Assembly (NCBI RefSeq): GCF_003233655.1
Contig: NZ_CP029830.1
Location: 670,501 to 734,500 of the forward strand
Length of the DNA stretch: 64,000 nucleotides
Direction of reading: 5' to 3'
Source: Azospirillum ramasamyi
GTDB lineage: Bacteria > Pseudomonadota > Alphaproteobacteria > Azospirillales > Azospirillaceae
Of this stretch, positions 1-64,000 are shown piece after piece. The first letter of the stretch is position 1. Each line of letters opens with the position of its first letter. The position numbers and the translations under genes are program-made. Under the pieces are notes generated by a model, which saw nothing but the letters and a program-made list of their open reading frames with translations, had not been told where the DNA came from and did no database searches.

Positions 1-120
1 CCCGAACACGCCAAGGAAATGTCGTCTCCGCACGGCCGGCATCTCTGTTCCGTCGCATCGTTATCCTGCCGGCCATCCTTAGCATGGGGCAGGGCAGACG
101 GTCACCCCGGACGACCGCCA
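1..120. other. Left edge, no gene seen
   Basis: Nothing convincing is coded here. Open frames run through it on the plus strand, but they are antisense to parB and its flank. The stretch lies immediately downstream of parB, next to the palindromes at 121-202. Confidence 0.5.
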
Positions 121-141
121 GAGGCTTTCGCACTCGAAAGC
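121..141 (+). repeat. Centromere-like palindrome, copy 1
   Basis: A 21-base element whose core GCTTTCGCACTCGAAAGC (124-141) is itself an interrupted palindrome (arms GCTTTCG/CGAAAGC, 4-base centre). The whole element is the exact reverse complement of 182-202. Its position directly downstream of parB suggests a parS-type ParB binding site; the core does not resemble the chromosomal parS consensus. A transcription terminator for parB is the alternative reading. Confidence 0.55.
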
Positions 142-181
142 AACCGGCGGTCGCGCGGGACCAATGGAGCAACCTTGGCGT

Positions 182-202
182 GCTTTCGAGTGCGAAAGCC
201 TC
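182..202 (-). repeat. Centromere-like palindrome, copy 2
   Basis: Exact inverted copy of the element at 121-141, 40 bases away, overlapping the parB stop codon. Core GCTTTCGAGTGCGAAAGC at 182-199. The two copies could also pair with each other to form one long hairpin. Confidence 0.55.
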
Positions 203-1055
203 AGCCGTTCAGCAGGGCGTCGATACGGTCGCGCAGGGTCTGCAGCCTTTCGCGATGTTCACGCTGCAAGGCCTGGGCGACCGTGTCGATGGCGGCGAGA
301 TCCTTGTCCATGCGGTTGATCGCCTTGCCCAGGATCCGCATCGGCTCGGCCGTGGAGGATGCCGCCGGGCGGGCCGCCCGCACCGCACCCACGGTCAGCC
401 CGCCGGTGCGCGCCGTCTGCCAGAGCCGGCGCAGCTCCGCCTCGTCCTCGACGAAGGCCAGTTCGACCAGGGCGGAACGGGAAACGGCGTCCGGGTTGGC
501 GCGATAGTCGGCCAGGATGTCGTCGGGAAGGCGCAGCACCTTCAGGCGCTTGGACACCTCGGCCTCAGAACAGCCGACGGCCGCCGCCACCTCAGCCTGG
601 GTGTAGCCGTGCGCCTCGATCAGCTGGGACAGGCCGCGGGCCAGGTCGATGGCGTCCAGATCCACGCGCTGGACATTCTCGATCAGCGCGATCTCCTCGG
701 GACGGCCCTTGGTGATGATCGCGGCGATGGTGCCGCGGCCGAGCAGCCGATGGGCGCGCAGCCGCCGCTCGCCGGCCACCAGACGGTAACGGCCCTTTTC
801 CGCCCCCTCCTGCACCAGCACGGGTTGCTGCAACCCATGGCGGGCGATGGAGTCCGCCAGCGACTTCAGGGACTCGTCGTCGAAGACCGTGCGCGGCTGG
901 CCGGGATTGGTCTCCACGGCGTCGAGATCGACCTCGACCAGCCGGGGCAGCACGCCGCTCAGCCCGAACAGGCGGTCGGTTTCGGCGGCGAAGCCGGCCT
1001 CCTTGGCCTGGAGCACGGTGGCGGCGGTCTGGCGGGTCAGCTTCCTAGGCGGCAT
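201..1055 (-). CDS. parB: ParB-type partition protein
   Basis: A 284-residue ParB/Spo0J-family protein that should bind a centromere site and, with ParA, segregate this replicon. Seen: a basic N-terminus (MPPRKLTRQ), the ParB/Srx nucleotide-binding region with LVAGERRLRA near residue 95 (the GERR box), then a helix-turn-helix around YTQAEVAAAVGCSEAEVSKR. The length is usual for plasmid ParB. An AGGAG precedes the ATG, and the start overlaps the end of parA by 11 bases, so the pair is translationally linked. Two palindromes suited to be its binding site lie at its 3' end (121-202). It is the last gene of rep-parA-parB. Confidence 0.93.
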   Translation of the reverse strand: MPPRKLTRQTAATVLQAKEAGFAAETDRLFGLSGVLPRLVEVDLDAVETNPGQPRTVFDDESLKSLADSIARHGLQQPVLVQEGAEKGRYRLVAGERRLRAHRLLGRGTIAAIITKGRPEEIALIENVQRVDLDAIDLARGLSQLIEAHGYTQAEVAAAVGCSEAEVSKRLKVLRLPDDILADYRANPDAVSRSALVELAFVEDEAELRRLWQTARTGGLTVGAVRAARPAASSTAEPMRILGKAINRMDKDLAAIDTVAQALQREHRERLQTLRDRIDALLNG

Positions 1056-2067
1056 CGACGGTCTCCTGCAGGCGGCCCATGGCGGTCAGCAGCGCGGCGG
1101 CGATGGCGGCATAGCTCTCCACGCCGGGGGCGCCGATGTCGGCATCCAGCGTGATGACATTGGCGCCGGCCGCCTGGGCGTAGATGGTCGCGCGCGGCAC
1201 CGGCGGAAACACGCGGCGGCTGTCGCCCCACAGGCGCTGGATGTCGTCCAGCGACGAGCGGTCCTGGGTCTGGCGCGGGTTGACCATGGTCGGCAGGATG
1301 CCCAGAACCTCCAGCCGCGGGTTCAGCCGCCGCTGGATCTTGGCGACGGTGTCGAGGAAGGCGCTGACGCCGAGGATGGCGTGCGGCTCCGCCTGACAGG
1401 GCACCAGGACGTAATCGGCGGCGGTCAGGGCGTTGATCGTCACCGCACCCAGGTTGGGGGCGCAGTCGATGACGATCACGTCATAACGCTCCCGCACGCC
1501 GTCCAGCATCTCGGCCAGCGCGGTCTGGGCATTGGTCAGGTTGCCCGGCAGCTCGGTGTCGGCGCTCGCCAGCGCGATGCTGGAGGGCACGACGTCGAGG
1601 CCGTCAACGCTGGTCGGGCGGATCACCGTGTCCAGCGGCGTCTTGCCCATCAGCGCGTGGTAGAGGACCTTTCCGGCCTCGGTCAGTGCCACCACATCGG
1701 TCTGCGGCACGCCGACATGCACGGTGGCGTTGCCCTGCGGGTCGGCATCGACCAGCAGCACGCGGTTGCCGGCCCGCGCCAGGATGAAGGCGAGGTTGAT
1801 GGAAGTCGCGGTCTTGGCGGTGCCGCCTTTCTGCAGGCCGACGGCGACGGTGGTGCCGCGGCGGGGCAGGGGGCTTTCCGGCCGTTCCAGATCCAGCAGC
1901 AGAAGCCGGCCCATCACCTCGCGGGGCAGGGCCTCCTTGCCGGTTTCCCACTTGCTCAGCCGTTGCTTGTCGTATCTGCGGCCGGTCAGTTCATTGACGA
2001 ACGCCGCCATCTGCGTCTGGGTCAGGCCGCGCCGTTCCCGCAACGCCTTCAACTGTTCCCCTGTCAC
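1045..2067 (-). CDS. parA: ParA partition ATPase with N-terminal HTH
   Basis: ParA/MinD-type ATPase, 340 residues from a GTG start chosen because AGGAGG lies 6-7 bases upstream. Residues 4-52 form an XRE-like helix-turn-helix (RERRGLTQTQMAAF, KWETGKEALP), so the protein probably also binds DNA and represses its own promoter, as plasmid ParAs with an N-terminal HTH do. The deviant Walker A is KGGTAKT (residues 80-86), with Ala where Gly is usual. DADPQGN follows as the A' box and VIVIDCAPN as Walker B. It sits between rep and parB on the same strand. A longer in-frame upstream extension lacks coding character and crosses a dispersed repeat, so it was not used. Confidence 0.92.
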   Translation of the reverse strand: MTGEQLKALRERRGLTQTQMAAFVNELTGRRYDKQRLSKWETGKEALPREVMGRLLLLDLERPESPLPRRGTTVAVGLQKGGTAKTATSINLAFILARAGNRVLLVDADPQGNATVHVGVPQTDVVALTEAGKVLYHALMGKTPLDTVIRPTSVDGLDVVPSSIALASADTELPGNLTNAQTALAEMLDGVRERYDVIVIDCAPNLGAVTINALTAADYVLVPCQAEPHAILGVSAFLDTVAKIQRRLNPRLEVLGILPTMVNPRQTQDRSSLDDIQRLWGDSRRVFPPVPRATIYAQAAGANVITLDADIGAPGVESYAAIAAALLTAMGRLQETVDAA

Positions 2068-2187
2068 GCCCCGTCCTCCTGCCCCGGTACCGGTTGCGGC
2101 GACCCTACCAAGTCGTCGCCACTCCGGCAACGGGTGTCTACCGAAGGAGTGGGGGAAGGAGCATCTGGTCTTGGCTTCCAGGCGAAG

Positions 2188-2212
2188 CCCCTCTCCCGCA
2201 AGGGGAGAAGGG
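2188..2212. repeat. Short palindromic dispersed repeat
   Basis: CCCCTCTCCC, GCAA, then GGGGAGAAGGG: a hairpin of the same family as 23906-23928 and 24025-24047. It lies in the 219-base gap between rep and parA and could act as a mild terminator or mRNA stabiliser for rep. No promoter could be assigned in this gap with confidence. Confidence 0.5.
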
Positions 2213-2286
2213 CATCCGGAACACAACGTCGCCCCCAGTATCCCCGGTTGCGACCGGTCTGACGAGGTGATGGAAGGGGAGGGCGA

Positions 2287-3234
2287 TCACACCGTCTCGT
2301 CGTATTCCACCTTCGGAACGTCGATCCAGTTCTCGGGCTGGCCCTGGTCCTTCTTCCAGAACAGCACCGGCAGGTCGGCGTTCAGCACGCGGCCCAGAAC
2401 GGCACCGCGCGCCTTCATCGTCTCCTTGTACTCCGCCGTCTCGACGATTCGCACGCCATAGCCGGGGATGCGGTCGGCGGCCAGGACCGGACCCAGCGCG
2501 TTCTTGAACTTGCGCAGGTCGTTGTCGGAACCGACGCGCTTGCGCAGCGGCTCCAGCGCCATCCAGAAGGCATGGCCGCGGGCGAGGTGGGCGCGCGCGA
2601 TCTCGTAAAGCCGCTTTTCCACCGGCTTCAGCGCGAAATACTGGTCGTCGTAGCTCAGCAGATTATGGCCGAGCGCCGCGCGGGTGACCCAGCCCGACAG
2701 GGTCAGCTTCAGCCCGCGCACCGCGCGCTCGCCGTCCTTCTTGCGCTGGTAGAGCAGCTTGTAGTCGGAAATCCACGAGAAGGCGCCGCTTTCGCCCTCC
2801 CCGCCGGTTTCCAGGTTGGTCTTGATCTGCGTGCCCTGCAGCCGTTCCAGCGCCCCTTCGATCTTGTCATAGGCGCTGCCGCCGGCGGTCTTGCCGACGA
2901 TGCGCTGGAGATCGCTGGTGGTGAAATGAAGCTCGCCCAGCTTGGCCGGGCCCTTGCCGGATTCCATCTTCTCGCGCAGCAGGGAGATGGCGTAGAGCAG
3001 CACCGCCTTGTCCCAGATGGTGGCGACGCCGACATTCTTCGGCGCCCGCACCTCGATCCGCACCTTGCCGTCGTCATAGGTCGGCAGCGATTCCGCCTTG
3101 TCCTTCGACAGGCCGAACAGGCTGTAGACCATCATGTGGCGGTCGTTCTGGACATCGCCGGTCAGCGGTGAATCGAGCCGCAGAGCCAATTGCAGCGGCC
3201 GGTCGAGCAGCTCGGCGTTGGTGGTCTGTGACAT
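2287..3234 (-). CDS. repA: Plasmid replication initiator (RepA/RPA family)
   Basis: A 315-residue protein matching the replication initiator protein A family of alphaproteobacterial plasmids. It should bind the iterons upstream and open the origin. Seen: MMVYSLFGLSKDKAESLPTY near residue 34, the conserved VRAPKNVGVATIWDKAVLLY segment (about 64-82), and a second winged-helix-like half (LYEIARAHLARGHAFWMALE) followed by LRKRVGSDNDLRKFK. The start at 3234 is preceded by GGAGAG; a longer in-frame start at 3447 would run through an iteron and is unlikely. The iteron array begins under 100 bases upstream, so Rep probably autoregulates. It heads the rep-parA-parB set. Confidence 0.9.
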   Translation of the reverse strand: MSQTTNAELLDRPLQLALRLDSPLTGDVQNDRHMMVYSLFGLSKDKAESLPTYDDGKVRIEVRAPKNVGVATIWDKAVLLYAISLLREKMESGKGPAKLGELHFTTSDLQRIVGKTAGGSAYDKIEGALERLQGTQIKTNLETGGEGESGAFSWISDYKLLYQRKKDGERAVRGLKLTLSGWVTRAALGHNLLSYDDQYFALKPVEKRLYEIARAHLARGHAFWMALEPLRKRVGSDNDLRKFKNALGPVLAADRIPGYGVRIVETAEYKETMKARGAVLGRVLNADLPVLFWKKDQGQPENWIDVPKVEYDETV

Positions 3235-3280
3235 GCGATCTCTCCGCGGGTGCTGTGCGGCTTCAAATGGGCTGCTGCCA

Positions 3281-3289
3281 TAATCCACA
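3281..3289 (+). promoter_or_regulatory. DnaA-box-like site
   Basis: TAATCCACA differs at one base from the canonical DnaA box TTATCCACA. It lies between the rep start and the first iteron, where host DnaA commonly assists iteron plasmids. A single site of this length can occur by chance. Confidence 0.35.
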
Positions 3290-3321
3290 AGCCCGCGCTC
3301 CTGTTCCACCGCTCCGGCGCA

Positions 3322-3483
3322 AACGTCGCCGTTCTGCCGAAAGATTCCCGCGAGCGGCGCGATTTGCCGGGGCGAATGTCGCCGTTCTGCCAGTTTTCCC
3401 GATCGGGGCCGGCGGGAGGCGGGAGGCGTGCGTCGGAGGGCTGTCATCCGGCAGGGGGCGGCATCAACGTCTGCGTTCTGCCG
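3322..3483 (-). repeat. Origin iterons, left array
   Basis: Three copies of a motif reading AACGTCGCCGTTCTGCCGA on the plus strand: 3322-3340 (full), 3374-3392 (ATGTCGCCGTTCTGCCA, diverged at the end) and 3466-3483 (AACGTCTGCGTTCTGCCG). They point opposite to the right array. They are expected to be Rep binding sites. Confidence 0.75.
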
Positions 3484-3511
3484 TGGGCGGGGGTATCGGA
3501 GCGAGAGGGTG

Positions 3512-3550
3512 CTTACATAAGTGATTGTTTTTTATATATTATTTCAGTGC
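3512..3550. other. AT-rich core of the origin (unwinding element)
   Basis: About 39 bases of strongly AT-rich DNA, including TGTTTTTTATATATTATTTC, in a region otherwise about 70 percent GC. It sits between the two oppositely oriented iteron arrays, the expected place for the duplex-unwinding element of an iteron origin. It also contains TATATATT, which could serve as a -10 element for rep. Confidence 0.65.
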
Positions 3551-3597
3551 ATTGCTGCCCCGGTCAGGGTCGGAATGCCCCCGGGACGCCCCTCGAC

Positions 3598-3821
3598 TGG
3601 CAGAACGGCGACGTTCGGACGATCCGCCGGAAGGCCGATTCCCGCCCGATTCTCCGCCGATTCTGGCCGGCCGGTGGTGGGGTGGGGGAGGGGAGAGCTC
3701 CATTATTCGGCAGAACGGCGACATTCGGAGCCGGGATTCGGCAGGCAGGAAGCTCCCAACCTCAAGAATCTTTCGGCACAACGGCGACGTTTGGACCCGA
3801 ATCTTTCGGCACAACGGCGAC
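3598..3821 (+). repeat. Origin iterons, right array
   Basis: Four copies in the reverse sense of the left array, consensus TTCGGCANAACGGCGACRTT: about 3598-3619, 3705-3728, 3769-3794 and 3802-3821. The last two are near-identical direct repeats (GAATCTTTCGGCACAACGGC) 33 bases apart. A half-copy (GATTCGGCAGGCAG) is at 3735-3748, and a degenerate left-type copy (TGTCGCTGATGTGCCAGTTT) at 3901-3920. Confidence 0.75.
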
Positions 3822-4055
3822 ACCCGCGGCCGGACAGCCGACGGCATGCCGCGACAAGTGATTGATTCCCCCCGAAGAATCCCGCCGACGCCCTTTGCGA
3901 TGTCGCTGATGTGCCAGTTTCCGAAGACCGTGGACAGACGCGCGACGCCACGTACACATTTCAAAAAACGGGCGAAAACCGCCCTCACGCCATCACCCTG
4001 CGTCCATGCCAGTTCCTGGCCGACGCCACGGGCCAGTGTGAATCCTGGCATCTTG
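3822..4055. other. Origin-distal intergenic stretch
   Basis: No protein gene is supported. It holds GANTC sites at 3864, 3877 and 4040 and a degenerate iteron at 3901. It may be the upstream region of a short transcript ending at the hairpin 4105-4124. Confidence 0.4.
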
Positions 4056-4067
4056 AAGGAGAGCACC

Positions 4068-4076
4068 ATGACGTAA
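4068..4076 (+). other. Two-codon minimal reading frame (ATG ACG TAA)
   Basis: A strong Shine-Dalgarno sequence (AAGGAG, 4056-4061) is correctly spaced from ATG ACG TAA. A small hairpin (CGGAGG/CCTCCG) and a strong terminator hairpin at 4105-4124 follow at once. It may be a minigene or stub, a leader decoy, or the remnant of a deleted gene whose start and terminator survive. No protein product is claimed. Confidence 0.4.
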
Positions 4077-4104
4077 CGGAGGACCGACCTCCGCAAACAC
4101 AAAA

Positions 4105-4124
4105 GGCCCGGATTGCTCCGGGCC
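4105..4124. terminator. Intrinsic terminator hairpin
   Basis: Perfect 8-base stem GGCCCGGA/TCCGGGCC with loop TTGC. AAAA precedes it, so the minus strand ends in TTTT; the plus strand ends in CTT only. It is probably bidirectional or mainly minus-strand, and it separates the origin from the genes at 4298 onward. Confidence 0.7.
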
Positions 4125-4297
4125 CTTCGTGTCGGACGGAGGAGACCGAGGGAAACCCGGGCACCCCACATCTGGCGGTTTGGCGACTCCATGATGGCAG
4201 GGCAGGCCCACCAAGCCAAGCGGATTCATGGCGAGTCCGTTGACGCTCTCCCTTTGTCTCCGCCCGTCCACGGATCGACCGACAGACGGGTGTCTCA

Positions 4298-5152
4298 ATG
4301 AAGCCATACATCGACATGTACAGGCGCTGGATTGCCGTGCCCGGCATCCAGGCCGCCGACATCGCGGTGTTGTCCGCGCTCTATGCCCATGCCGACCGCG
4401 ACGGTGTCTGCACCGCCACGCAAGGCGAGCTGGCGGAGGAGCTCGGGCAAAGCCGCGCCTGGTTCAATGCCGTGCTGAAGGGCCTGCAGGAGCCGCCGGC
4501 GGCGCTGGTCTGCGCCCAGCCGCGGCGTGGGCTGCGCGGTTTCGCCTATCGGCTGATGGGAATGGAGGGCGTCACCGCCGGCATGTCCTGTCAGCCGGCT
4601 GACACCGGCGGTTCGCCGGCCGGCTTCTCCTTGGAATCCCAGAATCCTGAATCCTCCTCCTCCCAATCGGACGGAGATTTGGCAGGCAGGGAGATTGGAC
4701 GGCGGGATGGGGCTTTGCCGGCCGATTGGCGGCCGGATGCCGCCGACCTCGCCTGGGCGGCGCAGGAGCGGCCGGAGGTCGATGCCGGCCGGGTGAGCGC
4801 CAAGTTCGTGGCCTGGTGCCGCAAGGCGCATGCCCGCAACGGCTATTGCCCGCCGGATCCGGGGGCCGCATGGCGGCGCTGGATACTCCGCGAACTGGTC
4901 GCTCCGGCCGATGCGTCCGCCGATCCAGCCGTCCAGCGGTCCGCCCTCAAACGCCCTGACGTCAGGCCGTCCGCCGCCGAAGCGTCGCTCTCCAGCCCGT
5001 CCGCCCTTCGCAACCACCGCCGGGAGCCCCGCCATGATCGCCGTTCCATCCTTCCCCGCAGCGGATCCGCGCCCGATGTCTCGTCCAATGCCGCCGTCCG
5101 CAACCGCGAAACCCTCGCTGCCCTGCGCCTTCGCCTCGCTGGCCAGTCTTGA
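4298..5152 (+). CDS. Replication-associated winged-helix protein (phage O/DnaT-like)
   Basis: A 284-residue protein. Residues about 5-85 look like the winged helix-turn-helix of phage/plasmid replication proteins (AADIAVLSALYAHADRDGVC, then TQGELAEELGQSRAWFNAVL). Around residues 143-205 it has the W-x-P ... F-x-x-W ... W-x-x-W pattern (LPADWRPD, FVAWCRKAH, AAWRRWI) typical of DnaT-like/phage O C-terminal domains. I infer a role in primosome assembly at the adjacent origin; no enzymatic motif is visible. The tail after about residue 210 is low-complexity and overlaps the next gene by 119 bases. No clear ribosome site precedes the ATG. It may instead be a regulator. Confidence 0.6.
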   Translation: MKPYIDMYRRWIAVPGIQAADIAVLSALYAHADRDGVCTATQGELAEELGQSRAWFNAVLKGLQEPPAALVCAQPRRGLRGFAYRLMGMEGVTAGMSCQPADTGGSPAGFSLESQNPESSSSQSDGDLAGREIGRRDGALPADWRPDAADLAWAAQERPEVDAGRVSAKFVAWCRKAHARNGYCPPDPGAAWRRWILRELVAPADASADPAVQRSALKRPDVRPSAAEASLSSPSALRNHRREPRHDRRSILPRSGSAPDVSSNAAVRNRETLAALRLRLAGQS

Positions 5153-6125
5153 GGTCGCCGACCTGCGGTTCGAGACGCAGGATCTGTCGCCCGCCGAGAT
5201 CGGCGCCCTCGCCGACCGGGTGGAGCAGGCGATCGGGACGCTGACGCCGCCGATCGGTATCGAGAATGTGCTGATCGGGCTGGAAAAGCTGGCCGACCGC
5301 TTCGCTCTGGAACTGCCGGACGCCGAACTGCTGGAGGCGGATGTGCGGGCGATGGCCGATTGGCCGGCGGACCGCTGGATGGCGGCCTTCGATGCGGTCT
5401 GGGCGAATTTCCGCAGCGGCTGGAGCCGCTTCCCGACCCTGGGCGACTTCCGCGACGCGCTGGCCAGCCTGCCGGCGATGGCGGAGAGCCGTGCGGCCGA
5501 GGATCTGCGGCGTCTGGCCTCGCGCCTGCGCCAGGAGCAGGGCCTGCGCGCCCGCACCGAGGAGCAGCGCCGCCGTGTCCGTGCCCGCGAAGCGGCCTTG
5601 GCCGAGCGGCAGCGGGAACTGGCGCGCTGCCGGCTGGCGGATGGGACGGCGACGGGGAAGGGCCCGGATCCGGCCGCCGGTGACGATGGCCGGCGCCCGC
5701 AACAGCCCCTTCAACAGCTTCCCCAGGAGCCGGTATCAGCCGGCGGGGAGCCAGTCCGGCTTCAGCCCCTCCTTCCAGGCGAAGCGGACCAGATGGTCGT
5801 CCACCACCGCCCTGACGCGGGCCAGCGCCTCGGCGTCGGCCCCCTCGCAACGCAGGGTCAGGATGCCGTCCGCCGCCGTCATCGTGCAGCGTCCCCAGGG
5901 GAATTGGGCCTCGCCGGCGGCGGCGTCGTAGCGCACCGCGATCTTGTGGGCGAAATGCTTGCAGAGCTGCTGCAGGTACCGGCTGGCAAGGGCCGTCGGA
6001 ACAATGGCCGTTTCGGTCAGCAAGAGTGCGCTCCCTATGGTGGTCCGCCATCGGTTCGGAGCCTGGCCATGGCGTCGGGAGGAACGGGCCGTCTTTTCGC
6101 CGTCGGCAGTCCGCTCCGATCATAG
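5034..6125 (+). CDS. Possible helicase-loader-like protein; 3' part doubtful
   Basis: The reading frame begins at an ATG preceded by GGGAG and runs 363 codons. Residues about 40-205 look genuine: a helical region, then MADWPADRWMAAFDAVW and RFPTLGDFRDAL, a tryptophan-proline pattern common in phage/plasmid partners of replicative helicases, then an Arg/Glu-rich coiled-coil stretch (RRLASRLRQEQGLRARTEEQ). From about codon 235 to the end the frame is antisense to the DUF2218 gene at 5736-6023 and looks non-coding, so either the true stop has been lost by a frameshift near 5650-5730 or the genes overlap convergently. The pairing with the upstream gene suggests a loader module beside the origin. 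Confidence 0.5.
   Translation: MIAVPSFPAADPRPMSRPMPPSATAKPSLPCAFASLASLEVADLRFETQDLSPAEIGALADRVEQAIGTLTPPIGIENVLIGLEKLADRFALELPDAELLEADVRAMADWPADRWMAAFDAVWANFRSGWSRFPTLGDFRDALASLPAMAESRAAEDLRRLASRLRQEQGLRARTEEQRRRVRAREAALAERQRELARCRLADGTATGKGPDPAAGDDGRRPQQPLQQLPQEPVSAGGEPVRLQPLLPGEADQMVVHHRPDAGQRLGVGPLATQGQDAVRRRHRAASPGELGLAGGGVVAHRDLVGEMLAELLQVPAGKGRRNNGRFGQQECAPYGGPPSVRSLAMASGGTGRLFAVGSPLRS
5736..6023 (-). CDS. DUF2218 family protein
   Basis: A 95-residue cytosolic protein of the DUF2218 family. Seen: RYLQQLCKHFAHK near the N-terminus, FPWGRCTM in the middle, and VVDDHLVRFAWKEGLKPDW near the end, the family's most recognisable segments. Biochemical function is unknown; family members are often found beside iron-uptake genes. 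A TTG start is used with AGGGAG 7 bases upstream. Overlapping palindromes of Fur-box style lie about 130 bases upstream (6151-6171). It faces the doubtful 3' part of the frame at 5034-6125. Confidence 0.85.
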   Translation of the reverse strand: MLTETAIVPTALASRYLQQLCKHFAHKIAVRYDAAAGEAQFPWGRCTMTAADGILTLRCEGADAEALARVRAVVDDHLVRFAWKEGLKPDWLPAG

Positions 6126-6150
6126 CGGCCGAGGCACGATGGTATTAGAT

Positions 6151-6171
6151 AATGCGACGCATTCGCAATGC
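6151..6171. promoter_or_regulatory. Overlapping palindromes, Fur-type candidate
   Basis: AATGCGACGCATT (6151-6163) and GCATTCGCAATGC (6159-6171) are two inverted repeats sharing five bases, the overlapping architecture of Fur-family operators, next to a GATAAT-like hexamer. It could control the DUF2218 gene. The remainder of 6024-6281 shows no gene. Confidence 0.4.
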
Positions 6172-6281
6172 TGTTCGCACAGCCGCGGCCCTGCGCCGTC
6201 TCCTGCGGCGGTTGAGTCCGGGCGCGGATCGCTGTGCGTGGAAGTTGCTTTCGAGGAGGAAAGCGGGGCGGAAAAGAAAAT

Positions 6282-6311
6282 GGGCGGATCCGCGGTCAAG
6301 CGGATCCGCCC
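6282..6311 (-). terminator. Intrinsic terminator of the NAD-GDH gene
   Basis: Perfect 12-base stem GGGCGGATCCGC/GCGGATCCGCCC with a 6-base loop. On the minus strand it is followed by ATTTTCTTTTCC. It lies 136 bases after the stop of the gene at 6448-11277. Confidence 0.8.
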
Positions 6312-6447
6312 GAGGCGAGGAGACCGAAAGCCGGCGCCTGAACGTGCCTGCAAAGGCACCGGCGTTCCGGCGGCCCGGCTGCGCGGGGAAGCGCGACCGG
6401 ACCGTCCGAACCGAGCGTCTCCTATCCCGTTTGGCCCTGCCGCCGGG

Positions 6448-9400
6448 TCATCCCGCGATCAGGCCGCGCAGCTGCCGGTTGGCGACCGCCAGCATGGCGA
6501 GGTCGACCGCCGGCTGGGCCCGCAGCTCGGCAAGCAATTGCTCGACGCGATCCACCACCAGACTGCGGCTGGCGATCCAGGCATCGACCGCGGCGGACTC
6601 GTCGCCCTCGCTTTCCAGCACGCGCACGGTCAGCGCGCTCTGGTGGGCGAACAGGTCGTCGATGATCGCGGCGACCGCCTGACGCTGCCAGTGGTTGTCG
6701 ACCTTGGCGCCGTCGGCGCGATCGCGCAGCCATTCCAGGCCGAAGCGGCGGCCCAGCCCGAAATAGACCGAGGCGACGCCTTCCACCGCGCGGCCGGTGC
6801 GCTCGGCGATCCGCACCAGATCCGGGGCGGCGGCCAGCACCGGCAAGGCGGCGACCCGACGGGCCAGATCCTCCGGCACGCCCTGTGCGGTGGCATCGGC
6901 GACGCGGGCGGCGAGGCGGGAGGATTCCTCGGCATCCAGGACGCGGTCCAGCCCGGCGGCCAGGGTTTCCACGCCCGGACGGAAGGCGGCGGACTCCCGG
7001 CCCAGATCCAGCGGATGCGGGCTGTGCGCCAGGAACCAGGCGACCGCGCGGTCCATCAGACGGACCGTCTCCAGCATCAGCGTGGTCTGCAGGGCGGCCG
7101 GGACGGTATTGTCCAGACCGTCGATGGCATCCCACAGCGGGCGAAGCTGGAACACGTCGCGGGTGATGGCATAGGCGCGGGCGACGTCCGCCGGGCCGAG
7201 GCCGGTCTTCTCCACCATGTCGCGGACGAAGGTCGGGCCGACGCGGTTGACCAGGCTGTTGGTGACGGCGGAGGCGATGATCTCGCGGCGCAGGCGGTGG
7301 CGGAAGATCGCCTCGCGGTGGCCGTCGCGCAGCGGCTGCGGGAAGTAGCGCAGCAGATCCTCGACCGTCGCCGGATCGTCCGGCAGCTCGGACGCCAGCA
7401 GGTCGTCGTACAGCGTGATCTTGGCGTAGGCCAGCAGCACCGCCAGCTCCGGCCGGGTCAGGCCGCGCCGCTCGGCCATGCGCTGGGCCAGCTCCTCGTC
7501 GGTCGGCAGATACTCGATGGCGCGGTTCAGCCGGCCGCTGCGCTCCAGGTTGCGGATGAAGCGGCCCTGCGCCTCCAGCAGGGTGGCGCCTTGCGCCTCG
7601 GCGAGGGTCAGCGCGCCGGTCTGCCGGTAGTTGTCGGCCAGAACCAGACCGGCCACCTCGTCGGTCATCGCCGACAGCAGGGTGTCGCGCTGCTTCAGCG
7701 TCATGTCGCCCCGCGCCATGACGTCGCCCAGCAGGATCTTGATGTTCACCTCATGGTCGGAGGTGTCGACGCCGGCCGAATTGTCGATGGCGTCGGTGTT
7801 CAGCCGCACGCCCTTGCCGTCGCGGCCCTTCTGCGCCGCTTCGATGCGGCCGCGCTGTGTGACGCCCAGATTGGCGCCTTCGCCGATCACCCTGGCGCGG
7901 ATCTGGCCGCCGTCGACGCGCAGCGCGTCGTTGGCCTTGTCGCCGGCCTCGGCATTTGTCTCCGTCGATGCCTTGATGTAGGTGCCGATGCCGCCGAACC
8001 ACAGCAGATCGACCTCCGCCGTCAGCAGGCGGCGCATCAGCTCGGTCGGCGACAGGTGGGTCTGCTCGATGCCGAAGCGGGCGCGGACCTCCGGCGACAG
8101 CTCGACCGTCTTGGCGCTGCGCTCGATGATCATGGCGCCGCTGGACATCCGGCTGCGGTCGTAGTCCGCCCAGGAGGAGCGGGGCAGGGCGAACAGCCGT
8201 TTGCGTTCCTCCCAGCTGGTTTCGGCGTCGGGATCGGGATCGAGGAAGATGTGACGGTGGTCGAAGGCGGCCAGCAGGCGGATGTGTTTCGACAGCAGCA
8301 TGCCGTTGCCGAACACGTCGCCCGACATGTCGCCGACGCCGACCACGGTGAAGTCGGTGGTCTGGATGTCGGTGCCCATCTCGCGGAAATGGCGCTTCAC
8401 CGATTCCCAGGCGCCGCGGGCGGTGATGCCCATCGCCTTGTGGTCGTAGCCGGCCGAGCCGCCCGACGCGAAGGCGTCGCCCAGCCAGAAGCCGTGATCG
8501 ACCGACACCCCGTTGGCGATGTCGGAGAAGGTGGCCGTGCCCTTGTCGGCGGCGACCACCAGATAGGGATCGTCGGCGTCGTGGCGCACCACGTCCTTCG
8601 GCGGCACGACGGAGCCGTCGGCGGCCAGATTGTCGGTGATGTCCAGCAGGCCGCGCATCAGGGTCTTGTAGCACTCGATCCCTTCGGCGAGCGCCGCCTC
8701 GCGGCCGGCGCCGGGGGGCGGGGGCCGCTTGACGACGAAGCCGCCCTTGGAACCCACCGGCACGATGACGGTGTTCTTCACCATCTGCGCCTTCATCAGC
8801 CCGAGGATCTCGGTGCGGAAATCCTCGCGCCGGTCGGACCAGCGGATGCCGCCGCGGGCGACCTTGCCGCCGCGCAGATGGACGCCTTCCATGCGCGGGC
8901 TGTAGACGAACACCTCCACCCACGGGCGGGGCAGCGGCAGCTCTTCGATCGACCCGCTGTCCAGTTTGAAGGACAGATGCGGCTTCGCCGTGCCGTCGGC
9001 GGCGGTCTGATAGGCGTTGGTGCGCAGCGTGGCGCGGATCAGGTTGGCGAAGCGGCGCAGGATGCGGTCGTCGTCCAGGTTGGTGACGGCGTCCAGCGCG
9101 TCGTCGATCTGCTTCAGGACGGGCGCCTCGTCCGCGGGATTGGCCGGATCGAAGCGGGCGGCGAAGAGACGGGACAGCAGGCGGGCGATCTGCGGATGGC
9201 CGGACAGCGTCGCCTCGATGGTATCCTGGGCGTAGGCGAAGCGGGCCTGTTTCAGGTACTTGGCATAGGCGCGCAGCACCGTGACCTCGCGGCCCGCCAG
9301 CCCGGCGCGCAGCACCAGACGGTTGAAGCCGTCATCCTCCATCCGGCCGTCCCAGACGTCGGCGAAGGCCTCCTGGAAGGTCTGCTTGACCTTGACGCAA

Positions 9401-11277
9401 TCCACCGGCTGGCCGGTCTGGGTGCGGGCGGAGAAGTCGTGGATCCAGACCGAGTGGGCGCCGCCGGCCGGGCGGACCTCGTAGGGCTGCTCGGTGATGA
9501 CCTTCAGGTCCATGTGCTCCAGCATCGGCAGCACGTCGGACAGCGGCACCGGCCGGCCCTGGTGGTAGATCTTGACGTGCAGCTCGTCGCCGTCCGCCTC
9601 CAGCGGGTGGAACAGCACGATGCCGAGGCGCTGTTCGGAGAGCGCGCGTTCGATGCGGTCGATGTCGTGCACCGCGGTTTCCGCCGTGAAGGTCTCGCGG
9701 TAGCCGGCCGGGAAGGCGTCGGCATAGCGGCGCAGGCGGGCGTTGCCGATCTCCTCGCCATGCGCCTCGACCAGGGCGTCGCGCAGCCGGTCGGCCCAGC
9801 TGCGGGAGACCTGGACCAGCCGCGCCTCGATCTCGCTGATGTCGACCGGCGGGATTTTGCCCGGCTCCGTCTTCACCATCAGGTGCAGGCGGGCGAGCGC
9901 GCTGTCCGACAGCTGGGTGAAGTAGGAGGCGCAGCTGCCGTGGAAGGCCGTCTCCAGCACGCCCTGGATCTTGCGGCGGAGCGCCGTGTCGTAGCGGTCG
10001 CGCGGCACGAAGACCAGGGCGGAGACGAAGCGTTCGAACGGATCGCGGCGGACGAACAGGGCCAGCCGCTGGCGTTCCTGCAGGTGCAGGATGCCGACCG
10101 CCGTCTCGAACAGCTCGTCGGACGGGGTCTGGAACAGCTCGTCGCGCGGGTAGGTCTCCAGGATGTTCAGCAGCGCCTTGCCGTCATGGCCCGACGGATC
10201 GAAGCCGGCGCGGCCCATGACGCGGGCGACCTTGCGGCGCAGGAACGGGATCTCGCGCGGGCTGCGGTTGTAGGCGACGGAGGTGAACAGGCCGACCGTC
10301 AGCGTGATGCCCAGGACATTGCCCTGGCCGTCGAAGCGCTTGACCAGAATGGCGTCCAGCGGAACCGAGCGGTGGACGGTTGCCTTGCGGGTGCCCTTGG
10401 TCACCAGCAGGGCGCGCGGCTGGTGCAGGAAGGCGCGGATTTCGGCGGGCAGCACGGCGGCGTGGCCGTGTTCGTCGAAGACGGTGATTTCCGGGTCGCG
10501 CAGCACGCCCAGCCCGCTGCCATCGACCAGCTCCAGCCAGGGTTCGCGCCCGTCGCCGCCGATGGCGGCGGTGTAGAGGCGGCTGCCCAGCAGGGTCATG
10601 TTGCCGTCGTCGATCCAAGTCAGGAAGTCGGCGGCTTCCCTGGATTCCTCGGCGTCGGGGGCGTGGGCGATGTCGTCGCGCGCGGCGCGGACGCGCGCGC
10701 GCATCGGGTTCCAGTCCTCCACCGCGGCGCGGACATCGGCCAGCACCCGTTCGATCCCCTCGCGCAGGCGGGCCTGGGCGTCCGGATCCGACAGCGGGTC
10801 GATGGAGCAGTGCATGAAGGATTCGTCGCGCGCGCCCTCGCGCTCTTCACCCGGTTCGAGGAGTTCGACGATGCGGCCCTCGGCGTCGCGGACGACGCGG
10901 GTGACCGGGTGGATGACGAGGTGGACGGTGACGCCCTGCCGGTTCAGCTCCGCCGTGACGGAATCGACCAGGAAGGGCATGTCGTCGTTGACGATCTCCA
11001 CCACCGAGCGCTCGGCCTGCCAGCCATGCTCGTCGAGCCGCGGCGCATAGACCCGGACCTTGGGCTTGCCGGGCGTGCGCTGCTGCGCCCATTGCCACAT
11101 CGCCAGGGCGGCGCCGTAAAGCTGCTCCGGCGTGCCGCGCAGCAGGTCGTCGGGGGGCACGTTGGCGTAGAAGCGCTTGACGAAGCGCTCCGCCCGCGCG
11201 TTCGGAACCCGGCTGCGCACCAGTTCGGCCAGTTGCTGCCGCAAGTCGCCCGCCAGATCCTTCGTCGCCGTCCGCAT
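6448..11277 (-). CDS. gdhB: NAD-specific glutamate dehydrogenase, large (180 kDa) type
   Basis: A 1609-residue enzyme of the Bac_GDH family, which interconverts glutamate and 2-oxoglutarate plus ammonia with NAD and mostly works catabolically. Seen: an N-terminal regulatory part (VEIVNDDMPFLVDSVTAELN near residue 90), the dehydrogenase core with KVARGGIRWSDRREDFRTEI and GSKGGFVVKRPP (about residues 805-855), GVGDMSGDVFGNGMLLSKHI with the nucleotide-binding region, and the family's long C-terminal helical domain. The length is normal (1550-1650). GAGGAG precedes the ATG. It is a single-gene unit with its own terminator at 6282-6311 and a palindrome just upstream of the start (11312-11324). It is a core metabolic gene, unusual on a dispensable plasmid. 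Confidence 0.96.
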   Translation of the reverse strand: MRTATKDLAGDLRQQLAELVRSRVPNARAERFVKRFYANVPPDDLLRGTPEQLYGAALAMWQWAQQRTPGKPKVRVYAPRLDEHGWQAERSVVEIVNDDMPFLVDSVTAELNRQGVTVHLVIHPVTRVVRDAEGRIVELLEPGEEREGARDESFMHCSIDPLSDPDAQARLREGIERVLADVRAAVEDWNPMRARVRAARDDIAHAPDAEESREAADFLTWIDDGNMTLLGSRLYTAAIGGDGREPWLELVDGSGLGVLRDPEITVFDEHGHAAVLPAEIRAFLHQPRALLVTKGTRKATVHRSVPLDAILVKRFDGQGNVLGITLTVGLFTSVAYNRSPREIPFLRRKVARVMGRAGFDPSGHDGKALLNILETYPRDELFQTPSDELFETAVGILHLQERQRLALFVRRDPFERFVSALVFVPRDRYDTALRRKIQGVLETAFHGSCASYFTQLSDSALARLHLMVKTEPGKIPPVDISEIEARLVQVSRSWADRLRDALVEAHGEEIGNARLRRYADAFPAGYRETFTAETAVHDIDRIERALSEQRLGIVLFHPLEADGDELHVKIYHQGRPVPLSDVLPMLEHMDLKVITEQPYEVRPAGGAHSVWIHDFSARTQTGQPVDCVKVKQTFQEAFADVWDGRMEDDGFNRLVLRAGLAGREVTVLRAYAKYLKQARFAYAQDTIEATLSGHPQIARLLSRLFAARFDPANPADEAPVLKQIDDALDAVTNLDDDRILRRFANLIRATLRTNAYQTAADGTAKPHLSFKLDSGSIEELPLPRPWVEVFVYSPRMEGVHLRGGKVARGGIRWSDRREDFRTEILGLMKAQMVKNTVIVPVGSKGGFVVKRPPPPGAGREAALAEGIECYKTLMRGLLDITDNLAADGSVVPPKDVVRHDADDPYLVVAADKGTATFSDIANGVSVDHGFWLGDAFASGGSAGYDHKAMGITARGAWESVKRHFREMGTDIQTTDFTVVGVGDMSGDVFGNGMLLSKHIRLLAAFDHRHIFLDPDPDAETSWEERKRLFALPRSSWADYDRSRMSSGAMIIERSAKTVELSPEVRARFGIEQTHLSPTELMRRLLTAEVDLLWFGGIGTYIKASTETNAEAGDKANDALRVDGGQIRARVIGEGANLGVTQRGRIEAAQKGRDGKGVRLNTDAIDNSAGVDTSDHEVNIKILLGDVMARGDMTLKQRDTLLSAMTDEVAGLVLADNYRQTGALTLAEAQGATLLEAQGRFIRNLERSGRLNRAIEYLPTDEELAQRMAERRGLTRPELAVLLAYAKITLYDDLLASELPDDPATVEDLLRYFPQPLRDGHREAIFRHRLRREIIASAVTNSLVNRVGPTFVRDMVEKTGLGPADVARAYAITRDVFQLRPLWDAIDGLDNTVPAALQTTLMLETVRLMDRAVAWFLAHSPHPLDLGRESAAFRPGVETLAAGLDRVLDAEESSRLAARVADATAQGVPEDLARRVAALPVLAAAPDLVRIAERTGRAVEGVASVYFGLGRRFGLEWLRDRADGAKVDNHWQRQAVAAIIDDLFAHQSALTVRVLESEGDESAAVDAWIASRSLVVDRVEQLLAELRAQPAVDLAMLAVANRQLRGLIAG

Positions 11278-11311
11278 GATGGTGGATGTCTCCTCTCGGG
11301 TATTCTTTGGA

Positions 11312-11324
11312 TTGGTAGTACCAA
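11312..11324. promoter_or_regulatory. 13-base palindrome upstream of the NAD-GDH gene
   Basis: TTGGTA-G-TACCAA, nested in a wider imperfect inverted repeat (CGGGT ... ACCCG, about 11297-11329), 35 bases before the gdh start codon. It could be an operator or a 5' leader hairpin. Confidence 0.4.
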
Positions 11325-11329
11325 ACCCG

Positions 11330-12016
11330 TTTCGACAATTCGACGGCTAATAAACGGCAGGATTTCTGACCAACCGGCGATCCGCACCCCTTTCGGGTTA
11401 TTTCTCCAAAGATTCTCATAACCTGGTGACATGTTCGCCGAATTTATCAATAGCCCGTTCACATTCCCGCCACCTCCCTGTCATCATCGCCACCGCGGCA
11501 AAGGCGCACAGCGCCCTTCCGCCGCATCTCCCGGTGGTCGCGGCGGGCTTGCGGGCGCAGGCAAGCCGAATCGATTCGGAGCAATCGGCCTTCCGCCGGC
11601 AAATCCGTGGAAACCCTGGAAAATGGCGTCGCGAGAAGGTCAGCGGGGCTGACTGAACGGCGGTTCCGGTCTCCATCGGGCTGTTTTGCGACAGGGTATC
11701 GACGGGATGGCCCGCGGGCGCGGAAGGATTGGAAAGCCGCGCAGGCGCACAGGTGCAAACTTGCGGGACTGTGTGCGTTTCCCGATGGCCCCGCACCATT
11801 CTGTCCGCCATCGCCGCCTTCGCCGGGATGACCGTCGATATGGGATGTTCTTGGCTTCGGGGGGCATCAAATCTGTAAGTCGGCGCCCATGCGCTCAGGC
11901 GGGGATCCAGGCTTGGCCGCCGGCTTCGCCCGGGAAACGCGCCGCCGTCCCGGCGATGACGCCGCCTACGTGCCGTGCCGCATTCCGCCACGCCCCTTTT
12001 ACAGGAGCAACCGACC
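11330..12016. other. Intergenic region between divergent gdhB and pyk
   Basis: About 690 bases without a supportable gene. The segment 11330-11470 is AT-richer and likely holds the gdh promoter. The open frames in 11426-11870 have poor ribosome sites and arginine-rich shadow-type composition. The pyk ribosome site (AGGAG) is at 12003-12007. Confidence 0.5.
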
Positions 12017-13516
12017 ATGGCCACTCTCCACAGCAGCCCGTCATCCCTTCCGCCGCGCCGGCGCAAGACCAAGATCGTGGCGACCCTGGGACCGTCCAGT
12101 TCGACGCCGGAGCGCATCCGCGAGCTGTTCGTCGCCGGGGTCGACGTCTTCCGCCTGAATTTCAGCCACGGCAGCCAGGCGGACCATGGCGAGCGGCTGC
12201 GGGCGATCCGCGGGATCGAGCAGGAATTCGACCGCCCCATCGCGATCATGGCCGACCTGCAGGGACCGAAGCTGCGGCTCGCCACCTTCCGTGACGGGTC
12301 GATCTCCCTCAGCCCGGGACAGGCGCTGCGGCTGGACCTGTCGCCCGAACCGGGTGACGGGACGCGTGTCGGCATGCCGCATCCGGAGGTCTTCGCCGCC
12401 CTCCATCCGGGCGCCGAGCTTCTGCTCGACGACGGGCGGGTTCGGCTCGGCGTCACCACCTGCGGGTCCGATCACGCCGATACGGTCGTGGTCAGCGGCA
12501 CCGGCCTGTCGGATCGCAAGGGGGTGAACGTGCCGGGCGTCGTGCTGCCGCTGTCGCCGCTGACCCCGAAGGACCGCCTGGATCTGAATTTCGCATTGGA
12601 GCAGCAGGTGGATTGGATCGCGCTCAGCTTCGTGCAGCGGCCGGAGGATCTGGCCGAGGCGCGCCGGCTGATCGGCGGGCGTGCCGCGCTGCTGTCGAAG
12701 TTGGAAAAGCCGCAGGCGATCGAGCATCTCGAACTGATCGTCGAATTGTCGGACGGCGTGATGGTCGCGCGCGGCGATCTCGGCGTCGAGATGCCGCCGG
12801 AGGATGTCCCGGTCCTTCAGAAGCGGATCGTTGGCGAAGCCCGTCTTGCCGGCAAGCCGGTGATCGTCGCCACCCAGATGCTGGAATCGATGGTGGGCGC
12901 CCCGGCGCCGACCCGTGCCGAGGCGTCGGACGTGGCGACGGCGGTCTATGACGGCGCCGACGCCGTCATGCTGTCGGCCGAAACCGCGTCGGGCGAGTAT
13001 CCGGTGGAAGCGGTGTCGATCATGGACCGCATCACGCAGCGCGTCGAAGCCGACCCGCTTTACCGCAGGATCGTCGAATCCCAGCATCCGGGCCTGCAGG
13101 ATACCTCCGCCGACGCCATCACCGCGGCGGCCGACCAGGTTGCCAGGACGATCCATGCGGCGGCGATCGTGACCTACACCACCTCCGGCCTGACGACCCT
13201 GCGCGCCAGCCGGGAAAGGCCGGAAGTGCCGGTCCTTTGCCTGACGACGAAGCTGGATACGGCGCGCCGCATGCAGCTCGCCTACGGCGTTCACAGCCTC
13301 CATGCGCACGATGTCGGCACCTTCGCCGGGATGGTGCAGAAGGCCGTCCGCTATGCCCATGCCAGCGGGCTTGCCCAGGAAGGCCAGCGCGTCGTCATCA
13401 CCGCCGGCGTGCCCTTCGGGGTTCCGGGCAACACCAACACGCTGCGGATCGCCTGGGTGGAGCGGCCGTCGCAGGACGCCGCGATGCAGCGCGAGATTGC
13501 GGAGAGCCTTTCGTGA
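12017..13516 (+). CDS. pyk: Pyruvate kinase
   Basis: A 499-residue pyruvate kinase, the last ATP-forming step of glycolysis (phosphoenolpyruvate plus ADP to pyruvate). Seen: KTKIVATLGPSS near the N-terminus, FRLNFSHGS, the B domain, the signature ALLSKLEKPQAIEHL with the catalytic lysine, DGVMVARGDLGVEMP, and VIVATQMLESM with the following APAPTRAEASDVATAVYDG. The ATG with AGGAG upstream was preferred to an in-frame ATG at 11975. The C-terminal domain is present, with no extra PEP-utiliser domain. A small membrane-protein gene follows 95 bases later on the same strand. Confidence 0.96.
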   Translation: MATLHSSPSSLPPRRRKTKIVATLGPSSSTPERIRELFVAGVDVFRLNFSHGSQADHGERLRAIRGIEQEFDRPIAIMADLQGPKLRLATFRDGSISLSPGQALRLDLSPEPGDGTRVGMPHPEVFAALHPGAELLLDDGRVRLGVTTCGSDHADTVVVSGTGLSDRKGVNVPGVVLPLSPLTPKDRLDLNFALEQQVDWIALSFVQRPEDLAEARRLIGGRAALLSKLEKPQAIEHLELIVELSDGVMVARGDLGVEMPPEDVPVLQKRIVGEARLAGKPVIVATQMLESMVGAPAPTRAEASDVATAVYDGADAVMLSAETASGEYPVEAVSIMDRITQRVEADPLYRRIVESQHPGLQDTSADAITAAADQVARTIHAAAIVTYTTSGLTTLRASRERPEVPVLCLTTKLDTARRMQLAYGVHSLHAHDVGTFAGMVQKAVRYAHASGLAQEGQRVVITAGVPFGVPGNTNTLRIAWVERPSQDAAMQREIAESLS

Positions 13517-13611
13517 GCGGCGCCTGTTGTGACGGACGGCCGCATGGTTCAAGCTGATCGCGGCACAAGAGGCCGGTCGAAAGAGGCCCGACGGGAAGGG
13601 GAGGACGCAGC

Positions 13612-13866
13612 ATGGCCCTGCCGGATCGCGACGACACCGGACCCGCCGGCGGGAAAGCCCCGCCGTCCGGGGTGGACCGCCGGCTGCTGGCGGCGGCGCT
13701 GGCCCTGGCGCTGCTGACCCTGCTGGCGGTGCTGGACCAGTATCGGCCGACCCCGGGCTCGGCGCCGCCGGTCGACTGGCGCCTGCCCGGGGTGGAACCG
13801 CCGCAGACGGTGCCGATGGCGAAGGCGCCCGGCCTGCGCCGGGACGAGCTGCTGGGGGCGGACTGA
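13612..13866 (+). CDS. Small single-span membrane protein, unknown
   Basis: An 84-residue protein with a strong GGGGAGG ribosome site. A short Asp/Gly/Pro-rich N-terminus is followed by one hydrophobic helix (about residues 24-41, LLAAALALALLTLLAVL) and a proline-rich tail, probably outside the membrane. I do not recognise the family. It follows pyk, is probably co-transcribed with it, and may share no function with it. Confidence 0.65.
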   Translation: MALPDRDDTGPAGGKAPPSGVDRRLLAAALALALLTLLAVLDQYRPTPGSAPPVDWRLPGVEPPQTVPMAKAPGLRRDELLGAD

Positions 13867-13926
13867 CCGGGTCAGCCGGCCGGGAGCCCGCCAACGGGGT
13901 TCGGGAAGCCCTGCCCACACCGGCGG

Positions 13927-13932
13927 TATAAT
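13927..13932 (+). promoter_or_regulatory. Consensus -10 hexamer
   Basis: TATAAT, perfect, in a GC-rich setting. No good -35 was found at 16-18 bases. It would start a transcript covering the short frame at 14017-14121 and ending at the terminator 14143-14178. Confidence 0.4.
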
Positions 13933-14016
13933 AGAGCCACTAAATTGTACGTGAAGCGAACTTGACCGCGCCGTCCGTCCGGCGCATGATGGCGGTCGTG
14001 AAGGATGGTGCCGAAA

Positions 14017-14121
14017 ATGCATTGTTCCCACGATGCCGACCGGCTTGACCGCCGGCCGGAACCACGGCTGGAGTTCCAGAGGCAACACCCTGCGGCCGCC
14101 GACATGCGCGCCGTCACATGA
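14017..14121 (+). CDS. Candidate 34-residue small protein (or part of an sRNA)
   Basis: ATG with AAGGA 11-12 bases upstream and a hydrophilic charged product (begins MHCSHDADRLDRRPEPRLEF). It is followed within 25 bases by a very strong intrinsic terminator and preceded by a perfect -10 hexamer. The unit of about 250 bases therefore looks like a free-standing transcript. Whether the peptide or the RNA is the product cannot be decided from sequence. Confidence 0.4.
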   Translation: MHCSHDADRLDRRPEPRLEFQRQHPAAADMRAVT

Positions 14122-14142
14122 CCTGTTGCCCGTCCGGCTGAG

Positions 14143-14178
14143 CGGCGGCGGAGCCATACCCGGGTGGCTCCGCCGCCG
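14143..14178 (+). terminator. Strong intrinsic terminator
   Basis: Perfect 14-base stem CGGCGGCGGAGCCA/TGGCTCCGCCGCCG with an 8-base loop, followed by ATTGTTTTTT. It closes the short transcript at about 13935-14188 (or read-through from 13612). Confidence 0.85.
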
Positions 14179-14188
14179 ATTGTTTTTT

Positions 14189-14432
14189 GGGCTTCGGCCC
14201 CCGGCGGCCTCACTCCCGTCCGAACCCGGCCATCCTCCTGCCTTATTCCTGTCACGTCCTGTCGCCCCTCTTTGGCGCTTCACGACGTGGTCGATGTAAA
14301 ATGGATCTAACCAAATTGATTACCACTTGCGTAAAAAGCGCGGGGAGCGTTCCGCTGCATTCGCTCGAAATTCAAACGAAACTTCGCAAAATATTGGTAG
14401 GCTATCGCAAAATGGGGGTATCCGCTGTGGCT
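14189..14432. other. AT-richer intergenic stretch
   Basis: Upstream region of the two-component operon. A 48-codon frame starts at 14301 but has no ribosome site; I do not call it a gene. The only recognisable element nearby is the box at 14433-14448. Confidence 0.45.
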
Positions 14433-14448
14433 TTAACGCGCCATTAAC
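14433..14448 (+). promoter_or_regulatory. CtrA-binding box (TTAA-N7-TTAAC)
   Basis: TTAACGCGCCATTAAC matches the alphaproteobacterial CtrA consensus TTAA-N7-TTAAC exactly. It lies about 155 bases before the lipoprotein start at 14605 and upstream of the response regulator and kinase. It suggests control by the cell-cycle/motility regulator CtrA. Confidence 0.65.
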
Positions 14449-14604
14449 CAGGATGGACTGAGTTTATGGTCATCAGACGCGGTCAACTCCAACCCAGACG
14501 CGAAGTGAACTTTGCGGTTAGATGGAAATGACCGGTATCCTGTTATTGACGCTATAGCCGACCATCTCGTGTTTGTCCCTCAAGTGTTTGAAAGGCTCGC
14601 CCCC

Positions 14605-15306
14605 ATGACCGTGCCGGCAGTCCTCCGCGATGTGGCGCAGTTCGGCGCCTACGCCGCCGGCCGGGGCCGACATGCGGGCCTGCTGGCCGCGGTCCTGCTG
14701 CTGGCCGGCTGCCCGGCCAACACGATCGGACCGGGATGGGGCGGACCCGACATGTCGGCCGCCAACCCGAACGCCCGCCTGGCTTCCCCGCCTGTCCCCA
14801 GGCAGAAGCCGGTCCGCAAGATTGCCGACGCCGCATCGCCGGCGCCGAACCTGCCGATGCCGCAGCCGGGTCCGCCGGTGACGGACGGCGATCTGGCGGT
14901 GGCCGGCACCGACGCCAACACCGCCGCCCAGCTGGCGGCCATCGATCCCCGGACGGGAAACCCCTCTGCCATGGGGCTGTCCGCGGGCCAGACGCCCAAC
15001 CCTCCCGCAACCACCAACGCCGACCCCGACAGTCTTGTCGGGCTGGACGAAGTCCAGACGCTCAAACTCCTGGGGTCCCCTGTTGCAAGGGAAGAGGCGC
15101 CTCCCGCCAAGATCTGGCGGTATTCCAAGGGTGACTGCACTCTTAAAGTCTTCTTCTTCATGGATATGACCTCGTCCCAGGACTTCCGCGCCCTCTCCTA
15201 CGATATGAAGAGCAGCCAAAATGTCCCTGACGCCGACCACCGATGCTTCGCCCAACTCCTCGCTCACGCTGACGCCGGGCGCACTGCCCACCCCGGGATT
15301 CAGTAA
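14605..15306 (+). CDS. Lipoprotein of unknown function
   Basis: A 233-residue exported lipoprotein. The ATG was chosen so that the hydrophobic signal LLAAVLLLAGC (lipobox cysteine about residue 36) is near the N-terminus; the ribosome site (AAAGG) is weak. A Pro/Ala/Asn-rich linker follows. Around residues 140-200 is a compact domain (LVGLDEVQTLKLLGSP, KIWRYSKGDCTLKVFFFMD) resembling the SmpA/OmlA-like fold of small outer-membrane lipoproteins. The gene ends 28 bases before the response regulator and is probably in its operon, so it may be a periplasmic partner or target. Confidence 0.75.
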   Translation: MTVPAVLRDVAQFGAYAAGRGRHAGLLAAVLLLAGCPANTIGPGWGGPDMSAANPNARLASPPVPRQKPVRKIADAASPAPNLPMPQPGPPVTDGDLAVAGTDANTAAQLAAIDPRTGNPSAMGLSAGQTPNPPATTNADPDSLVGLDEVQTLKLLGSPVAREEAPPAKIWRYSKGDCTLKVFFFMDMTSSQDFRALSYDMKSSQNVPDADHRCFAQLLAHADAGRTAHPGIQ

Positions 15307-15334
15307 GGCAGAGTCGAACAAGGGAATGTCCGCA

Positions 15335-16174
15335 ATGACCGAACCGACCATTGCCCGCATCGCTCTGGTGGACGACGACGATCTGTTCCGTGAGTCGCTC
15401 AGCCTCAACCTCGGCGACGAGGGTTACGAGGTCATCACCTTCGACCGCGGCGAGCCGGCGCTCGACTTCTTCGCCGGCGGCGGGTCGGTCGACATCGTCC
15501 TGCTGGACTGGCGCATGCCCAAGCTGGACGGCATCGACGTCCTGCGCCAGATGCGCGCCCGCGGCATCGCCACCCCGGTCATCTTCCTGACCGTCCTGTC
15601 CGACCAGATTTATGAAGAGGCGGCGCTGGCCGGCGGCGCGCTGGACTTCGTCGAGAAGTCGCGCAGCCTGTCGATCCTGCTGAAGCGCATGCGCCTGATC
15701 CTGGACGGCACCAAGGGCGACACCGCCAAGGCGGAGGAGGAGACCGGCGGCAGCGCCACCATGCACCGCCTGGGCGAGCTGGAGCTGCGCCTGGACAACA
15801 GCCGCGCCTTCTGGAAGGGCAAGCGCATCGACCTGACGCTGACCGAGTTCAACATCGTCAAGCTGATGTCGACCCGCCCGGAAGAGGACGTGTCCTACCG
15901 CGAGATCTACGACCTCGTCCACGGCAAGGGCTTCGTCGCCGGCTACGGCCCGTCGGGCTACCGCGCCAACGTCCGCGCCTTCATCAAGCGCATCCGCCAG
16001 AAGTTCCGTTCGGTCGACGCCAACTTCGCCTGCATCGAGAACTATCCGGGCTTCGGCTATCGCTGGGGCAAGGGTGAGAACCCGGCCCAGGGCGGCGACG
16101 AGGACGGCCTGGACACCGGGTCGCGCAATGGTATGAGCGAGGACATGCTGATCAATGGCGCTGCTGCCGAGTGA
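15335..16174 (+). CDS. Response regulator, OmpR/ChvI type
   Basis: A 279-residue two-component response regulator. Receiver domain: acidic VDDDDLF at 12-18, phospho-acceptor Asp58 (LLDWRMPKLDG), and a lysine in GGALDFVEKS near 105. The DNA-binding winged helix spans about 150-245 (IDLTLTEFNIVKLM, SGYRANVRAFIKRIRQKFR, YPGFGYRW). It resembles alphaproteobacterial ChvI-like regulators. The ATG at 15335 has AAGGGA 9 bases upstream; in-frame starts at 15326 and 15221 are possible, the last overlapping the lipoprotein gene. It overlaps the kinase gene by 20 bases, so the two are a cognate pair. It carries a C-terminal Gly/Asp-rich tail of about 30 residues. Confidence 0.92.
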   Translation: MTEPTIARIALVDDDDLFRESLSLNLGDEGYEVITFDRGEPALDFFAGGGSVDIVLLDWRMPKLDGIDVLRQMRARGIATPVIFLTVLSDQIYEEAALAGGALDFVEKSRSLSILLKRMRLILDGTKGDTAKAEEETGGSATMHRLGELELRLDNSRAFWKGKRIDLTLTEFNIVKLMSTRPEEDVSYREIYDLVHGKGFVAGYGPSGYRANVRAFIKRIRQKFRSVDANFACIENYPGFGYRWGKGENPAQGGDEDGLDTGSRNGMSEDMLINGAAAE

Positions 16175-17762
16175 CCTCGCGATGCGGGCGCCCAGACAAG
16201 CGTCCGCCCGCCTGCTTTGGCTGTGGCGTTCGATGGCGAGCCGCCTGGTGCTGCTCACCGTCGTCTTCGTCGCCGTGCCGGTCCTGCTCTACGACCAGTT
16301 CCAGCGCGCCGACGAAGCCTCGCAGCAACTCCTGCTGAAAAGCGCCCAGCGCCAGGGTGAACTGATCGCCCGGGCGCTGGAGCCGGAGCTTCTGGGCGTC
16401 GACCGCACGGCTCTCCCCAGTCTCAGCAACGCGCTGGCGCGCTATGGCGACGACCGCACGCGGCTGAAGCTGCTGGTGCGGCCGCGCGTGGCGGCCACCG
16501 GAAGCGCGGCGCTCAAGTCCGGCCCGGAACCCTTCTTCTATGTCGCGGCGGCGCCCAGCCTGTCGACCGCCGACATCGATGCCGAACGGCGCCTGCTGCT
16601 CGAACAGGGCGTGCTGGACCGGCTGGGATCGAGCTGCGCCGGCAACTCCACGCTGGCGATGCGCGTTCCCCATGCCGAAGGCGGGGAGGAGGTGCTGTCC
16701 TCCATCACCCCGATCAAGACGAGCTTCGGCTGCTGGGCGCTGGTGACCAGCCATGCGACCGAGGCCTACATCTCCTCCTCCATCGGCCGTCCCTATTGGA
16801 GCACGCCGGCGGTCCAGGCCGCCGCGGCGATCTATCTGGCGATGGCGGCCCTGGTGCTGGCCGTGCTCGCCGGCATCTGGCGCAACCTGAACCGCTTCGG
16901 CGATCTCGCCCGCCGCATCGTCGGCGGCGAGGACGTGCCCGACCAGGAAGGCCGCAACGCCTCCTTCGCCGCGCGCAACACCGTGCCGGAGCTGGCCGGG
17001 GTGGCGGAGGATTTCGACCGGCTCGTTTCCACGCTGCGCGACAGCGCCCAGTCGCTGCGCCGTGCGGCGGAGGACAACGCCCACGCCTTCAAGACGCCGA
17101 TCGCCGTCATCCGCCAGTCGGTGGAGCCGCTGCGCCGCGCCTTGCCGGCGGAGAACGCCCGCAGCCAGCGCGCGCTGATCATGATCGAGAAGTCGCTGGA
17201 CAAGCTGGACGGCATCGTCTCCTTCGCCCGCCGCATGGACGAGGCGGCGGCCGATCTGCTGGCCCCCGCGCGCCGCCGCGTCGACCTGTCGGCTCTGGTC
17301 GAGCGGATGGCCGGCGGCTACACCGGCCTGCTGGCCGAACAGAGCCTGCACATGCGCTCGCGCATCGATGCCGGGCTGATCGTGCGGGCCAGCGAGGAGA
17401 CGCTGGAGACCATCGTCGAAAATCTGGTGGAGAACGCCGTCAGCTTCTCGCCGCCCGATTCCACCGTCAGCGTCCGCCTGACCCGCAACGGCCGCTGGGC
17501 CGAGCTGGTGGTGGACGACGAGGGACCGGGCGTCGATCCGGCCAACCTGGATCGCATCTTCGAGCGCTACTTCTCCCACCGCGAGCCCGGCCGCGGCATG
17601 CCGGAGGACGAGGCCGCCGCCCATCAGGCCGGGGCCGCGCATTTCGGCATCGGCCTGTGGATCGTCCGCCGCAACATCGAAGCCTTCGGCGGCCGCGTCA
17701 GCGCCGAAAACCGCCCGACCGGCGGGCTGCGCATGATGGTGATGCTGCCGCTGGCCGGCTGA
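16155..17762 (+). CDS. Sensor histidine kinase (ChvG-like partner)
   Basis: A 535-residue membrane kinase. Membrane spans lie at about 28-46 and 218-240 and enclose a periplasmic sensor domain of about 170 residues with two cysteines (GSSCAGN, SFGCWAL) that may pair. A HAMP-like region follows, then the H-box with His310 in DNAHAFKTPIAVIRQ, an N-box (ETIVENLVENAVSFS), and G boxes (VDDEGPGVD, HFGIGLWIVRRNIEAFGG). It is co-encoded with the regulator at 15335-16174. Function is inferred from the pairing; the signal is unknown. Confidence 0.92.
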   Translation: MALLPSDLAMRAPRQASARLLWLWRSMASRLVLLTVVFVAVPVLLYDQFQRADEASQQLLLKSAQRQGELIARALEPELLGVDRTALPSLSNALARYGDDRTRLKLLVRPRVAATGSAALKSGPEPFFYVAAAPSLSTADIDAERRLLLEQGVLDRLGSSCAGNSTLAMRVPHAEGGEEVLSSITPIKTSFGCWALVTSHATEAYISSSIGRPYWSTPAVQAAAAIYLAMAALVLAVLAGIWRNLNRFGDLARRIVGGEDVPDQEGRNASFAARNTVPELAGVAEDFDRLVSTLRDSAQSLRRAAEDNAHAFKTPIAVIRQSVEPLRRALPAENARSQRALIMIEKSLDKLDGIVSFARRMDEAAADLLAPARRRVDLSALVERMAGGYTGLLAEQSLHMRSRIDAGLIVRASEETLETIVENLVENAVSFSPPDSTVSVRLTRNGRWAELVVDDEGPGVDPANLDRIFERYFSHREPGRGMPEDEAAAHQAGAAHFGIGLWIVRRNIEAFGGRVSAENRPTGGLRMMVMLPLAG

Positions 17763-17894
17763 CCGGCCGCGTCACCGCTAAACGGGCTTCGGAGTGGCGT
17801 GGCCTGCGCCGTTCCTGTTATGGTCGGTTCCGGGGCGGCTCCGTTCTTTGCCCGAAGATCGGGGCGGCCTGCCGAACAGCATTCCGAGCCGCCG

Positions 17895-18389
17895 ATGGAC
17901 CGCAGCCTCGATCCCACCGACATCAAGATCCTGCGTGAACTGCAGGAGGATGGACGCCTCAGCAATGTCGAGTTGGCCCGCCGCATCAACCTGAGCCCGG
18001 CCGCCTGCCTGGAGCGGGTGAAGCGGCTGCAGGCGGACGGCATCATCCAGCGCTATGTCGCGCTGCTCGACCCGCATCGGCTGGAAGCGGGGATGCTGGT
18101 CTTCGTGGAGGTGGTGCTGGACCGCACCACGCCCGACAATTTCGACGACTTCAAAGCCACCGTGCTGCGCATGCCGCAGATCATGGAATGCCACATGGTC
18201 GCCGGCGGATTCGACTATCTGGTCAAGGCGCGGGTGCGCGACATGAACGAATACCGCCTGTTCCTGGGTGAACTGCTGTCCACCGCGCGCGGCGTGCGGG
18301 AAACCCATACCTATGCGGTGATGGAAGAGGTCAAGAGCGTCACCGCCATCCCGCTGGACGGGTTGCACGGCAGCCCCCTGCGCGGCTGA
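17895..18389 (+). CDS. Lrp/AsnC-family transcriptional regulator
   Basis: A 164-residue Lrp-type regulator. The N-terminal HTH is LDPTDIKILRELQEDGRLSN followed by VELARRINLSPAACLERVKR; the C-terminal RAM (ligand-binding) domain spans about 70-150 (VFVEVVLDRT, GGFDYLVKARVRDMNEY). The ATG gives the standard family length; an in-frame ATG at 17799 would add an atypical tail. Such proteins sense amino acids and often control their catabolism; the target is not evident here. It converges with the TetR gene. Confidence 0.9.
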   Translation: MDRSLDPTDIKILRELQEDGRLSNVELARRINLSPAACLERVKRLQADGIIQRYVALLDPHRLEAGMLVFVEVVLDRTTPDNFDDFKATVLRMPQIMECHMVAGGFDYLVKARVRDMNEYRLFLGELLSTARGVRETHTYAVMEEVKSVTAIPLDGLHGSPLRG

Positions 18390-18431
18390 ACGCTGGAGCC
18401 TGCCGCTCTTTGCGGCCGGTCCATACGCCCA

Positions 18432-18453
18432 GAGGCGCCTCTGGTGGCGCCTC
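18432..18453. terminator. Hairpin between convergent lrp and tetR genes
   Basis: Stem GAGGCGCC/GGCGCCTC with a 6-base loop and no T-run on either side. It is well placed as a bidirectional terminator. Confidence 0.5.
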
Positions 18454-18465
18454 CGATGGCGCCAA

Positions 18466-19029
18466 TCAGGCCTGCGCTTCCGGCACCAGCACGTCGGCGC
18501 AGATCGCCCGGACCACCTCGGCGCGGTCGGCCGCTGCGCCGGGGGCGAGCAGCCCCTGGCCGAAGGCGAAGGCATAGAACAGATAGGCGCGGGCGAAGGC
18601 CTGATCGGGCGGCAGGCCCAAGGCCGCGAACAGGCCGGCGACGCTGTGAAGGCGCTCGCGGTCGACCTCGGCGATCACGCTTTCCGCCTCGGGATCGCGC
18701 CGGGCCCAGTCCCGCACCGCCAACTCTATAGCCATGCCGCGCGGCTTGCTGCCGCCATACAGCGCCAGCAGGTCGCGCAGCTGCTGCGCCGGCTCGCGCC
18801 CGTCCAGCCGGGTCTGTTCGGTGATGGCGGCGATGCGCCCCAGCTTCCAACTGTCGAGCAGGGCGTTCATCAAATCGGTGCGGTCGCGGAAATGCCAGTA
18901 GAAGCTGCCCTTGGTGACCTTCAGGGCCTTCGCCAGCACCTCCACCCGGACCTTGTCGACGCCGCCTTCGGCCAGCGCCGCGAAGGCGGCGGCAAGCCAG
19001 GATTCGCGGTTCTTCGTCTTGGATTCCAT
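18466..19029 (-). CDS. TetR/AcrR-family regulator
   Basis: A 187-residue TetR-type repressor. The N-terminal HTH is LAAAFAALAEGGVDKVRVEV and ALKVTKGSFYWHFRDRTDLM; the remainder is a helical ligand-binding domain ending about residue 180. AAGGACGG precedes the ATG. It lies 77 bases downstream of the IclR/acyl-CoA-synthetase fusion gene on the same strand, so the two regulators may share a transcript and both act on the transport/CoA-ligase locus. The ligand is unknown. Confidence 0.88.
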   Translation of the reverse strand: MESKTKNRESWLAAAFAALAEGGVDKVRVEVLAKALKVTKGSFYWHFRDRTDLMNALLDSWKLGRIAAITEQTRLDGREPAQQLRDLLALYGGSKPRGMAIELAVRDWARRDPEAESVIAEVDRERLHSVAGLFAALGLPPDQAFARAYLFYAFAFGQGLLAPGAAADRAEVVRAICADVLVPEAQA

Positions 19030-19106
19030 ACCCGTCCTTCGCGCTCTCCCGGCGCCCGCCGCCGCATTTCCGAAGGCGATCTATACCCGACAACCGGTGC
19101 CGCTGC

Positions 19107-20861
19107 CTATTCGCCCTGCTGCATCTGGATCGCGTCCGACGCCCGGCCGCGGTAATGGATGTTGCCGTCGCCGTCCAGGAAGGCGCGGTCGCCGGTCAGG
19201 TAATAGCGCCGCCCGTGGCGGAAGCGCAGGGCCGTCCGCTCCGGGTTGTTGGCATAGGATTCGAACCAGAACAGCGGCGAATGGTCGACGTCGATGGCGA
19301 TCTCGCCGGCGCCGCCCACCGGCGCCTCGCGGCCGTCGGGGTCGAGGATGACGACGCGGAAGCCCGGCATCGGCCGGCCGAGCGAAGCGCTGGGCGGCTG
19401 GGCGGCCTCGCCGCCGTCGGGCCCTTCGGAGTCGTAACGGCCGATCCCGTCGGGATCGTACCGGTTGACGATGAAGATGCCGGTCTCGCGCTGGCCATAC
19501 TGGTCGAGCAGCGGCACCTTCACCGTCCGGTTGGCCCAGGCGATCAGGTCGGGCGGCAGCGGCTCGCCCACCACCGACAGGATGCGCAGCGCAAACTGGT
19601 GCGACACGCCGGGATCGGCGCCGTGCCAGGCGCGGATCTGCGACGGGGCGGCCGTCAGGTTGGTGACGCCGAACTTGGTCAGCATGCGGTAGCCCTGCCG
19701 CACGTCGTAGGGGCCGTCGCAGAAGATCGTCGTCCGTCCCAGCAGCAGCGGCCCGACCAGCCCGTAATAGGCGCCATAGGCCCAGCCGGGATCGGCCATG
19801 TTCCAGTAGATGTCGTCGTCGCGCAGATCCAGGCCGATGCGCATGTACTGCTCGATGCCCGACAGCGCCTTGACCGGCAGCGAGACGCCGAGCGGCGTCG
19901 GCTCGGATTCGGATGTGTAGATCAGGGCGAAGGCGTCGCCTTCCCGATAGCGCGCCACATCGGCCAGCGGCGCGGCCTCGTGCAGCGACGACCAGAAGGG
20001 CACGGCGTCGGGGCCGAAGGCCTCGTCGCCTTCCACCGTCACCACCGGCCGGCTGTTGTCGCGCGGCACCTTGCGGCGCAGGAAGCCGTTGGTGACGATG
20101 GCCCGCGCATCGCTGTCGGCCAGCCGGTAGGCCACGGACGAGGCGGTATAGGTGGTGAACAGCGGCATGTAGACGCCGCCCAGCCGCCAGATCGCCAATG
20201 CCGTGATCAGCAGTTCCGGCCCCTTGGGCAGCAGCACCGCCACCCGGTCGCCCTGTCCCACCCCCATGCCGGCCAGCACGGTGGCGAAGCGCGCCGAATC
20301 ATGGGCGAGGCGGGCGAAGCTGAGTTCCGTCGTCTGTCCCGCGACGCTTTCATGCAGCAGCGCCGCCCGCGCGCCGTCGGCGGCGCGGACATGACGGTCG
20401 CACAACAGCGCGGCCAGCGCGATGGACTCGCCGCGATACTCAGGCCGCAGGAAGGCCGACGGCCTCACCATCAGGGCCGGCGGCGCCCCGGCCGCCGCCT
20501 CTTGCGGCTGGGGCAGGGCAGGGGAGGGGGACGCGGCGGGGGATGCGGCGGGCGGGGCCGGGCGGTGCCGCAGCGCCGCCAGATCGCCCAGCGCCACGAG
20601 ATCCGGCCCCAGGTGATAACGCTTGCTGCGCCCGTCCTGCTCCACCAGCCCCTCGCGCGCCAGCGCCATCAGCAGCCGGTGGGCGGTCGCCTTCGACAGC
20701 CCGACCCCGGCCATCAGGTCGGCCAGACGCGCGCCGCCGGTGCCCGCGTCGGCGACCGCGCGCAGCAGGGCGATGGCGCGTTCCAGGCTTTGGGTTCCGC
20801 CCGCCGCGCCCGGAGCGGCAGGAGGTGTGGCGATATTGGCGTGACTGCTCATGGGGTCCAT
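19107..20861 (-). CDS. IclR DNA-binding domain fused to a truncated acyl-CoA synthetase domain
   Basis: A 584-residue chimera. Residues 24-95 are an IclR winged helix (QSLERAIALLRAVADAG, ADLMAGVGLSKATAHRLLMA, YHLGPDLVALGDLA). Residues 97-135 are an Ala/Pro linker. Residues 136-584 are an AMP-binding (ANL) domain close to acetyl/benzoyl-CoA synthetases. The P-loop is degenerate (IYTSESEPTPLGV at 314-326, no Thr-Gly-x-x-Lys). The A5 motif DQYGQRETG (453-461) and YLTGD (554-558) remain. The protein stops at the hinge (GRASDAIQMQQGE), so the C-terminal lid with the catalytic lysine is absent. I infer a transcription factor whose IclR effector domain has been replaced by a dead ligase that senses an acyl/aryl acid or adenylate. 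An operator overlaps its start codons (20861 or 20852), and no ribosome site is visible, so translation may be leaderless. Confidence 0.88.
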   Translation of the reverse strand: MDPMSSHANIATPPAAPGAAGGTQSLERAIALLRAVADAGTGGARLADLMAGVGLSKATAHRLLMALAREGLVEQDGRSKRYHLGPDLVALGDLAALRHRPAPPAASPAASPSPALPQPQEAAAGAPPALMVRPSAFLRPEYRGESIALAALLCDRHVRAADGARAALLHESVAGQTTELSFARLAHDSARFATVLAGMGVGQGDRVAVLLPKGPELLITALAIWRLGGVYMPLFTTYTASSVAYRLADSDARAIVTNGFLRRKVPRDNSRPVVTVEGDEAFGPDAVPFWSSLHEAAPLADVARYREGDAFALIYTSESEPTPLGVSLPVKALSGIEQYMRIGLDLRDDDIYWNMADPGWAYGAYYGLVGPLLLGRTTIFCDGPYDVRQGYRMLTKFGVTNLTAAPSQIRAWHGADPGVSHQFALRILSVVGEPLPPDLIAWANRTVKVPLLDQYGQRETGIFIVNRYDPDGIGRYDSEGPDGGEAAQPPSASLGRPMPGFRVVILDPDGREAPVGGAGEIAIDVDHSPLFWFESYANNPERTALRFRHGRRYYLTGDRAFLDGDGNIHYRGRASDAIQMQQGE

Positions 20862-20871
20862 AATATGGACC
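20855..20871. promoter_or_regulatory. Operator 1, overlapping the fusion-gene start
   Basis: GGTCCATAATATGGACC, perfect 8-base arms around one central base. It covers the first ATG of the fusion gene. Probable binding site of that regulator (autoregulation). Confidence 0.75.
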
Positions 20872-20920
20872 TAGCGGCGGCTTGTCGCGCCAAAAAACAT
20901 GCGCTGGCGGAATGTCAGTG

Positions 20921-20950
20921 TTGAAAACAGATTGGAACTCGGTATATAGT
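20921..20950 (+). promoter_or_regulatory. Promoter of the transport/CoA-ligase operon
   Basis: TTGAAA (20921-20926) with TATATA (16-base spacing) or TATAGT (18-base spacing) at 20943-20950. It is the best sigma-70-like promoter in this intergenic region. Operator 2 lies just downstream, a position suited to repression. Confidence 0.6.
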
Positions 20951-20970
20951 GCGGAAGTTGCCTATGAAAC

Positions 20971-20987
20971 GGTCCACAATATGGACC
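20971..20987. promoter_or_regulatory. Operator 2, downstream of the operon promoter
   Basis: GGTCCACAATATGGACC differs at one base from operator 1, 116 bases away centre to centre (about 11 helical turns). Two near-identical palindromes in one divergent region are strong evidence of a dedicated regulator. Confidence 0.75.
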
Positions 20988-21051
20988 TCGCCGGTCGCCA
21001 AGAGCCGGGTCGTGACCCCGAGAAGCGGTACCAACAGCAACGGAGGAGGAA

Positions 21052-21936
21052 ATGTCAGGCGCGCCCGTCGCACCACACCCCGGCCCTGCCCAAAATTCGC
21101 CCACCACCCAGGCGGAGACCATCTTCGAGGCTCGGGGCGTCAATCTGCGCTTCGGGGGCGTCCATGCGCTGACCGACGTCAGTTTCGGCATCCGTAAGGG
21201 CGAGTTGTTCTCGATCATCGGCCCGAACGGGGCCGGCAAGACCTCGATGGTCAACTGCATCTCCGGCCGCTACCGGCCGACGGACGGCAAGGTCTATTTC
21301 AAGGGCCGCGACGTGACGGGGATGACCCCGAACCATCGCGCCTCGCTCGGCATCGGGCGCACTTTCCAGAATCTGGCGCTGTTCGGGCACATGACGGTGC
21401 TCGACAACATCATGGTCGGCCGCCATCACCTGCTGAGGAACAACTTCCTGACCGGGTCGCTCTATTGGCTGACCGGGGCGCGGAAGGAGGAGCTGGCCCA
21501 CCGCCGCGAGGTGGAGGAGATCATCGACTTCCTCGAAATCCAGCATGTGCGCAAGGCCACCGCCGGCACCCTGTCCTACGGCCTGCGCAAGCGGGTGGAA
21601 CTGGCCCGCGCCATGGCGCTGAAGCCGGACCTGATCCTGCTGGACGAGCCGATGGCCGGCATGAACCTGGAAGAGAAGGAGGACATGGCCCGCTACATCG
21701 TCGACCTCAACGAGGAGTTCGGCATGACCGTGGTCATGATCGAGCACGACATGGGCGTGGTCATGGACATCTCGCACCGGGTGATGGTTCTCGAATTCGG
21801 CAAGAAGATCGCCGAAGGCAGCCCGGAGGAGGTCCTGGCCGATCCCCGCGTCCGCCGCGCCTATCTGGGCGAGGACGACGAGGAAGAGGCGGCGGCTCCC
21901 GCCGCGGCCGTGCCGCCGCGCAAGGAGGTCGCGTGA
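21052..21936 (+). CDS. livG: ABC transporter ATPase, LivG type
   Basis: A 294-residue ATP-binding subunit of a branched-chain-amino-acid-type ABC importer. Walker A GPNGAGKTS (about residue 62), Q-loop GRTFQNLALF, signature LSYGLRKRVELARAM (a variant of LSGGQ), Walker B LILLDEPMAGMN, H-loop IEHDM. The C-terminus adds an acidic/Ala-rich tail (EDDEEEAAAPAAA). GGAGGAGG precedes the ATG. First gene of livG-fadD-livHMK-livF-(ligase); its stop overlaps the next start (ATGA). It is probably repressed via the operator at 20971. Confidence 0.93.
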   Translation: MSGAPVAPHPGPAQNSPTTQAETIFEARGVNLRFGGVHALTDVSFGIRKGELFSIIGPNGAGKTSMVNCISGRYRPTDGKVYFKGRDVTGMTPNHRASLGIGRTFQNLALFGHMTVLDNIMVGRHHLLRNNFLTGSLYWLTGARKEELAHRREVEEIIDFLEIQHVRKATAGTLSYGLRKRVELARAMALKPDLILLDEPMAGMNLEEKEDMARYIVDLNEEFGMTVVMIEHDMGVVMDISHRVMVLEFGKKIAEGSPEEVLADPRVRRAYLGEDDEEEAAAPAAAVPPRKEVA

Positions 21937-23876
21937 TGTCGAAACTCGATCTGCCCGATCTGGCCGTCTACGACACCCTGCCGAAGCTGGCGGCGTTGCA
22001 TGCCCGCGACCATGGCGGCGACATCGCCATGCGCGAGAAGGATCTCGGCATCTGGCGGACCTTCACCTGGGCCGACGTGCATGCCCGCATCCGCGCCTTC
22101 GCTCTCGGGATGACCAAGCTCGGCGTCGTGCCGGGCGAGGTGGTCGGCCTGCTCGGCGACAACCGTCCCGACTGGGTGATGGGCGAGATCGCGACCCATG
22201 CCCTGCGCGGCTACAGCCTGGGAATCTACCGCGACGCGCTGGACGAGGAGGTCGCCTACCTCATCACCTATGCCGACGTGAAGGTGGTGTTCGCCGAGGA
22301 CGAGGAGCAGGTCGACAAGCTGCTGAACCTCGCCGACCGGCTGCCGACGCTGCAGCACATCATCTATTCCGACCCGCGCGGCATGCGCAAATACCACGAC
22401 CCCCGCCTGATGCCGGTCACCGATCTGGTCCGCATGGGCGAGGAGCTGCTGGCGCAGCAGCCGGACCTCTACGACCGCATGGTGGCCGAGACGAAGGGCG
22501 AGGACGTCGCCATCCTCTGCACCACGTCGGGCACCACCTCGCATCCGAAGATGGCGATGCTGCCGGCCGGGCGCCTGATCCGCCATGTCGCCAGCTACCT
22601 GTCCGCCGATCCCAAGGGGCCGGAGGACGAGTATGTCTCCGTCCTGCCGCTGTCCTGGATCATGGAGCAGGTCTATGCCGTCGGCATGGGCATGGTGTCG
22701 CGGATGCGCGTGAACTTCGTCGAGGAAGCCGAGACGATGATGCACGACTTCCGCGAGATCGGACCGACCTTCGTCCTGTTCGCGCCCCGCCTGTGGGAGG
22801 CCATCGCCGCCGACGTGCGCGCCCGGATGATGGACGCCTCGCCCTTCAAGCAGAAGATGTACGAACTCGGCATGAAGCTGGGGCTGGAGGCGCTGGCCAA
22901 GGGACAGCGGTCGGCGATGGCCGACGCGATCCTGTTCAAGGCGCTGCGCGACCGGCTGGGCTTCACCAACCTGAAATCGGCGGCGACCGGCGGCGCGGCG
23001 CTCGGCCCCGACACCTTCAAGTTCTTCCAGGCGCTGGGCGTGCCGCTGCGCCAGATCTACGGCCAGACCGAGACGATGGGCGCCTACACCGTCCATCGCG
23101 GCACCGACGTCGATTTCGACACGGTGGGCGTGCCGTTCGACGACGGCATCGAGGTGAAGGTGATCGACCCCGACCACAACGGCGTCGGCGAGATCGTCAC
23201 CCGCCACCCCAACATGTTCGCCGGCTATTACCGGAACGAGAAGGCGACCGTCGCCGACATGCGCGACGGCTGGATGCACACCGGCGATGCCGGCTTCTTC
23301 GACAAGAAGGGGCATCTGGTCATCATCGACCGCATCAAGGACATCGCCACCACCGCGAAGGGCGACCGCTTCAGCCCGCAATACATCGAGAACAAGCTGA
23401 AGTTCAGCCCCTATGTGGCCGAGGCGGTGATCCTGGGCGACAAGCGCGAATACCTGTCGGCCATCGTCTGCATCCGCTTCTCCATCGTTTCGAAATGGGC
23501 GGAAAAGAACCGCATCGCCTTCACCACATATTCCGACCTGTCGTCCAAGCAAGAGGTCTACGACCTGCTGCGGGCGGAGGTGGAGCGGGTGAACCAGACG
23601 CTTCCCGAGTATCAGCGCATTTCCAAGTTCCTGCTGCTCTACAAGGAGCTGGACGCCGACGACGGCGAGCTGACCCGCACCCGCAAGGTGCGCCGCGGCG
23701 TCGTCGCCGAGAAATACGGTACCATCATCGACAGCATCTATGCCGGCCAGCCGAAGATCGACGTGGACACCACGATCGCCTTCCAGGACGGCACCAAGCA
23801 GCGCATCCGCACCACGCTGACCGTCATCGACCTGGTCCCCGCCGCCACGGCGCCGCGGCAGCCGGTTGCGGCGTGA
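21936..23876 (+). CDS. AMP-dependent acyl-CoA synthetase (long-chain type)
   Basis: A 646-residue ligase of the FadD15/FACL-like group: acid plus ATP plus CoA to acyl-CoA. P-loop TTSGTTSHPKMAML (about 205-218), A5 YGQTETMGAY, A7 WMHTGDAGFFDKKG, hinge IDRIKDIATTAKGDRFSP, and the A10 lysine in TRTRKVRRG. All catalytic elements are present. The start overlaps the livG stop, with AAGGAGG upstream. Its insertion between transporter genes implies that imported substrate is activated on entry. The substrate class (aromatic, branched or long-chain acid) is not readable from sequence. Confidence 0.92.
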   Translation: MSKLDLPDLAVYDTLPKLAALHARDHGGDIAMREKDLGIWRTFTWADVHARIRAFALGMTKLGVVPGEVVGLLGDNRPDWVMGEIATHALRGYSLGIYRDALDEEVAYLITYADVKVVFAEDEEQVDKLLNLADRLPTLQHIIYSDPRGMRKYHDPRLMPVTDLVRMGEELLAQQPDLYDRMVAETKGEDVAILCTTSGTTSHPKMAMLPAGRLIRHVASYLSADPKGPEDEYVSVLPLSWIMEQVYAVGMGMVSRMRVNFVEEAETMMHDFREIGPTFVLFAPRLWEAIAADVRARMMDASPFKQKMYELGMKLGLEALAKGQRSAMADAILFKALRDRLGFTNLKSAATGGAALGPDTFKFFQALGVPLRQIYGQTETMGAYTVHRGTDVDFDTVGVPFDDGIEVKVIDPDHNGVGEIVTRHPNMFAGYYRNEKATVADMRDGWMHTGDAGFFDKKGHLVIIDRIKDIATTAKGDRFSPQYIENKLKFSPYVAEAVILGDKREYLSAIVCIRFSIVSKWAEKNRIAFTTYSDLSSKQEVYDLLRAEVERVNQTLPEYQRISKFLLLYKELDADDGELTRTRKVRRGVVAEKYGTIIDSIYAGQPKIDVDTTIAFQDGTKQRIRTTLTVIDLVPAATAPRQPVAA

Positions 23877-23905
23877 GGAGCGCGCGATGCACACCGCCAA
23901 TCACC

Positions 23906-24047
23906 CCCTCTCCCACCCCGGGAGAGGGAAGGGGCCCATGCGAAGCATGGGAAGGGTGAGGGCGCCGGCAGGAATTGCGCGCCCTGATCCTTGGATAACC
24001 CCTCAACCGGCCGCTTCGCGGTCCCCCTCTCCCGGGGCGGGAGAGGG
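23906..24047. repeat. Pair of palindromic dispersed repeats
   Basis: CCCTCTCCC-N5-GGGAGAGGG at 23906-23928 and again at 24025-24047, with unrelated sequence between. Same family as 2188-2212. They sit in the 189-base gap between the synthetase and livH, inside the operon, and may tune mRNA stability. Confidence 0.6.
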
Positions 24048-24065
24048 ACAGACAGAGGCCACGCC

Positions 24066-24953
24066 ATGACCCTTCTGTTTCAGCTTCTCGTCAACGGCCT
24101 GATCGTCGGCGCGCTGTATGGCGTGGTCGCCATGTCCTTCGTGCTGATCTACAAGGCCAGCCGCATCGTCAACTTCGCGCAGGGCGAATTCCTGCTGATC
24201 GGCGCCTGGACCTGCTGGTGGCTGCTGACCAGCTGGCAGCTGCCCTTCTGGATCGGCTTCCCGATCACGCTTGTCTTCATGCTGGCCTTCGGCGTCATCC
24301 TGCAGATCGTCGTGCTGAGGCCGATGATCGGCGAGCCGATCATCTCCGTCATCATGGTGACGATCGGCCTCTCCATCGTCTTCCAGGCGGCGATGAAGTG
24401 GATGTTCGGCGTCTTCGCCAAGCCCTTCCCGCCGATCTTCGCCAGCCCCACCGTCAACCTGTTCGGGCTGGAGGTGCAGACCGTCTACGTGATGTCGCTG
24501 GTCATCTCGATCCTGATCATGGCGGGCTTCGGCTGGTTCTTCAAATATTCGCGGACCGGCCTCGCCATGCGGGCCACCGCCTTCGACCAGCAGGTGGCGC
24601 AGTCGCTCGGCATCTCGGTCCGCCACATGTTCGCGATGAGCTGGGCGATCTCGGCCATGGTGTCGGCGGTGGCCGGCGTGACGGTGGGCGTGGTCAACGG
24701 CGTGTCGTCGGCGCTGTCCTTCTTCGGCATCAAGGTGTTCCCGGCGGTGATCCTGGGCGGTCTCGACAGCGTCATCGGCGCGGTGGTCGGCGGCCTGATC
24801 GTCGGCGTGCTGGAGAACATGGCGCACTACCTGGACAGCCAGTGGCTGAACTGGGGCAACATGTACGAGATCGCGCCCTTCTACGTCCTGATCGCCATCC
24901 TGATGATCAAGCCATACGGCCTGTTCGGCACCAAAGACATCGAGCGCGTGTGA
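24066..24953 (+). CDS. livH: ABC transporter permease, LivH type
   Basis: A 295-residue inner-membrane permease with about eight hydrophobic spans. Family marks: NGLIVGALYGVVAMSFVLIY at the N-terminus, IVNFAQGEFLLIGAW, TGLAMRATAFDQQVAQSLGI (the cytoplasmic EAA-like loop), and PAVILGGLDSVIGAVVGGL. It pairs with LivM at 24961. The ATG with AGAGG upstream was chosen; an in-frame start at 23991 would translate the dispersed repeat. Confidence 0.93.
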   Translation: MTLLFQLLVNGLIVGALYGVVAMSFVLIYKASRIVNFAQGEFLLIGAWTCWWLLTSWQLPFWIGFPITLVFMLAFGVILQIVVLRPMIGEPIISVIMVTIGLSIVFQAAMKWMFGVFAKPFPPIFASPTVNLFGLEVQTVYVMSLVISILIMAGFGWFFKYSRTGLAMRATAFDQQVAQSLGISVRHMFAMSWAISAMVSAVAGVTVGVVNGVSSALSFFGIKVFPAVILGGLDSVIGAVVGGLIVGVLENMAHYLDSQWLNWGNMYEIAPFYVLIAILMIKPYGLFGTKDIERV

Positions 24954-24960
24954 GGCCCCC

Positions 24961-26034
24961 ATGGCGAACGTCAGCATCATTCCGAGTGGTGATTTCAAGA
25001 CGTCCTACGGGACCGACACCACCATCTTCCCGACCAAGACCAGCCGCAACTTCGCGATCCTGGGCGTGCTCCTCCTGCTGGCCTGTCCGGCCTTCATGGA
25101 CCGCTACTGGCTCAGCCTGCTGATCCAGATCGGCTATCTCGGCATCGCCGCGCTCGGCCTGAACATCCTGGTCGGCTTTACCGGCCAGATCTCCATCGGC
25201 CATTCCGCCTTCTTCGGCTTCGGCGCCTTCGCCTCGGCCTGGCTCAACAACAGCCTCGGCGTCCCGGTGGCGCTGGCCATCCCGCTGGCGGGTCTCGTCA
25301 CCACCATGGTCGGGCTGCTGTTCGGCATGCCGGCGGCGCGGCTGAAGGGCCTGTACCTCGCCATCGCCACGCTGGCGGCGCAATACATCCTGCAGGACTT
25401 CTTCGCCCGCGCCGACTGGTTCACCGGCGGCACCGCCGGCACCATCGCCGAGCCGCTGACCCTGTTCGGCTTCGCCTTCGACACCGACGAGAGCTATTTC
25501 TACGTCGTGCTGGTGGCGATGGTGGTGATGTTCATCCTGGCCACCAACCTGATGCGGACCCGCGACGGCCGCGCCCTGGTGGCGGTGCGCGACCACTACC
25601 TGTCCGCCGAGATCATGGGCATCAACCTGACGAAGTACCGGACGATGTCCTTCGGCATCTCCGCCTTCTACGCCGGCATCGGCGGCGCCCTCTACGCCCA
25701 TTACCTGCAGTTCGTGTCGGTGGAGGGCTTCACCATCCTCTTCTCGATCCAGTTCCTGGGCATGATCATCATCGGCGGGCTGGGTTCGATCATGGGCACG
25801 CTGATGGGCACCGCCTTCATGGTCTTCCTGCCGGAGGCAATGCAGGCGCTCACCAAGATGGTCAGCGGCACCGCCATCGATACCGCGCTGAACCTGAAGG
25901 ACAACATCGCCTTCCTGCGCGAGATGTCGATCGGCCTCGTCATCATCCTCTTCCTGGTGTTCGAGCCCGACGGGCTGGCCCACCGATGGAAACAGATCAA
26001 GGCCTACTGGAAGCTCTATCCCTTCTCGCACTGA
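24961..26034 (+). CDS. livM: ABC transporter permease, LivM type
   Basis: A 357-residue permease with about ten hydrophobic spans. Typical segments: LGLNILVGFTGQISIGHSAF (about residues 65-85), LKGLYLAIATLAAQYI, GRALVAVRDHYLSAEIMGIN, and FLGMIIIGGLGSIMGT. The N-terminal cytoplasmic tail is longer than average. It begins 7 bases after livH and is followed by the binding-protein gene. Confidence 0.93.
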   Translation: MANVSIIPSGDFKTSYGTDTTIFPTKTSRNFAILGVLLLLACPAFMDRYWLSLLIQIGYLGIAALGLNILVGFTGQISIGHSAFFGFGAFASAWLNNSLGVPVALAIPLAGLVTTMVGLLFGMPAARLKGLYLAIATLAAQYILQDFFARADWFTGGTAGTIAEPLTLFGFAFDTDESYFYVVLVAMVVMFILATNLMRTRDGRALVAVRDHYLSAEIMGINLTKYRTMSFGISAFYAGIGGALYAHYLQFVSVEGFTILFSIQFLGMIIIGGLGSIMGTLMGTAFMVFLPEAMQALTKMVSGTAIDTALNLKDNIAFLREMSIGLVIILFLVFEPDGLAHRWKQIKAYWKLYPFSH

Positions 26035-26086
26035 TCCAGACGCTTTGCCGGTCAACAAACAGAACAGAATGGGGAGTCAACGCACC

Positions 26087-27367
26087 ATGTCGATCAAGAC
26101 CGCGCTCTTCGCCACTTCGGCCCTGCTGCTGGCGACCACCGCCGCCGCTTATGCCGACATCCCGGTCGGCCATCTGGCGGACCAGTCCGGCGCCACCTCC
26201 GACGTCGGCGTGCCCTATGCGCAGGGCGTCGCGGACGCGCTCGCCTACATCAACGCCAATGGCGGCATCAACGGCACCAAGCTGGCGGTCGACAGCGTCG
26301 ACTACGGCTATCAGGCGCCGCGCGCCATCAGCCAGTACAAGAAGTGGTCGTCGGGCAGCAACAAGATCGCCGCCCTCCAGGGTTGGGGCACCGCCGACAC
26401 CGAGGCGCTGACCGGCTTCGTCGGCAAGGACGAGATCCCGGCCTTTTCCGGCTCCTACTCCGGCCACCTGACCGATCCGACCGGCAAGGGCCCGCACGGC
26501 TCCAAGCCGGCGCCCTACAACTTCTTCTACGGCCCGTCCTATTCCGACGCGCTGCGCGGCATGCTGATGTGGGCGGCCGAGGACTGGAAGGCGCAGGGCG
26601 GCCAGGGCAAGCCGAAATACGTCCACATGGGCGCCAACCACCCCTATCCCAACGCGCCGAAGGATGCCGGCGAGCAGCTGGCCAAGGAGCTGGGCTTCGA
26701 CGTCCTGCCGGCCGTGCAGTTCGCCCTGACCCCCGGCGACTACACCGCCCAGTGCCTGACGCTGAAGCAGTCCGGCGTCAACTACGCCTATCTCGGCAAC
26801 ACCGCCGGCTCCAACATCTCGGTGCTGAAGGCCTGCCAGACGGTCGGCGCCAAGGTGCAGTTCATGGGCAATGTCTGGGGCATGGACGAGAACGCCGCCA
26901 AGGCCGCCGGTTCCGCCGCCGACGGCGTGGTGTTCCCGGTGCGCACCGCCGCGACCTGGAACGCCGAGGTTCCGGGCATGAAGACGCTGAAGGACATCTC
27001 GAAGCTGTCCGACGCGGCCGGCACCGCCTATCGTCCGGTTCACTACATGGCCGGCGTCTGCACCGCCTTCTACATGAAGGAGGCGATGGATTGGGCGGCG
27101 GCGAACGGCGGCGTCACCGGCCCGAACATCCGCAAGGCGATGTACCAGAAGAAGGATTGGGTTCCGGCCGGGCTGGAGGGCGTGTGCGTTCCCTCGACCT
27201 GGACCGACGCCGACCACCGCGGCATGACGACGGTCAACATCTACCGCGCCAAGGTCGGCGGCGACACCGGCGGCAGCGTGGACGATCTGGTCAAGGCCGG
27301 CACGATCAAGCTGGAGAAGCTGACCACCGTCGACGTCCCGCGCAAGCCGGAATGGCTGGGCTGGTAA
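26087..27367 (+). CDS. livK: Periplasmic substrate-binding protein, LivK type
   Basis: A 426-residue exported binding protein of the branched-chain type. Sec signal peptide MSIKTALFATSALLLATTAA ending AYA-D at about residue 23. The mature part begins IPVGHLADQSGATSDVGVPY, typical of the aromatic/acyl-acid-associated subgroup rather than true Leu/Ile/Val binders. Three cysteines (about residues 223, 247, 325). GGGGAG precedes the ATG. Being the most abundant component, it is followed by a GC-rich hairpin (27382-27412) that may lower expression of livF. Confidence 0.92.
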   Translation: MSIKTALFATSALLLATTAAAYADIPVGHLADQSGATSDVGVPYAQGVADALAYINANGGINGTKLAVDSVDYGYQAPRAISQYKKWSSGSNKIAALQGWGTADTEALTGFVGKDEIPAFSGSYSGHLTDPTGKGPHGSKPAPYNFFYGPSYSDALRGMLMWAAEDWKAQGGQGKPKYVHMGANHPYPNAPKDAGEQLAKELGFDVLPAVQFALTPGDYTAQCLTLKQSGVNYAYLGNTAGSNISVLKACQTVGAKVQFMGNVWGMDENAAKAAGSAADGVVFPVRTAATWNAEVPGMKTLKDISKLSDAAGTAYRPVHYMAGVCTAFYMKEAMDWAAANGGVTGPNIRKAMYQKKDWVPAGLEGVCVPSTWTDADHRGMTTVNIYRAKVGGDTGGSVDDLVKAGTIKLEKLTTVDVPRKPEWLGW

Positions 27368-27381
27368 GTCCCTGAGTGCCC

Positions 27382-27412
27382 GGCGCCTCCGCCCTTCTCC
27401 GGCGGGGGCGCC
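27382..27412 (+). terminator. Attenuator-like hairpin after livK
   Basis: Stem GGCGCCTCCGCC/GGCGGGGGCGCC (12 bases with one G-T pair) and a 7-base loop, followed by CCCCTTCTTCC. It has no strong T-run. It probably stabilises the livK message or partially terminates before livF. Confidence 0.5.
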
Positions 27413-27441
27413 CCCCTTCTTCCGAACAGTCCAGGTGCCGC

Positions 27442-28305
27442 ATGCTGAACACCGCCACGGCCGCTTCGACCAACGCTCCCGCCCAAGCCGGAATGCCGCC
27501 CGTCACGGCTGCGAAGCGGATGATGCTGTCCGTCAACAACATCGAGGTCGTCTACAACGACGTGATCCTCGTGCTCCGCGGCCTCAGCCTGGAGGTGCCG
27601 GAAGGCGAGATCGTCGCCCTGCTGGGCGCCAACGGCGCCGGCAAGTCGACGACCCTGAAGGCGATCTCCGGCCTGCTGAAGACCGAGGACGGCGAGGTCA
27701 CCCGCGGCGACATCACCTTCGCCGGCGAGCGCATCAACGGCATCGACCCCGACCAGATCGTCCGCAAGGGCATCTTCCAGGTGATGGAGGGGCGGCGTAT
27801 CATCGCCGACATGACCTGCCTGGAGAATTTGCGGCTCGGCGCCTACACCCGCCGCGACGGCGGGGTGAAGGACGACCTGGACATGGTCTTCAGCTATTTC
27901 CCCCGCCTGAAGGAGCGCACCGGCCTTGCCGGCTACCTCTCCGGCGGCGAGCAGCAGATGCTGGCGATCGGCCGCGCGATGATGGCCCGGCCGAAGCTGA
28001 TCCTGATGGACGAGCCCAGCATGGGCCTGTCGCCCCTGATGGTGAAGGAGGTGTTCAGCATCGTCCAGCAGATCAACAAGGATCTTGGCGTCACCATCCT
28101 TCTGGTGGAGCAGAACGCCCGCATGGCGCTGCAGGCCGCGACCCGCGGCTACATCATGGAGAACGGCAAGGTCGTGCTGGACGGCACCGCCGAAGAGCTG
28201 CGCAACAACGAGGACGTGAAGGAATTCTACCTCGGCGGCGGCAACGAAGAGCGCAAGAGCTTCAAGAATCTCAAGAGCTTCAAGCGGCGCAAGCGCTGGA
28301 TTTGA
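27442..28305 (+). CDS. livF: ABC transporter ATPase, LivF type
   Basis: A 287-residue second ATPase of the importer. Walker A LLGANGAGKSTT, FQVMEGRRIIADMT, signature LSGGEQQMLAIGRAMM, Walker B LILMDEPSMGLSP, H-region LLVEQNARMAL. An N-terminal extension of about 27 residues precedes the usual start (MMLSVNNIEVVYNDV), so translation could also begin there. The C-terminus ends in a basic tail (KSFKNLKSFKRRKRW), not usual for LivF. It pairs with LivG at 21052. Confidence 0.92.
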   Translation: MLNTATAASTNAPAQAGMPPVTAAKRMMLSVNNIEVVYNDVILVLRGLSLEVPEGEIVALLGANGAGKSTTLKAISGLLKTEDGEVTRGDITFAGERINGIDPDQIVRKGIFQVMEGRRIIADMTCLENLRLGAYTRRDGGVKDDLDMVFSYFPRLKERTGLAGYLSGGEQQMLAIGRAMMARPKLILMDEPSMGLSPLMVKEVFSIVQQINKDLGVTILLVEQNARMALQAATRGYIMENGKVVLDGTAEELRNNEDVKEFYLGGGNEERKSFKNLKSFKRRKRWI

Positions 28306-28376
28306 CGGGGGTGGCGAGGCGTCGGCTGCCGATGCCGCCACGGCTTTCGCCCCCATCCTGACCCTCCCCGCTCTCA

Positions 28377-28425
28377 GCGGACCTTCGGTCCGCCTGTCGC
28401 GTCAGCACAAAGCGCAGCTTTGTGC
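28377..28425 (+). terminator. Two tandem hairpins between livF and the ligase gene
   Basis: GCGGACC-TTC-GGTCCGC (28377-28393) and GCACAAAGC-GCA-GCTTTGTGC (28405-28425), both perfect stems, no T-run. They occupy the 219-base gap before the last gene of the operon and may be processing or attenuation elements. Confidence 0.5.
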
Positions 28426-28524
28426 GAGAACTGGGCGGGGGCGGGGACTGCCGCCGCTTTCCCGCATCAGCACCTGCTCCCTCCCCCGCGTCACCTCGGC
28501 CGACCCCTGAACGGACGAACGACC

Positions 28525-29754
28525 ATGACCGATTTCTACGACGACCTCGAAACCCGTTCCTCCGACCGGCGCGAGGCCGAGCAGTTCGCGGCGCTGCCCG
28601 CCCATCTGCACCATGCCAGGGACGCCGCCCCTTATTTCCGCCGGCTGCTGGCCGATATCGACCCGTCGGCGATCCACGACCGCGCCTCGCTCGCCACCCT
28701 GCCGGTGACGCGCAAGGCCGACCTGATCGCGCTGCAGCAGGCCGATCCGCCCTTCGGCGGTCTGGCGGCGGTGGAGATCGGGCGGCTGGCCCGCGTCTTC
28801 GCCTCGCCCGGCCCGATCCACGATCCCGAGCCCTACGGCGCCGATCCCTGGCGCAGCGCCCGCGCGCTGTTCGCCGCCGGCTTCCGCGCCGGCGACCTCG
28901 CCCACAACTGCTTCGCCTATCATCTGACTCCCGCCGGCTCGATGTTCGAGACGGGCGCGCACGCCATCGGCTGCGCCGTCATCCCCGCCGGCACCGGCAA
29001 CACCGAGATGCAGGCGCAGGTCGTCGCCAGCCTCAAGCCGCGCGGCTATATCGGCACGCCCGATTTCCTGAAGATCGTCCTGGAGAAGGGCGACGCGCTG
29101 AGGCTCGACGTCTCCTCCATCTGCATCGCCGCCGTGTCGGGCGGTCCCTATCTGCCCGACGCCCGCGCCTTCTACGAGGCGCGCGGGCTGCAGGTCTTCC
29201 AGAGTTACGGCACCGCCGACCTCGGCATCGTCGCCTACGAGACCGCCGCAAGGGCGGGTCTGGTGGTGAACGAGGGATGCATCGTCGAGATCGTCCGCCC
29301 CGGCACCGGCGACCCGGTACCCGACGGCGAGGTGGGCGAGGTGGTGGTGACCATCTTCAACCCGGCCTATCCGCTGATCCGCTTCGCCACCGGCGACCTG
29401 TCGGCCGTCCTGCCCGGACCCAGCCCCTGCGGCCGGACCAACATGCGGCTGAAGGGCTGGATGGGCCGGGCCGACCAGACCACCAAGGTCAAGGGCATGT
29501 TCGTGCATCCCGGACAGGTCGCCGAGGTGCTGCGCCGCCATCCCCAGCTTTCCCGCGGCCGTCTCGTCGTCGGGCGCCAGGATGCCAGCGACACCATGAC
29601 GCTGCGCTGCGAAGCGGAGGAGCCCGCTGACGAACTCGCCGCCGCCATCCGCGAAACGCTGGCCTCGGTCACCAAGCTGAAGGGGGCGGTGGAGTTCGTG
29701 CCGCCGGGCAGCCTGCCCAACGACGGCAAGGTGATCGACGACACGCGGAGCTAG
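28525..29754 (+). CDS. Phenylacetate-CoA ligase family protein (divergent)
   Basis: A 409-residue ANL-superfamily protein of the PaaK/ligase-like type. Seen: HHARDAAPYFRRLL near the N-terminus, FASPGPIHDPEPYG where the SSGTTG P-loop should be (degenerate), FQSYGTADLGIVAYE (A5-like), LIRFATGDLSAVLPG, GRADQTTKVKGMFVHPGQV (hinge), and a C-terminal lid with GKVIDD. Such P-loop-variant members recur in liv-type acyl-acid operons. Whether this one adenylates is uncertain. It could hand substrate to, or proof-read for, the intact synthetase at 21936. The ribosome site is weak, and the gene is separated from livF by two hairpins. Confidence 0.82.
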   Translation: MTDFYDDLETRSSDRREAEQFAALPAHLHHARDAAPYFRRLLADIDPSAIHDRASLATLPVTRKADLIALQQADPPFGGLAAVEIGRLARVFASPGPIHDPEPYGADPWRSARALFAAGFRAGDLAHNCFAYHLTPAGSMFETGAHAIGCAVIPAGTGNTEMQAQVVASLKPRGYIGTPDFLKIVLEKGDALRLDVSSICIAAVSGGPYLPDARAFYEARGLQVFQSYGTADLGIVAYETAARAGLVVNEGCIVEIVRPGTGDPVPDGEVGEVVVTIFNPAYPLIRFATGDLSAVLPGPSPCGRTNMRLKGWMGRADQTTKVKGMFVHPGQVAEVLRRHPQLSRGRLVVGRQDASDTMTLRCEAEEPADELAAAIRETLASVTKLKGAVEFVPPGSLPNDGKVIDDTRS

Positions 29755-29763
29755 AATCCTGCC

Positions 29764-30387
29764 TCAGCACTCCGCATCCGCCGACGGCATCAACTCGTAC
29801 TGCGGCTTGTAGCCGGGCTGCGCGCGGATGCGGTCGGCCCAGGCCTGGACGTTGGGGTAGTCCGTCGCCTCGATGGCGGATTCGTTCAGCAGGTCGATCC
29901 AGGGAAAGGCGAAGATGTCGGCGATGGTCAGCCGTTCGCTCTGGATGAAGCTGTGGCCGGCCAGATGCTCGTCGAACAGCTTCATGCCGCTGGCGGCGGA
30001 GGCGTCGAGCCAGGGCAGGGCGTTGGTGTCGCCGTTGAACTTGCGCACGGCCCGCGCCCGCTGGACCGGCAGAAGCACGTCGGCCAGCCAGCTCAGCCAT
30101 TCGGCGATGCGCAGCTTCTCGGCGTCGTCGCGGCCGCCGAACCGCCCGGTCTGTTCGGCCAGATAGGTCAGGATCACGCTGGATTCGGAAATCGAATGGT
30201 CGCCATGCACCAGCGTCGGCACCCGGCCGAAGCGGTTGATCGCCCGGTATTCCGGCGACTTCTGCTGCCCTGTGCGAAGATCGACATGCCGGTACTGGAA
30301 CGGGATGCCGGCCAGCCGGAAGAACAGTGCCACGCGGGTCGCCGGCTGGGAATTCACGTTGCCGTAGAGGATGAAGGGCGCTGTCAT
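29764..30387 (-). CDS. Glutathione S-transferase family protein
   Basis: A 207-residue GST. Thioredoxin-like N-terminal domain (ILYGNVNSQPATRVALFFRL, INRFGRVPTLVHGDHSISES with the cis-Pro and the Glu-Ser glutathione-binding pair) and a helical C-terminal domain (LTIADIFAFPWIDLL with the N-capping Asp). The start at 30387 has AGGGAG upstream. Substrate unknown. It converges with the CoA-ligase gene, whose stop is only 9 bases away. Confidence 0.9.
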   Translation of the reverse strand: MTAPFILYGNVNSQPATRVALFFRLAGIPFQYRHVDLRTGQQKSPEYRAINRFGRVPTLVHGDHSISESSVILTYLAEQTGRFGGRDDAEKLRIAEWLSWLADVLLPVQRARAVRKFNGDTNALPWLDASAASGMKLFDEHLAGHSFIQSERLTIADIFAFPWIDLLNESAIEATDYPNVQAWADRIRAQPGYKPQYELMPSADAEC

Positions 30388-30723
30388 GATGCTCTGTCTC
30401 CCTGATAAGCGGACCCGGATGGTTCCCCGGATGATCTTGCGGAAGATCGATCCCCGGCTTTGACGGGAGGATGGCCTCAACCGGACCGGTCGCGCCAGTG
30501 GAAAGCGCAGCCCAATATTCATGGCGCTGCTGCGGCAGGTTGCACGGCATAAGTGAAAGCGCCCTTCACCAAAGCCGGGGGCGGCTTGACCGGCGAAACC
30601 AAAAGCCGTAGACACGGAACTCTTTTGTTAAATCCCGCGCGGACATGCCGTGTGCGGTCCCGCGCGCCGGTCTGCGCCGCGGGGTCCGCCATGGGGGCGC
30701 GGAACCAAGGGCCGGATGACGAG
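30388..30723. other. Intergenic region upstream of the CheY-like gene
   Basis: Divergent promoter region of the GST and CheY-like genes. No clear sigma-70 pair or operator was recognised. In-frame upstream starts for the CheY-like gene (30553, 30691) would extend it here. Confidence 0.4.
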
Positions 30724-31116
30724 ATGGTGGTGGATACGGTCGATAGGACCCGGACGATCCTGGTGGTCGAAGACAATGTGCTGATGCGCAAGCTCTTCGT
30801 CCGGTGTCTGGAGGAAGCCGGCTTCGCCGTCGTCGAGGCGTCCGACGCGACCTCCGTCCTGTCTTTGATGCGCGAATCGGCCCCGGATCTCGTGGTGATG
30901 GACATCGTGATGCCCGGCCTGTCGGGGCTGGAGCTGATCAAGCAGATCCGCGCCGATGGCGACCTCGCCCCGACCCCGGTGCTGGCCGTGACCAACCTCG
31001 CCACCCCCGCCGACAAGCGCCGGCTGGCCGAAGCGGGCTTCGACGGCCATGTTTCCAAGCCGATCAAGCCCAAGGAATTCCAGGCCGCCGTCGCCGGTTT
31101 CCTGACCGCCGCCTGA
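30724..31116 (+). CDS. Single-domain response regulator (CheY/DivK-like)
   Basis: A 130-residue receiver domain without output domain. [12 protein letters not shown] near the N-terminus gives the acidic pair, the phospho-acceptor Asp lies in [13 protein letters not shown] (about residue 59), the switch Thr/Ser region is [14 protein letters not shown], and Lys in [12 protein letters not shown]. The start at this ATG gives the normal length; ATGs at 30691 and 30553 are in frame. It has no adjacent kinase and probably works in a phosphorelay or chemotaxis/cell-cycle circuit encoded elsewhere. Confidence 0.85.
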
Positions 31117-31232
31117 GCGGATTCGGACAGGCGGCGCCCGATTTCAGCGATTTCCGCGAGCGGCATGAGATCCGCCATCCCAGTTCTTGCGTAAGAGCCC
31201 CACTCACACGCAAAAGCGGGGGAGCCGCAACG

Positions 31233-31727
31233 ATGGCGCGTTATCTGGTCACCGGCGGCTGCGGTTTCATCGGCTCGCACCTGATCGAGCGGTTGCTCGC
31301 CGCCGGGCATGAGGTCCGGGTACTTGACGATCCGTCCACGGGCAAGCGCGAGAACCTGCCCCCGGCCGTGCCGGTGACGGTCGGCGACGTCGCCCTGACC
31401 GCGACCGGAAAGCCGGACGAGGCGCTGCTTCTGTACGCGAACGCCGACCGCGTGCGCCTCGATGTCGATTGGCAGCATGTGCGCGACGCCGACATGCAGC
31501 GCATCGCGCGGCTCCGCGGCGTGCAGGAACTTGGCCGCTCCACCAGCCTGACCTGGGGGCTGGAGCGGCGCGAAGTGGATGTCGATGCCGCCCAGCGCGC
31601 CGACGGCCGGCTGGAACCCTTCCATGGCGCACGCTCCCGGCTGGAGGCCGGGCTGGTCCATGACCGGCCGATGCCGCCGATCTGGCGCGCAGCGCCACGG
31701 TGGAAGGCTCCTTGCGCTACACCCTGA
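31233..31727 (+). pseudogene. Chimeric remnant: epimerase N-terminus joined to foreign sequence
   Basis: With a good GGGGAG site, translation begins as an NAD-dependent sugar epimerase ([20 protein letters not shown], Rossmann GxxGxxG intact, then [16 protein letters not shown]). After about residue 52 the sequence stops resembling an epimerase ([20 protein letters not shown]) and continues into unrelated protein that loses frame near 31680. It is too short (164 codons) for an enzyme. I read it as a recombination joint between an epimerase gene and another gene's interior. Confidence 0.65.
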
Positions 31728-32088
31728 ATGCCGCCGGGCCGCTCGCCGGCGTCGCCTATGAGCTGGACGCCGAGTATGTCGGCCATCGCGAGGAACGGCA
31801 GAACGCGGACGGACGGACCTATGTCCCGCTGCCGGCCGCGACGCGCGAGGTCCACGCGCTCCATATCAATGCCGAGGACCATGTTGCCGATTATGTCCGC
31901 TATGCCGCGCAGCTCGGCTACGCCTACGACCGGCGGGGCGCAGCGGGCCGCAGGGCGCGGTTTTCCTGGGTTGGGAGCCGGCGGACTGGCTGGAACCGGA
32001 GATCCGCGCCGCCCATGCCCGTTCCACCGCGCGCGGCACGGCCGGCGCGGTGAACAGCGCGGGTGTCACTCTGGTCCGGCGTTACTGA
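31689..32088 (+). pseudogene. Frame-shifted remnant continuing the foreign sequence
   Basis: Protein-like stretches continue in shifting frames: [20 protein letters not shown] to LGYAYDRRG in one frame (to about 31935), then GAVFLGWEPADWLEPEIRAA to VTLVRRY and a stop at 32086-32088 in another. Read together with 31390-31680 they could be one gene broken by two frameshifts. I do not recognise the family. Confidence 0.5.
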
Positions 32089-32132
32089 CGGTGTGTCAAC
32101 GTCTTCATGGTTGAAGGAAGGGAAACGGCGGA

Positions 32133-32873
32133 ATGGGGATGCGTGACGCGATGGGACCGGCGGCTGTGGGGATGAAAGCCAAGGGAATACGGGCTTGCAG
32201 CGGGCTGCTGCTGGCCGGGCTGCTGCTGTCGGGGTGCAACGTCGGGCAGATCAACAGCCGCGACTTCGCCCAGCCGGGGACCGCGCCGCCGGCCGGCGCC
32301 ACCGTCGCCGTTCTGCCGTTCGAGAACCCGACCAACCACCCCAACGCCGGCCAGATCGCCGCCGACCTCGTCTCCACCGAACTGTACGGCGTCGGCGGCG
32401 TCCGCATGGTGGAGGCCGCGCGCGTGCGCGGCCGCCTGCCGCCAATCCTCTTCCTGCCGCTGTCCGCCGGAGCGCAGGAGGTGCTGCCCACCGACCGCAC
32501 CGATCCCGGCCATCTGCGCCCGCCCTTCCGCGCCTACGAGCCCCCGCCGCCGGGCTACCAGCCGCGCCCGCGCCGCACCGAAAGCCGCCGCGTCTACGCC
32601 CTGCCGCAAGGGCTGAACGGCCTCGCCACCTTCGACCGCACCCTGTCGCAGCTGTGCCGGCGCGGCGCCTTCCTGCAGGAGATCGACGGCCTCTATTGGG
32701 CGGCGACGCCGGATTTCCGCTATGGCGTCGCCTTTTCCGGCGGGGCCAATCTGGTCGATCCGCAGAACAGGCGCCAGCCCGGCAAGGTCTATTTCTTCCG
32801 AAACCAGGACAGCCGCTGCAGCGTCTGGGTCGGCGATCAGGCCAAGCTGATGCCGCATTATATCGGGGGCTGA
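32133..32873 (+). CDS. Lipoprotein, possibly a fusion of two gene fragments
   Basis: A 246-residue product with a strong GGAAGG ribosome site. Signal and lipobox: LLLAGLLLSGC, cysteine near residue 35. Residues about 55-105 match the start of a CsgG/LpoB-type lipoprotein fold (ATVAVLPFENPTNHPNAGQI, VSTELYGVGGVRMVEAARVR). That domain breaks off at RGRL and is followed by what looks like the end of a second signal peptide (ILFLPLSAGAQEVLP), a Pro-rich linker, and an unrecognised domain with a Cys pair. Like the remnants upstream, it may come from a deletion that joined two genes. It may still be expressed. Confidence 0.6.
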   Translation: MGMRDAMGPAAVGMKAKGIRACSGLLLAGLLLSGCNVGQINSRDFAQPGTAPPAGATVAVLPFENPTNHPNAGQIAADLVSTELYGVGGVRMVEAARVRGRLPPILFLPLSAGAQEVLPTDRTDPGHLRPPFRAYEPPPPGYQPRPRRTESRRVYALPQGLNGLATFDRTLSQLCRRGAFLQEIDGLYWAATPDFRYGVAFSGGANLVDPQNRRQPGKVYFFRNQDSRCSVWVGDQAKLMPHYIGG

Positions 32874-32892
32874 AGGGCGGCGCCCGCTCCGG

Positions 32893-33252
32893 TCAGGCGG
32901 TGGACTTGGCCTTTTCCGTGAACTGGTCATAGGCCTCCAGCGCCTGGGCCGCATACATGACGGAGGGGCCGGCGCCCATGTAGACGGCCATGCCCATGGT
33001 CTCCATCACCTCCTCGCGGGTGGCGCCCTGTTTCACCGCGGCCTCGGCATGGAAGCCGACGCAGCCGTCGCAGCGGATGGCGACGGCGATGGCCAGGGCG
33101 ATCAGTTCCTTGGTCTTGGTGTCGAGCGCGTCTGCCTTCAGCGCGGCCTGGGCGATGCCGGAAAAGGCCCTCATCACCTCCGGCGCGCCGCCGCGCAGTT
33201 CGCGGATGGCGCCGGACAGCTCGCCGGTCATATCCGGCCAGTCCTTGTGCAT
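32893..33252 (-). CDS. AhpD-like/carboxymuconolactone decarboxylase family protein
   Basis: A 119-residue CMD-family protein. The motif CDGCVGFH (C-x-x-C-x-x-x-H) near residue 60 is that of AhpD-like alkylhydroperoxidases, with the Glu in TKELIALAIAVAIRC upstream. These form small disulfide-active homo-oligomers that reduce peroxides. Convergent with the lipoprotein gene and 28 bases downstream of the small membrane gene at 33281. Confidence 0.9.
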   Translation of the reverse strand: MHKDWPDMTGELSGAIRELRGGAPEVMRAFSGIAQAALKADALDTKTKELIALAIAVAIRCDGCVGFHAEAAVKQGATREEVMETMGMAVYMGAGPSVMYAAQALEAYDQFTEKAKSTA

Positions 33253-33280
33253 GATCGTTGTCCTTTGACGAGAGCGGAAA

Positions 33281-33421
33281 TCAGGTGAAGGCGGCCTGCG
33301 GCATGTTCGCGCCGACGAAGGCGGGTGGCCGCAGCCACGCCATGCTGTGAGGATGCGACAGCACGAGGCCTGCCAGGATGACGATTCCGGCGAAGGCCAT
33401 GACGATGCGGTCGATGTTCAT
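33281..33421 (-). CDS. Short DUF2892-like membrane protein, truncated
   Basis: A 46-residue protein starting MNIDRIVMAFAGIVILAGLV, the standard beginning of DUF2892 inner-membrane proteins (YgaP C-terminal type). The family normally continues after AAFT with a GFCP cysteine segment and a second helix end; here a TGA stops it at exactly that point. GGGAG precedes the ATG. It lies upstream of the AhpD-like gene on the same strand. It may be a recent nonsense or frameshift truncation. Confidence 0.65.
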   Translation of the reverse strand: MNIDRIVMAFAGIVILAGLVLSHPHSMAWLRPPAFVGANMPQAAFT

Positions 33422-33723
33422 GTGTCCACTCCCAGGAGGGCCCGGCCTCATGGGGCCGTACATGACACCGGCCTTGCCGCGGCCCGGCTCGTTGCCAGAC
33501 TCGTTGATTGCACCGCCGGGCACGAAAAATCCGCAACCCGGCGTAACCCCGGCGGGCCGGCGTTGTTTCATGATCTGAACTTATAGGCTCTATCGCGAAT
33601 TGGGGGCTGATCGTCCGGCCGGCGCGATCCAGCTTGTGTGGATGCGCGTTGGCGGAAGCGAAGCGGGGCGGACCTTTTTCGCGGCCGACGGGCATGGCTT
33701 TGACGACAGGAGGGAAGCACGCG
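33422..33723. other. Divergent intergenic region
   Basis: Contains the promoters of the DUF2892 gene (minus) and of the aldehyde oxidoreductase operon (plus). No box could be assigned. The operon's ribosome site AGGAGGG is at 33709-33715. Confidence 0.45.
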
Positions 33724-34380
33724 ATGCACCAGCCCGGCGACCTGGACGTAACACGGCGCGGAGTCCTGATGGGAACCGCGGCGACCATCGCGCTGACGGC
33801 GGGAAGCTTCCCGGTGCCGGCCGAAGCGGCCATCGGCGACGCCGCCCCGCAACAGACGCCGGCACCCGTCACCTCGACCGTGTCCTTCACGGTGAACGGC
33901 CGCAGCCATGACCTGACGCTGGACACCCGCACCACCCTGCTCGACGCGCTGCGCGAAAATCTGCAGGTGACCGGCCCGAAGAAGGGCTGCGACCACGGGC
34001 AATGCGGCGCCTGCACCGTTCTGCTCGACGGGAGGCGGATCAACTCCTGCCTGTCGCTGGCGGTGATGCACCAGGGCGACAGCATCACGACCATCGAAGG
34101 GCTGGGCCTGCCCGACCGGATGCATCCGATGCAGGCCGCCTTCGTGAAGCATGACGGCTATCAGTGCGGCTATTGCACGCCCGGCCAGATCTGTTCGGCC
34201 GTCGCCGTGCTGAAGGAGATCGAGGCCGGCATCCCCAGCCATGTCAGCGCCGACCTGATGGCGGCGCCGAGGCTGACCGCCGACGAGCTGCGCGAGCGGA
34301 TGAGCGGCAACATCTGCCGTTGCGGCGCCTATTCCAACATCGTGGACGCGATCACCGAGGTCGCCGGGAGGGAGGCATGA
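33724..34380 (+). CDS. paoA: Aldehyde oxidoreductase iron-sulfur subunit
   Basis: A 218-residue 2Fe-2S subunit of a xanthine-oxidase-family enzyme, like PaoA (YagT). A twin-arginine leader ([16 protein letters not shown]) indicates Tat export with the complex. The plant-type ferredoxin cluster is [15 protein letters not shown] plus a Cys at INSC; the second cluster is QCGYCTPGQ and GNICRCGAY. The start was chosen for AGGAGGG upstream. First of three overlapping genes; the stop overlaps the next start (ATGA). Confidence 0.93.
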
Positions 34381-35327
34381 GGCCCTTCAGCTACGAACGC
34401 GCCGGCAGCCCGGCCGAAGCCGCCGCCGCCGCCGCCCGCACCCCCGGCGCCAAGTTCATCGCCGGCGGCACCAACCTGCTCGACCTGATGAAGCTGGAGA
34501 TCGAGACGCCGGTCCATCTGATCGACGTCAACGGCCTGTCGCTGGACAAGGTGGAGCCGACCCCGGACGGGGGGCTGCGCGTCGGCGCGCTGGTGCGCAA
34601 CACCGACCTCGCCGCCGACGAACGGGTGCGGCGCGATTACGGGGTTCTGTCGCGGGCGCTGCTCGCCGGGGCTTCGGGCCAGCTGCGCAACAAGGCGACC
34701 ACCGCGGGCAACCTGCTTCAGCGCACCCGCTGCCCCTATTTCTACGACACCGCCCAGCCCTGCAACAAACGGCGGCCCGGCAGCGGATGCGCCGCCATCG
34801 GCGGTTACAGCCGCCAGCTTGCGGTGATCGGCGGCAGCGAAGCCTGCATCGCCACCCACCCCAGCGACATGGCGGTGGCGATGCGCGTGCTGGACGCCGC
34901 CGTGGAGACGGTGCGGCCGGACGGCGCCGCCCGCAGCATCCCGATCGCCGAGTTCCACCGCCTGCCCGGCGACACCCCGCACATCGAAACCGTGCTGGAG
35001 CCGGGCGAGCTGATCACCGCGGTGACCCTGCCGCGCCCGGTCGGCGGCACGCACATCTATCGCAAGGTGCGCGACCGCGCCTCCTACGCCTTCGCGCTGG
35101 TGGCCGTCGCGGCGGTGGTTCAGCCGGACGGCAACGGGCGGGTGGCGCTGGGCGGCGTCGCGCACAAGCCGTGGCGCGTCGAGGCGGCGGAGGCCGAAAT
35201 GCCCAAGGGGGCCAAGGCCGTCACGGCGCAACTGCTGGACGGCGCCAAGCCGACGCCGGAGAACGCCTTCAAGCTGCCGCTGGTCGAGCGAACGCTCGGC
35301 TCCGTCCTGGCCGAAGCGAAAGGCTGA
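34377..35327 (+). CDS. paoB: Aldehyde oxidoreductase FAD-binding subunit
   Basis: A 316-residue FAD subunit of the PaoABC-type enzyme. FAD-binding marks: [15 protein letters not shown] (about residue 28) and [20 protein letters not shown]. The cysteine cluster [20 protein letters not shown] (about residues 123-142) corresponds to the additional 4Fe-4S cluster of PaoB. CO dehydrogenase-type C-terminal domain. Translationally coupled to paoA; paoC follows 3 bases later. Confidence 0.93.
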
Positions 35328-35330
35328 GCC

Positions 35331-37532
35331 ATGAAGTTCGACACCCCCGCCGCCACCAACCCGATCGACCAGCTGAAGGTCGTCGGCAAGCCGACCAGCC
35401 GCATCGACGGGCCGCTGAAGACCACCGGAACGGCGCCCTACGCCTATGAACGCCACGACGTGGTGCCGAACCAGGCCTATGGCTATGCCGTCGGCGCCGG
35501 CATCGCCAAGGGCCGCATCGCGTCCCTGTCGGTGGACGAGGCGAAGGCCGCGCCGGGCGTGCTCGCCGTCGTCACCCATGAGACCGCGGGCAAGCTCGGC
35601 AAGGGCAAGCGCAACGTCGCTCCGCTTCTGGCCGGGCCGGAGATCGACCATTACCATCAGGCCGTGGCCCTGGTCGTCGCCGAGAGCTTCGAGCAGGCGC
35701 GCGCCGCGGCGAACCTCGTCCGCGTCGAGTACCGGAAGGCCGACGGCGCCTTCGATCTCGCCCGCGCCAGGGACGCCATGGGCGATGGGGAGGAGCACAG
35801 GAAGGAGGACTCCGTCGTCGGCGACTTCGCCGCCGCCTTCGCCGCCGCGCCGGTCAAGCTGGACGAAACCTACAGCACGCCCGACCAGACCCACGCGATG
35901 ATGGAGCCGCATGCCAGCATCGCCGCCTGGCAGGGCGACCGGCTGACGGTGTGGACCTCCAACCAGATGATCGACTGGGCGGCGACCGATCTGGCCGCGA
36001 CGCTGGAGATGCCGAAGGAGAAGGTCCGCGTGATCTCCCCCTTCGTCGGCGGCGGCTTCGGCGGCAAGCTGTTCCTGCGTGCCGACACGCTGCTGGCGGC
36101 CCTGGGGGCGCAGGCGGCCGGGCGGCCGGTCAAGGTGGCGCTGCCGCGGCCGATGATGGCGAACAACACCACCCACCGGCCGGCGACGATCCAGCGGGTG
36201 CGCATCGGCGCCACCCCCGACGGCAGGATCACCGCCATCGCCCATGAAAGCTGGTCCGGCAACCTGCCCGACGGCAAGCCGGAGACGGCGACCGACCAGA
36301 CGCGCCTGCTCTATGCCGGGGCGAACCGGCTGAGCGGGACGCGGCTCGCCCATCTCGACCTGCCGGAAGGCAACGCCATGCGGGCGCCGGGCGAGGCGCC
36401 GGGCCTGATGGTGCTGGAGATCGCCATGGACGAGATGGCGGAGCGGCTGAAGATCGATCCCGTCGAGTTCCGCATCCTCAACGACACCCAGGTCGACCCG
36501 GAAAAGCCGGAGCGGCCCTTTTCCCAGCGCCAGCTGGTGCAATGCCTGCGCACCGGCGCCGAGCGCTTCGGCTGGAGCAAGCGCAGCGTCGAGCCGGGGC
36601 GGGTGCGCGACGGGCGCTGGCTGGTCGGCGTCGGCATGGCCGCGGCCTTCCGCAACAACCTGCTGACCAAATCGGCGGCGCGGGTGCGGCTGGACAAGCG
36701 GGGCGTGGTGACGGTCGAAACCGACATGACCGACATCGGCACCGGCAGCTACACCATCATCGCCCAGACCGCGGCGGAGATGATGGGCGTCGGGCTGGAC
36801 AAGGTCGTGGTGCGGCTCGGAGATTCCGGCTTTCCGGCATCGGCCGGGTCGGGCGGGCAGTGGGGCGCCAACAACTCCACCGCCGGCGTCTATGCCGCCT
36901 GCGTGAAGCTGCGCGAGGCGGTGGCGCAGAAGCTGGGCTTCAATTCGGCGGACGCGCAGTTCGCGGATGGGCAGGTGCTGTCGGGCAACCGCAGCGCGCC
37001 GCTGGCCCAGGCGGCCGGCGGCGGCGAACTGGCGGCGGAGGACGCCATCGAATATGGCGACCTCGACAAGAAGGCCCAGCAATCGACCTTCGGCGCGCAT
37101 TTCGTCGAGGTCGGCGTCGATGCCGCGACGGCGGAAATCCGCGTGCGGCGGATGCTGGCCGTCTGCGCGGCGGGCCGCATCCTGAACCCGCTGTCGGCGC
37201 GCAGCCAGGTGATCGGCGCGATGACCATGGGGGTGGGGGCGGCGCTGATGGAGGAGCTGGCGGTGGACACCCGCGGCGGCTTCTTCGTCAACCACGACCT
37301 CGCAGCCTACGAGGTGCCGGTCCATGCCGACATCCCGCACCAGGAGGTGATCTTCCTGGACGAGACCGACCCGATGTCGTCGCCGATGAAGGCGAAGGGG
37401 GTCGGCGAGCTGGGGCTGTGCGGCGTCGGCGCCGCCATCGCCAACGCCGTCTACAACGCCACGGGCGTGCGCGTGCGCGACTATCCCATCACGTTGGACA
37501 AGCTGATCGACCGCATGCCCCCTATGGGGTGA
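35331..37532 (+). CDS. paoC: Aldehyde oxidoreductase molybdenum-binding subunit
   Basis: A 733-residue catalytic subunit carrying molybdopterin cytosine dinucleotide; oxidises aldehydes (aromatic aldehydes in the E. coli enzyme) to acids. Seen: KVVGKPTSRIDGPLKTTGTA at the N-terminus, VGGGFGGKLFLRAD, NAMRAPGEAPGLMVLEIAMDEM, TDIGTGSYTIIAQTAAEMMG, and the catalytic glutamate region MKAKGVGELGLCG. Length as for PaoC. No maturation factor (PaoD/XdhC type) follows, so one must be supplied from elsewhere. It may feed acids to the neighbouring CoA-ligase or TRAP pathways. Confidence 0.94.
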   Translation: MKFDTPAATNPIDQLKVVGKPTSRIDGPLKTTGTAPYAYERHDVVPNQAYGYAVGAGIAKGRIASLSVDEAKAAPGVLAVVTHETAGKLGKGKRNVAPLLAGPEIDHYHQAVALVVAESFEQARAAANLVRVEYRKADGAFDLARARDAMGDGEEHRKEDSVVGDFAAAFAAAPVKLDETYSTPDQTHAMMEPHASIAAWQGDRLTVWTSNQMIDWAATDLAATLEMPKEKVRVISPFVGGGFGGKLFLRADTLLAALGAQAAGRPVKVALPRPMMANNTTHRPATIQRVRIGATPDGRITAIAHESWSGNLPDGKPETATDQTRLLYAGANRLSGTRLAHLDLPEGNAMRAPGEAPGLMVLEIAMDEMAERLKIDPVEFRILNDTQVDPEKPERPFSQRQLVQCLRTGAERFGWSKRSVEPGRVRDGRWLVGVGMAAAFRNNLLTKSAARVRLDKRGVVTVETDMTDIGTGSYTIIAQTAAEMMGVGLDKVVVRLGDSGFPASAGSGGQWGANNSTAGVYAACVKLREAVAQKLGFNSADAQFADGQVLSGNRSAPLAQAAGGGELAAEDAIEYGDLDKKAQQSTFGAHFVEVGVDAATAEIRVRRMLAVCAAGRILNPLSARSQVIGAMTMGVGAALMEELAVDTRGGFFVNHDLAAYEVPVHADIPHQEVIFLDETDPMSSPMKAKGVGELGLCGVGAAIANAVYNATGVRVRDYPITLDKLIDRMPPMG

Positions 37533-37538
37533 CGGCCC

Positions 37539-37556
37539 CCCGCCCCTCGCGGCGGG
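37539..37556. terminator. Hairpin between convergent paoC and lysR genes
   Basis: CCCGCC-CCTCGC-GGCGGG, 7 bases after the paoC stop. Short stem without T-run; a plausible bidirectional stop. Confidence 0.35.
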
Positions 37557-37586
37557 AGGTTCGGCGGCCCGGCCCGCCCTCCGGGG

Positions 37587-38561
37587 TCAGTCCCCGGCGG
37601 CGGGCGTTCCGAGCGAGTCGAGATACTGCTCCTCCCACTGGCGGCCGGCGTCCAGTTCGCCGAACAGCCATTGGCGGAACAGCCTGATCTTCGGCAGGTC
37701 GGCGGTCGATTTCAGCGTGACGAAGCCATGCCCCTGCGCCCGCAGGCCGCGGGTGGGGAAGGGGACGACCAGCTGGCCGGACTGAAGCTCCTGCCGGGCG
37801 AGAAGCAGGCTGTCCAGGCACACCCCCATGCCGTTCACCGCCGCGTTGATCGCCATGAAGGAGCGGTCGAAGCGCAGGCCGCGGTCCATGTCCAGCTGCA
37901 CGCCGCGATGTTTGCGCGCCCAGTCGCGCCAGCCCACGATGTTGATCTCCGAATGGATCAGGATGTGGCGGCTGAGATCCTTCGGCTCGCGGATCGGGAT
38001 CAGCCCGTTCGCCAGTGCCGGCGAGCACATCGGTACGATGACGTCCTCCGGGAACTGCTCCAGCATGCAGCCGGCCGGCGGCGGGCCGGGGTTGTAGCGA
38101 ATGTCCACGTCCACCGCGCCCGCCGTGAGGTCGATGGGCGAGACCGAGGCCCGCAGCCGGATGTCGATGGCGGGATGCAGGGCCTTCACCCGGTTCAGCC
38201 GCGGCATCAGCCATTGCGTGGCGAAGCTGGGCATCGAGCGGACGGTGAGGATCTCGGTGCCGCTGTTGGATGTGGTGACGTTGCGGATGGCGGTCTCCAT
38301 CCGGGCGAAGGCGCCGATGATCTCGGTGGCGAAACTGCGCCCGGCATCGGTCAACGCAACCGAACGGTGCACCCGATGAAACAGCGGCAAGCCAAGCTGT
38401 TCCTCCAGGATTTTCACCTGGTGGCTGATCGCCGACGGCGTCAGCCCGAGATCCTCCGCCGCAGTCGCGAAGGAACCCAGCCGCGCGGCAGCCTCGAACG
38501 CTTGCAAAGCCTTGATTGAAACCCGTTTCCGCATCGCGCCATTCAGATGAATTTGTTTCAT
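37587..38561 (-). CDS. LysR-family regulator (GcvA-like subgroup)
   Basis: A 324-residue LysR-type regulator. N-terminal HTH: ALQAFEAAARLGSFATAAED followed by LGLTPSAISHQVKILEEQLG; a type-2 periplasmic-binding fold follows. The WRDWARKHRG segment and general layout match GcvA-like members. Two starts are possible, 38561 and 38534 (MRKRVSIKAL); neither has a good ribosome site. It is divergent from the SDR-transketolase-TRAP operon, the normal arrangement for its activator, with a T-N11-A palindrome in between. Confidence 0.9.
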   Translation of the reverse strand: MKQIHLNGAMRKRVSIKALQAFEAAARLGSFATAAEDLGLTPSAISHQVKILEEQLGLPLFHRVHRSVALTDAGRSFATEIIGAFARMETAIRNVTTSNSGTEILTVRSMPSFATQWLMPRLNRVKALHPAIDIRLRASVSPIDLTAGAVDVDIRYNPGPPPAGCMLEQFPEDVIVPMCSPALANGLIPIREPKDLSRHILIHSEINIVGWRDWARKHRGVQLDMDRGLRFDRSFMAINAAVNGMGVCLDSLLLARQELQSGQLVVPFPTRGLRAQGHGFVTLKSTADLPKIRLFRQWLFGELDAGRQWEEQYLDSLGTPAAGD

Positions 38562-38575
38562 CGATGAGCAATCTT

Positions 38576-38590
38576 ATTCGTTTGTCGAAT
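38576..38590. promoter_or_regulatory. LysR-type operator (T-N11-A)
   Basis: ATTCG-TTTGT-CGAAT, a perfect 5-base inverted repeat containing T-N11-A, 15 bases upstream of the lysR start and about 150 bases before the SDR start. Likely recognition site for LysR autoregulation and activation. Confidence 0.55.
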
Positions 38591-38742
38591 TCATCTCAAG
38601 CCCATAGGATCACTTCAATCATCGGCTGGACGAATCATCTGCCGGCCGCAGCGAAATCACCACAACCGAGCGAAACCTGCGCTCCGTCGCGGCATCCACA
38701 GGGCCGCCACGGCGGAGCCTGCTTCGATAAAAGGGAGCGAGC

Positions 38743-39492
38743 ATGCTGCTGTCCAACAAGGTCTGCGTGATCACCGGCGCGGCGTCGCGCCGCGGCATCG
38801 GCCGGGCGACCGCGAGGCTTTTCGCGCTGCATGGCGGGCGCGCGATCATCCTGGACCTCGACGGCGCGCAGGCGGCCGAAGCCGCCGCCGAACTGGGCGA
38901 GGCGCATCGCGGCTTCGCCTGCGACGTGACCGACCGGGACGCCTGCTTCGCCGCCGCCAACCGCGTGGTGGAGGAGTTCGGCCGCATCGACGTGCTGGTC
39001 AACAACGCCGGCATCACCCAGCCGCTGAAGTTCATGGACATCGGCCCGAAGAACTACGAGGCGGTGACCGACGTCAGCCTGCGCGGCACGCTGTACATGA
39101 GCCAGGCGGTCGTTCCCCACATGCGCGAGCGCAAGTCCGGCTCCATCGTCTGCATTTCGTCCGTCTCGGCGCAGCGCGGCGGCGGCATCTTCGGCGGCCC
39201 GCACTACAGCGCGGCCAAGGCCGGCGTGCTGGGTCTCGCCAAGGCGATGGCGCGCGAACTGGGGTCGGACAATGTCCGCGTCAATTCGGTGACGCCCGGC
39301 CTGATCCAGACCGACATCACCGGCGGCAAGCTGACCGACGAGCTGCGGGCGGAAATCCTGAAGGGCATCCCGCTGAACCGCCTGGGCGACGCCGAGGATG
39401 TGGCCCGCTCCTGCCTGTTCCTGGCCTCGGAGCTGTCCTCCTACATCACCGGCGCCACGCTCGACGTCAACGGCGGCATGCTGATCCACTGA
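38743..39492 (+). CDS. Short-chain dehydrogenase/reductase
   Basis: A 249-residue classical SDR. NAD(P) motif CVITGAASRRGIGRATA (the T-G-x3-G-x-G box with two extra Arg), NNAG at LVNNAGITQ, catalytic Ser in CISSVSAQR, and Tyr/Lys in PHYSAAKAG. The C-terminus GATLDVNGGMLIH is typical of FabG-like sugar or polyol dehydrogenases. GGGAG precedes the ATG. First gene of the operon; it probably oxidises the imported polyol, sugar or sugar acid before the transketolase step. Confidence 0.92.
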   Translation: MLLSNKVCVITGAASRRGIGRATARLFALHGGRAIILDLDGAQAAEAAAELGEAHRGFACDVTDRDACFAAANRVVEEFGRIDVLVNNAGITQPLKFMDIGPKNYEAVTDVSLRGTLYMSQAVVPHMRERKSGSIVCISSVSAQRGGGIFGGPHYSAAKAGVLGLAKAMARELGSDNVRVNSVTPGLIQTDITGGKLTDELRAEILKGIPLNRLGDAEDVARSCLFLASELSSYITGATLDVNGGMLIH

Positions 39493-39517
39493 TCCCGAAA
39501 TGCTGGAGACACCCCCC

Positions 39518-40375
39518 GTGGACATCGCACTCGACACCACCCCGCTGGGGCACAATGTGCCGCTGGCCGAACGCGCCTACCGCATCCGCCGCAACGCCCT
39601 GCTGATGGGCGAGGTGCAGGGGCAGGGCTATATCGGCCAGGCCCTCGACATCGCCGACGTTCTGGCGGTCTCCTACTTCCACGCCATGACCTACCGGGCG
39701 GAAGACCCGCACTGGGAGGGGCGCGACCGCTTCCTGCTGTCCAACGGCCATTACGCCATCGCGCTCTACGCGGCATTGATCGAGGCCGGCATCATCCCGG
39801 CGGAGGAGCTGGAGACCTACGGCAGCGACGACAGCCGCCTGCCGATGTCGGGCATGGCCAGCTACACGCCGGGCATGGAGATGTCGGGCGGCTCGCTCGG
39901 CCTCGGCCTCGGCATCGCGGTCGGCATCGGGCTGGGCCTGAAGCGCAAGAACTCCGCCAGCCGCGTCTACACCCTGTTCTCCGACGGCGAACTGGACGAG
40001 GGGTCGGTGTGGGAGGCCATCATGTCGGCCGCCCATTACAAGCTCGACAACCTGATCGCCATCGTCGACGTCAACAACCAGCAGGCCGACGGCCCGTCCA
40101 CCCAGGTGATGGCCTTCGAGCCGCTGGTGGACAAGCTGGAAGCCTTCGGCTGGTTCGTCCAGCGGGTGGACGGCAACGACATGGACGCCGTGGTGGCCGC
40201 CTTCGACGCCGCCAAGTCGCACCCCGAGGCCAAGCCGCGGATGATCGTCTGCGACACCAAGATGGGCAAGGGCGTGCCCTTCCTCGAAGCCCGCGAAAAG
40301 AACCACTTCATCCGCGTCGACGCGCACGAATGGCAGCTGGCGCTGGACGCGCTCGACGCCGGGAGGACCGCATGA
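39518..40375 (+). CDS. Transketolase, N-terminal (TPP) subunit
   Basis: A 285-residue protein equal to the N-terminal half of transketolase. TPP/Mg motif: FSDGELDEGSVWEA to DVNNQQADG (GDG-N type, about residues 153-200). FLLSNGHYAIALYA near 75 and SGGSLGLGLGIAVGIGL near 130 are family marks. The GTG at 39518 has GGAG at optimum spacing; an ATG at 39500 is in frame without a site. The stop overlaps the start of the C-terminal half. Split transketolases of this kind act in special sugar pathways, for example apulose-4-phosphate transketolase. Confidence 0.9.
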   Translation: MDIALDTTPLGHNVPLAERAYRIRRNALLMGEVQGQGYIGQALDIADVLAVSYFHAMTYRAEDPHWEGRDRFLLSNGHYAIALYAALIEAGIIPAEELETYGSDDSRLPMSGMASYTPGMEMSGGSLGLGLGIAVGIGLGLKRKNSASRVYTLFSDGELDEGSVWEAIMSAAHYKLDNLIAIVDVNNQQADGPSTQVMAFEPLVDKLEAFGWFVQRVDGNDMDAVVAAFDAAKSHPEAKPRMIVCDTKMGKGVPFLEAREKNHFIRVDAHEWQLALDALDAGRTA

Positions 40376-41376
40376 GCACCGCTGCAAACACCACCGCAAA
40401 GCCGCGCCTGAAGACCTCCGCCATGATCGCCTCGATCGCGGCGGAAGGGCAGCGGACCAAGCCGGCCCCCTTCGGCCATGCGCTGGTCGAGCTGGCGAAG
40501 CAGCGGCCGGAGATCGTCGGCATGACCGCCGATCTCGCCAAATACACCGACCTGCACATCTTCGCCCAGGCCTATCCCGACCGCTTCTATCAGATGGGCA
40601 TGGCCGAACAGCTGCTGATGGGTGCGGCGTCGGGCATGGCGCATGAGGGCATGATGCCCTTCGTCACCACCTACGCCGTCTTCGCCTCGCGCCGGGCCTA
40701 CGATTTCGTCCACCAGACGATCGCGGAGGAGAACCGCAACGTCAAGATCGCCTGCGCCCTGCCGGGCCTGACGTCCGGCTACGGCCCCAGCCATCAGGCG
40801 GCGGAGGATCTGGCGCTGATGCGCGCCATGCCGAACATGGTGGTGATCGACCCCTGCGACGCCCACGAGATCGAGCAGGCGGTGCCGGCCATGGCCGCGC
40901 ATAACGGTCCGGTCTACATGCGGCTGCTGCGCGGCAACGTTCCGCTGGTGCTGGACGAGTACGACTACAAGTTCGAACTCGGCAAGGCCAAGCTGCTGCG
41001 CGACGGCGCCGAGGTTCTGGTGATCTCCTCCGGCATCATGACGATGCGGGCGCTGGAGGTGGCGCAGCGGCTGGAGGCCGACAAGGTCGGCGTCGCGGTG
41101 CTGCACGTCCCCACCATCAAGCCGCTCGATACCGAGACCATCCTGCGCGAAGCGGCGCGGACCGGCCGCATGGTGGTGGTGGCGGAAAACCACACCGTCA
41201 TCGGCGGGCTGGGCGAGGCGGTGGCCGGCACCCTGCTGCGCGCCGGCGTGGCCCCGGTCTTCCGTCAGATCGGTCTGCCCGACGAATTCCTGAAGGCCGG
41301 CGCCCTGCCGACCCTGCACGACCTCTATGGCATTTCCACCGACGCCATGGTGGCCAGCATCAAGGGCTGGCTCTAA
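40372..41376 (+). CDS. Transketolase, C-terminal subunit
   Basis: A 334-residue partner carrying the pyrimidine-binding and C-terminal transketolase domains. The conserved Glu that activates TPP lies in FYQMGMAEQLLMGAASGMAH; also ALPGLTSGYGPSHQAAEDLA and VVAENHTVIGGLGEAVA. GGGAGG upstream and an ATGA overlap with the N-terminal subunit indicate a stoichiometric complex. Specificity cannot be read out by eye. Confidence 0.9.
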   Translation: MSTAANTTAKPRLKTSAMIASIAAEGQRTKPAPFGHALVELAKQRPEIVGMTADLAKYTDLHIFAQAYPDRFYQMGMAEQLLMGAASGMAHEGMMPFVTTYAVFASRRAYDFVHQTIAEENRNVKIACALPGLTSGYGPSHQAAEDLALMRAMPNMVVIDPCDAHEIEQAVPAMAAHNGPVYMRLLRGNVPLVLDEYDYKFELGKAKLLRDGAEVLVISSGIMTMRALEVAQRLEADKVGVAVLHVPTIKPLDTETILREAARTGRMVVVAENHTVIGGLGEAVAGTLLRAGVAPVFRQIGLPDEFLKAGALPTLHDLYGISTDAMVASIKGWL

Positions 41377-41442
41377 GACGAACGTTCATCCGACCTGATC
41401 ACGCCTGATCAACCAACAAACGTCCATAGGGAGAGGAATCCG

Positions 41443-42426
41443 ATGAAGAAGCTGCTCTTGTCGCTGATGGTGGGAACCGCCCTGGTCGCATCGCCCGCCG
41501 CCTGGGCCCAGCAGGTCCTGCGTCTGGCCCACAACGCGGCTCCCGGCAACCCGAAGGCGGAAGCCTCGCTGAAGTTCGCGGAACTCGTCGCCCAGAAGAC
41601 GGACGGACGGGTGAAGGTCGAGGTCGGCGGCAGCGCCCAGTACGGCGACGACGTGGAGGCGCTGACCAGCATGCGCCTGGGCACGCTGGCCTTCAGCGCC
41701 AATTCGCAGGGCACCACCTCCGGCGTCGTGCCGGAATATGCCGTGCTGGGCCTGCCTTTCCTGTTCCAGTCGCTGCCGCAGGCCTGGAAGGTGCTGGACG
41801 GCCCGGTGGCGAAGAAGCTGGACGATGCGTCGAAGACCAAGGGTCTGGTGCTGCTGGCGATGTGGGACAACGGCATCCGCCACACCTCCAACAATGTCCA
41901 CCCGATCGCCAAGCCGGAGGATCTGGCGGGCGTGAAGATCCGCACCCCGCCGGATCCGATGACCGTGGACATCTTCAAGGCGCTGGGCGCCAACCCGACG
42001 CCGCTGGCCTTCTCCGAACTCTACATCGCGCTCCAGCAGGGCGTGGTCGACGGGCAGGAGAACCCGCTGATGAACATCCACTCCTCCAAGCTCTTCGAGG
42101 TGCAGAAATACATCTCGCTGACCGGCCACAAGTATGAGGCGACGCCGCTGCTGGCCAGCAAGATGGTGTTCGACACCCTGTCGAAGGCCGACCAGAAGGC
42201 GGTGCTGGAGGCGGCGGCGGAGGCCGGCAAGCTGAACCGCGAGATGTCCGCCAAGGCCGACCAGGAGCTGCGGTCGAAGATGGAGGACGCGGGCGTCAAG
42301 TTCAACACGGTCGATCCGGCGCCCTTCGTCGCCAAGACCAAGCCGGTCTACGACAAGTGGGAGAAGCAGTTCCCCGAGCTGGTGGCGCTGGTCCGCAAGG
42401 AGGCTGCGGCCGGGGCTGCGCCGTGA
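41443..42426 (+). CDS. dctP: TRAP transporter solute-binding protein (DctP family)
   Basis: A 327-residue periplasmic binding protein. Sec signal MKKLLLSLMVGTALVASPAA ending AWA-Q. The mature part begins QVLRLAHNAAPGNPKAEASL, with the anion-binding arginine in AGVKIRTPPDPMTVDIFKAL (about residue 168), and ALQQGVVDGQENPLMNI. This places it among DctP proteins binding carboxylates or sugar acids. First of dctPQM; the stop overlaps the dctQ start. Confidence 0.93.
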   Translation: MKKLLLSLMVGTALVASPAAWAQQVLRLAHNAAPGNPKAEASLKFAELVAQKTDGRVKVEVGGSAQYGDDVEALTSMRLGTLAFSANSQGTTSGVVPEYAVLGLPFLFQSLPQAWKVLDGPVAKKLDDASKTKGLVLLAMWDNGIRHTSNNVHPIAKPEDLAGVKIRTPPDPMTVDIFKALGANPTPLAFSELYIALQQGVVDGQENPLMNIHSSKLFEVQKYISLTGHKYEATPLLASKMVFDTLSKADQKAVLEAAAEAGKLNREMSAKADQELRSKMEDAGVKFNTVDPAPFVAKTKPVYDKWEKQFPELVALVRKEAAAGAAP

Positions 42427-42986
42427 TGGCGGTGTCCCACGACCGGGAGCATGGGGTGGCGGGATTTCCCGCCACCCTTCTCCAGGCGGCCGACGCCGCG
42501 ATCTTCGTCGCTGCCGCCGCCGTGTCGATCCTGTCGCTGGTCGTGCTGTTCCTGTCGCTGGGGGGCGAGGTCGTGGTCCGCTACCTGACCACCCAGGGAA
42601 TGGGCTGGCCGTCCGAGATGCCGAACCTGCTGTTCCCCTGGCTGGTGATGGGCGGCGTGGTCGTGGCGGCGCAGAAGGGCGCGCATATCTCGGTCACGCT
42701 GCTGCTCGACATGCTTCCGCGCAGGGCGTCGCGGGCGCTGCTGCTGGCGATGCAGCTCCTGGTCGCGGCGACTTTCTTCTATCTCGCCTATATCGGCCTC
42801 GCCGTCATCGAGATCACCGGCAGCGAGGTCTACCCGGTGACGGGCGTCAGCGCCCGCTGGGCCTATCTGGCGCTGATCGCCGGCTTCGTCGGGGTGGGGC
42901 TGACCGCCGTCACCACCTTCCTGCGCCTGCTGATCACCGAGGATCCGCGGTCCGTCCGCGCCCATGTGTCGGAGGAAGAGCTATGA
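42426..42986 (+). CDS. dctQ: TRAP transporter small permease (DctQ family)
   Basis: A 186-residue membrane protein with four hydrophobic helices. The DctQ signature region is EMPNLLFPWLVMGGVVVAAQ with KGAHISVTLLLDMLP. It overlaps dctP and dctM by one and four bases. It bridges DctP to DctM in the Na+-driven importer. Confidence 0.9.
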   Translation: MAVSHDREHGVAGFPATLLQAADAAIFVAAAAVSILSLVVLFLSLGGEVVVRYLTTQGMGWPSEMPNLLFPWLVMGGVVVAAQKGAHISVTLLLDMLPRRASRALLLAMQLLVAATFFYLAYIGLAVIEITGSEVYPVTGVSARWAYLALIAGFVGVGLTAVTTFLRLLITEDPRSVRAHVSEEEL

Positions 42987-44242
42987 CCGTCGTGATGGTC
43001 GCCGTCTTCGCCGTTCTTCTGCTTCTCTCATTCCCCGTCGGCTATGCGCTGGTCATCAGTTCGGGGGCCGCCGTGATGACGATGGGCTCCGTCCCTTCCG
43101 TCATCGCGGTCATCAAGCTGTTCCAGCCGACCCAGAGCTTCCCGCTGCTGGCGATCCCGTTCTTCATCCTGTCCGGCGCGCTGATGATGAGCGGCACGCT
43201 GGGCCAGAAGCTGGTTCGCTTCGCCGCGGCGCTGGTCGGGCGCTTCCACGGCGGGCTGGCGCAGGTCACCGTCGTCGGCTCCACCATCTTCGGCGGCGTG
43301 TCCGGCTCCGCCGTGGCCGAGGCGTCGGCGCTCGGCTCCATGCTGATCCCCTGGCAGAAGCGCGAGGGCTATCCTGCGGCGTTCGGCGCCGCGGCGACCG
43401 CCTCGTCGTCGGTGATCGCCGGGCTGATCCCGCCGTCGATCCCGCTGATCCTCTATGCCGCGGTGTCGAACGCCTCCATCGCCTCGCTGTTCCTCGCCGG
43501 CATCCTGCCGGGCCTGATGCTGGCCGGCGGCATGATGGTCGTCTGCTATGTCAGCGGCCGCATGCGCAATTTCCCCCTGCTGAAGAGCGAGGGCGGTCTG
43601 CGGGCGCTGGGGATGGCAACCGTCACGGCGCTGCCGGCGCTGCTGATGCCGGCCTTCATCCTGGTGCTGCTGCGCTTCGGCATCGCCACCCCGACCGAGG
43701 TCAGCGTCATCGCCGTCGCCTACGCCCTGCTGGTCAGCGTGCTGATCTACCGCGACCTGACGGTGAAGCGCATCTATGCCGCGCTGCTGGCCACGGTGGT
43801 GACCACGGGCGTGGTCATGCTGGTCATCGCCGCCTCGAACCTCGTCGGCTATGTGCTGATCACCGAAGCGATCCCGAACGCGGTCGCCTCTTACGCCGAA
43901 AGCGTGCTGAAGGAGCCGTGGCTGATCATCCTGGCGATGAACCTGATCATGCTGGTGGTGGGCATGTTCCTCGACCTGCCGGCGGCGATCCTGCTGCTGG
44001 GCCCCACCTTCGTCGCCGTCGGCGGCGCCATCGGCATGGACCCGATCCAGCTCGGCATCATGATGGCCGTCAATCTCAGCATCGGCCTGTTCACCCCGCC
44101 CATCGGCACCACCCTGTTCATCTCCGCCGCCATTTCCCGCGAGCCCATCGGCGCCATCGTGCGCGAGCTGTGGCCCTTCTATCTGGTGGCGCTGACGGTG
44201 CTGGGGCTGGTGTCCTACGTGCCGGCGACGATCCTGTACTGA
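42983..44242 (+). CDS. dctM: TRAP transporter large permease (DctM family)
   Basis: A 419-residue integral membrane subunit with about 12 hydrophobic segments. Family segments: FPLLAIPFFILSGALMMSGT, STIFGGVSGSAVAEASALGS, AGLIPPSIPLILYA, and MDPIQLGIMMAVNLSIGLFT-PPIG. Length standard. Forms the Na+/substrate channel with DctQ. Confidence 0.94.
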   Translation: MTVVMVAVFAVLLLLSFPVGYALVISSGAAVMTMGSVPSVIAVIKLFQPTQSFPLLAIPFFILSGALMMSGTLGQKLVRFAAALVGRFHGGLAQVTVVGSTIFGGVSGSAVAEASALGSMLIPWQKREGYPAAFGAAATASSSVIAGLIPPSIPLILYAAVSNASIASLFLAGILPGLMLAGGMMVVCYVSGRMRNFPLLKSEGGLRALGMATVTALPALLMPAFILVLLRFGIATPTEVSVIAVAYALLVSVLIYRDLTVKRIYAALLATVVTTGVVMLVIAASNLVGYVLITEAIPNAVASYAESVLKEPWLIILAMNLIMLVVGMFLDLPAAILLLGPTFVAVGGAIGMDPIQLGIMMAVNLSIGLFTPPIGTTLFISAAISREPIGAIVRELWPFYLVALTVLGLVSYVPATILY

Positions 44243-44276
44243 TCCGGCAGCACCTCTATCCAAGGACGTTCATACG

Positions 44277-45164
44277 ATGACGACAGTCGGTTTCATCGGC
44301 CTCGGCTCCATGGGCATGCCGATGGCGCGCAATCTGCTGGCGAAGGGGTTCAAGGTCCGGGGCTTCGACGTGCGGACGGAGAGCGTCCGGGCGCTGGAAG
44401 GCGCGGGCGGAACGGGCGCCTCCAGTGCCGCCGCCGCGGCGGCGGGGGCGGATGCGCTGGTCCTGATGGTGGTGAATGCCGCCCAGGCCGACGCCGCCCT
44501 CTTCGCCGACGGCGCGCTGGAGGCCCTGCCGGCCGGCGCGTCGGTGATCCTGATGGCGACCTGCCCGCCGGGCGCGGTCGCCGCCCTGGCGGAGCGGGTG
44601 GAGGCGGAGGGCCGCCGCTTCGTCGACGCTCCCGTCTCCGGCGGGGTGGTGGGCGCCGTCGCCGGCACGCTGTCGATCATGGCGGCGGCTCCGGCGGAGA
44701 CGGTGGAGCGGGTGCGCCCGGTCCTGGCCGCCATGGGCGACAAGGTGTTCCATGTCGGCGGGACGCCGGGGCAGGGCGCCACGGTGAAGACCGTCAACCA
44801 GCTGCTGTGCGGCGTCCACATCGCCGTGGTGGCGGAGGCATTCGCGCTGGCCGCCAAGGTCGGCGTGGATCTGAAGGTCCTGCTGGAGATCATGAGCGGG
44901 TCGTCGGCATCGAGCTGGATGCTGAAGGACCGCGGTCCCCGCATGCTGGAGGCGGAGCCGGACATCACCAGCGCCGTCGACATCTTCGTCAAGGATCTCG
45001 GCATCGTGCTGGAGGCCGGGCGCGACGCCAAGGCGGCCCTGCCGCTGGCCGCCGTCGCCCACCAGATGTTCCTGGCGACCTCCGGGCGCGGCGAGGGGAC
45101 GATGGACGACAGCCAGGTGATCCGCAGCTATCACGCGGTCAACGGTACGCCCCTGCCGCGCTGA
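44277..45164 (+). CDS. Beta-hydroxyacid dehydrogenase (HIBADH/L-threonate dehydrogenase-like)
   Basis: A 295-residue NAD(P)-dependent dehydrogenase of the 3-hydroxyisobutyrate family. Nucleotide motif VGFIGLGSMGMPMARNLL, substrate motif FVDAPVSGGVVGAVAGTLSI (the DAPVSGG box), and catalytic Lys in GATVKTVNQLLCG. It resembles LtnD-type L-threonate and 2-hydroxymethylglutarate dehydrogenases. Last gene of the SDR-transketolase-TRAP operon; it implies that the imported compound or an intermediate is a 3-hydroxy acid. A terminator follows. Confidence 0.9.
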   Translation: MTTVGFIGLGSMGMPMARNLLAKGFKVRGFDVRTESVRALEGAGGTGASSAAAAAAGADALVLMVVNAAQADAALFADGALEALPAGASVILMATCPPGAVAALAERVEAEGRRFVDAPVSGGVVGAVAGTLSIMAAAPAETVERVRPVLAAMGDKVFHVGGTPGQGATVKTVNQLLCGVHIAVVAEAFALAAKVGVDLKVLLEIMSGSSASSWMLKDRGPRMLEAEPDITSAVDIFVKDLGIVLEAGRDAKAALPLAAVAHQMFLATSGRGEGTMDDSQVIRSYHAVNGTPLPR

Positions 45165-45175
45165 ACCAAAAGGGT

Positions 45176-45201
45176 CCGGGAGCCTCGTCTCAGGCTCCCG
45201 G
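45176..45201. terminator. Bidirectional terminator between converging operons
   Basis: Perfect 10-base stem CCGGGAGCCT/AGGCTCCCGG, loop CGTCTC, preceded by AAAAGGG. The stop codon of the leuD-like gene lies in the loop. It ends both the plus-strand TRAP operon and the minus-strand 13-gene operon. Confidence 0.75.
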
Positions 45202-45786
45202 CACCACCCAGGGCCGGGCCTCGGCGTCGGCCCGGTCGAAGGCGTCGATGGCATCCTGATGGCGCAGGGTCAGCGCCACGTCGTCCAGGCCTTCGACGAG
45301 ACATTCCTTCTTGAACGGGTCGATGGCGAAGGACAGCGCCCGCCCGTCCGGGCCGGTCAGGGTCTGGGCCGGCAGGTCCACAATGACCTCGGCTCCCGGA
45401 GCCTCCTGCAATTGGCGGCGCAGCGCCGCCGCCGCATCCTCCGGCAGGATGATGGTGAGCAGGCCGTTCTTGGCGGCGTTGGCGGCGAAGATGTCGCCGA
45501 AGCTGGGGGCGACGACGCAGCGGAAGCCGCCGTCCACCAGCGCATAGACCGCCCCTTCCCGCGAGGATCCGCAGCCGAAATTGCGGTCGGTCACCAGGAC
45601 GCGGGCGCCGGCATAGGCCGGGTCGTCCAGCGGGAAACCCGGCTTGCGCTCGTCATGGAACAGGAAGTTGCCGTAGCCGGCGCTACGCGGCTTCTTCAGG
45701 AAGCGGGCGGGCAGCAGCTGGTCGGTGTCGATGTTGGCGATGTCGAGCGGCACCGCCGGCGCGGTCAGCGTGACGAAGGGTTCCAT
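45190..45786 (-). CDS. LeuD-like hydro-lyase, small subunit
   Basis: A 198-residue aconitase-superfamily swivel domain. ANIDTDQLLPARFLKK and FGCGSSREGAVYAL are the LeuD signatures. Paired with the LeuC-like gene upstream (2-base gap). It forms an iron-sulfur hydratase or isomerase. Its place at the end of a transport-catabolic operon, rather than with leuB, suggests a dicarboxylate such as citraconate or dimethylmaleate rather than isopropylmalate. Leucine biosynthesis cannot be excluded. Confidence 0.9.
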   Translation of the reverse strand: MEPFVTLTAPAVPLDIANIDTDQLLPARFLKKPRSAGYGNFLFHDERKPGFPLDDPAYAGARVLVTDRNFGCGSSREGAVYALVDGGFRCVVAPSFGDIFAANAAKNGLLTIILPEDAAAALRRQLQEAPGAEVIVDLPAQTLTGPDGRALSFAIDPFKKECLVEGLDDVALTLRHQDAIDAFDRADAEARPWVVPGA

Positions 45787-45787
45787 T

Positions 45788-47194
45788 CTACGACGCTCCC
45801 AGCTTGCGGACATCGGTGAGCCGCCCGGTCGCGGCGGCGGCGGCGGCCATCGCCGGGCTCATCAGGTGGGTGCGGGCGTTCGGCCCCTGGCGGCCGGGGA
45901 AGTTGCGGTTGGTGGTAGAGGCGCAGCGCTCCCCCGCCGGAACGAGATCGCCGTTGATGCCCACGCACATGGAGCAGCCCGGCTCCCCCCATTCCAGACC
46001 GGCGTCGATGAACACGCGGTCCAACCCCTCCGCCTCGGCCTGCCGGCGGACCGGGACCGATCCCGGCACCACCAGACCCGGCACCACGGCGCGCCGGCCG
46101 CGCAGCACCGCGGCGGCGCCGCGCAGATCCTCCAAACGGGCGTTGGTGCAGGAGCCGATGAAGACGCGGTCGATCGCCACATCCTCCAGCGCCATGCCGG
46201 GGGCGAGGCCCATGTAATCCAGCATCTTGCGCATCTGGCCGGCACGCACCGGGTCGGCCTCGGCAGCGGGATCGGGAACCGCCGCCGTCACCGGAACCGC
46301 CGTCTCCGGGCTGGTGCCCCAGGTCACGGCCGGGGCGATGGCGGCGGCGTCCAGCGTCACCTCGCGGTCGAAGACGGCGCCCGCGTCGCTGGCCAGGGTC
46401 CGCCAATGCGCCACCGCCCGGTCGAGCAGCGCGCCCTTGGGCGCGTAATGCCGCCCCTCGATCCAGGCGAAGGTGGTGTCGTCGGGGGCGATCATGCCGG
46501 CCCGCGCGCCCGCCTCGATCGACATGTTGCAGACGGTCAGGCGGCCTTCCATCGACAGGGCGCGGATGGCGCTGCCGGCATACTCGATGACATGGCCGGC
46601 GGCACCGTCGGCGCCGATGGCGGCGATCACCGCCAGGATCAGATCCTTGGCCGTCACATGCGGCCCCAAAACCCCGTCCACGGTGATGCGCATGGTCCTG
46701 GGCCGGCGCTGCCACAGCGTCTGCGTCGCCAGCACATGCGACACCTCGGTCGCCCCGATGCCGAAGGCCAGCGCGCCGAAGGCGCCATGGGTGGAGGTGT
46801 GGCTGTCGCCGCAGACGATGGTCAGGCCGGGCAGGGTCAAGCCCTGTTCCGGCGCCAGCACATGGACGATGCCCTGCGCCGGATCGTGCAGGCCGAAATG
46901 GCGCAGGCCGTGGCGGCCGGCATTCGCCTCCAGCATCGTCACCATGTTGGCGATCTCGGGGTCGGCGATCGGCTTCGCCCGGCTGTGCGACGGCACGTAA
47001 TGGTCGGCGACGGCGAAGGTCAGTTCCGGCCGGCGGACCTTGCGGCCGGCATGGTCGATCATGCCGAAGGCGTGGAAGGAGCCCTCGTGCAGGAAATGAC
47101 GGTCGATGGCGAGCAGGGCCTGACCGTCGGGCCGGGTCGCCACGACATGGGCGTCCCAGACCTTCTCGAACAGGCTGCGTGGCTGCGATGTCAT
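45788..47194 (-). CDS. LeuC-like hydro-lyase, large subunit
   Basis: A 468-residue large subunit with a 4Fe-4S cluster. Seen: [32 protein letters not shown], cluster cysteines in [16 protein letters not shown] and [11 protein letters not shown], and a C-terminal NRNFPGRQG. Length as LeuC. Substrate residues do not let me separate isopropylmalate isomerase from dimethylmaleate/citraconate hydratase. The start overlaps the end of the flavoprotein gene by 4 bases. Confidence 0.9.
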
Positions 47195-48600
47195 CGGCTG
47201 GTTTCCTCCCTTGCGGCGCTTGCGGCGGCTGAACCGGCGATGCGCCCGAGCGCCACCGCGGTCAGCAGGCCGTTGCCGGACAGATAGCCGGACGCCTTGG
47301 ATCCCGAGACGCCGCAGGCGGCGCCGCCGGCGGCATAGAGGTTGGGCAGCGGCGCGCCGCTGCCGTCCAGAACGCGCGCGTCGTCATCGACGACCAGCCC
47401 GCCCTGGGTGTGGAACAGGGCGCCGGTGACGCGGACGGCGCGGTAGGGCGGCGCCAGCGGGGCCGAACCGGCGAAGCTGCGGCCGAAGCCGTCGCTTCCG
47501 CCCTCCGTCTTCAGCCGGTCGGTGTCGGCCAGCGTGGCGGCGAGGGCGTCGGCGTCGATCCTCATCTGCCGGGCAAGTTCCGCGGGGGTGTCGGCGGTCA
47601 GCACCGCGCCCATCGCCTCGGCCTGCCGGAAATCCTCGAACTGGCGGGCGATGGCGGCGATCCGTTCGTCGAACACGGTCCAGGCGATGCCGTCGGGCTG
47701 GCGCAGCACGAGCGCGGCCTGTTCCGAATAGCCCTGCGCCTCGTTGGAGAAGCGCCGGCCCCCGGTGTTCACCTGCACGCCGCCCTCGGTGATCGTCGCC
47801 CAGGTGACGAGGATGCCGGCGGGATGGGCGACGGAACCGTGGCCCTGATGCCCCGACAGATGCCGGGTTGCGGCACCCAGCGCCTCGCCCCACAGCAGCG
47901 CGTCGCCCTGGTTGCCGGGATGGCCGAAATAGAGCGCGTCGGCCAGCTCCGGCACATGCCGCTCGACCAGCGCCCTGTTGCCGCCATAGCCGTTGCAGGC
48001 GAGGACCAGCGCAGCGCAGCCGACCGGCTCGACGCTGCCGTCGGGGCGGGTGATCTCCACGCCGCGGACCAGAGGCCCATCGGCATAGAGCGCGGTGACG
48101 TGGGCCTCGCACAGCACGTCGATGCCGGATTCCTCCACCGCACCGCGCAGGCGGTCGATCAGTTCGGCGCCCGAGCGGCTGGGCAGCCCGTGCATGCGCC
48201 GGGCGCCGTGTCCCGGATAGCTGAAATTGTCCACCACCGAGAAGGGCAGGCCGTAGCGGTCGGCCAGCCATTCCAGCGCCGGTCCGACGGCCTGGGTGAC
48301 GCGGGCGACCGCTGCCGGGTCCGGTTCGCCCTTCGCCTTGGCCACGATGTCGGCGGCGAAGCGTTCCGGGCTGTCCTCGATCCCGGCATCGCGCTGCCAG
48401 CGGGTGCCCGGCGCCGGGATCAGCCCGGCCGACAGGGCGGTGGAGCCCTGGGGCAGCGCGTCGCGCTCCAGCACCAGCACGCCGGCGCCCCGCTCGTGGG
48501 CGGCCAGCGCCGCGACCATGCCGGCGGCCCCGCCGCCGATCACCAGGACGGGAACCGTGACCCCGAACTCCACGCCGTCGGCGGGCAGGATGCGGCTCAT
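47191..48600 (-). CDS. FAD-dependent oxidoreductase (fumarate reductase/ketosteroid dehydrogenase-like)
   Basis: A 469-residue flavoprotein. FAD motif [20 protein letters not shown] with the distal Glu (LVLERD), and a C-terminal FAD contact in [20 protein letters not shown]. The middle, capping-type domain and [16 protein letters not shown] resemble the succinate dehydrogenase/fumarate reductase flavoprotein superfamily, enzymes that add or remove hydrogen across an activated C-C bond. No export signal. Couples by 4-base overlaps to genes on both sides. I infer reduction or desaturation of an unsaturated acid or imide in the pathway. Confidence 0.88.
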
Positions 48601-49211
48601 GGGGGCGCCTCCTCCTCCAGCATCGCGGCGACCGTCGCCACGCGGCAGACCGGGCGCAGGGCGGCGACGGAGACCTCATGCACCTCGCGGCTGAAGGCGG
48701 CGCAGCCGTCCTCCAGCAGGATGGTGTCGAACTCCCGGACATGGGCGTCGCGCACGGTCGAGGCGACGCCGCCGTTGGTGACGATGCCGCAGACCAGCAG
48801 CCGCTCCACCCCGCATTTCCGCAGCACCCATTCCAGCCGCGACATGTAGAAGGCGGAATAGGCGACCTTCTCCACCTCGACATCGACCGGCTGCAGCGCG
48901 TCCACCGTGCGGTGCCCCCAGCTTCCGGGCCGGAAATCGCCCTTGGCGAGGAAGGGGCGCAGCGTCTTCAGATGGGGGGAGATCATCGGCTCGCCGCCGC
49001 GGCCGGGCACCAGGGTGAAGTTGGTGGAGATCACCCAGCCGCCGCGAGAGCGCAGCCGGTCGGCCAGCGGCTTCACCCGCTCCGGCAGCGCCAGGATCTC
49101 CGGCGCGGTCTGCCCGGCGCGGCCATAGGCGCCTTCCGGGTGGATGAAGTCGTTCTGCAGGTCGCAGACCAGCAGGGCGGTGCGTTCGATGGGAATCGCG
49201 GTGCCGCTCAT
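48597..49211 (-). CDS. Isochorismatase-like hydrolase lacking the nucleophilic Cys
   Basis: A 204-residue isochorismatase-fold protein. The catalytic Asp is in LLVCDLQNDFIHPEGAYG and the Lys in VEKVAYSAFYMSRLEW. The nucleophile motif, usually T-N-x-C-V-x-x-T, reads VTNGGVASTVRDA, so Cys is Gly. That substitution is known in true isochorismatases (PhzD, EntB) and in YecD-type proteins, so amidase chemistry by Cys is unlikely. AAAGGAG precedes the ATG. It sits between hyuA and the flavoprotein gene with 4-base overlaps. Confidence 0.88.
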   Translation of the reverse strand: MSGTAIPIERTALLVCDLQNDFIHPEGAYGRAGQTAPEILALPERVKPLADRLRSRGGWVISTNFTLVPGRGGEPMISPHLKTLRPFLAKGDFRPGSWGHRTVDALQPVDVEVEKVAYSAFYMSRLEWVLRKCGVERLLVCGIVTNGGVASTVRDAHVREFDTILLEDGCAAFSREVHEVSVAALRPVCRVATVAAMLEEEAPP

Positions 49212-51328
49212 CGGGCGCTCCTTTCCACGATGACGTTGCCGAAGCCGTCGACGCGGGCGCTGAGGTCGGGATCGATGACGGTGGTGGCGTCCGGCTGCTC
49301 CAGGATCGCCGGACCCTGGATGACGGCGCCGACCGGCAGGTCGAGGCGGTTGTAGACGGCGGTCTCGTGCCAGGCCCCGTCGAACCACACCGGGCGTGAG
49401 CCGGCATGGGCGCCCTCCATCGTCGTGCCCGCCGCGGGGGCCAGGGCCGAGAGGTCGAAATGCGGGCGGCGGCCGATGGCGGCGGTGCGCAGGTTGACGA
49501 TCTTGGCGCCGACGCCCGGCAGCAGCCGGCTGAAGGAGGCCTGATAGGCGCGCTCGAAGGCGGCGCGGATGGTGGCCTCGTCGATCCCGGTAGTGGGCCC
49601 GGTGGTGGGCCCGGCCGTGCCGTTTTCGACCGACACCGGCAGCGGCACGGCGACCGTGTGGGTCTGGCCGATGTAGTGCATGTCGAGTTCGAAGACGAGG
49701 TCGATGCGCTCGACGCTGAGGCCGGCGGATTCCACCACGGCGCGGGCGGATGCCGCTTCCTCCACCATGCGGCGGTCGAGCGATCCGGCGTCGATCCCCG
49801 CCAGCGGCAGGTTCAGCGTCTGCACCTGATCGTGGCGGATGTCGGCGATGACGCAGCCGAGCGCCGAGGTCACGCCGGGGAAGCGCGGCACCAGCGCCGC
49901 CTTCAACCCGACCTCCTTGATCAGCGCGCCGACATGCAGCGCGCCGCCGCCGCCGAAGGGCACGGCGGCGAATTTGGCCGGGTCGTGGCCGCGCTCGATG
50001 GAGACGAGGCGGATGGCGCCGGCCATCTTGCTGTTGGCGATGCGCACCACCGCTTCCGCCGCCGCCATGACGTCGATGCCGAGCGGTTCGGCGACATGGG
50101 TGGCGATCGCCTTGCGGGCGGCGTCGACGTCCAGCCGCGCCAGTTTGCCGCCGATGGGACGCTCCGCATTGATGCGGCCGAGCAGCACGTTGGCGTCGGT
50201 CAGGGTCGGGCGGGTGTTGCCCTGGCCGTAGCAGACCGGCCCCGGCCGCGAGCCGGCGCTCTCCGGCCCGACCTGCAGCATGCCGCCGGGATCCACCCCG
50301 GCGATGGAGCCGCCGCCGGCGCCGATTGTGGTGATCTCGATCATCGGCGTGCGGACGACCAGCCCGAAATCGATGGTGGTCTGGGCGGCCAGCATGGTCT
50401 GCCCCTCCACCACCAGCGACACGTCGAAGCTGGTGCCGCCGAGGTCGCCGGTGATGACGTTGGGGAAGCCCGCCGCCTTGGCGATCGCCGCCGCGGCGAT
50501 GACGCCCGCCGCCGGCCCCGACAGGGCGGTGCGCACCGGCAGGCGCCGGGCGGTGTCGGTGGACATCACGCCGCCGTTCGACTGCACGATGTGGAAGCGT
50601 CCGCCGAAGCCCTCCCCGGCCAGCGCGTTGTCGAGCTTGGCGAGATAGCTGCCGACAACCGGCTGGAGATAGGCGTTCAGCGCGGTGGTGGAGGTGCGCT
50701 CGAACTCGCGGATTTCCGGCAGGATGCGGGAGGAGCATTCCAGGTTGGCGTTCGGCCAGACCTCGTGCGCCGCCTCCAGCGCCGCCAGCTCGTTGGCCGG
50801 GTTGGCGTAGGCGTTGATGAAGACGATGGCGAGCGCCTCCGCCCCCTGTTCGGCCAGCCGGCGGGCGCAAGCGCGAACCTCCTCCGGGTCGATTGCGGTG
50901 CGGACGGTGCCGTCGGCCAGCGTGCGCTCCGCCACCTCCAGACGCATGTCGCGGTCGACCACGGGGACGAAATCGCCCCACAGGCCCCAGGTGTGGCGGC
51001 GGTCGCGGCGGCGCATCTCCAGCACGTCGCGGAAGCCGGCGGTGGTGATCAGGCCGACCTTGGCGCCCTTGCGCTCCAGAAGCGCGTTGGTGCCGACGGT
51101 GGTGCCGTGGACGATGGAGCCCAGTTCTGCGACCGGGCCGAAGCTCTGCAGCCCGGCGAGGAAGCCGACCGCCTCGTCGCCGCGGTTGGAGGGAACCTTG
51201 GCGGTGCGGAAGCTGCCGCGCGCCTCGTCGTAATGGAACAGGTCGGTGAAGGTGCCGCCGACATCGACGCCGACGATAGCGCCCTTGGCGGCACCCTTGG
51301 CGGCACCCGTGGAAATACCGTTGCTCAT
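49208..51328 (-). CDS. hyuA: Hydantoinase/oxoprolinase subunit A
   Basis: A 706-residue HyuA-family subunit. ATP-grasp/actin-like nucleotide motif AIVGVDVGGTFTDLFHY, VHGTTVGTNALLERKG, TALSGPAAGVIAAAAIA, and GDLGGTSFDVSLVVEG. With HyuB it performs ATP-dependent ring opening of 5-oxoproline, N-methylhydantoin, caprolactam, or carboxylation of ketones in relatives. The N-terminus has a GAAKGAAKGA repeat from a 12-base duplication, absent in most homologues. hyuB is 20 bases upstream. Confidence 0.93.
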   Translation of the reverse strand: MSNGISTGAAKGAAKGAIVGVDVGGTFTDLFHYDEARGSFRTAKVPSNRGDEAVGFLAGLQSFGPVAELGSIVHGTTVGTNALLERKGAKVGLITTAGFRDVLEMRRRDRRHTWGLWGDFVPVVDRDMRLEVAERTLADGTVRTAIDPEEVRACARRLAEQGAEALAIVFINAYANPANELAALEAAHEVWPNANLECSSRILPEIREFERTSTTALNAYLQPVVGSYLAKLDNALAGEGFGGRFHIVQSNGGVMSTDTARRLPVRTALSGPAAGVIAAAAIAKAAGFPNVITGDLGGTSFDVSLVVEGQTMLAAQTTIDFGLVVRTPMIEITTIGAGGGSIAGVDPGGMLQVGPESAGSRPGPVCYGQGNTRPTLTDANVLLGRINAERPIGGKLARLDVDAARKAIATHVAEPLGIDVMAAAEAVVRIANSKMAGAIRLVSIERGHDPAKFAAVPFGGGGALHVGALIKEVGLKAALVPRFPGVTSALGCVIADIRHDQVQTLNLPLAGIDAGSLDRRMVEEAASARAVVESAGLSVERIDLVFELDMHYIGQTHTVAVPLPVSVENGTAGPTTGPTTGIDEATIRAAFERAYQASFSRLLPGVGAKIVNLRTAAIGRRPHFDLSALAPAAGTTMEGAHAGSRPVWFDGAWHETAVYNRLDLPVGAVIQGPAILEQPDATTVIDPDLSARVDGFGNVIVERSAR

Positions 51329-51348
51329 GGTCTTGGATTCCAGAATCG

Positions 51349-53106
51349 TCAGGCGGCGGGGGATTCGCGCAAGGCGGCGGTGGCGGCGATGTCGAGCGCG
51401 CCGTCCTCGGTCAGCGCCACGCCATAGGCGTTGCGTGCGGCGTCACGGCCGAGATAGCCGAGCCGCACGTCGCGGGCGACGGCCTCCGCATCGCGCCGCT
51501 TCGGGTCGCCCCAGCCGCCGCCGCCCGGCGTTTCCAGCCGCACGCGCTGGCCGCCGCGGATCTTGACGTCCGTGACCTTGGAGGCGAGCGGCGGCGACTT
51601 CTCGCCCTCGTCGCTCTGCCAGGTGAAGCGGTTGAGCGCCGCAGGAGCGCCGCCGGCCACGCCGAAGGGGGCGAAGACGCCGCGCTCGCCCAGCAGGAAG
51701 GCCTCGGCGTCGGTCAGCGCCTCGATCTCGTAGACGGCGCCCAGCCCGCCGCGGTGCAGGCCGGCCCCGGCGGATTCCGGGCGCAGCGCCCATTGGGTGA
51801 ACATCACCGGATATGCGGCTTCCAGGATTTCCACCGGCGGGATGGTGGCGGTGGAGATCGGGTTGTTGGCATGGTTCAGCCCGTCCGTCTCCGGGTTGCC
51901 GCCCAAGCCGCCGCCGAAGAAGGAGAACATCACCCAGCGCGAGCCGTCCTTGCGGTGGCCGGCCAGCGACAGCGCGTTGATGGTGCCGAAGGGGGCGGCG
52001 GTGGCGCGGGCCGGATCGGCCAGGGCGAGCGCGCCGAACACCACGCCGATGACGCGCAGAATGGTTTCGGTATAGCCGCCGACCGGCTTCGGCGGCTTCA
52101 CCGCCAGCAGGGTGCTTTCGGGGATGACGAAGGTGATCGGGTTGAGGCAGCCGGCATTGGCCGGCACGTCGGTGAAGACATGTTTCAGCGCGACATAGCA
52201 GCAGGCGACTGCGGTGGAATAGGCGATGTTCAGCGGCCCGGCGCAGGGGGCGGAGGACCGCGAGAAGTCCAGCGTCATCCGGTCGCCGGCGATGGTCAAA
52301 TCCAGCGCGATGAGCAGCCGGTCCGCCGTGATGCCGTCGTTGTCGAGGTAATCCTCGAAGCTGTAGACGCCGTCCGGCAGCTTCCCGATGGCGCTGCGCA
52401 TCAGCGCGTCGGCCCGCGCGGTGAAGGCGTCGAAGGCGGCGGCGACCGTCTCCTCGCCATGTTCGTCCAGCAGTTCCGTCAGGCGGCGCACGCCGAGATC
52501 CAGCGCGTTCAGCTGCCCGTTCAGGTCGCCGTAATTCGACACCGGCACGCGGGAATTGGCGGCGAGGATCGCCAGCAGGTCGTGATTCATCGCCCCGGCC
52601 TTGACCAGCTTGACCGGCGGGATGCGCACGCCCTCCTGGAAGCTGTCGGTGGCGCGGGCGTTGAAGTTGCCCGGCACGTTGCCGCCGATGTCGAGCCAGT
52701 GGCCGACCGACGCCATCCAGCAGAACAGCCGGCCATTGCGGAAGATCGGCCGCACCAGACGGAAGTCGTTCAGGTGGGTGCCGCCGTCATAGGGGTCGTT
52801 GAACAGGAAGATGTCGTCGGGGTGGAGGTCGCCGTCCCGCGCCACCTTGTCGATGACCGCCTTGACCGCGAAGGCCATGGCGCCGACGAAGATCGGCAGG
52901 CCGTTGGTGCCCTGCACCAGCGTGGCGCCGGTTTCCGCATGGTAGAGGCCGTGGCAGGCGTCGCGCGCCTCGGCGATGATCGGGTTGAAGGCGGAGCGGT
53001 AGAGCGTCGCGTCCATCTCGTCGGCGATCTGCTCCAGCCGGCCCTTCAGGACGGCCAGCGTGACGGGGTCGATTGCGGTGGTTCCGGCGGCGGTCTTGGT
53101 GGTCAT
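51349..53106 (-). CDS. hyuB: Hydantoinase/oxoprolinase subunit B
   Basis: A 585-residue HyuB subunit. DPVTLAVLKGRLEQIADEMD at the N-terminus, HPDDIFLFNDPYDGGTHLND, GHWLDIGGNVPGNFNARATD, and near the C-terminus QRVRLETPGGGGWGDPKRRD, all standard for the family. Forms the hydrolase with HyuA. Overlaps the lyase gene by 4 bases. Substrate to be inferred from the operon: a cyclic amide, imide or hydantoin. Confidence 0.93.
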   Translation of the reverse strand: MTTKTAAGTTAIDPVTLAVLKGRLEQIADEMDATLYRSAFNPIIAEARDACHGLYHAETGATLVQGTNGLPIFVGAMAFAVKAVIDKVARDGDLHPDDIFLFNDPYDGGTHLNDFRLVRPIFRNGRLFCWMASVGHWLDIGGNVPGNFNARATDSFQEGVRIPPVKLVKAGAMNHDLLAILAANSRVPVSNYGDLNGQLNALDLGVRRLTELLDEHGEETVAAAFDAFTARADALMRSAIGKLPDGVYSFEDYLDNDGITADRLLIALDLTIAGDRMTLDFSRSSAPCAGPLNIAYSTAVACCYVALKHVFTDVPANAGCLNPITFVIPESTLLAVKPPKPVGGYTETILRVIGVVFGALALADPARATAAPFGTINALSLAGHRKDGSRWVMFSFFGGGLGGNPETDGLNHANNPISTATIPPVEILEAAYPVMFTQWALRPESAGAGLHRGGLGAVYEIEALTDAEAFLLGERGVFAPFGVAGGAPAALNRFTWQSDEGEKSPPLASKVTDVKIRGGQRVRLETPGGGGWGDPKRRDAEAVARDVRLGYLGRDAARNAYGVALTEDGALDIAATAALRESPAA

Positions 53107-54005
53107 GCTGCGTCCTCCCGCTTGGCGGGTCCGAAGTCCTTGTAGGTCTCGCCGAGCGCCAGCATCTCCGGCGTGCCGATCAGGTCGTTCAGCGCATTGA
53201 AGTCGAACATGCGGTCGCGGAAGGGCTGGGTGGTGCCGTGCTGCGCCAGCGAGGCGTAATAGTCCTGCGCCTGCCGGGCGAGCGCCCGCACGATGCCGCC
53301 GGGGAAGATCACCAGCCGGTAGCCCAGCTCGCCCAGTTCCGACGCGGAGCTGATCGGCGTCTGCCCGCCCTCCACCATATTGGCCAGCAGCGGGCGGATG
53401 CCGCCCAGGTCGGTGGCGATGGCGGCCAGCTGTTCCCGGCTCTTCGGCGCCTCGACGAACAGCACGTCGGCCCCGGCCTCGACATAGAGGCGGGCGCGGT
53501 CGAGCGCGGCCGGGACGCCTTCCACCGCCACCGCGTCGGTGCGGGCGACGATCAGGGTGTCCTCGCTGGCGCGGGCATCGACCGCCGCCTTGATCTTGCC
53601 GGCCATCTCGCCCGCCGGGATCACCGCCTTGTCGGTCAGGTGGCCGCAGCGCTTGGGGAAGCTCTGGTCCTCGAACTGCAGCGCGGTGGCGCCGGCGCGC
53701 TCGAACATGCGGACGGTGCGCTGCACGTTCAGCGCGTTGCCGTATCCGGTGTCGGCATCGACGACCAGCGGCGTCGGCACCCGGTCGCGCACCAGGGCGA
53801 TGGTGTCCGCCACCTCGCTGACCGACACCAGCCCGATGTCCGGCCGGCCGAGCCGGGTATAGGCGATGGCGGCGCCGGAGAGGTACAGCGCCTCGAAACC
53901 CGCCGCCGCCGCCAGCGAGGCGGTGAAGGCGTCGTAGACTCCGGGCGCCAGGACGACGCGGTCCTGGGCCAGTCGGTCCCGGAAACTGATGCTGGGGACG
54001 GTCAT
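53103..54005 (-). CDS. Isocitrate lyase/PEP mutase-family lyase (methylisocitrate/dimethylmalate lyase-like)
   Basis: A 300-residue TIM-barrel enzyme. The catalytic loop reads KRCGH (residues 118-122), as in methylisocitrate, oxaloacetate-acting and 2,3-dimethylmalate lyases, not the mutase version. VDADTGYGN (82-90) and LQFEDQSFP provide the Mg-binding acids. It should cleave a 2-hydroxy-dicarboxylate into pyruvate (or glyoxylate) plus a short acid. The chosen ATG has GGGGGAG upstream. It lies between the liv transporter genes and hyuB and would be the final step after a LeuCD-type hydration. Confidence 0.9.
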   Translation of the reverse strand: MTVPSISFRDRLAQDRVVLAPGVYDAFTASLAAAAGFEALYLSGAAIAYTRLGRPDIGLVSVSEVADTIALVRDRVPTPLVVDADTGYGNALNVQRTVRMFERAGATALQFEDQSFPKRCGHLTDKAVIPAGEMAGKIKAAVDARASEDTLIVARTDAVAVEGVPAALDRARLYVEAGADVLFVEAPKSREQLAAIATDLGGIRPLLANMVEGGQTPISSASELGELGYRLVIFPGGIVRALARQAQDYYASLAQHGTTQPFRDRMFDFNALNDLIGTPEMLALGETYKDFGPAKREDAA

Positions 54006-54100
54006 GTCAAGCGCTCCCCCCGGCGGCGCGGCGCGACGCCGTCGCGGCACGGCCGGGTCAGGGTTTGAAGATGTCGGGGGAGGGCCGGAGCGGGCATCGC

Positions 54101-54806
<706 letters not shown>

Positions 54807-54814
<8 letters not shown>

Positions 54815-55553
54815 GGGCCGCCCCCTCCGCCTGCAGCCGGGCGGCGGCTCCGTGGCCGAGATAGGCCTCGATCACGCGGGCGTCGGCGCAGACGGCGGCG
54901 GGCGGCCCCTCGGCGATCATGCGCCCCTGGGCCAGCACATAGACGCGCTCGCACAGGTTCATCACCGCCTGCATGACGTGTTCGATCATCAGGATCGTCA
55001 CCCCTTCGTCGCGGATGCCCCGGATCACCGGGATGATGTCGCGGATCTCCGACGGGTTCAGGCCGGCCAGCACCTCGTCCAGCAGCAGCAGCTTCGGCTC
55101 GGTGGCGAGCGCGCGGGCCAGTTCCAGCCGCTTGCGCCCGGCCACCGTCAGCCCGCCGGCCGGTCGGTCGAGTTCGGCGCCCAGCCCGACGCGGCGCGCC
55201 ACCTCGCGCGCCCTGGCGGTGGCGTCGGCGCGCCGGGCGTGGCGCAGATAGGCGCCGACCGCGATGTTCTCGCACACGGTCAGCCCGGCGAAGGGCTGGA
55301 CGATCTGGAAGGTGCGGCCGATGCCGCGCTCGGCCCGGCGGTGCGGTTCCTCGGCGGTGATGTCGGTGCCCTCGAAGCGGATGCGTCCTTCGGTGGGGGC
55401 GATGAAGCCGGAGATCATCGAGAACAGCGTGGTCTTTCCGGCGCCGTTCGGCCCGATCAGCCCGACGATGCCGCCGGGCTCCAGCGCCAGCGTCGCGCTG
55501 TCCACCGCCATCAGCCCGCCGAAACGCTTGGAGACGCCCTCAACGGCCAGCAT
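54807..55553 (-). CDS. livG: ABC transporter ATPase, LivG type (second system)
   Basis: A 248-residue ATPase. Walker A LIGPNGAGKTTLFSM, GIGRTFQIVQPFAGL, signature LTVAGRKRLELARAL (LSGGQ variant typical of LivG), Walker B LLLLDEVLAGLNP, IEHVMQAVM. Overlaps livM by 14 bases. Confidence 0.93.
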
Positions 55554-56538
55554 GGGAAACCTCCTTGGGTCCGCGCGCCATCATCGCCCGGCCGCGGTCG
55601 CGCAGCCGCTCCAGCAGGCCCAGGATGCCGCCGCGGGCGAACGCCACGGCCAGCACCAGCACGCAGCCGAAGACGATCAGGTCGATGCCGGGAATGCGGC
55701 CGGCGAACTGCTTGGCGATCTCGCCCAGCCCGTGCAGGGTCAGCGCTCCCACCACCGGGCCGAAGACGGTGCCGACGCCGCCGATGATCGGGGCCAGCAG
55801 AAGCTCCACCGAAATCCAGCTGCCATAGGCGATGTTGGCGTCGATGTAGAGGAAGTATTGGGCATAGAGGCAGCCGGACAGCGCCGTCACCCCGCCCGAC
55901 AGGGCGATGGCGCGCAGCTTCACCTTCAGGGAATCGACGCCCAGCGCCTTGGCCGCGTCCTCGTTTTCGCGCACCGCCACCAGCTGCGCCCCGAAGCGTG
56001 AGCGCTGGATCCAGCGGGTCAGCAGCAGCGCCGCGGCGACGAAGGCCAGCACCAGCCAGTAGAAGACGGCGCGGTCGTCGAATTGCAGGTTGCCGGGGCG
56101 GACGTCCAGCTTGATCAGCAGGCCCGCCGCGCCGCCGGTGAAGGAGGCGGCGTTGGCGAGGATGCGGAACACCTCGGCGAAGGCCAGCGTCACCAGCGCG
56201 AAGTAGGAGCCGCGCAGGCCCGACCGGAAGCTGAGGAAGCCGATGATCCAGCCGACCAGGGCGCCGGCCGCCGTCGCCAGCACCAGCCCGGCCCAGGCGT
56301 TGACGCCGTAGCGCAGTTGCAGGATCGCCGTCACATAGGCGCCGGTGCCGAAGAAGGCGGCATGGCCGAAGCTGAACTGGCCGCCGAAGCCGCCCAGGAT
56401 GTTCCAGCCCTGCGCGCCCAGCGACACGATCAGCGTGAAGACCAGGAAGTTCAGCACCGTGCTGGAGGTCACCACCAGGGGCAGCAGGGCCGCCAGGACG
56501 GTCAGGACGGCGATCGGGATCAGGTCGCGCGCGGTCAT
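55540..56538 (-). CDS. livM: ABC transporter permease, LivM type (second system)
   Basis: A 332-residue permease with about nine hydrophobic spans. SLGAQGWNILGGFGGQFSFGHAAF, RGSYFALVTLAFAEVFRI, QLVAVRENEDAAKALGVDSL, and LLAPIIGGVGTVFGPVVGAL are LivM segments. The ATG overlaps the end of livH by 4 bases. A longer in-frame extension upstream is a shadow of livH. Confidence 0.92.
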   Translation of the reverse strand: MTARDLIPIAVLTVLAALLPLVVTSSTVLNFLVFTLIVSLGAQGWNILGGFGGQFSFGHAAFFGTGAYVTAILQLRYGVNAWAGLVLATAAGALVGWIIGFLSFRSGLRGSYFALVTLAFAEVFRILANAASFTGGAAGLLIKLDVRPGNLQFDDRAVFYWLVLAFVAAALLLTRWIQRSRFGAQLVAVRENEDAAKALGVDSLKVKLRAIALSGGVTALSGCLYAQYFLYIDANIAYGSWISVELLLAPIIGGVGTVFGPVVGALTLHGLGEIAKQFAGRIPGIDLIVFGCVLVLAVAFARGGILGLLERLRDRGRAMMARGPKEVSHAGR

Positions 56539-57407
56539 GCCTTGGCTCCGAACAATCCGGTCGGCCGCACCAGCAGCACGGCGATGAAGATCAGGAAGAT
56601 GCCGATCTGGCCCAGGCTGTCGCCCAGGAACAGGCCGCACAGGCTCTCCACCACGCCGATGAACAGGCCGCCCAGCAGCGCGCCGGGGATCGACCCCATG
56701 CCGCCCAGCACCACCACGGTGAAGGCGACCAGCACGAAGGCGCCGCCGACGCGCGGGTTGACGTAGAAGGTCGGCATCAGCAGCCCCGCCGCCACGGCGA
56801 GGCAGGCGCAGCCCAGCCCGAAGGTGACGGCATAGATGTGCGGCACGTCGATGCCGACCAGATTGGCGCCCAGCTTCTCCTTGGCGACGGCGCGGATCGC
56901 CTTGCCGGTGTCGGTGCGGTTCAGCACCAGCCACAACAGCCCGGTCACCACCACCGCCACGCCCAGCCCGATCACCCGCGGATAGGACAGGAGCAGCGGC
57001 CCCAGCGCCACCACCTGGAAGGAATAATCGGTGTCGAGCGTGCGGGTGTCCGACTGGAACAGCGCCAGCAGCACATTCTCCAGCACGATGGACAGGCCCA
57101 GCGTGACCAGCAGGATGTTGCCGTCGTCGCCGTGGCTGGCCGGTCCGACGACGAAGCGTTGAAGCCCGTAGCCGAGCGCGAACATCAGCGGCACCAGCGG
57201 CACGATGACCAGATAGGGATCCACCCCCAGCCAGGCCCAGGCCAGCCACACCGCGAACATCGCGCAGGTCAGCAGCGCGCCATGGGCGAAGTTGATGATG
57301 TGGAGCACGCCGTAGATCAGCGTCAGGCCGAGCGCGATCAGCGCATAGACCGCGCCGGTCATCAGACCGTTCAGCGCCGCTTCCAGGATGATCTGAGGTG
57401 AATACAT
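56535..57407 (-). CDS. livH: ABC transporter permease, LivH type (second system)
   Basis: A 290-residue permease with about eight spans. NGLMTGAVYALIALGLTLIY, HIINFAHGALLTCAMF, TGKAIRAVAKEKLGANLVGI, and VVVLGGMGSIPGALLGGLF are characteristic. GGGAGG upstream. Lies 108 bases after livK, with a GC-rich hairpin between. Confidence 0.93.
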   Translation of the reverse strand: MYSPQIILEAALNGLMTGAVYALIALGLTLIYGVLHIINFAHGALLTCAMFAVWLAWAWLGVDPYLVIVPLVPLMFALGYGLQRFVVGPASHGDDGNILLVTLGLSIVLENVLLALFQSDTRTLDTDYSFQVVALGPLLLSYPRVIGLGVAVVVTGLLWLVLNRTDTGKAIRAVAKEKLGANLVGIDVPHIYAVTFGLGCACLAVAAGLLMPTFYVNPRVGGAFVLVAFTVVVLGGMGSIPGALLGGLFIGVVESLCGLFLGDSLGQIGIFLIFIAVLLVRPTGLFGAKA

Positions 57408-57432
57408 GGCAGCCCGCGCATGGGAGGAACGA

Positions 57433-57486
57433 CCCCTCCGCCCGGCCGGGCGGCCGGTTCGCGGCCGGGCCCGGACGGGGGAGGGG
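57433..57486 (-). terminator. Attenuator-like hairpin between livK and livH
   Basis: Nested inverted repeats: outer CCCCTCC/GGAGGGG and inner CGGCCG-GTTCG-CGGCCG. It is the counterpart of the hairpin after livK in the first liv operon and probably sets the high livK to livHMGF ratio. Confidence 0.5.
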
Positions 57487-57515
57487 ACTGCGGAGGTGCG
57501 GCGGCGGAAAAAGGA

Positions 57516-58757
57516 TCAGGCCGCCGGGAAGTTGGTTTTCGCCTCGGCGAACGCTTCGGGGTAGATCACGTTGATGTCGCTGCCCTGGATCTGGGTGTTG
57601 ATCGGGGTGGCGCCCTCGTTCTGGCCGTTCACGAACTTCGTCGGGCCATAGGGCATGATGTGCCCGGCGAAGCTGGAGGCGTTCAGCGCCTCGATGATCT
57701 TCCTGCGGTCGGTGGAGGCGGCGCGCTCGATGGCGTCGGCCAGCAGCAGCAGGTTCGAATAGTTCAGCGGCACATTGTAGGCGAAGGACTTGCCCTGCTC
57801 CTCCACCGCCTTGCGCAGGGCCAGCGCCTTCGGGTTCTTCGGATCGTGCCAGTGGTTGCAGTCGATGACGTTCTGGGCCGCCTGCGGGAATTCCTTGACG
57901 AAGCGCCCGTTCGACGCGGCGCCGCCGAGAATGGCGTAGATGCCCTTCGGCTTGATGCGCTGCTGCTGCATCGTGCGGGCGAGCAGCACGAACTCGCCGT
58001 AATAGTTGGATGGGATCACCAGATCCGGGTTCAGCGAGCGGATGCGCAGCGCCACGTTGGACATGTCGCGCGCCGGGGTCGGATGGGCGATGGTCTCCAG
58101 CACCTCGAAGCCGCGCTTGGGCAGTTCGGTCTGCAGCAGCTTGGCGAGGCCGGAGCCGAACAGCCCGTCCTCATGCACCAGCACGACGGTCTTGGCCGGC
58201 TTGCCCGCCATTTCGTTGATGGCGGTGAGATTGTCGAGCGCCACCGTGGTGACCTTGCCGAAGCCGGGGCTGAAGCGGAAGGTGTTGGCGAGGCCGCGCG
58301 ACATGATCTGGTCCGACACGCCGACATCGACCAGATAGGGCAGGTCGTAGCGCGCCGCCGCCTGGGACGCGGCAAGGCAGATCGGGCTGGCGAAGCCGCC
58401 GACGATGGCCGACACGCCTTCCGCCTGCATGCGTTCCACCTCCTGCGTGCCGGCTTCGGGGGTGGAGCGGGCGTCGCCGAACACCATCTCGATCTTCGCG
58501 CCGCCCAGCGACTTGATGCCGCCCGCCGCGTTGATCTCCTTGATCGCCATCTCGGCGCCCAGCCGGCCGAGATCGCCGTCATGGGCGAGCGCGCCGGTCA
58601 CCGGCTGGAGGATGCCGACCTTCACCACCGGGGTCTGCGCCCGCAGAACCGACGGGGCGAAGGGCAGCGCCGTCACGGCGGCAGCGGCGGCGCCGGCCTT
58701 CAGCACGGTACGGCGGGAAACGGCGCAAATCGCGGGATCCTGAACCGAACGTCCCAT
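57516..58757 (-). CDS. livK: Periplasmic substrate-binding protein, LivK type (second system)
   Basis: A 413-residue binding protein. Tat-like leader SRRTVLKAGAAAAAVTALPF with cleavage near VLRAQ (about residue 41). The mature part starts TPVVKVGILQPVTGALAHDG, the usual opening of the amide/urea/branched-chain binding group. AGAGGAG precedes the ATG. It starts 5 bases after gntR ends, so regulator and transporter are one transcript. A Tat signal in a LivK is less common and suggests cytoplasmic folding. Confidence 0.92.
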   Translation of the reverse strand: MGRSVQDPAICAVSRRTVLKAGAAAAAVTALPFAPSVLRAQTPVVKVGILQPVTGALAHDGDLGRLGAEMAIKEINAAGGIKSLGGAKIEMVFGDARSTPEAGTQEVERMQAEGVSAIVGGFASPICLAASQAAARYDLPYLVDVGVSDQIMSRGLANTFRFSPGFGKVTTVALDNLTAINEMAGKPAKTVVLVHEDGLFGSGLAKLLQTELPKRGFEVLETIAHPTPARDMSNVALRIRSLNPDLVIPSNYYGEFVLLARTMQQQRIKPKGIYAILGGAASNGRFVKEFPQAAQNVIDCNHWHDPKNPKALALRKAVEEQGKSFAYNVPLNYSNLLLLADAIERAASTDRRKIIEALNASSFAGHIMPYGPTKFVNGQNEGATPINTQIQGSDINVIYPEAFAEAKTNFPAA

Positions 58758-58762
58758 AACGC

Positions 58763-59617
58763 TCAACTCCTCTGTTTGATGACCCGCGGGTTGCGGGCGG
58801 GCTTTTCGCCCGATTTGCTTTTGTCGGATTTGCTCTTGTCGGTGACGCGCGGCCAGCCGAGCGCCGGACTCCAGCGCCGTTCGCCGTCGTTGCCGGTGCG
58901 CACCAGATCCATGTGGAAGCTGTAGCGGTCGGGCCGGTACTGCGCGTGCAGATGCTCGACGCCGCGGCCCGACGGCTCGTAGACGATGCGGGTCAGGGTC
59001 AGAAGGGGCGATCCGATCTCCAGATCCAGCGCCGCCGCGGCTTCCGGCCCGGCCAGCGTGGCGTTGATCGCCTGGGTGGCGCGGTCGGTCTCCACCCCCG
59101 ACCGTTCGATCAGCTCCAGCAGCGGACGCGCCGCCAGCTCCGCCTCCGAATAGGTCAGGCCGATCCATTCCGGCACATGGGTGGTCAGGTAGGAGAACGG
59201 CTCCCCATCGATCAGGCGCACGCGCACAGACCGCTGGACCCGCTCCCCCGGCTGCAGCCCCAGGCTGGCGGCAATGGCTTCGGGCGGCGTGGCATAGCCG
59301 AAGGACAGCAGCCGCACGTCGGTGCTGCGCCCCATGTCGATCAGGTGCGACAGCACGTTGGACAGGTCGGCGACGATCGGGCGGACGGCGCGCGTGTCGT
59401 GGACGAAGGTGCCGGAGCCGGGCTTGCGCTGCACCAGCCCTTCCTTTTCCAGCAGATCCAGCGCGCGGCGCACGGTGACCCGCGACACGGCATGTTCCGC
59501 CGCCAGCGCCGGTTCGCCCGGCAGGCGTGCGCCCGGCGGCAGTTCGCCGGTGACGATGCGGTCGCGCAGCAGCAGATAGATCCTGCGCGCCTTCAGGGGT
59601 TCGACCGCCGACTTCAC
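58763..59617 (-). CDS. GntR-family regulator (HutC/UTRA type)
   Basis: A 284-residue regulator. N-terminal winged helix ARRIYLLLRDRIVTGELPPG, LPGEPALAAEHAVSRVTVRR, ALDLLEKEGLVQRKPGSGTF; C-terminal UTRA ligand domain (RVRLIDGEPFSYLTTHVPEW, LLTLTRIVYEPSGRGVEHLH). A GTG start is used, with GGAG upstream. The C-terminus has a short DKSKS repeat and a basic tail. Heads the 13-gene operon. Two palindromes upstream (59665-59708) are probable sites for autoregulation; the ligand should be the pathway substrate or an early intermediate. Confidence 0.9.
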   Translation of the reverse strand: MKSAVEPLKARRIYLLLRDRIVTGELPPGARLPGEPALAAEHAVSRVTVRRALDLLEKEGLVQRKPGSGTFVHDTRAVRPIVADLSNVLSHLIDMGRSTDVRLLSFGYATPPEAIAASLGLQPGERVQRSVRVRLIDGEPFSYLTTHVPEWIGLTYSEAELAARPLLELIERSGVETDRATQAINATLAGPEAAAALDLEIGSPLLTLTRIVYEPSGRGVEHLHAQYRPDRYSFHMDLVRTGNDGERRWSPALGWPRVTDKSKSDKSKSGEKPARNPRVIKQRS

Positions 59618-59664
59618 AGTTCTCCGCCTCCCCCTGTTGCTGGAAAAGTCGCTGGAAACCGTCG

Positions 59665-59685
59665 CCTGTCTCTTTATCAGACAGG
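59665..59685. promoter_or_regulatory. GntR operator candidate 1
   Basis: CCTGTCT-N7-AGACAGG, perfect 7-base arms, about 50 bases upstream of the gntR start. Confidence 0.6.
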
Positions 59686-59688
59686 AAT

Positions 59689-59708
59689 CTGTATGATCCA
59701 TAATACAG
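59689..59708. promoter_or_regulatory. GntR operator candidate 2
   Basis: CTGTAT-N8-ATACAG, perfect 6-base arms, 24 bases from candidate 1 centre to centre (about two helical turns), and sharing the CTGTMT half-site. The pair suggests cooperative binding. Confidence 0.6.
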
Positions 59709-60118
59709 GTTTGGTCAACAGCGATGTTCGGGGTGGGAACGGTCCGTGTGGCGAGCAGCCGGTAACCCGATCCGGCTTTGGGCGTACTGGAGCCGTAGGC
59801 GGTGATGCCCTTCCCAAATGCCGGCGGGCGACTGGAAGGGTGGCGCAAGATAGCGTGCGGCCATGGTGAATTGATTAAAAAGAAATAAAATTCCTCTATT
59901 TTGAAATATGAAAACCACAGGAAGTCCGGTCGATATTGCTCCGCATATTTTTGCGATCAAATCTTACAGACCCGCAACAAATTTAGCCTGAAAGTTATGG
60001 AGAAATCAGGGTTTACCTTAGCTCGTTCCGTCTTTCCCGCGAACTATCTCTCGCATCCGGGAGCGAGTGATTTCAGCTGCCGGCCCATGCATGGGCGCAA
60101 CAAGGGAGAGACAGGCAA
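59709..60118. other. Intergenic region before the chemoreceptor gene
   Basis: No gene supported. 59870-60010 is markedly AT-rich (for instance TTGATTAAAAAGAAATAAAA), probably the chemoreceptor promoter. A loose CtrA-like half site (TTAA-N7-TAAA) at 59875 is too weak to call. The ribosome site GGGAGAG is at 60102-60108. Confidence 0.45.
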
Positions 60119-61810
60119 ATGTCATGGGTCGCCGATACCACCGTCCGGACGAAATCTCTGGTCAGTTTTGCCTTCATCATGCTGTTCACCTTCGGTCTCG
60201 GCATTTTCGCCATCGACCGTCTCGCCAGCGTGAACCAGGAGGCGGGGGAGGTTCGCGACAACTGGCTGCCCAGCCTCAATGCCATCGGGGTGATGCGCGG
60301 GGAATTCGATTTCTACCGGACCCTCGAAGGGGGTCATATCGCCTCCCAGTCGCCCGAGGACATAAAGATCGAAGAAGAGGCCATGCAGGTCGCGCTGAAC
60401 GACCTGGAAAAGGCAAGGAAGGACTATGCCGCGCTCCTGACCCCGGGATGGGAGACGGAGAATTACCGCAAGTTCATCACGCTCTGGGAGAGCTACCTGT
60501 CCATCAGCCGGCAGAAGCTCCTGCCCCTCTCACGGGAGAACAGGAGCGAGGAGGCGGCGGCTCTCTTTCGCGGGGAGTCCCGCACCGCCTACCGGGCGGC
60601 AAAGAAAGTTCTGGTCGAATTGGCGGATTTCAACGCCCGGAGCGGAGCCGAGGCGGCGAGCCGAGGCGAACAGGTCTATCTGAAAAGCAAAACCCTGATC
60701 GTCGTGGCGCTCGGCATCGTCATGGCGGTCTGTATGGGGGCGGCTTGGATGATGATCGTGACGGTTTCGCGGCCGATCCAGGCGATGACCGGCATGATGG
60801 GGCGTCTTGCCGCCCGTGACCTGTCGACCGAAGTGACGGGCACCCGGCGCGGCGACGAGCTCGGCGCCATGGCGCGGGCGGTCCAGGTGTTCAAGGACGG
60901 GCTGGTGCAGGCCGACCGTCTGGCGGCGGAGCAGGCGGCGGAGCAGGCCGCGAAGCAACGCCGGGCCGAGCGGATCGAGCATCTGATTTCCGACTTCGAC
61001 CGGGTTGCCGCGTCGGCCCTGCGCACCGTGTCGTCGGCGGCTTCGGAACTGGACGCGACGGCCCAGAGCATGGTGGCGATGGCGCAGCAGACCAACACCC
61101 AGGCCGGCGCCGTGGCGGCGGCGGCCGAACAGACCAGCGCCAATGTGCAGACCGTCGCCACCGCGACGGAGGAGATGAGCAGTTCGATCCGCGAGATCGG
61201 CCAGCGGGTTTCCAACTCCACCCGCATCGCCGGGCAGGCGGTGGAAGAGGCGTCGCGGACCAACGACACGATGCGCGGTCTGACCGACGCCGCCCAGCGG
61301 ATCGGCGAGGTGGTGAACCTCATCACCAACATCGCCAACCAGACCAACCTGCTGGCGCTGAACGCCACCATCGAGGCTGCACGGGCCGGCGAGGCGGGCA
61401 AGGGCTTCGCCGTCGTCGCCGGGGAGGTGAAGTCGCTGGCCTCCCAGACCGCCAGGGCCACCGACGAGATCGCCGGCCAGATCGCCGAAATCCAGGCGGC
61501 GACGTCGGGCGCCGTCGCCGCCATCGGCGGGATCAGCGGCACCATCGCCAGCATCAACGACATCTCCACCGCCATCGCGGCGGCGATCGAGGAGCAGGGG
61601 GCGGTGACCGGCGAAATCTCCCGCAACGTGCAGCAGGCAGCGGTCGGGACCCAGGAGGTTTCCGTCAACATCACCCAGGTGACGCAGACCGCCGGCGAAA
61701 CCGGCAGCGCCGCCGGTCAGGTCCAGTCGGCCGCCGGCGAACTGGCCCGGCAGGCCGAAACCCTGCGCCGGGAGGTGGAGCAGTTCCTGGCGTCGATCAA
61801 GGCGGCGTGA
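60119..61810 (+). CDS. Methyl-accepting chemotaxis protein
   Basis: A 563-residue transmembrane chemoreceptor. First span about 13-32 ([19 protein letters not shown]), a periplasmic four-helix-bundle-type sensor of about 155 residues, second span about 191-213 ([20 protein letters not shown]), a HAMP domain, then the signalling domain with the conserved hairpin tip [20 protein letters not shown] and [20 protein letters not shown]. No C-terminal CheR-binding pentapeptide. Ligand unknown; beside several uptake operons it may sense one of their substrates. Confidence 0.94.
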
Positions 61811-61817
61811 TGCCGGC

Positions 61818-61847
61818 GGGAGCGCCGCGCCGCAGATCGGCGCTCCC
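61818..61847. terminator. Terminator hairpin between convergent mcp and ABC-F genes
   Basis: Perfect 10-base stem GGGAGCGCCG/CGGCGCTCCC with a 10-base loop, 7 bases after the mcp stop. Confidence 0.65.
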
Positions 61848-61870
61848 GATGCCACTGCGGTGCCGTCCGA

Positions 61871-63493
61871 TCAGCTGTGCAGGCCCGGCGCTTCCTGGCC
61901 GGTGCTCGCCACATACTCGGTGTAGCCGCCGCCATACTGGTGGATGCCGTCCGGCGTCAGTTCCAGCACGCGGTTGGACAGCGCGGCCAGGAAATGACGG
62001 TCGTGCGAGACGAACAGCATGGTGCCCTCATACGCCCCCAGCGCCGCGATCAGCATCTGCTTGGTGTCGAGGTCCAGGTGGTTGGTCGGCTCGTCGAGCA
62101 CCAGGAAGTTCGGCGGATTGAACAGCATGATCGCCATCACCAGCCGCGCCTTCTCGCCGCCCGACAGCACGCGGCATTTCTTCTCCACGTCGTCGCCGGA
62201 AAAGCCGAAGCAGCCGGCCAGCGCCCGCAGCGATCCCTGGCTCGCCTGGGGAAAATGCGCCTCCAGCGTTTCGAAGATGGTCTGGTCGCCGTCCAGCAGT
62301 TCCATGGCGTGCTGGGAGAAATAGCCCATCTTGACGCTGCCGCCGACGGTGACGGTGCCGGTGTCGGGCTCGGTCACGCCGGCGATCAGCTTCAGCAGCG
62401 TCGACTTGCCGGCGCCGTTGACGCCCATGACGCACCAGCGTTCCTTGCGGCGGATGGTCAGGTCGAGCCCCTGGTAGATGGCCCGGCTGCCATAGCCCTT
62501 GTGGACGTTCTTCAGCACCGCCACGTCGTCGCCGGAGCGCGGGGCCGGCGGGAAGTCGAAGGTCACCACCTGCCGCCGCTTGGGCGGTTCGAAACGTTCG
62601 ATCTTGTCGAGCTTCTTCACCCGGCTCTGCACCTGGGAGGCATGGGAGGCGCGGGCCTTGAACCGCTCGATGAACTTCAGTTCCTTCGCCAGCATCGCCT
62701 GCTGCCGTTCGAACTGCGCCTCCTGCTGCTTTTCCTTCAGCGCCCGCTGCTTTTCGTAGAAGGTGTAGTCGCCGGAATAGCTGGTCAGCGTTCCGCCATC
62801 GATCTCGATGATCTTGGTGACGATGCGGTTCATGAACTCGCGGTCGTGCGAGGTCATCAGCAGGGCGCCCTCATAGCCCTTCAGGAAGCCTTCCAGCCAG
62901 ATCAGGCTTTCGATGTCCAGATGGTTGCTCGGCTCGTCCAGCAGCATGGCGTCGGGCCGCATCAGCAGGATGCGGGCGAGCGCCACGCGCATCTTCCAGC
63001 CGCCGGACAGGGCGCCGACGTCGCCGTCCATCATCTCCTGGCTGAAGCTGAGACCGGCCAGCACCTCGCGCGCCTTGCCCTCCAGCTCGTAGCCGCCCAG
63101 CTCGTCGAAGCGCGCCTGCACCTCGCCGTAGCGCTCGATGATGGCGTCCATCTCGTCGGCACGGTCAGGGTCGGCCATGGCCGCTTCCAGCTCCGCCAAC
63201 TCCGCCGCGACGACGCTGACCGGACCGGCGCCGTCCATGACCTCGGCCACCGCGCTGCGGCCGGACATCTCGCCGACATCCTGGTTGAAATAGCCGATGC
63301 TGACCTGCTTCTCGATGGCGACCTGACCGCCGTCCGGCTGCTCCTCGCCGGTGATCATGCGGAACAGGGTCGTCTTGCCCGCACCGTTGGGACCGACGAG
63401 ACCGACCTTTTCACCGCGGTTCAGTGCCGCAGAGGCCTCCAGAAAAAGAATGCGGTGACCATTCTGCTTGCTGACATTGTCGAAACGAATCAT
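61871..63493 (-). CDS. ABC-F family ATPase (YbiT/EttA-like)
   Basis: A 540-residue soluble protein with two ABC ATPase domains and no membrane segment. Domain 1: GLVGPNGAGKTTLFRM, LSGGWKMRVALARILL, MLLDEPSNHLDIESL. Linker about 240-315 (QRALKEKQQEAQFERQQAML, the P-site tRNA interaction motif region). Domain 2: MGVNGAGKSTLLKL, LSGGEKARLVMAIMLF, LVLDEPTNHLDLDT. ABC-F proteins act on the ribosome. The layout is closest to YbiT-like members; antibiotic resistance is not indicated. Single-gene unit. Confidence 0.93.
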   Translation of the reverse strand: MIRFDNVSKQNGHRILFLEASAALNRGEKVGLVGPNGAGKTTLFRMITGEEQPDGGQVAIEKQVSIGYFNQDVGEMSGRSAVAEVMDGAGPVSVVAAELAELEAAMADPDRADEMDAIIERYGEVQARFDELGGYELEGKAREVLAGLSFSQEMMDGDVGALSGGWKMRVALARILLMRPDAMLLDEPSNHLDIESLIWLEGFLKGYEGALLMTSHDREFMNRIVTKIIEIDGGTLTSYSGDYTFYEKQRALKEKQQEAQFERQQAMLAKELKFIERFKARASHASQVQSRVKKLDKIERFEPPKRRQVVTFDFPPAPRSGDDVAVLKNVHKGYGSRAIYQGLDLTIRRKERWCVMGVNGAGKSTLLKLIAGVTEPDTGTVTVGGSVKMGYFSQHAMELLDGDQTIFETLEAHFPQASQGSLRALAGCFGFSGDDVEKKCRVLSGGEKARLVMAIMLFNPPNFLVLDEPTNHLDLDTKQMLIAALGAYEGTMLFVSHDRHFLAALSNRVLELTPDGIHQYGGGYTEYVASTGQEAPGLHS

Positions 63494-63602
63494 ATCCGGC
63501 TGAATTCCCGTGGCGTGATTGGCCCCTTATGCCACAGGAAGCCCGGCGGGGCAGAGTCCTGATCGCCGGATTCCGGGATGCCGGGAGGGCGGCCGCAGCC
63601 AA

Positions 63603-63620
63603 GCCCGGCCATGGCCGGGC
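63603..63620. terminator. Perfect 18-base palindrome downstream of the small gene
   Basis: GCCCGGCCATGGCCGGGC, 23 bases after the stop of the gene at 63643 (minus strand). Possible terminator without T-run. Confidence 0.4.
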
Positions 63621-63642
63621 CGCGGAGCGGAGCCGCCGGTCC

Positions 63643-63879
63643 TCAGCCGATCCGCCGCAGGACCAGCCCGGTCGCGGCGATGCGGAACCCGCCGTCCGCC
63701 GTCTCCTCCACCCCGTCGCCGCCGTCCAGGCGATAGCTCTTGCCTTCCGGCACCCAGCCGGCCGGGCCGCGGAATGTGACCATCTGGACGTAGCGGGTGA
63801 TCTCCACGACCGAATGGACGGTGCCGTCCTCGGCCCGCGCCTCGAACCGGCCGGTTTCCATGTCCTGACGCAACGGCAT
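63643..63879 (-). CDS. Small conserved-looking protein, unknown
   Basis: A 78-residue protein (from MPLRQDMETGRFEARAEDGT). Beta-rich pattern with a Gly/Asp turn (YRLDGGDGVEETADGGFRIA) and no cysteine or membrane helix; it looks like a small antiparallel-sheet domain. The start was chosen for GGGAG upstream; an in-frame ATG at 63957 would add a low-complexity 26-residue leader. Family not recognised. Upstream of the ABC-F gene on the same strand, 149 bases apart. Confidence 0.65.
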   Translation of the reverse strand: MPLRQDMETGRFEARAEDGTVHSVVEITRYVQMVTFRGPAGWVPEGKSYRLDGGDGVEETADGGFRIAATGLVLRRIG

Positions 63880-64000
63880 CCGCCTGCTCCCTTCGCCCAT
63901 CGCTGGCGCTCCATAGGGTGCCATGGCGGCGGCGGGCCGGGGAAGCTCTTCCGCCATTAGTTTTCTTTGGGGCTTCCGCGAGGAAACCTCGTTTGTTCCT
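63880..64000. other. Right edge of window
   Basis: Promoter-proximal region of the small minus-strand gene. A weak hairpin CGAGG-AAA-CCTCG followed by TTTG lies at 63979-63991. No further gene starts within the window. Confidence 0.35.

Follow-up and report, generated by a model that had tools for sequence, protein, structure and literature searches.

A split transketolase with a remodelled pocket in an Azospirillum ramasamyi operon possibly devoted to a non-phosphorylated sugar acid

Which compound would a bacterium take apart with a split transketolase, a TRAP transporter and two dehydrogenases encoded side by side, when no sugar kinase is found among the genes of the cluster? The question is raised by positions 38743-45164 (forward strand) of the window, the whole 64,000-nucleotide stretch of Azospirillum ramasamyi DNA analysed here, where seven collinear and close-packed genes run in the order SDR - TktN - TktC - DctPQM - HIBADH-type dehydrogenase, with a LysR gene diverging from them (Table 1). 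All seven were confirmed by an open reading frame check and by family searches, each matching its own family (best Pfam E-values from 2.2e-23 to 9.4e-119), and from the SDR to the last gene the spacing is 7 bp, a 4-bp overlap, 66 bp, a 1-bp overlap, a 4-bp overlap and 34 bp, with the ATG at 42426 picked by us as the start of DctQ. An earlier sequence-only reading had described a compact operon with a LysR regulator, an operator and no sugar kinase, and was right about the operon, the regulator (which lies just outside 38743-45164) and the kinase; the operator is a candidate only, as the single 12-nt inverted repeat that was found (92%, 34-nt gap, arms at 38542-38553 and 38588-38599) has its left arm within the start of the LysR gene. 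Searches of the open-licence PMC literature listed no description of this operon system, and PMC5996035 and PMC11770544 hold no decisive point.

Table 1. Features of the operon and its upstream region, in window coordinates.
Feature	Coordinates	Strand	Evidence
GcvA-type LysR regulator, divergent	37587..38561	-	NCBIfam GcvA 282.3 bits vs cut-off 288
Candidate operator, inverted repeat TTCAGATGAATT / AATTCATCTCAA	38542..38599		repeat search, sequence only
SDR dehydrogenase, proposed sugar-acid dehydrogenase	38743..39492	+	family profiles
TktN, ThDP-binding half	39500..40375	+	PF00456 1.7e-37; PDB 6yak 3.8e-61
TktC, Pyr + C-terminal half	40372..41376	+	PF02779/PF02780; PDB 6yaj 3.9e-71
DctP TRAP solute-binding protein	41443..42426	+	TIGR00787 291.8 bits
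DctQ TRAP small permease	42426..42986	+	PF04290 2.2e-23
DctM TRAP large permease	42983..44242	+	TIGR00786 396 bits
Beta-hydroxyacid dehydrogenase, nearest LtnD	44277..45164	+	NF043037 310.6 bits vs cut-off 350

Conservation was assessed in 119 loci whose TktC is at least 60% identical to that of the window, a set chosen by similarity and made up of loci that are not independent; neighbours were sought by GC3-weighted gene calling and direct tblastn, with limits that we set ourselves: identity of 30-50% depending on the family, coverage of 55% and a distance of 9 kb. In 111 loci the split transketolase has an SDR (at least 50% identity) within 9 kb, and in 109 a LysR match; the transporter beside TktNC is a fused TRAP in 39, a three-gene TRAP in 28, an MFS protein in 33 and a Rbs-type ABC ATPase in nine: the SDR and the split transketolase are a conserved system with swapped transporters. 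Also near TktNC are a D-2-hydroxyacid dehydrogenase (D2HADH; 29 loci), a full-length transketolase, Tkt* (34 loci), and glycerate 2-kinase (seven loci), with the gene order SDR-TktN-TktC-DctP-DctQM-D2HADH-GlycK in L151/L152. The SDR is the sole sought enzyme found in 65/119 loci (HIBDH, D2HADH, Tkt*, GlycK and DAK having been sought besides), so that the glycerate end of the pathway proposed below is visible in a minority only, and four of the eight loci lacking an SDR carry an HIBDH-type enzyme (L053 in Klebsiella, L054 in Pantoea, L171 and L123). A DAK-type gene in L177 was found by clustering, below the cut-offs of the neighbour scan.

The enzyme at the centre of this system keeps the ThDP fold and the catalytic Glu E411, H66, H261 and H473 in all ortholog rows, and is altered elsewhere in its pocket. 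By alignment and hhalign, Y44 and S117 of TktN correspond to E. coli H26 and H100, and Y58, E79, Y137 and R187 of TktC to S385, E411, D469 and R520, hhalign concurring on the equivalents of H26, H100, S385 and D469. The H26 position is Tyr and the H100 position Ser in 118/118 TktN rows (over 220 query residues each, from 117 of the 119 loci and the window), none of which thus has the H26 + H100 donor site of pentose-phosphate transketolase (EC 2.2.1.1), and in 120/120 TktC rows (more than 290; all 119 and the window) the D469 position is Tyr, H461 is lost, R358 is not Arg and R520 is kept. Tyr at S385 is seen in 9/9 sequences of one alignment (as Tyr58) and in the ortholog rows of a later one; the main MAFFT alignment has a gap there, and the assignment rests on the separate alignment and hhalign. 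The loop that holds S117 has a pLDDT below 50 in the monomer model, hence its placement rests on sequence alignment. The canonical phosphate-site motif RSFHR with D469 is absent from the TktC orthologs, the window enzyme reading (A/P)-Y-Y-(A/L)-R, and neither half reaches the DXS model (TIGR00204: TktN 21.5 and TktC 204.7 bits vs a cut-off of 465.95). The housekeeping transketolase of the genome retains all 13 checked positions, and twelve other split transketolases retain H26 and H100, a tally that omits L191, which was misaligned, and L190, L192 and L203, for which no TktN sequence was recovered; Tyr26 recurs in L195, L204 and L206.

These alignments support a TktNC pocket that differs from the one seen by ordinary sugar phosphates. 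The best PDB match of both halves, the split transketolase of 6yak/6yaj, is split in the same way but retains the donor-site His (PMC7661550) and RSFHR (PMC11659671), and the window enzyme has neither. In E. coli transketolase, H26Y (88% R) and D469Y (68% R) reverse stereoselectivity (PMC3657141), and S385Y clashes with the sugar phosphate. The TktNC changes sit at positions that have been engineered for R-selectivity or to tolerate unphosphorylated substrates, and a biocatalyst of this kind may thus already exist in nature. That TktNC moves a two-carbon unit is our inference, as the position of the donor-recognising histidine, H100, is Ser.

DctP carries a carboxylate clamp (R146, R167 and N207, Arg/Arg/Asn) that is invariant in 19/19 aligned DctPs, window included, which supports the acidic ligand suggested earlier; its AF2 model has a mean pLDDT of 90.2, and the structural neighbours listed (VIA) are all TRAP solute-binding proteins, with near-tied Z scores of up to 42.3. 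Gene content, conservation, transporter swapping, this acid clamp, the remodelled ThDP pocket and a second module described below are the basis of our preferred reading, which we put forward tentatively: an inducible operon that imports and degrades a non-phosphorylated polyhydroxy (sugar) acid. The likeliest candidate is a C5 aldonate or a lactone thereof, for which hexonate, tetronate or branched acids may be alternatives. The TRAP transporter would import the acid; the SDR, which its sequence suggests to be NAD-linked, would oxidise it to a keto-acid (e.g. 4-keto-pentonate); and TktNC, with reversed or altered stereochemistry, would break the C-C bond adjacent to the ketone, leaving a C3 acid (tartronate semialdehyde or hydroxypyruvate) and handing the C2 unit to an aldehyde acceptor. 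Tkt* would serve as companion for ketol transfer, possibly for the other epimer, and a reductase would yield D-glycerate for phosphorylation by glycerate 2-kinase. With the kinase step at glycerate, phosphorylation would be late, not absent, as argued by the glycerate 2-kinase found within 9 kb in 7/119 loci and in the second module of the genome; of the kinase-free route proposed earlier, what stands is that the cluster shows no kinase acting ahead of C-C bond cleavage.

The second module, unlinked to TktNC, has the order LysR / SDR2 - Tkt* - D-2-hydroxyacid dehydrogenase - glycerate 2-kinase in the A. ramasamyi genome, its SDR being a second copy 69% identical to the first, and is complete in genome G019 and partial in G037. 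A PDB search with D2HADH pointed to no specific substrate. Of the 82 genomes of the order, 37 have TktC (E<=1e-60) and 45 do not; Tkt* (at least 60% identity) occurs in 18 of the former and in none of the latter (Fisher p 3e-8, uncorrected for phylogeny). In 15/18 the two genes share a contig and are no more than about 8 kb apart. H26, H100 and H473 are retained in 35/35 Tkt* rows, which all have D469N and S385P/A (L005 and L213 being one gene). In a more specific version, which we regard as doubtful, TktNC would be a natural transketolase of inverted stereochemistry whose substrates are non-phosphorylated keto-sugar acids; with Tkt* as its S-type partner it would split two epimeric acids on a late-phosphorylation route to D-glycerate.

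The likely substrate of the dehydrogenase that closes the operon is a 2-hydroxy acid from the proposed pathway. This enzyme scores below the cut-off of the LtnD model (Table 1) and yet clusters with LtnD and not with GarR/GlxR, in a tree that carries a long-branch warning; this grouping weakens its candidacy as tartronate semialdehyde reductase and speaks against the C5-aldonate route. It supports an unlikely tetronate route, in which the SDR would oxidise C3 of L-threonate or D-erythronate to a 3-oxo-tetronate, TktNC would free glyoxylate and hand on the C2 unit, and the LtnD-like enzyme would act on L-threonate. The L-threonate/D-erythronate pathway (LtnD-OtnI-OtnK-OtnC; E. coli YgbJKLM) shares an LtnD-like dehydrogenase with the window, but its aldolase and isomerase are absent from the operon, and no match to its PF07005 (DUF1537/SBD_N) kinase is present in the genome, so that an OtnK-type kinase was not found. 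The TRAP solute-binding protein entries that hold erythronate are probably 4p9k, 4pdh and 4pdd. The nearest sequences of DctP include 4p47 and 7bbr, and TRAP proteins holding pantoate or erythronate are described alongside 4P47 and 7BBR (PMC11668362). Against tetronate, some loci have glycerate 2-kinase and D-2-hydroxyacid dehydrogenase by the core, which point rather to a C3 product, and no isomerase family is found among the genes of the window operon.

Quite unlikely is a hexonate route, with SDR oxidation to 5-keto-gluconate (or an epimer) and TktNC cutting C4-C5 to tartaric semialdehyde and a C2 unit, as proposed for grape tartrate synthesis. Its precedent is a mutant E. coli TktA that cleaves 5-keto-gluconate (PMC12016104, PMC11066805), the same chemistry as we propose for keto-aldonates, in an engineered single chain with no natural catabolic operon; together with a Thermotoga transketolase that takes uronic acids (PMC8317047), it is also a precedent for our preferred reading. 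One MFS partner that was scanned is nearest a D-galactonate transporter model (327.2 bits vs a cut-off of 395), and amidohydrolase and SGL lactonases occur in 5 + 5 of the 119 loci, but the C4 semialdehyde would be left without a dedicated enzyme and the glycerate kinase unexplained.

A similarly low probability attaches to TktNC not being a ketol transferase. H100L/F pushes transketolase toward pyruvate (PMC7661550, PMC10787763), which, with Ser at this donor-site position in all ortholog rows, also counts against our preferred reading: the donor may be no ketol and may lack a terminal hydroxyl (a 2-oxo acid or other acyloin), as in DXS or the engineered enzymes. The sister clade formed by L204 and L206 has Ile at this site, and MtnK and MtnA lie beside L204, whose neighbourhood is the sole one of that clade examined. 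Ser could, however, still bond a hydroxyl, H66, H261 and H473 are retained, and the window operon has no obvious 2-oxo acid source, the LtnD-like enzyme possibly excepted.

Even less probable is a branched C5 acid of apionate type, in which a 3-oxo-isoapionate-like ketol would be cut directly to hydroxypyruvate, to be reduced by D2HADH, making TktNC a functional kin of AptAB. The apulose-4-phosphate transketolase AptAB is a split transketolase of sugar catabolism and acts on a sugar that a kinase has phosphorylated; the linked sugar kinase and apiose isomerase that accompany it are absent from the window operon, and none of L187-L206, fetched as AptAB-like candidates and with neighbours scanned for some, was recognised as such. 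Such a substrate would account for D2HADH and glycerate kinase, the lactonases and the Rbs-type ABC, but requires an oxidoisomerase, none having been recognised among the identified neighbours. The sulfosugar option raised earlier is disfavoured, for SqwGH, alike in being a split transketolase on a non-phosphorylated ketol without an early kinase, has the sulfofructose-transketolase motif RAFDR (PMC11659671), absent from the window enzyme. Neither SQ isomerase nor sulfoerythrulose isomerase is among the families of the window operon. Import of a plain C4-dicarboxylate with a housekeeping-type transketolase is disfavoured by the pocket and by the co-occurrence of Tkt*.

Of the sequence-only reading as a whole, the acid ligand, the lack of an early kinase and the unusual pocket survive, and the sulfosugar is disfavoured. 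TktNC could also serve as a precedent from nature for the splitting of keto-aldonates by a transketolase, the unsettled step on the way from vitamin C to tartrate (PMC11066805). If true, the version with a stereo-inverted TktNC would add a natural keto-aldonate transketolase pathway and make the Tyr26 superclade a group of ThDP enzymes whose donor chemistry is new. The cluster, found here in a bacterium of soils and plants, hints at a sugar-breaking pathway. Operons of this type are widespread among Proteobacteria, many of which were isolated from soil or plants; a TktC match at E<=1e-50 is present in 222 plasmid records, and in the records examined the product is labelled merely 'transketolase'.

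In the window, a minus-strand LysR gene is followed by tightly packed genes for an SDR, the two transketolase halves TktN and TktC (together TktNC), DctP, DctQ, DctM and a HIBADH-type dehydrogenase. The sequence-only reading had described this operon with a LysR gene and an operator, and the regulator is indeed present, albeit just beyond the range given there, while the operator amounts to a single imperfect inverted repeat and is kept as a candidate. We regard this as a real, conserved catabolic system built round a rebuilt split transketolase, undescribed in the literature searched.

Features of the operon, of the cluster downstream, and of two related loci
Feature	Position (strand)	Family match
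SDR		PF13561 1.9e-68
TktN, transketolase N half	39500..40375 (+)	PF00456 1.7e-37
TktC, Pyr and C-terminal half	40372..41376 (+)	PF02779 2.1e-35, PF02780 1.9e-25
TRAP DctP / DctQ / DctM		6.4e-85 / 2.2e-23 / 9.4e-119
HIBADH-type dehydrogenase		NAD_binding_2 / NAD_binding_11
Convergent cluster	45190-51328 (-)	
Region of locus L204 with the split ThDP enzyme	8050-12356 (-)	
Region of locus L147 with the split transketolase	3900-10455	

The convergent cluster downstream, which is a catabolic unit separate from the transketolase operon, contains a LeuC/LeuD-type isomerase pair and, after it, ORFs that resemble, by eye, a flavoprotein oxidoreductase, an isochorismatase-type hydrolase and hydantoinase/oxoprolinase A.

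Our sample of 128 loci comprised eight annotated plasmid loci, the top 80 among 551 confirmed loci and 40 further loci, and the 119 with a TktC at least 60% identical formed the ortholog set. Because loci were picked by similarity and their origins partly overlap (L117 and L158, for example), the following counts, taken within 9 kb of the split transketolase, are not independent. An SDR is found in 111/119 loci and a LysR gene in 109/119, and the transporter genes are those of a fused TRAP (39/119), an MFS (33/119), a three-gene TRAP (28/119) or an Rbs-type ABC ATPase (9/119). This exchange of unrelated transporters round a constant SDR-TktN-TktC core speaks for a single class of substrate. 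Seven of the eight SDR-less loci have other parts and L166 has none; at L110 and L134 the upstream sequence is short. The SDR stands alone among the enzymes sought in 65 of the 119 loci; full-length transketolase occurs in 34/119, D-2-hydroxyacid dehydrogenase in 29/119, HIBDH in 27/119, glycerate 2-kinase in 7/119, and lactonases of the amidohydrolase type and SGL in 5/119 each. Present in a minority of loci (L151 and L152 among them), the D-2-hydroxyacid dehydrogenase and glycerate 2-kinase genes suggest that the product is a C3 acid. A dihydroxyacetone-kinase family protein, RpiB and an AP_endonuc_2 TIM barrel are each found in 3/119; at L078 and L139 such proteins (the second RpiB/erythrulose-4-phosphate-isomerase-like) share one operon with orthologous TktNC, hinting at an erythrulose branch, with family scans run on L078.

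Mapping onto E. coli TktA by MAFFT, with which hhalign pairs for H26, H100, S385 and D469 agree, showed that in TktN H26 is replaced by Tyr and H100 by Ser in 118/118 rows, while H66 and H261 are retained. The TktC rows (120/120) lack R358 and H461, have Gly-Tyr in place of E468-D469, and retain E411, H473 and R520; Tyr58, the equivalent of S385, is invariant in 9/9 sequences of one alignment. Twelve other split transketolases examined retain H26, H66 and H100, so that the split state does not account for the changes, and the housekeeping transketolase of the window genome retains 13/13 checked positions. In Tkt*, the full-length homologue of linked operons, the donor histidines are retained in 35/35 rows; D469N, S385P/A and replacement of R358 are each seen in 35/35, and Lys/Arg at E468 in 30/35. 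Judging from these substitutions, Tkt*, like TktNC, seems to have departed from the pentose-phosphate role. In a TktC tree of 41 rows the Tyr26 enzymes form one clade (98/96), which also takes in L190-L192, with TktN unscored, and within which the Ser100 group (100/97) is nested; window orthologs are supported at 100/100.

In the literature, E. coli transketolase with propionaldehyde is reversed from S to R by H26Y (88% R) and D469Y (68% R) (PMC3657141), and Tyr385 would collide with the phosphate group when the substrate is a sugar phosphate (PMC5073344). H66, H100, G114 and H473 are described there as donor-binding, with Phe at 100 in DXPS and pyruvate accepted by H100F/L transketolase (PMC7661550, PMC10787763); RSFHR is given for the S. 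stipitis and C. hydrogenoformans enzymes and RAFDR for sulfofructose transketolase (PMC11659671). A mutant transketolase cleaves 5-keto-gluconate (PMC12016104, PMC11066805), and uronic acids are acceptors for the T. maritima enzyme (PMC8317047). By analogy with a distant homolog in which these positions have been studied, Tyr at both 26 and 469 would point to an inverted stereochemistry, and with Ser100, whose loop (S117) is poorly modelled in the lone TktN model, the donor may be something other than a plain ketol.

Most likely, TRAP would import a sugar acid, the SDR would oxidise it to a keto-acid and TktNC would split this product. The glycerate end seen in linked operons would be explained best by a C5 acid; C4, C6 and branched acids are further candidates. 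The kinase-free acid route proposed earlier holds in part, kinase action being shifted to glycerate. The carboxylate clamp known for TRAP binding proteins (PMC11668362) is invariant in 19/19 aligned DctPs (R146, R167, N207), and the nearest structures to the DctP AF2 model (mean pLDDT 90.2), many rows being tied, are TRAP binding proteins including a sugar-acid binder (7bbr/7bco), which supports an acid as ligand and singles out no particular one. The HIBADH-type enzyme scores highest with L-threonate dehydrogenase, below that model's cut-off; it is 40% identical to YgbJ and 31-34% to GarR, GlxR and YihU, and a tree places it on the YgbJ side. PF07005 had no match in the window genome, so that no OtnK-type threonate route was found there.

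This genome has two DUF4147 glycerate-kinase genes, one each on contigs C5 and C4, and that on C4 lies in a second module, LysR / SDR, Tkt*, D-2-hydroxyacid dehydrogenase, kinase. Its SDR is 69% identical to the window SDR, and its Tkt*, dehydrogenase and kinase are 74%, 61% and 49% identical to linked-operon counterparts. Genome G019 carries the whole set; in the stretch of G037 examined, LysR, Tkt* and the dehydrogenase are present, with no SDR or kinase match. In both, module and TktNC are on different contigs. Tkt* (at least 60%) occurs in 18 of 82 genomes, always alongside TktNC, which a further 19 genomes have without Tkt*; the other 45 lack both (Fisher 3e-8, phylogeny ignored). In 15 of the 18 the two lie near each other on one contig, and so count as one inherited unit.

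TktC matches were found in 37/82 genomes of the order and 29/398 of the phylum (E<=1e-60 for both), in 14/385 of the class (E<=1e-70), and in 222 plasmid records (E<=1e-50), most commonly Pantoea (49), Rhizobium (39), Bradyrhizobium (15), Paraburkholderia (11) and Caballeronia (10). In the class of genome G572, 105/369 genomes give a match at E<=1e-40, in most cases in an open frame that could accommodate a full-length enzyme, and only two matches reach 75% identity. Among the 40 loci outside the plasmid and best-80 sets, identities split in two, at least 64% versus at most 55%. Remote (50-55%) Ser100 split transketolases at L144, L145, L179 and L180 adjoin one cluster of galactonate-dehydratase-like MR_MLE enzymes, a family call scanned in L145. 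At L147, a methylamine-dehydrogenase heavy-chain-like gene and a mauD-like gene lie between the halves of a split transketolase about 48% identical. The sister enzyme of L204, with Tyr at the H26 site and Ile at the H100 site, adjoins MTR-1-phosphate isomerase (MtnA) and methylthioribose kinase (MtnK), both above NCBIfam cut-offs, and a transketolase-like step in methionine salvage is possible.
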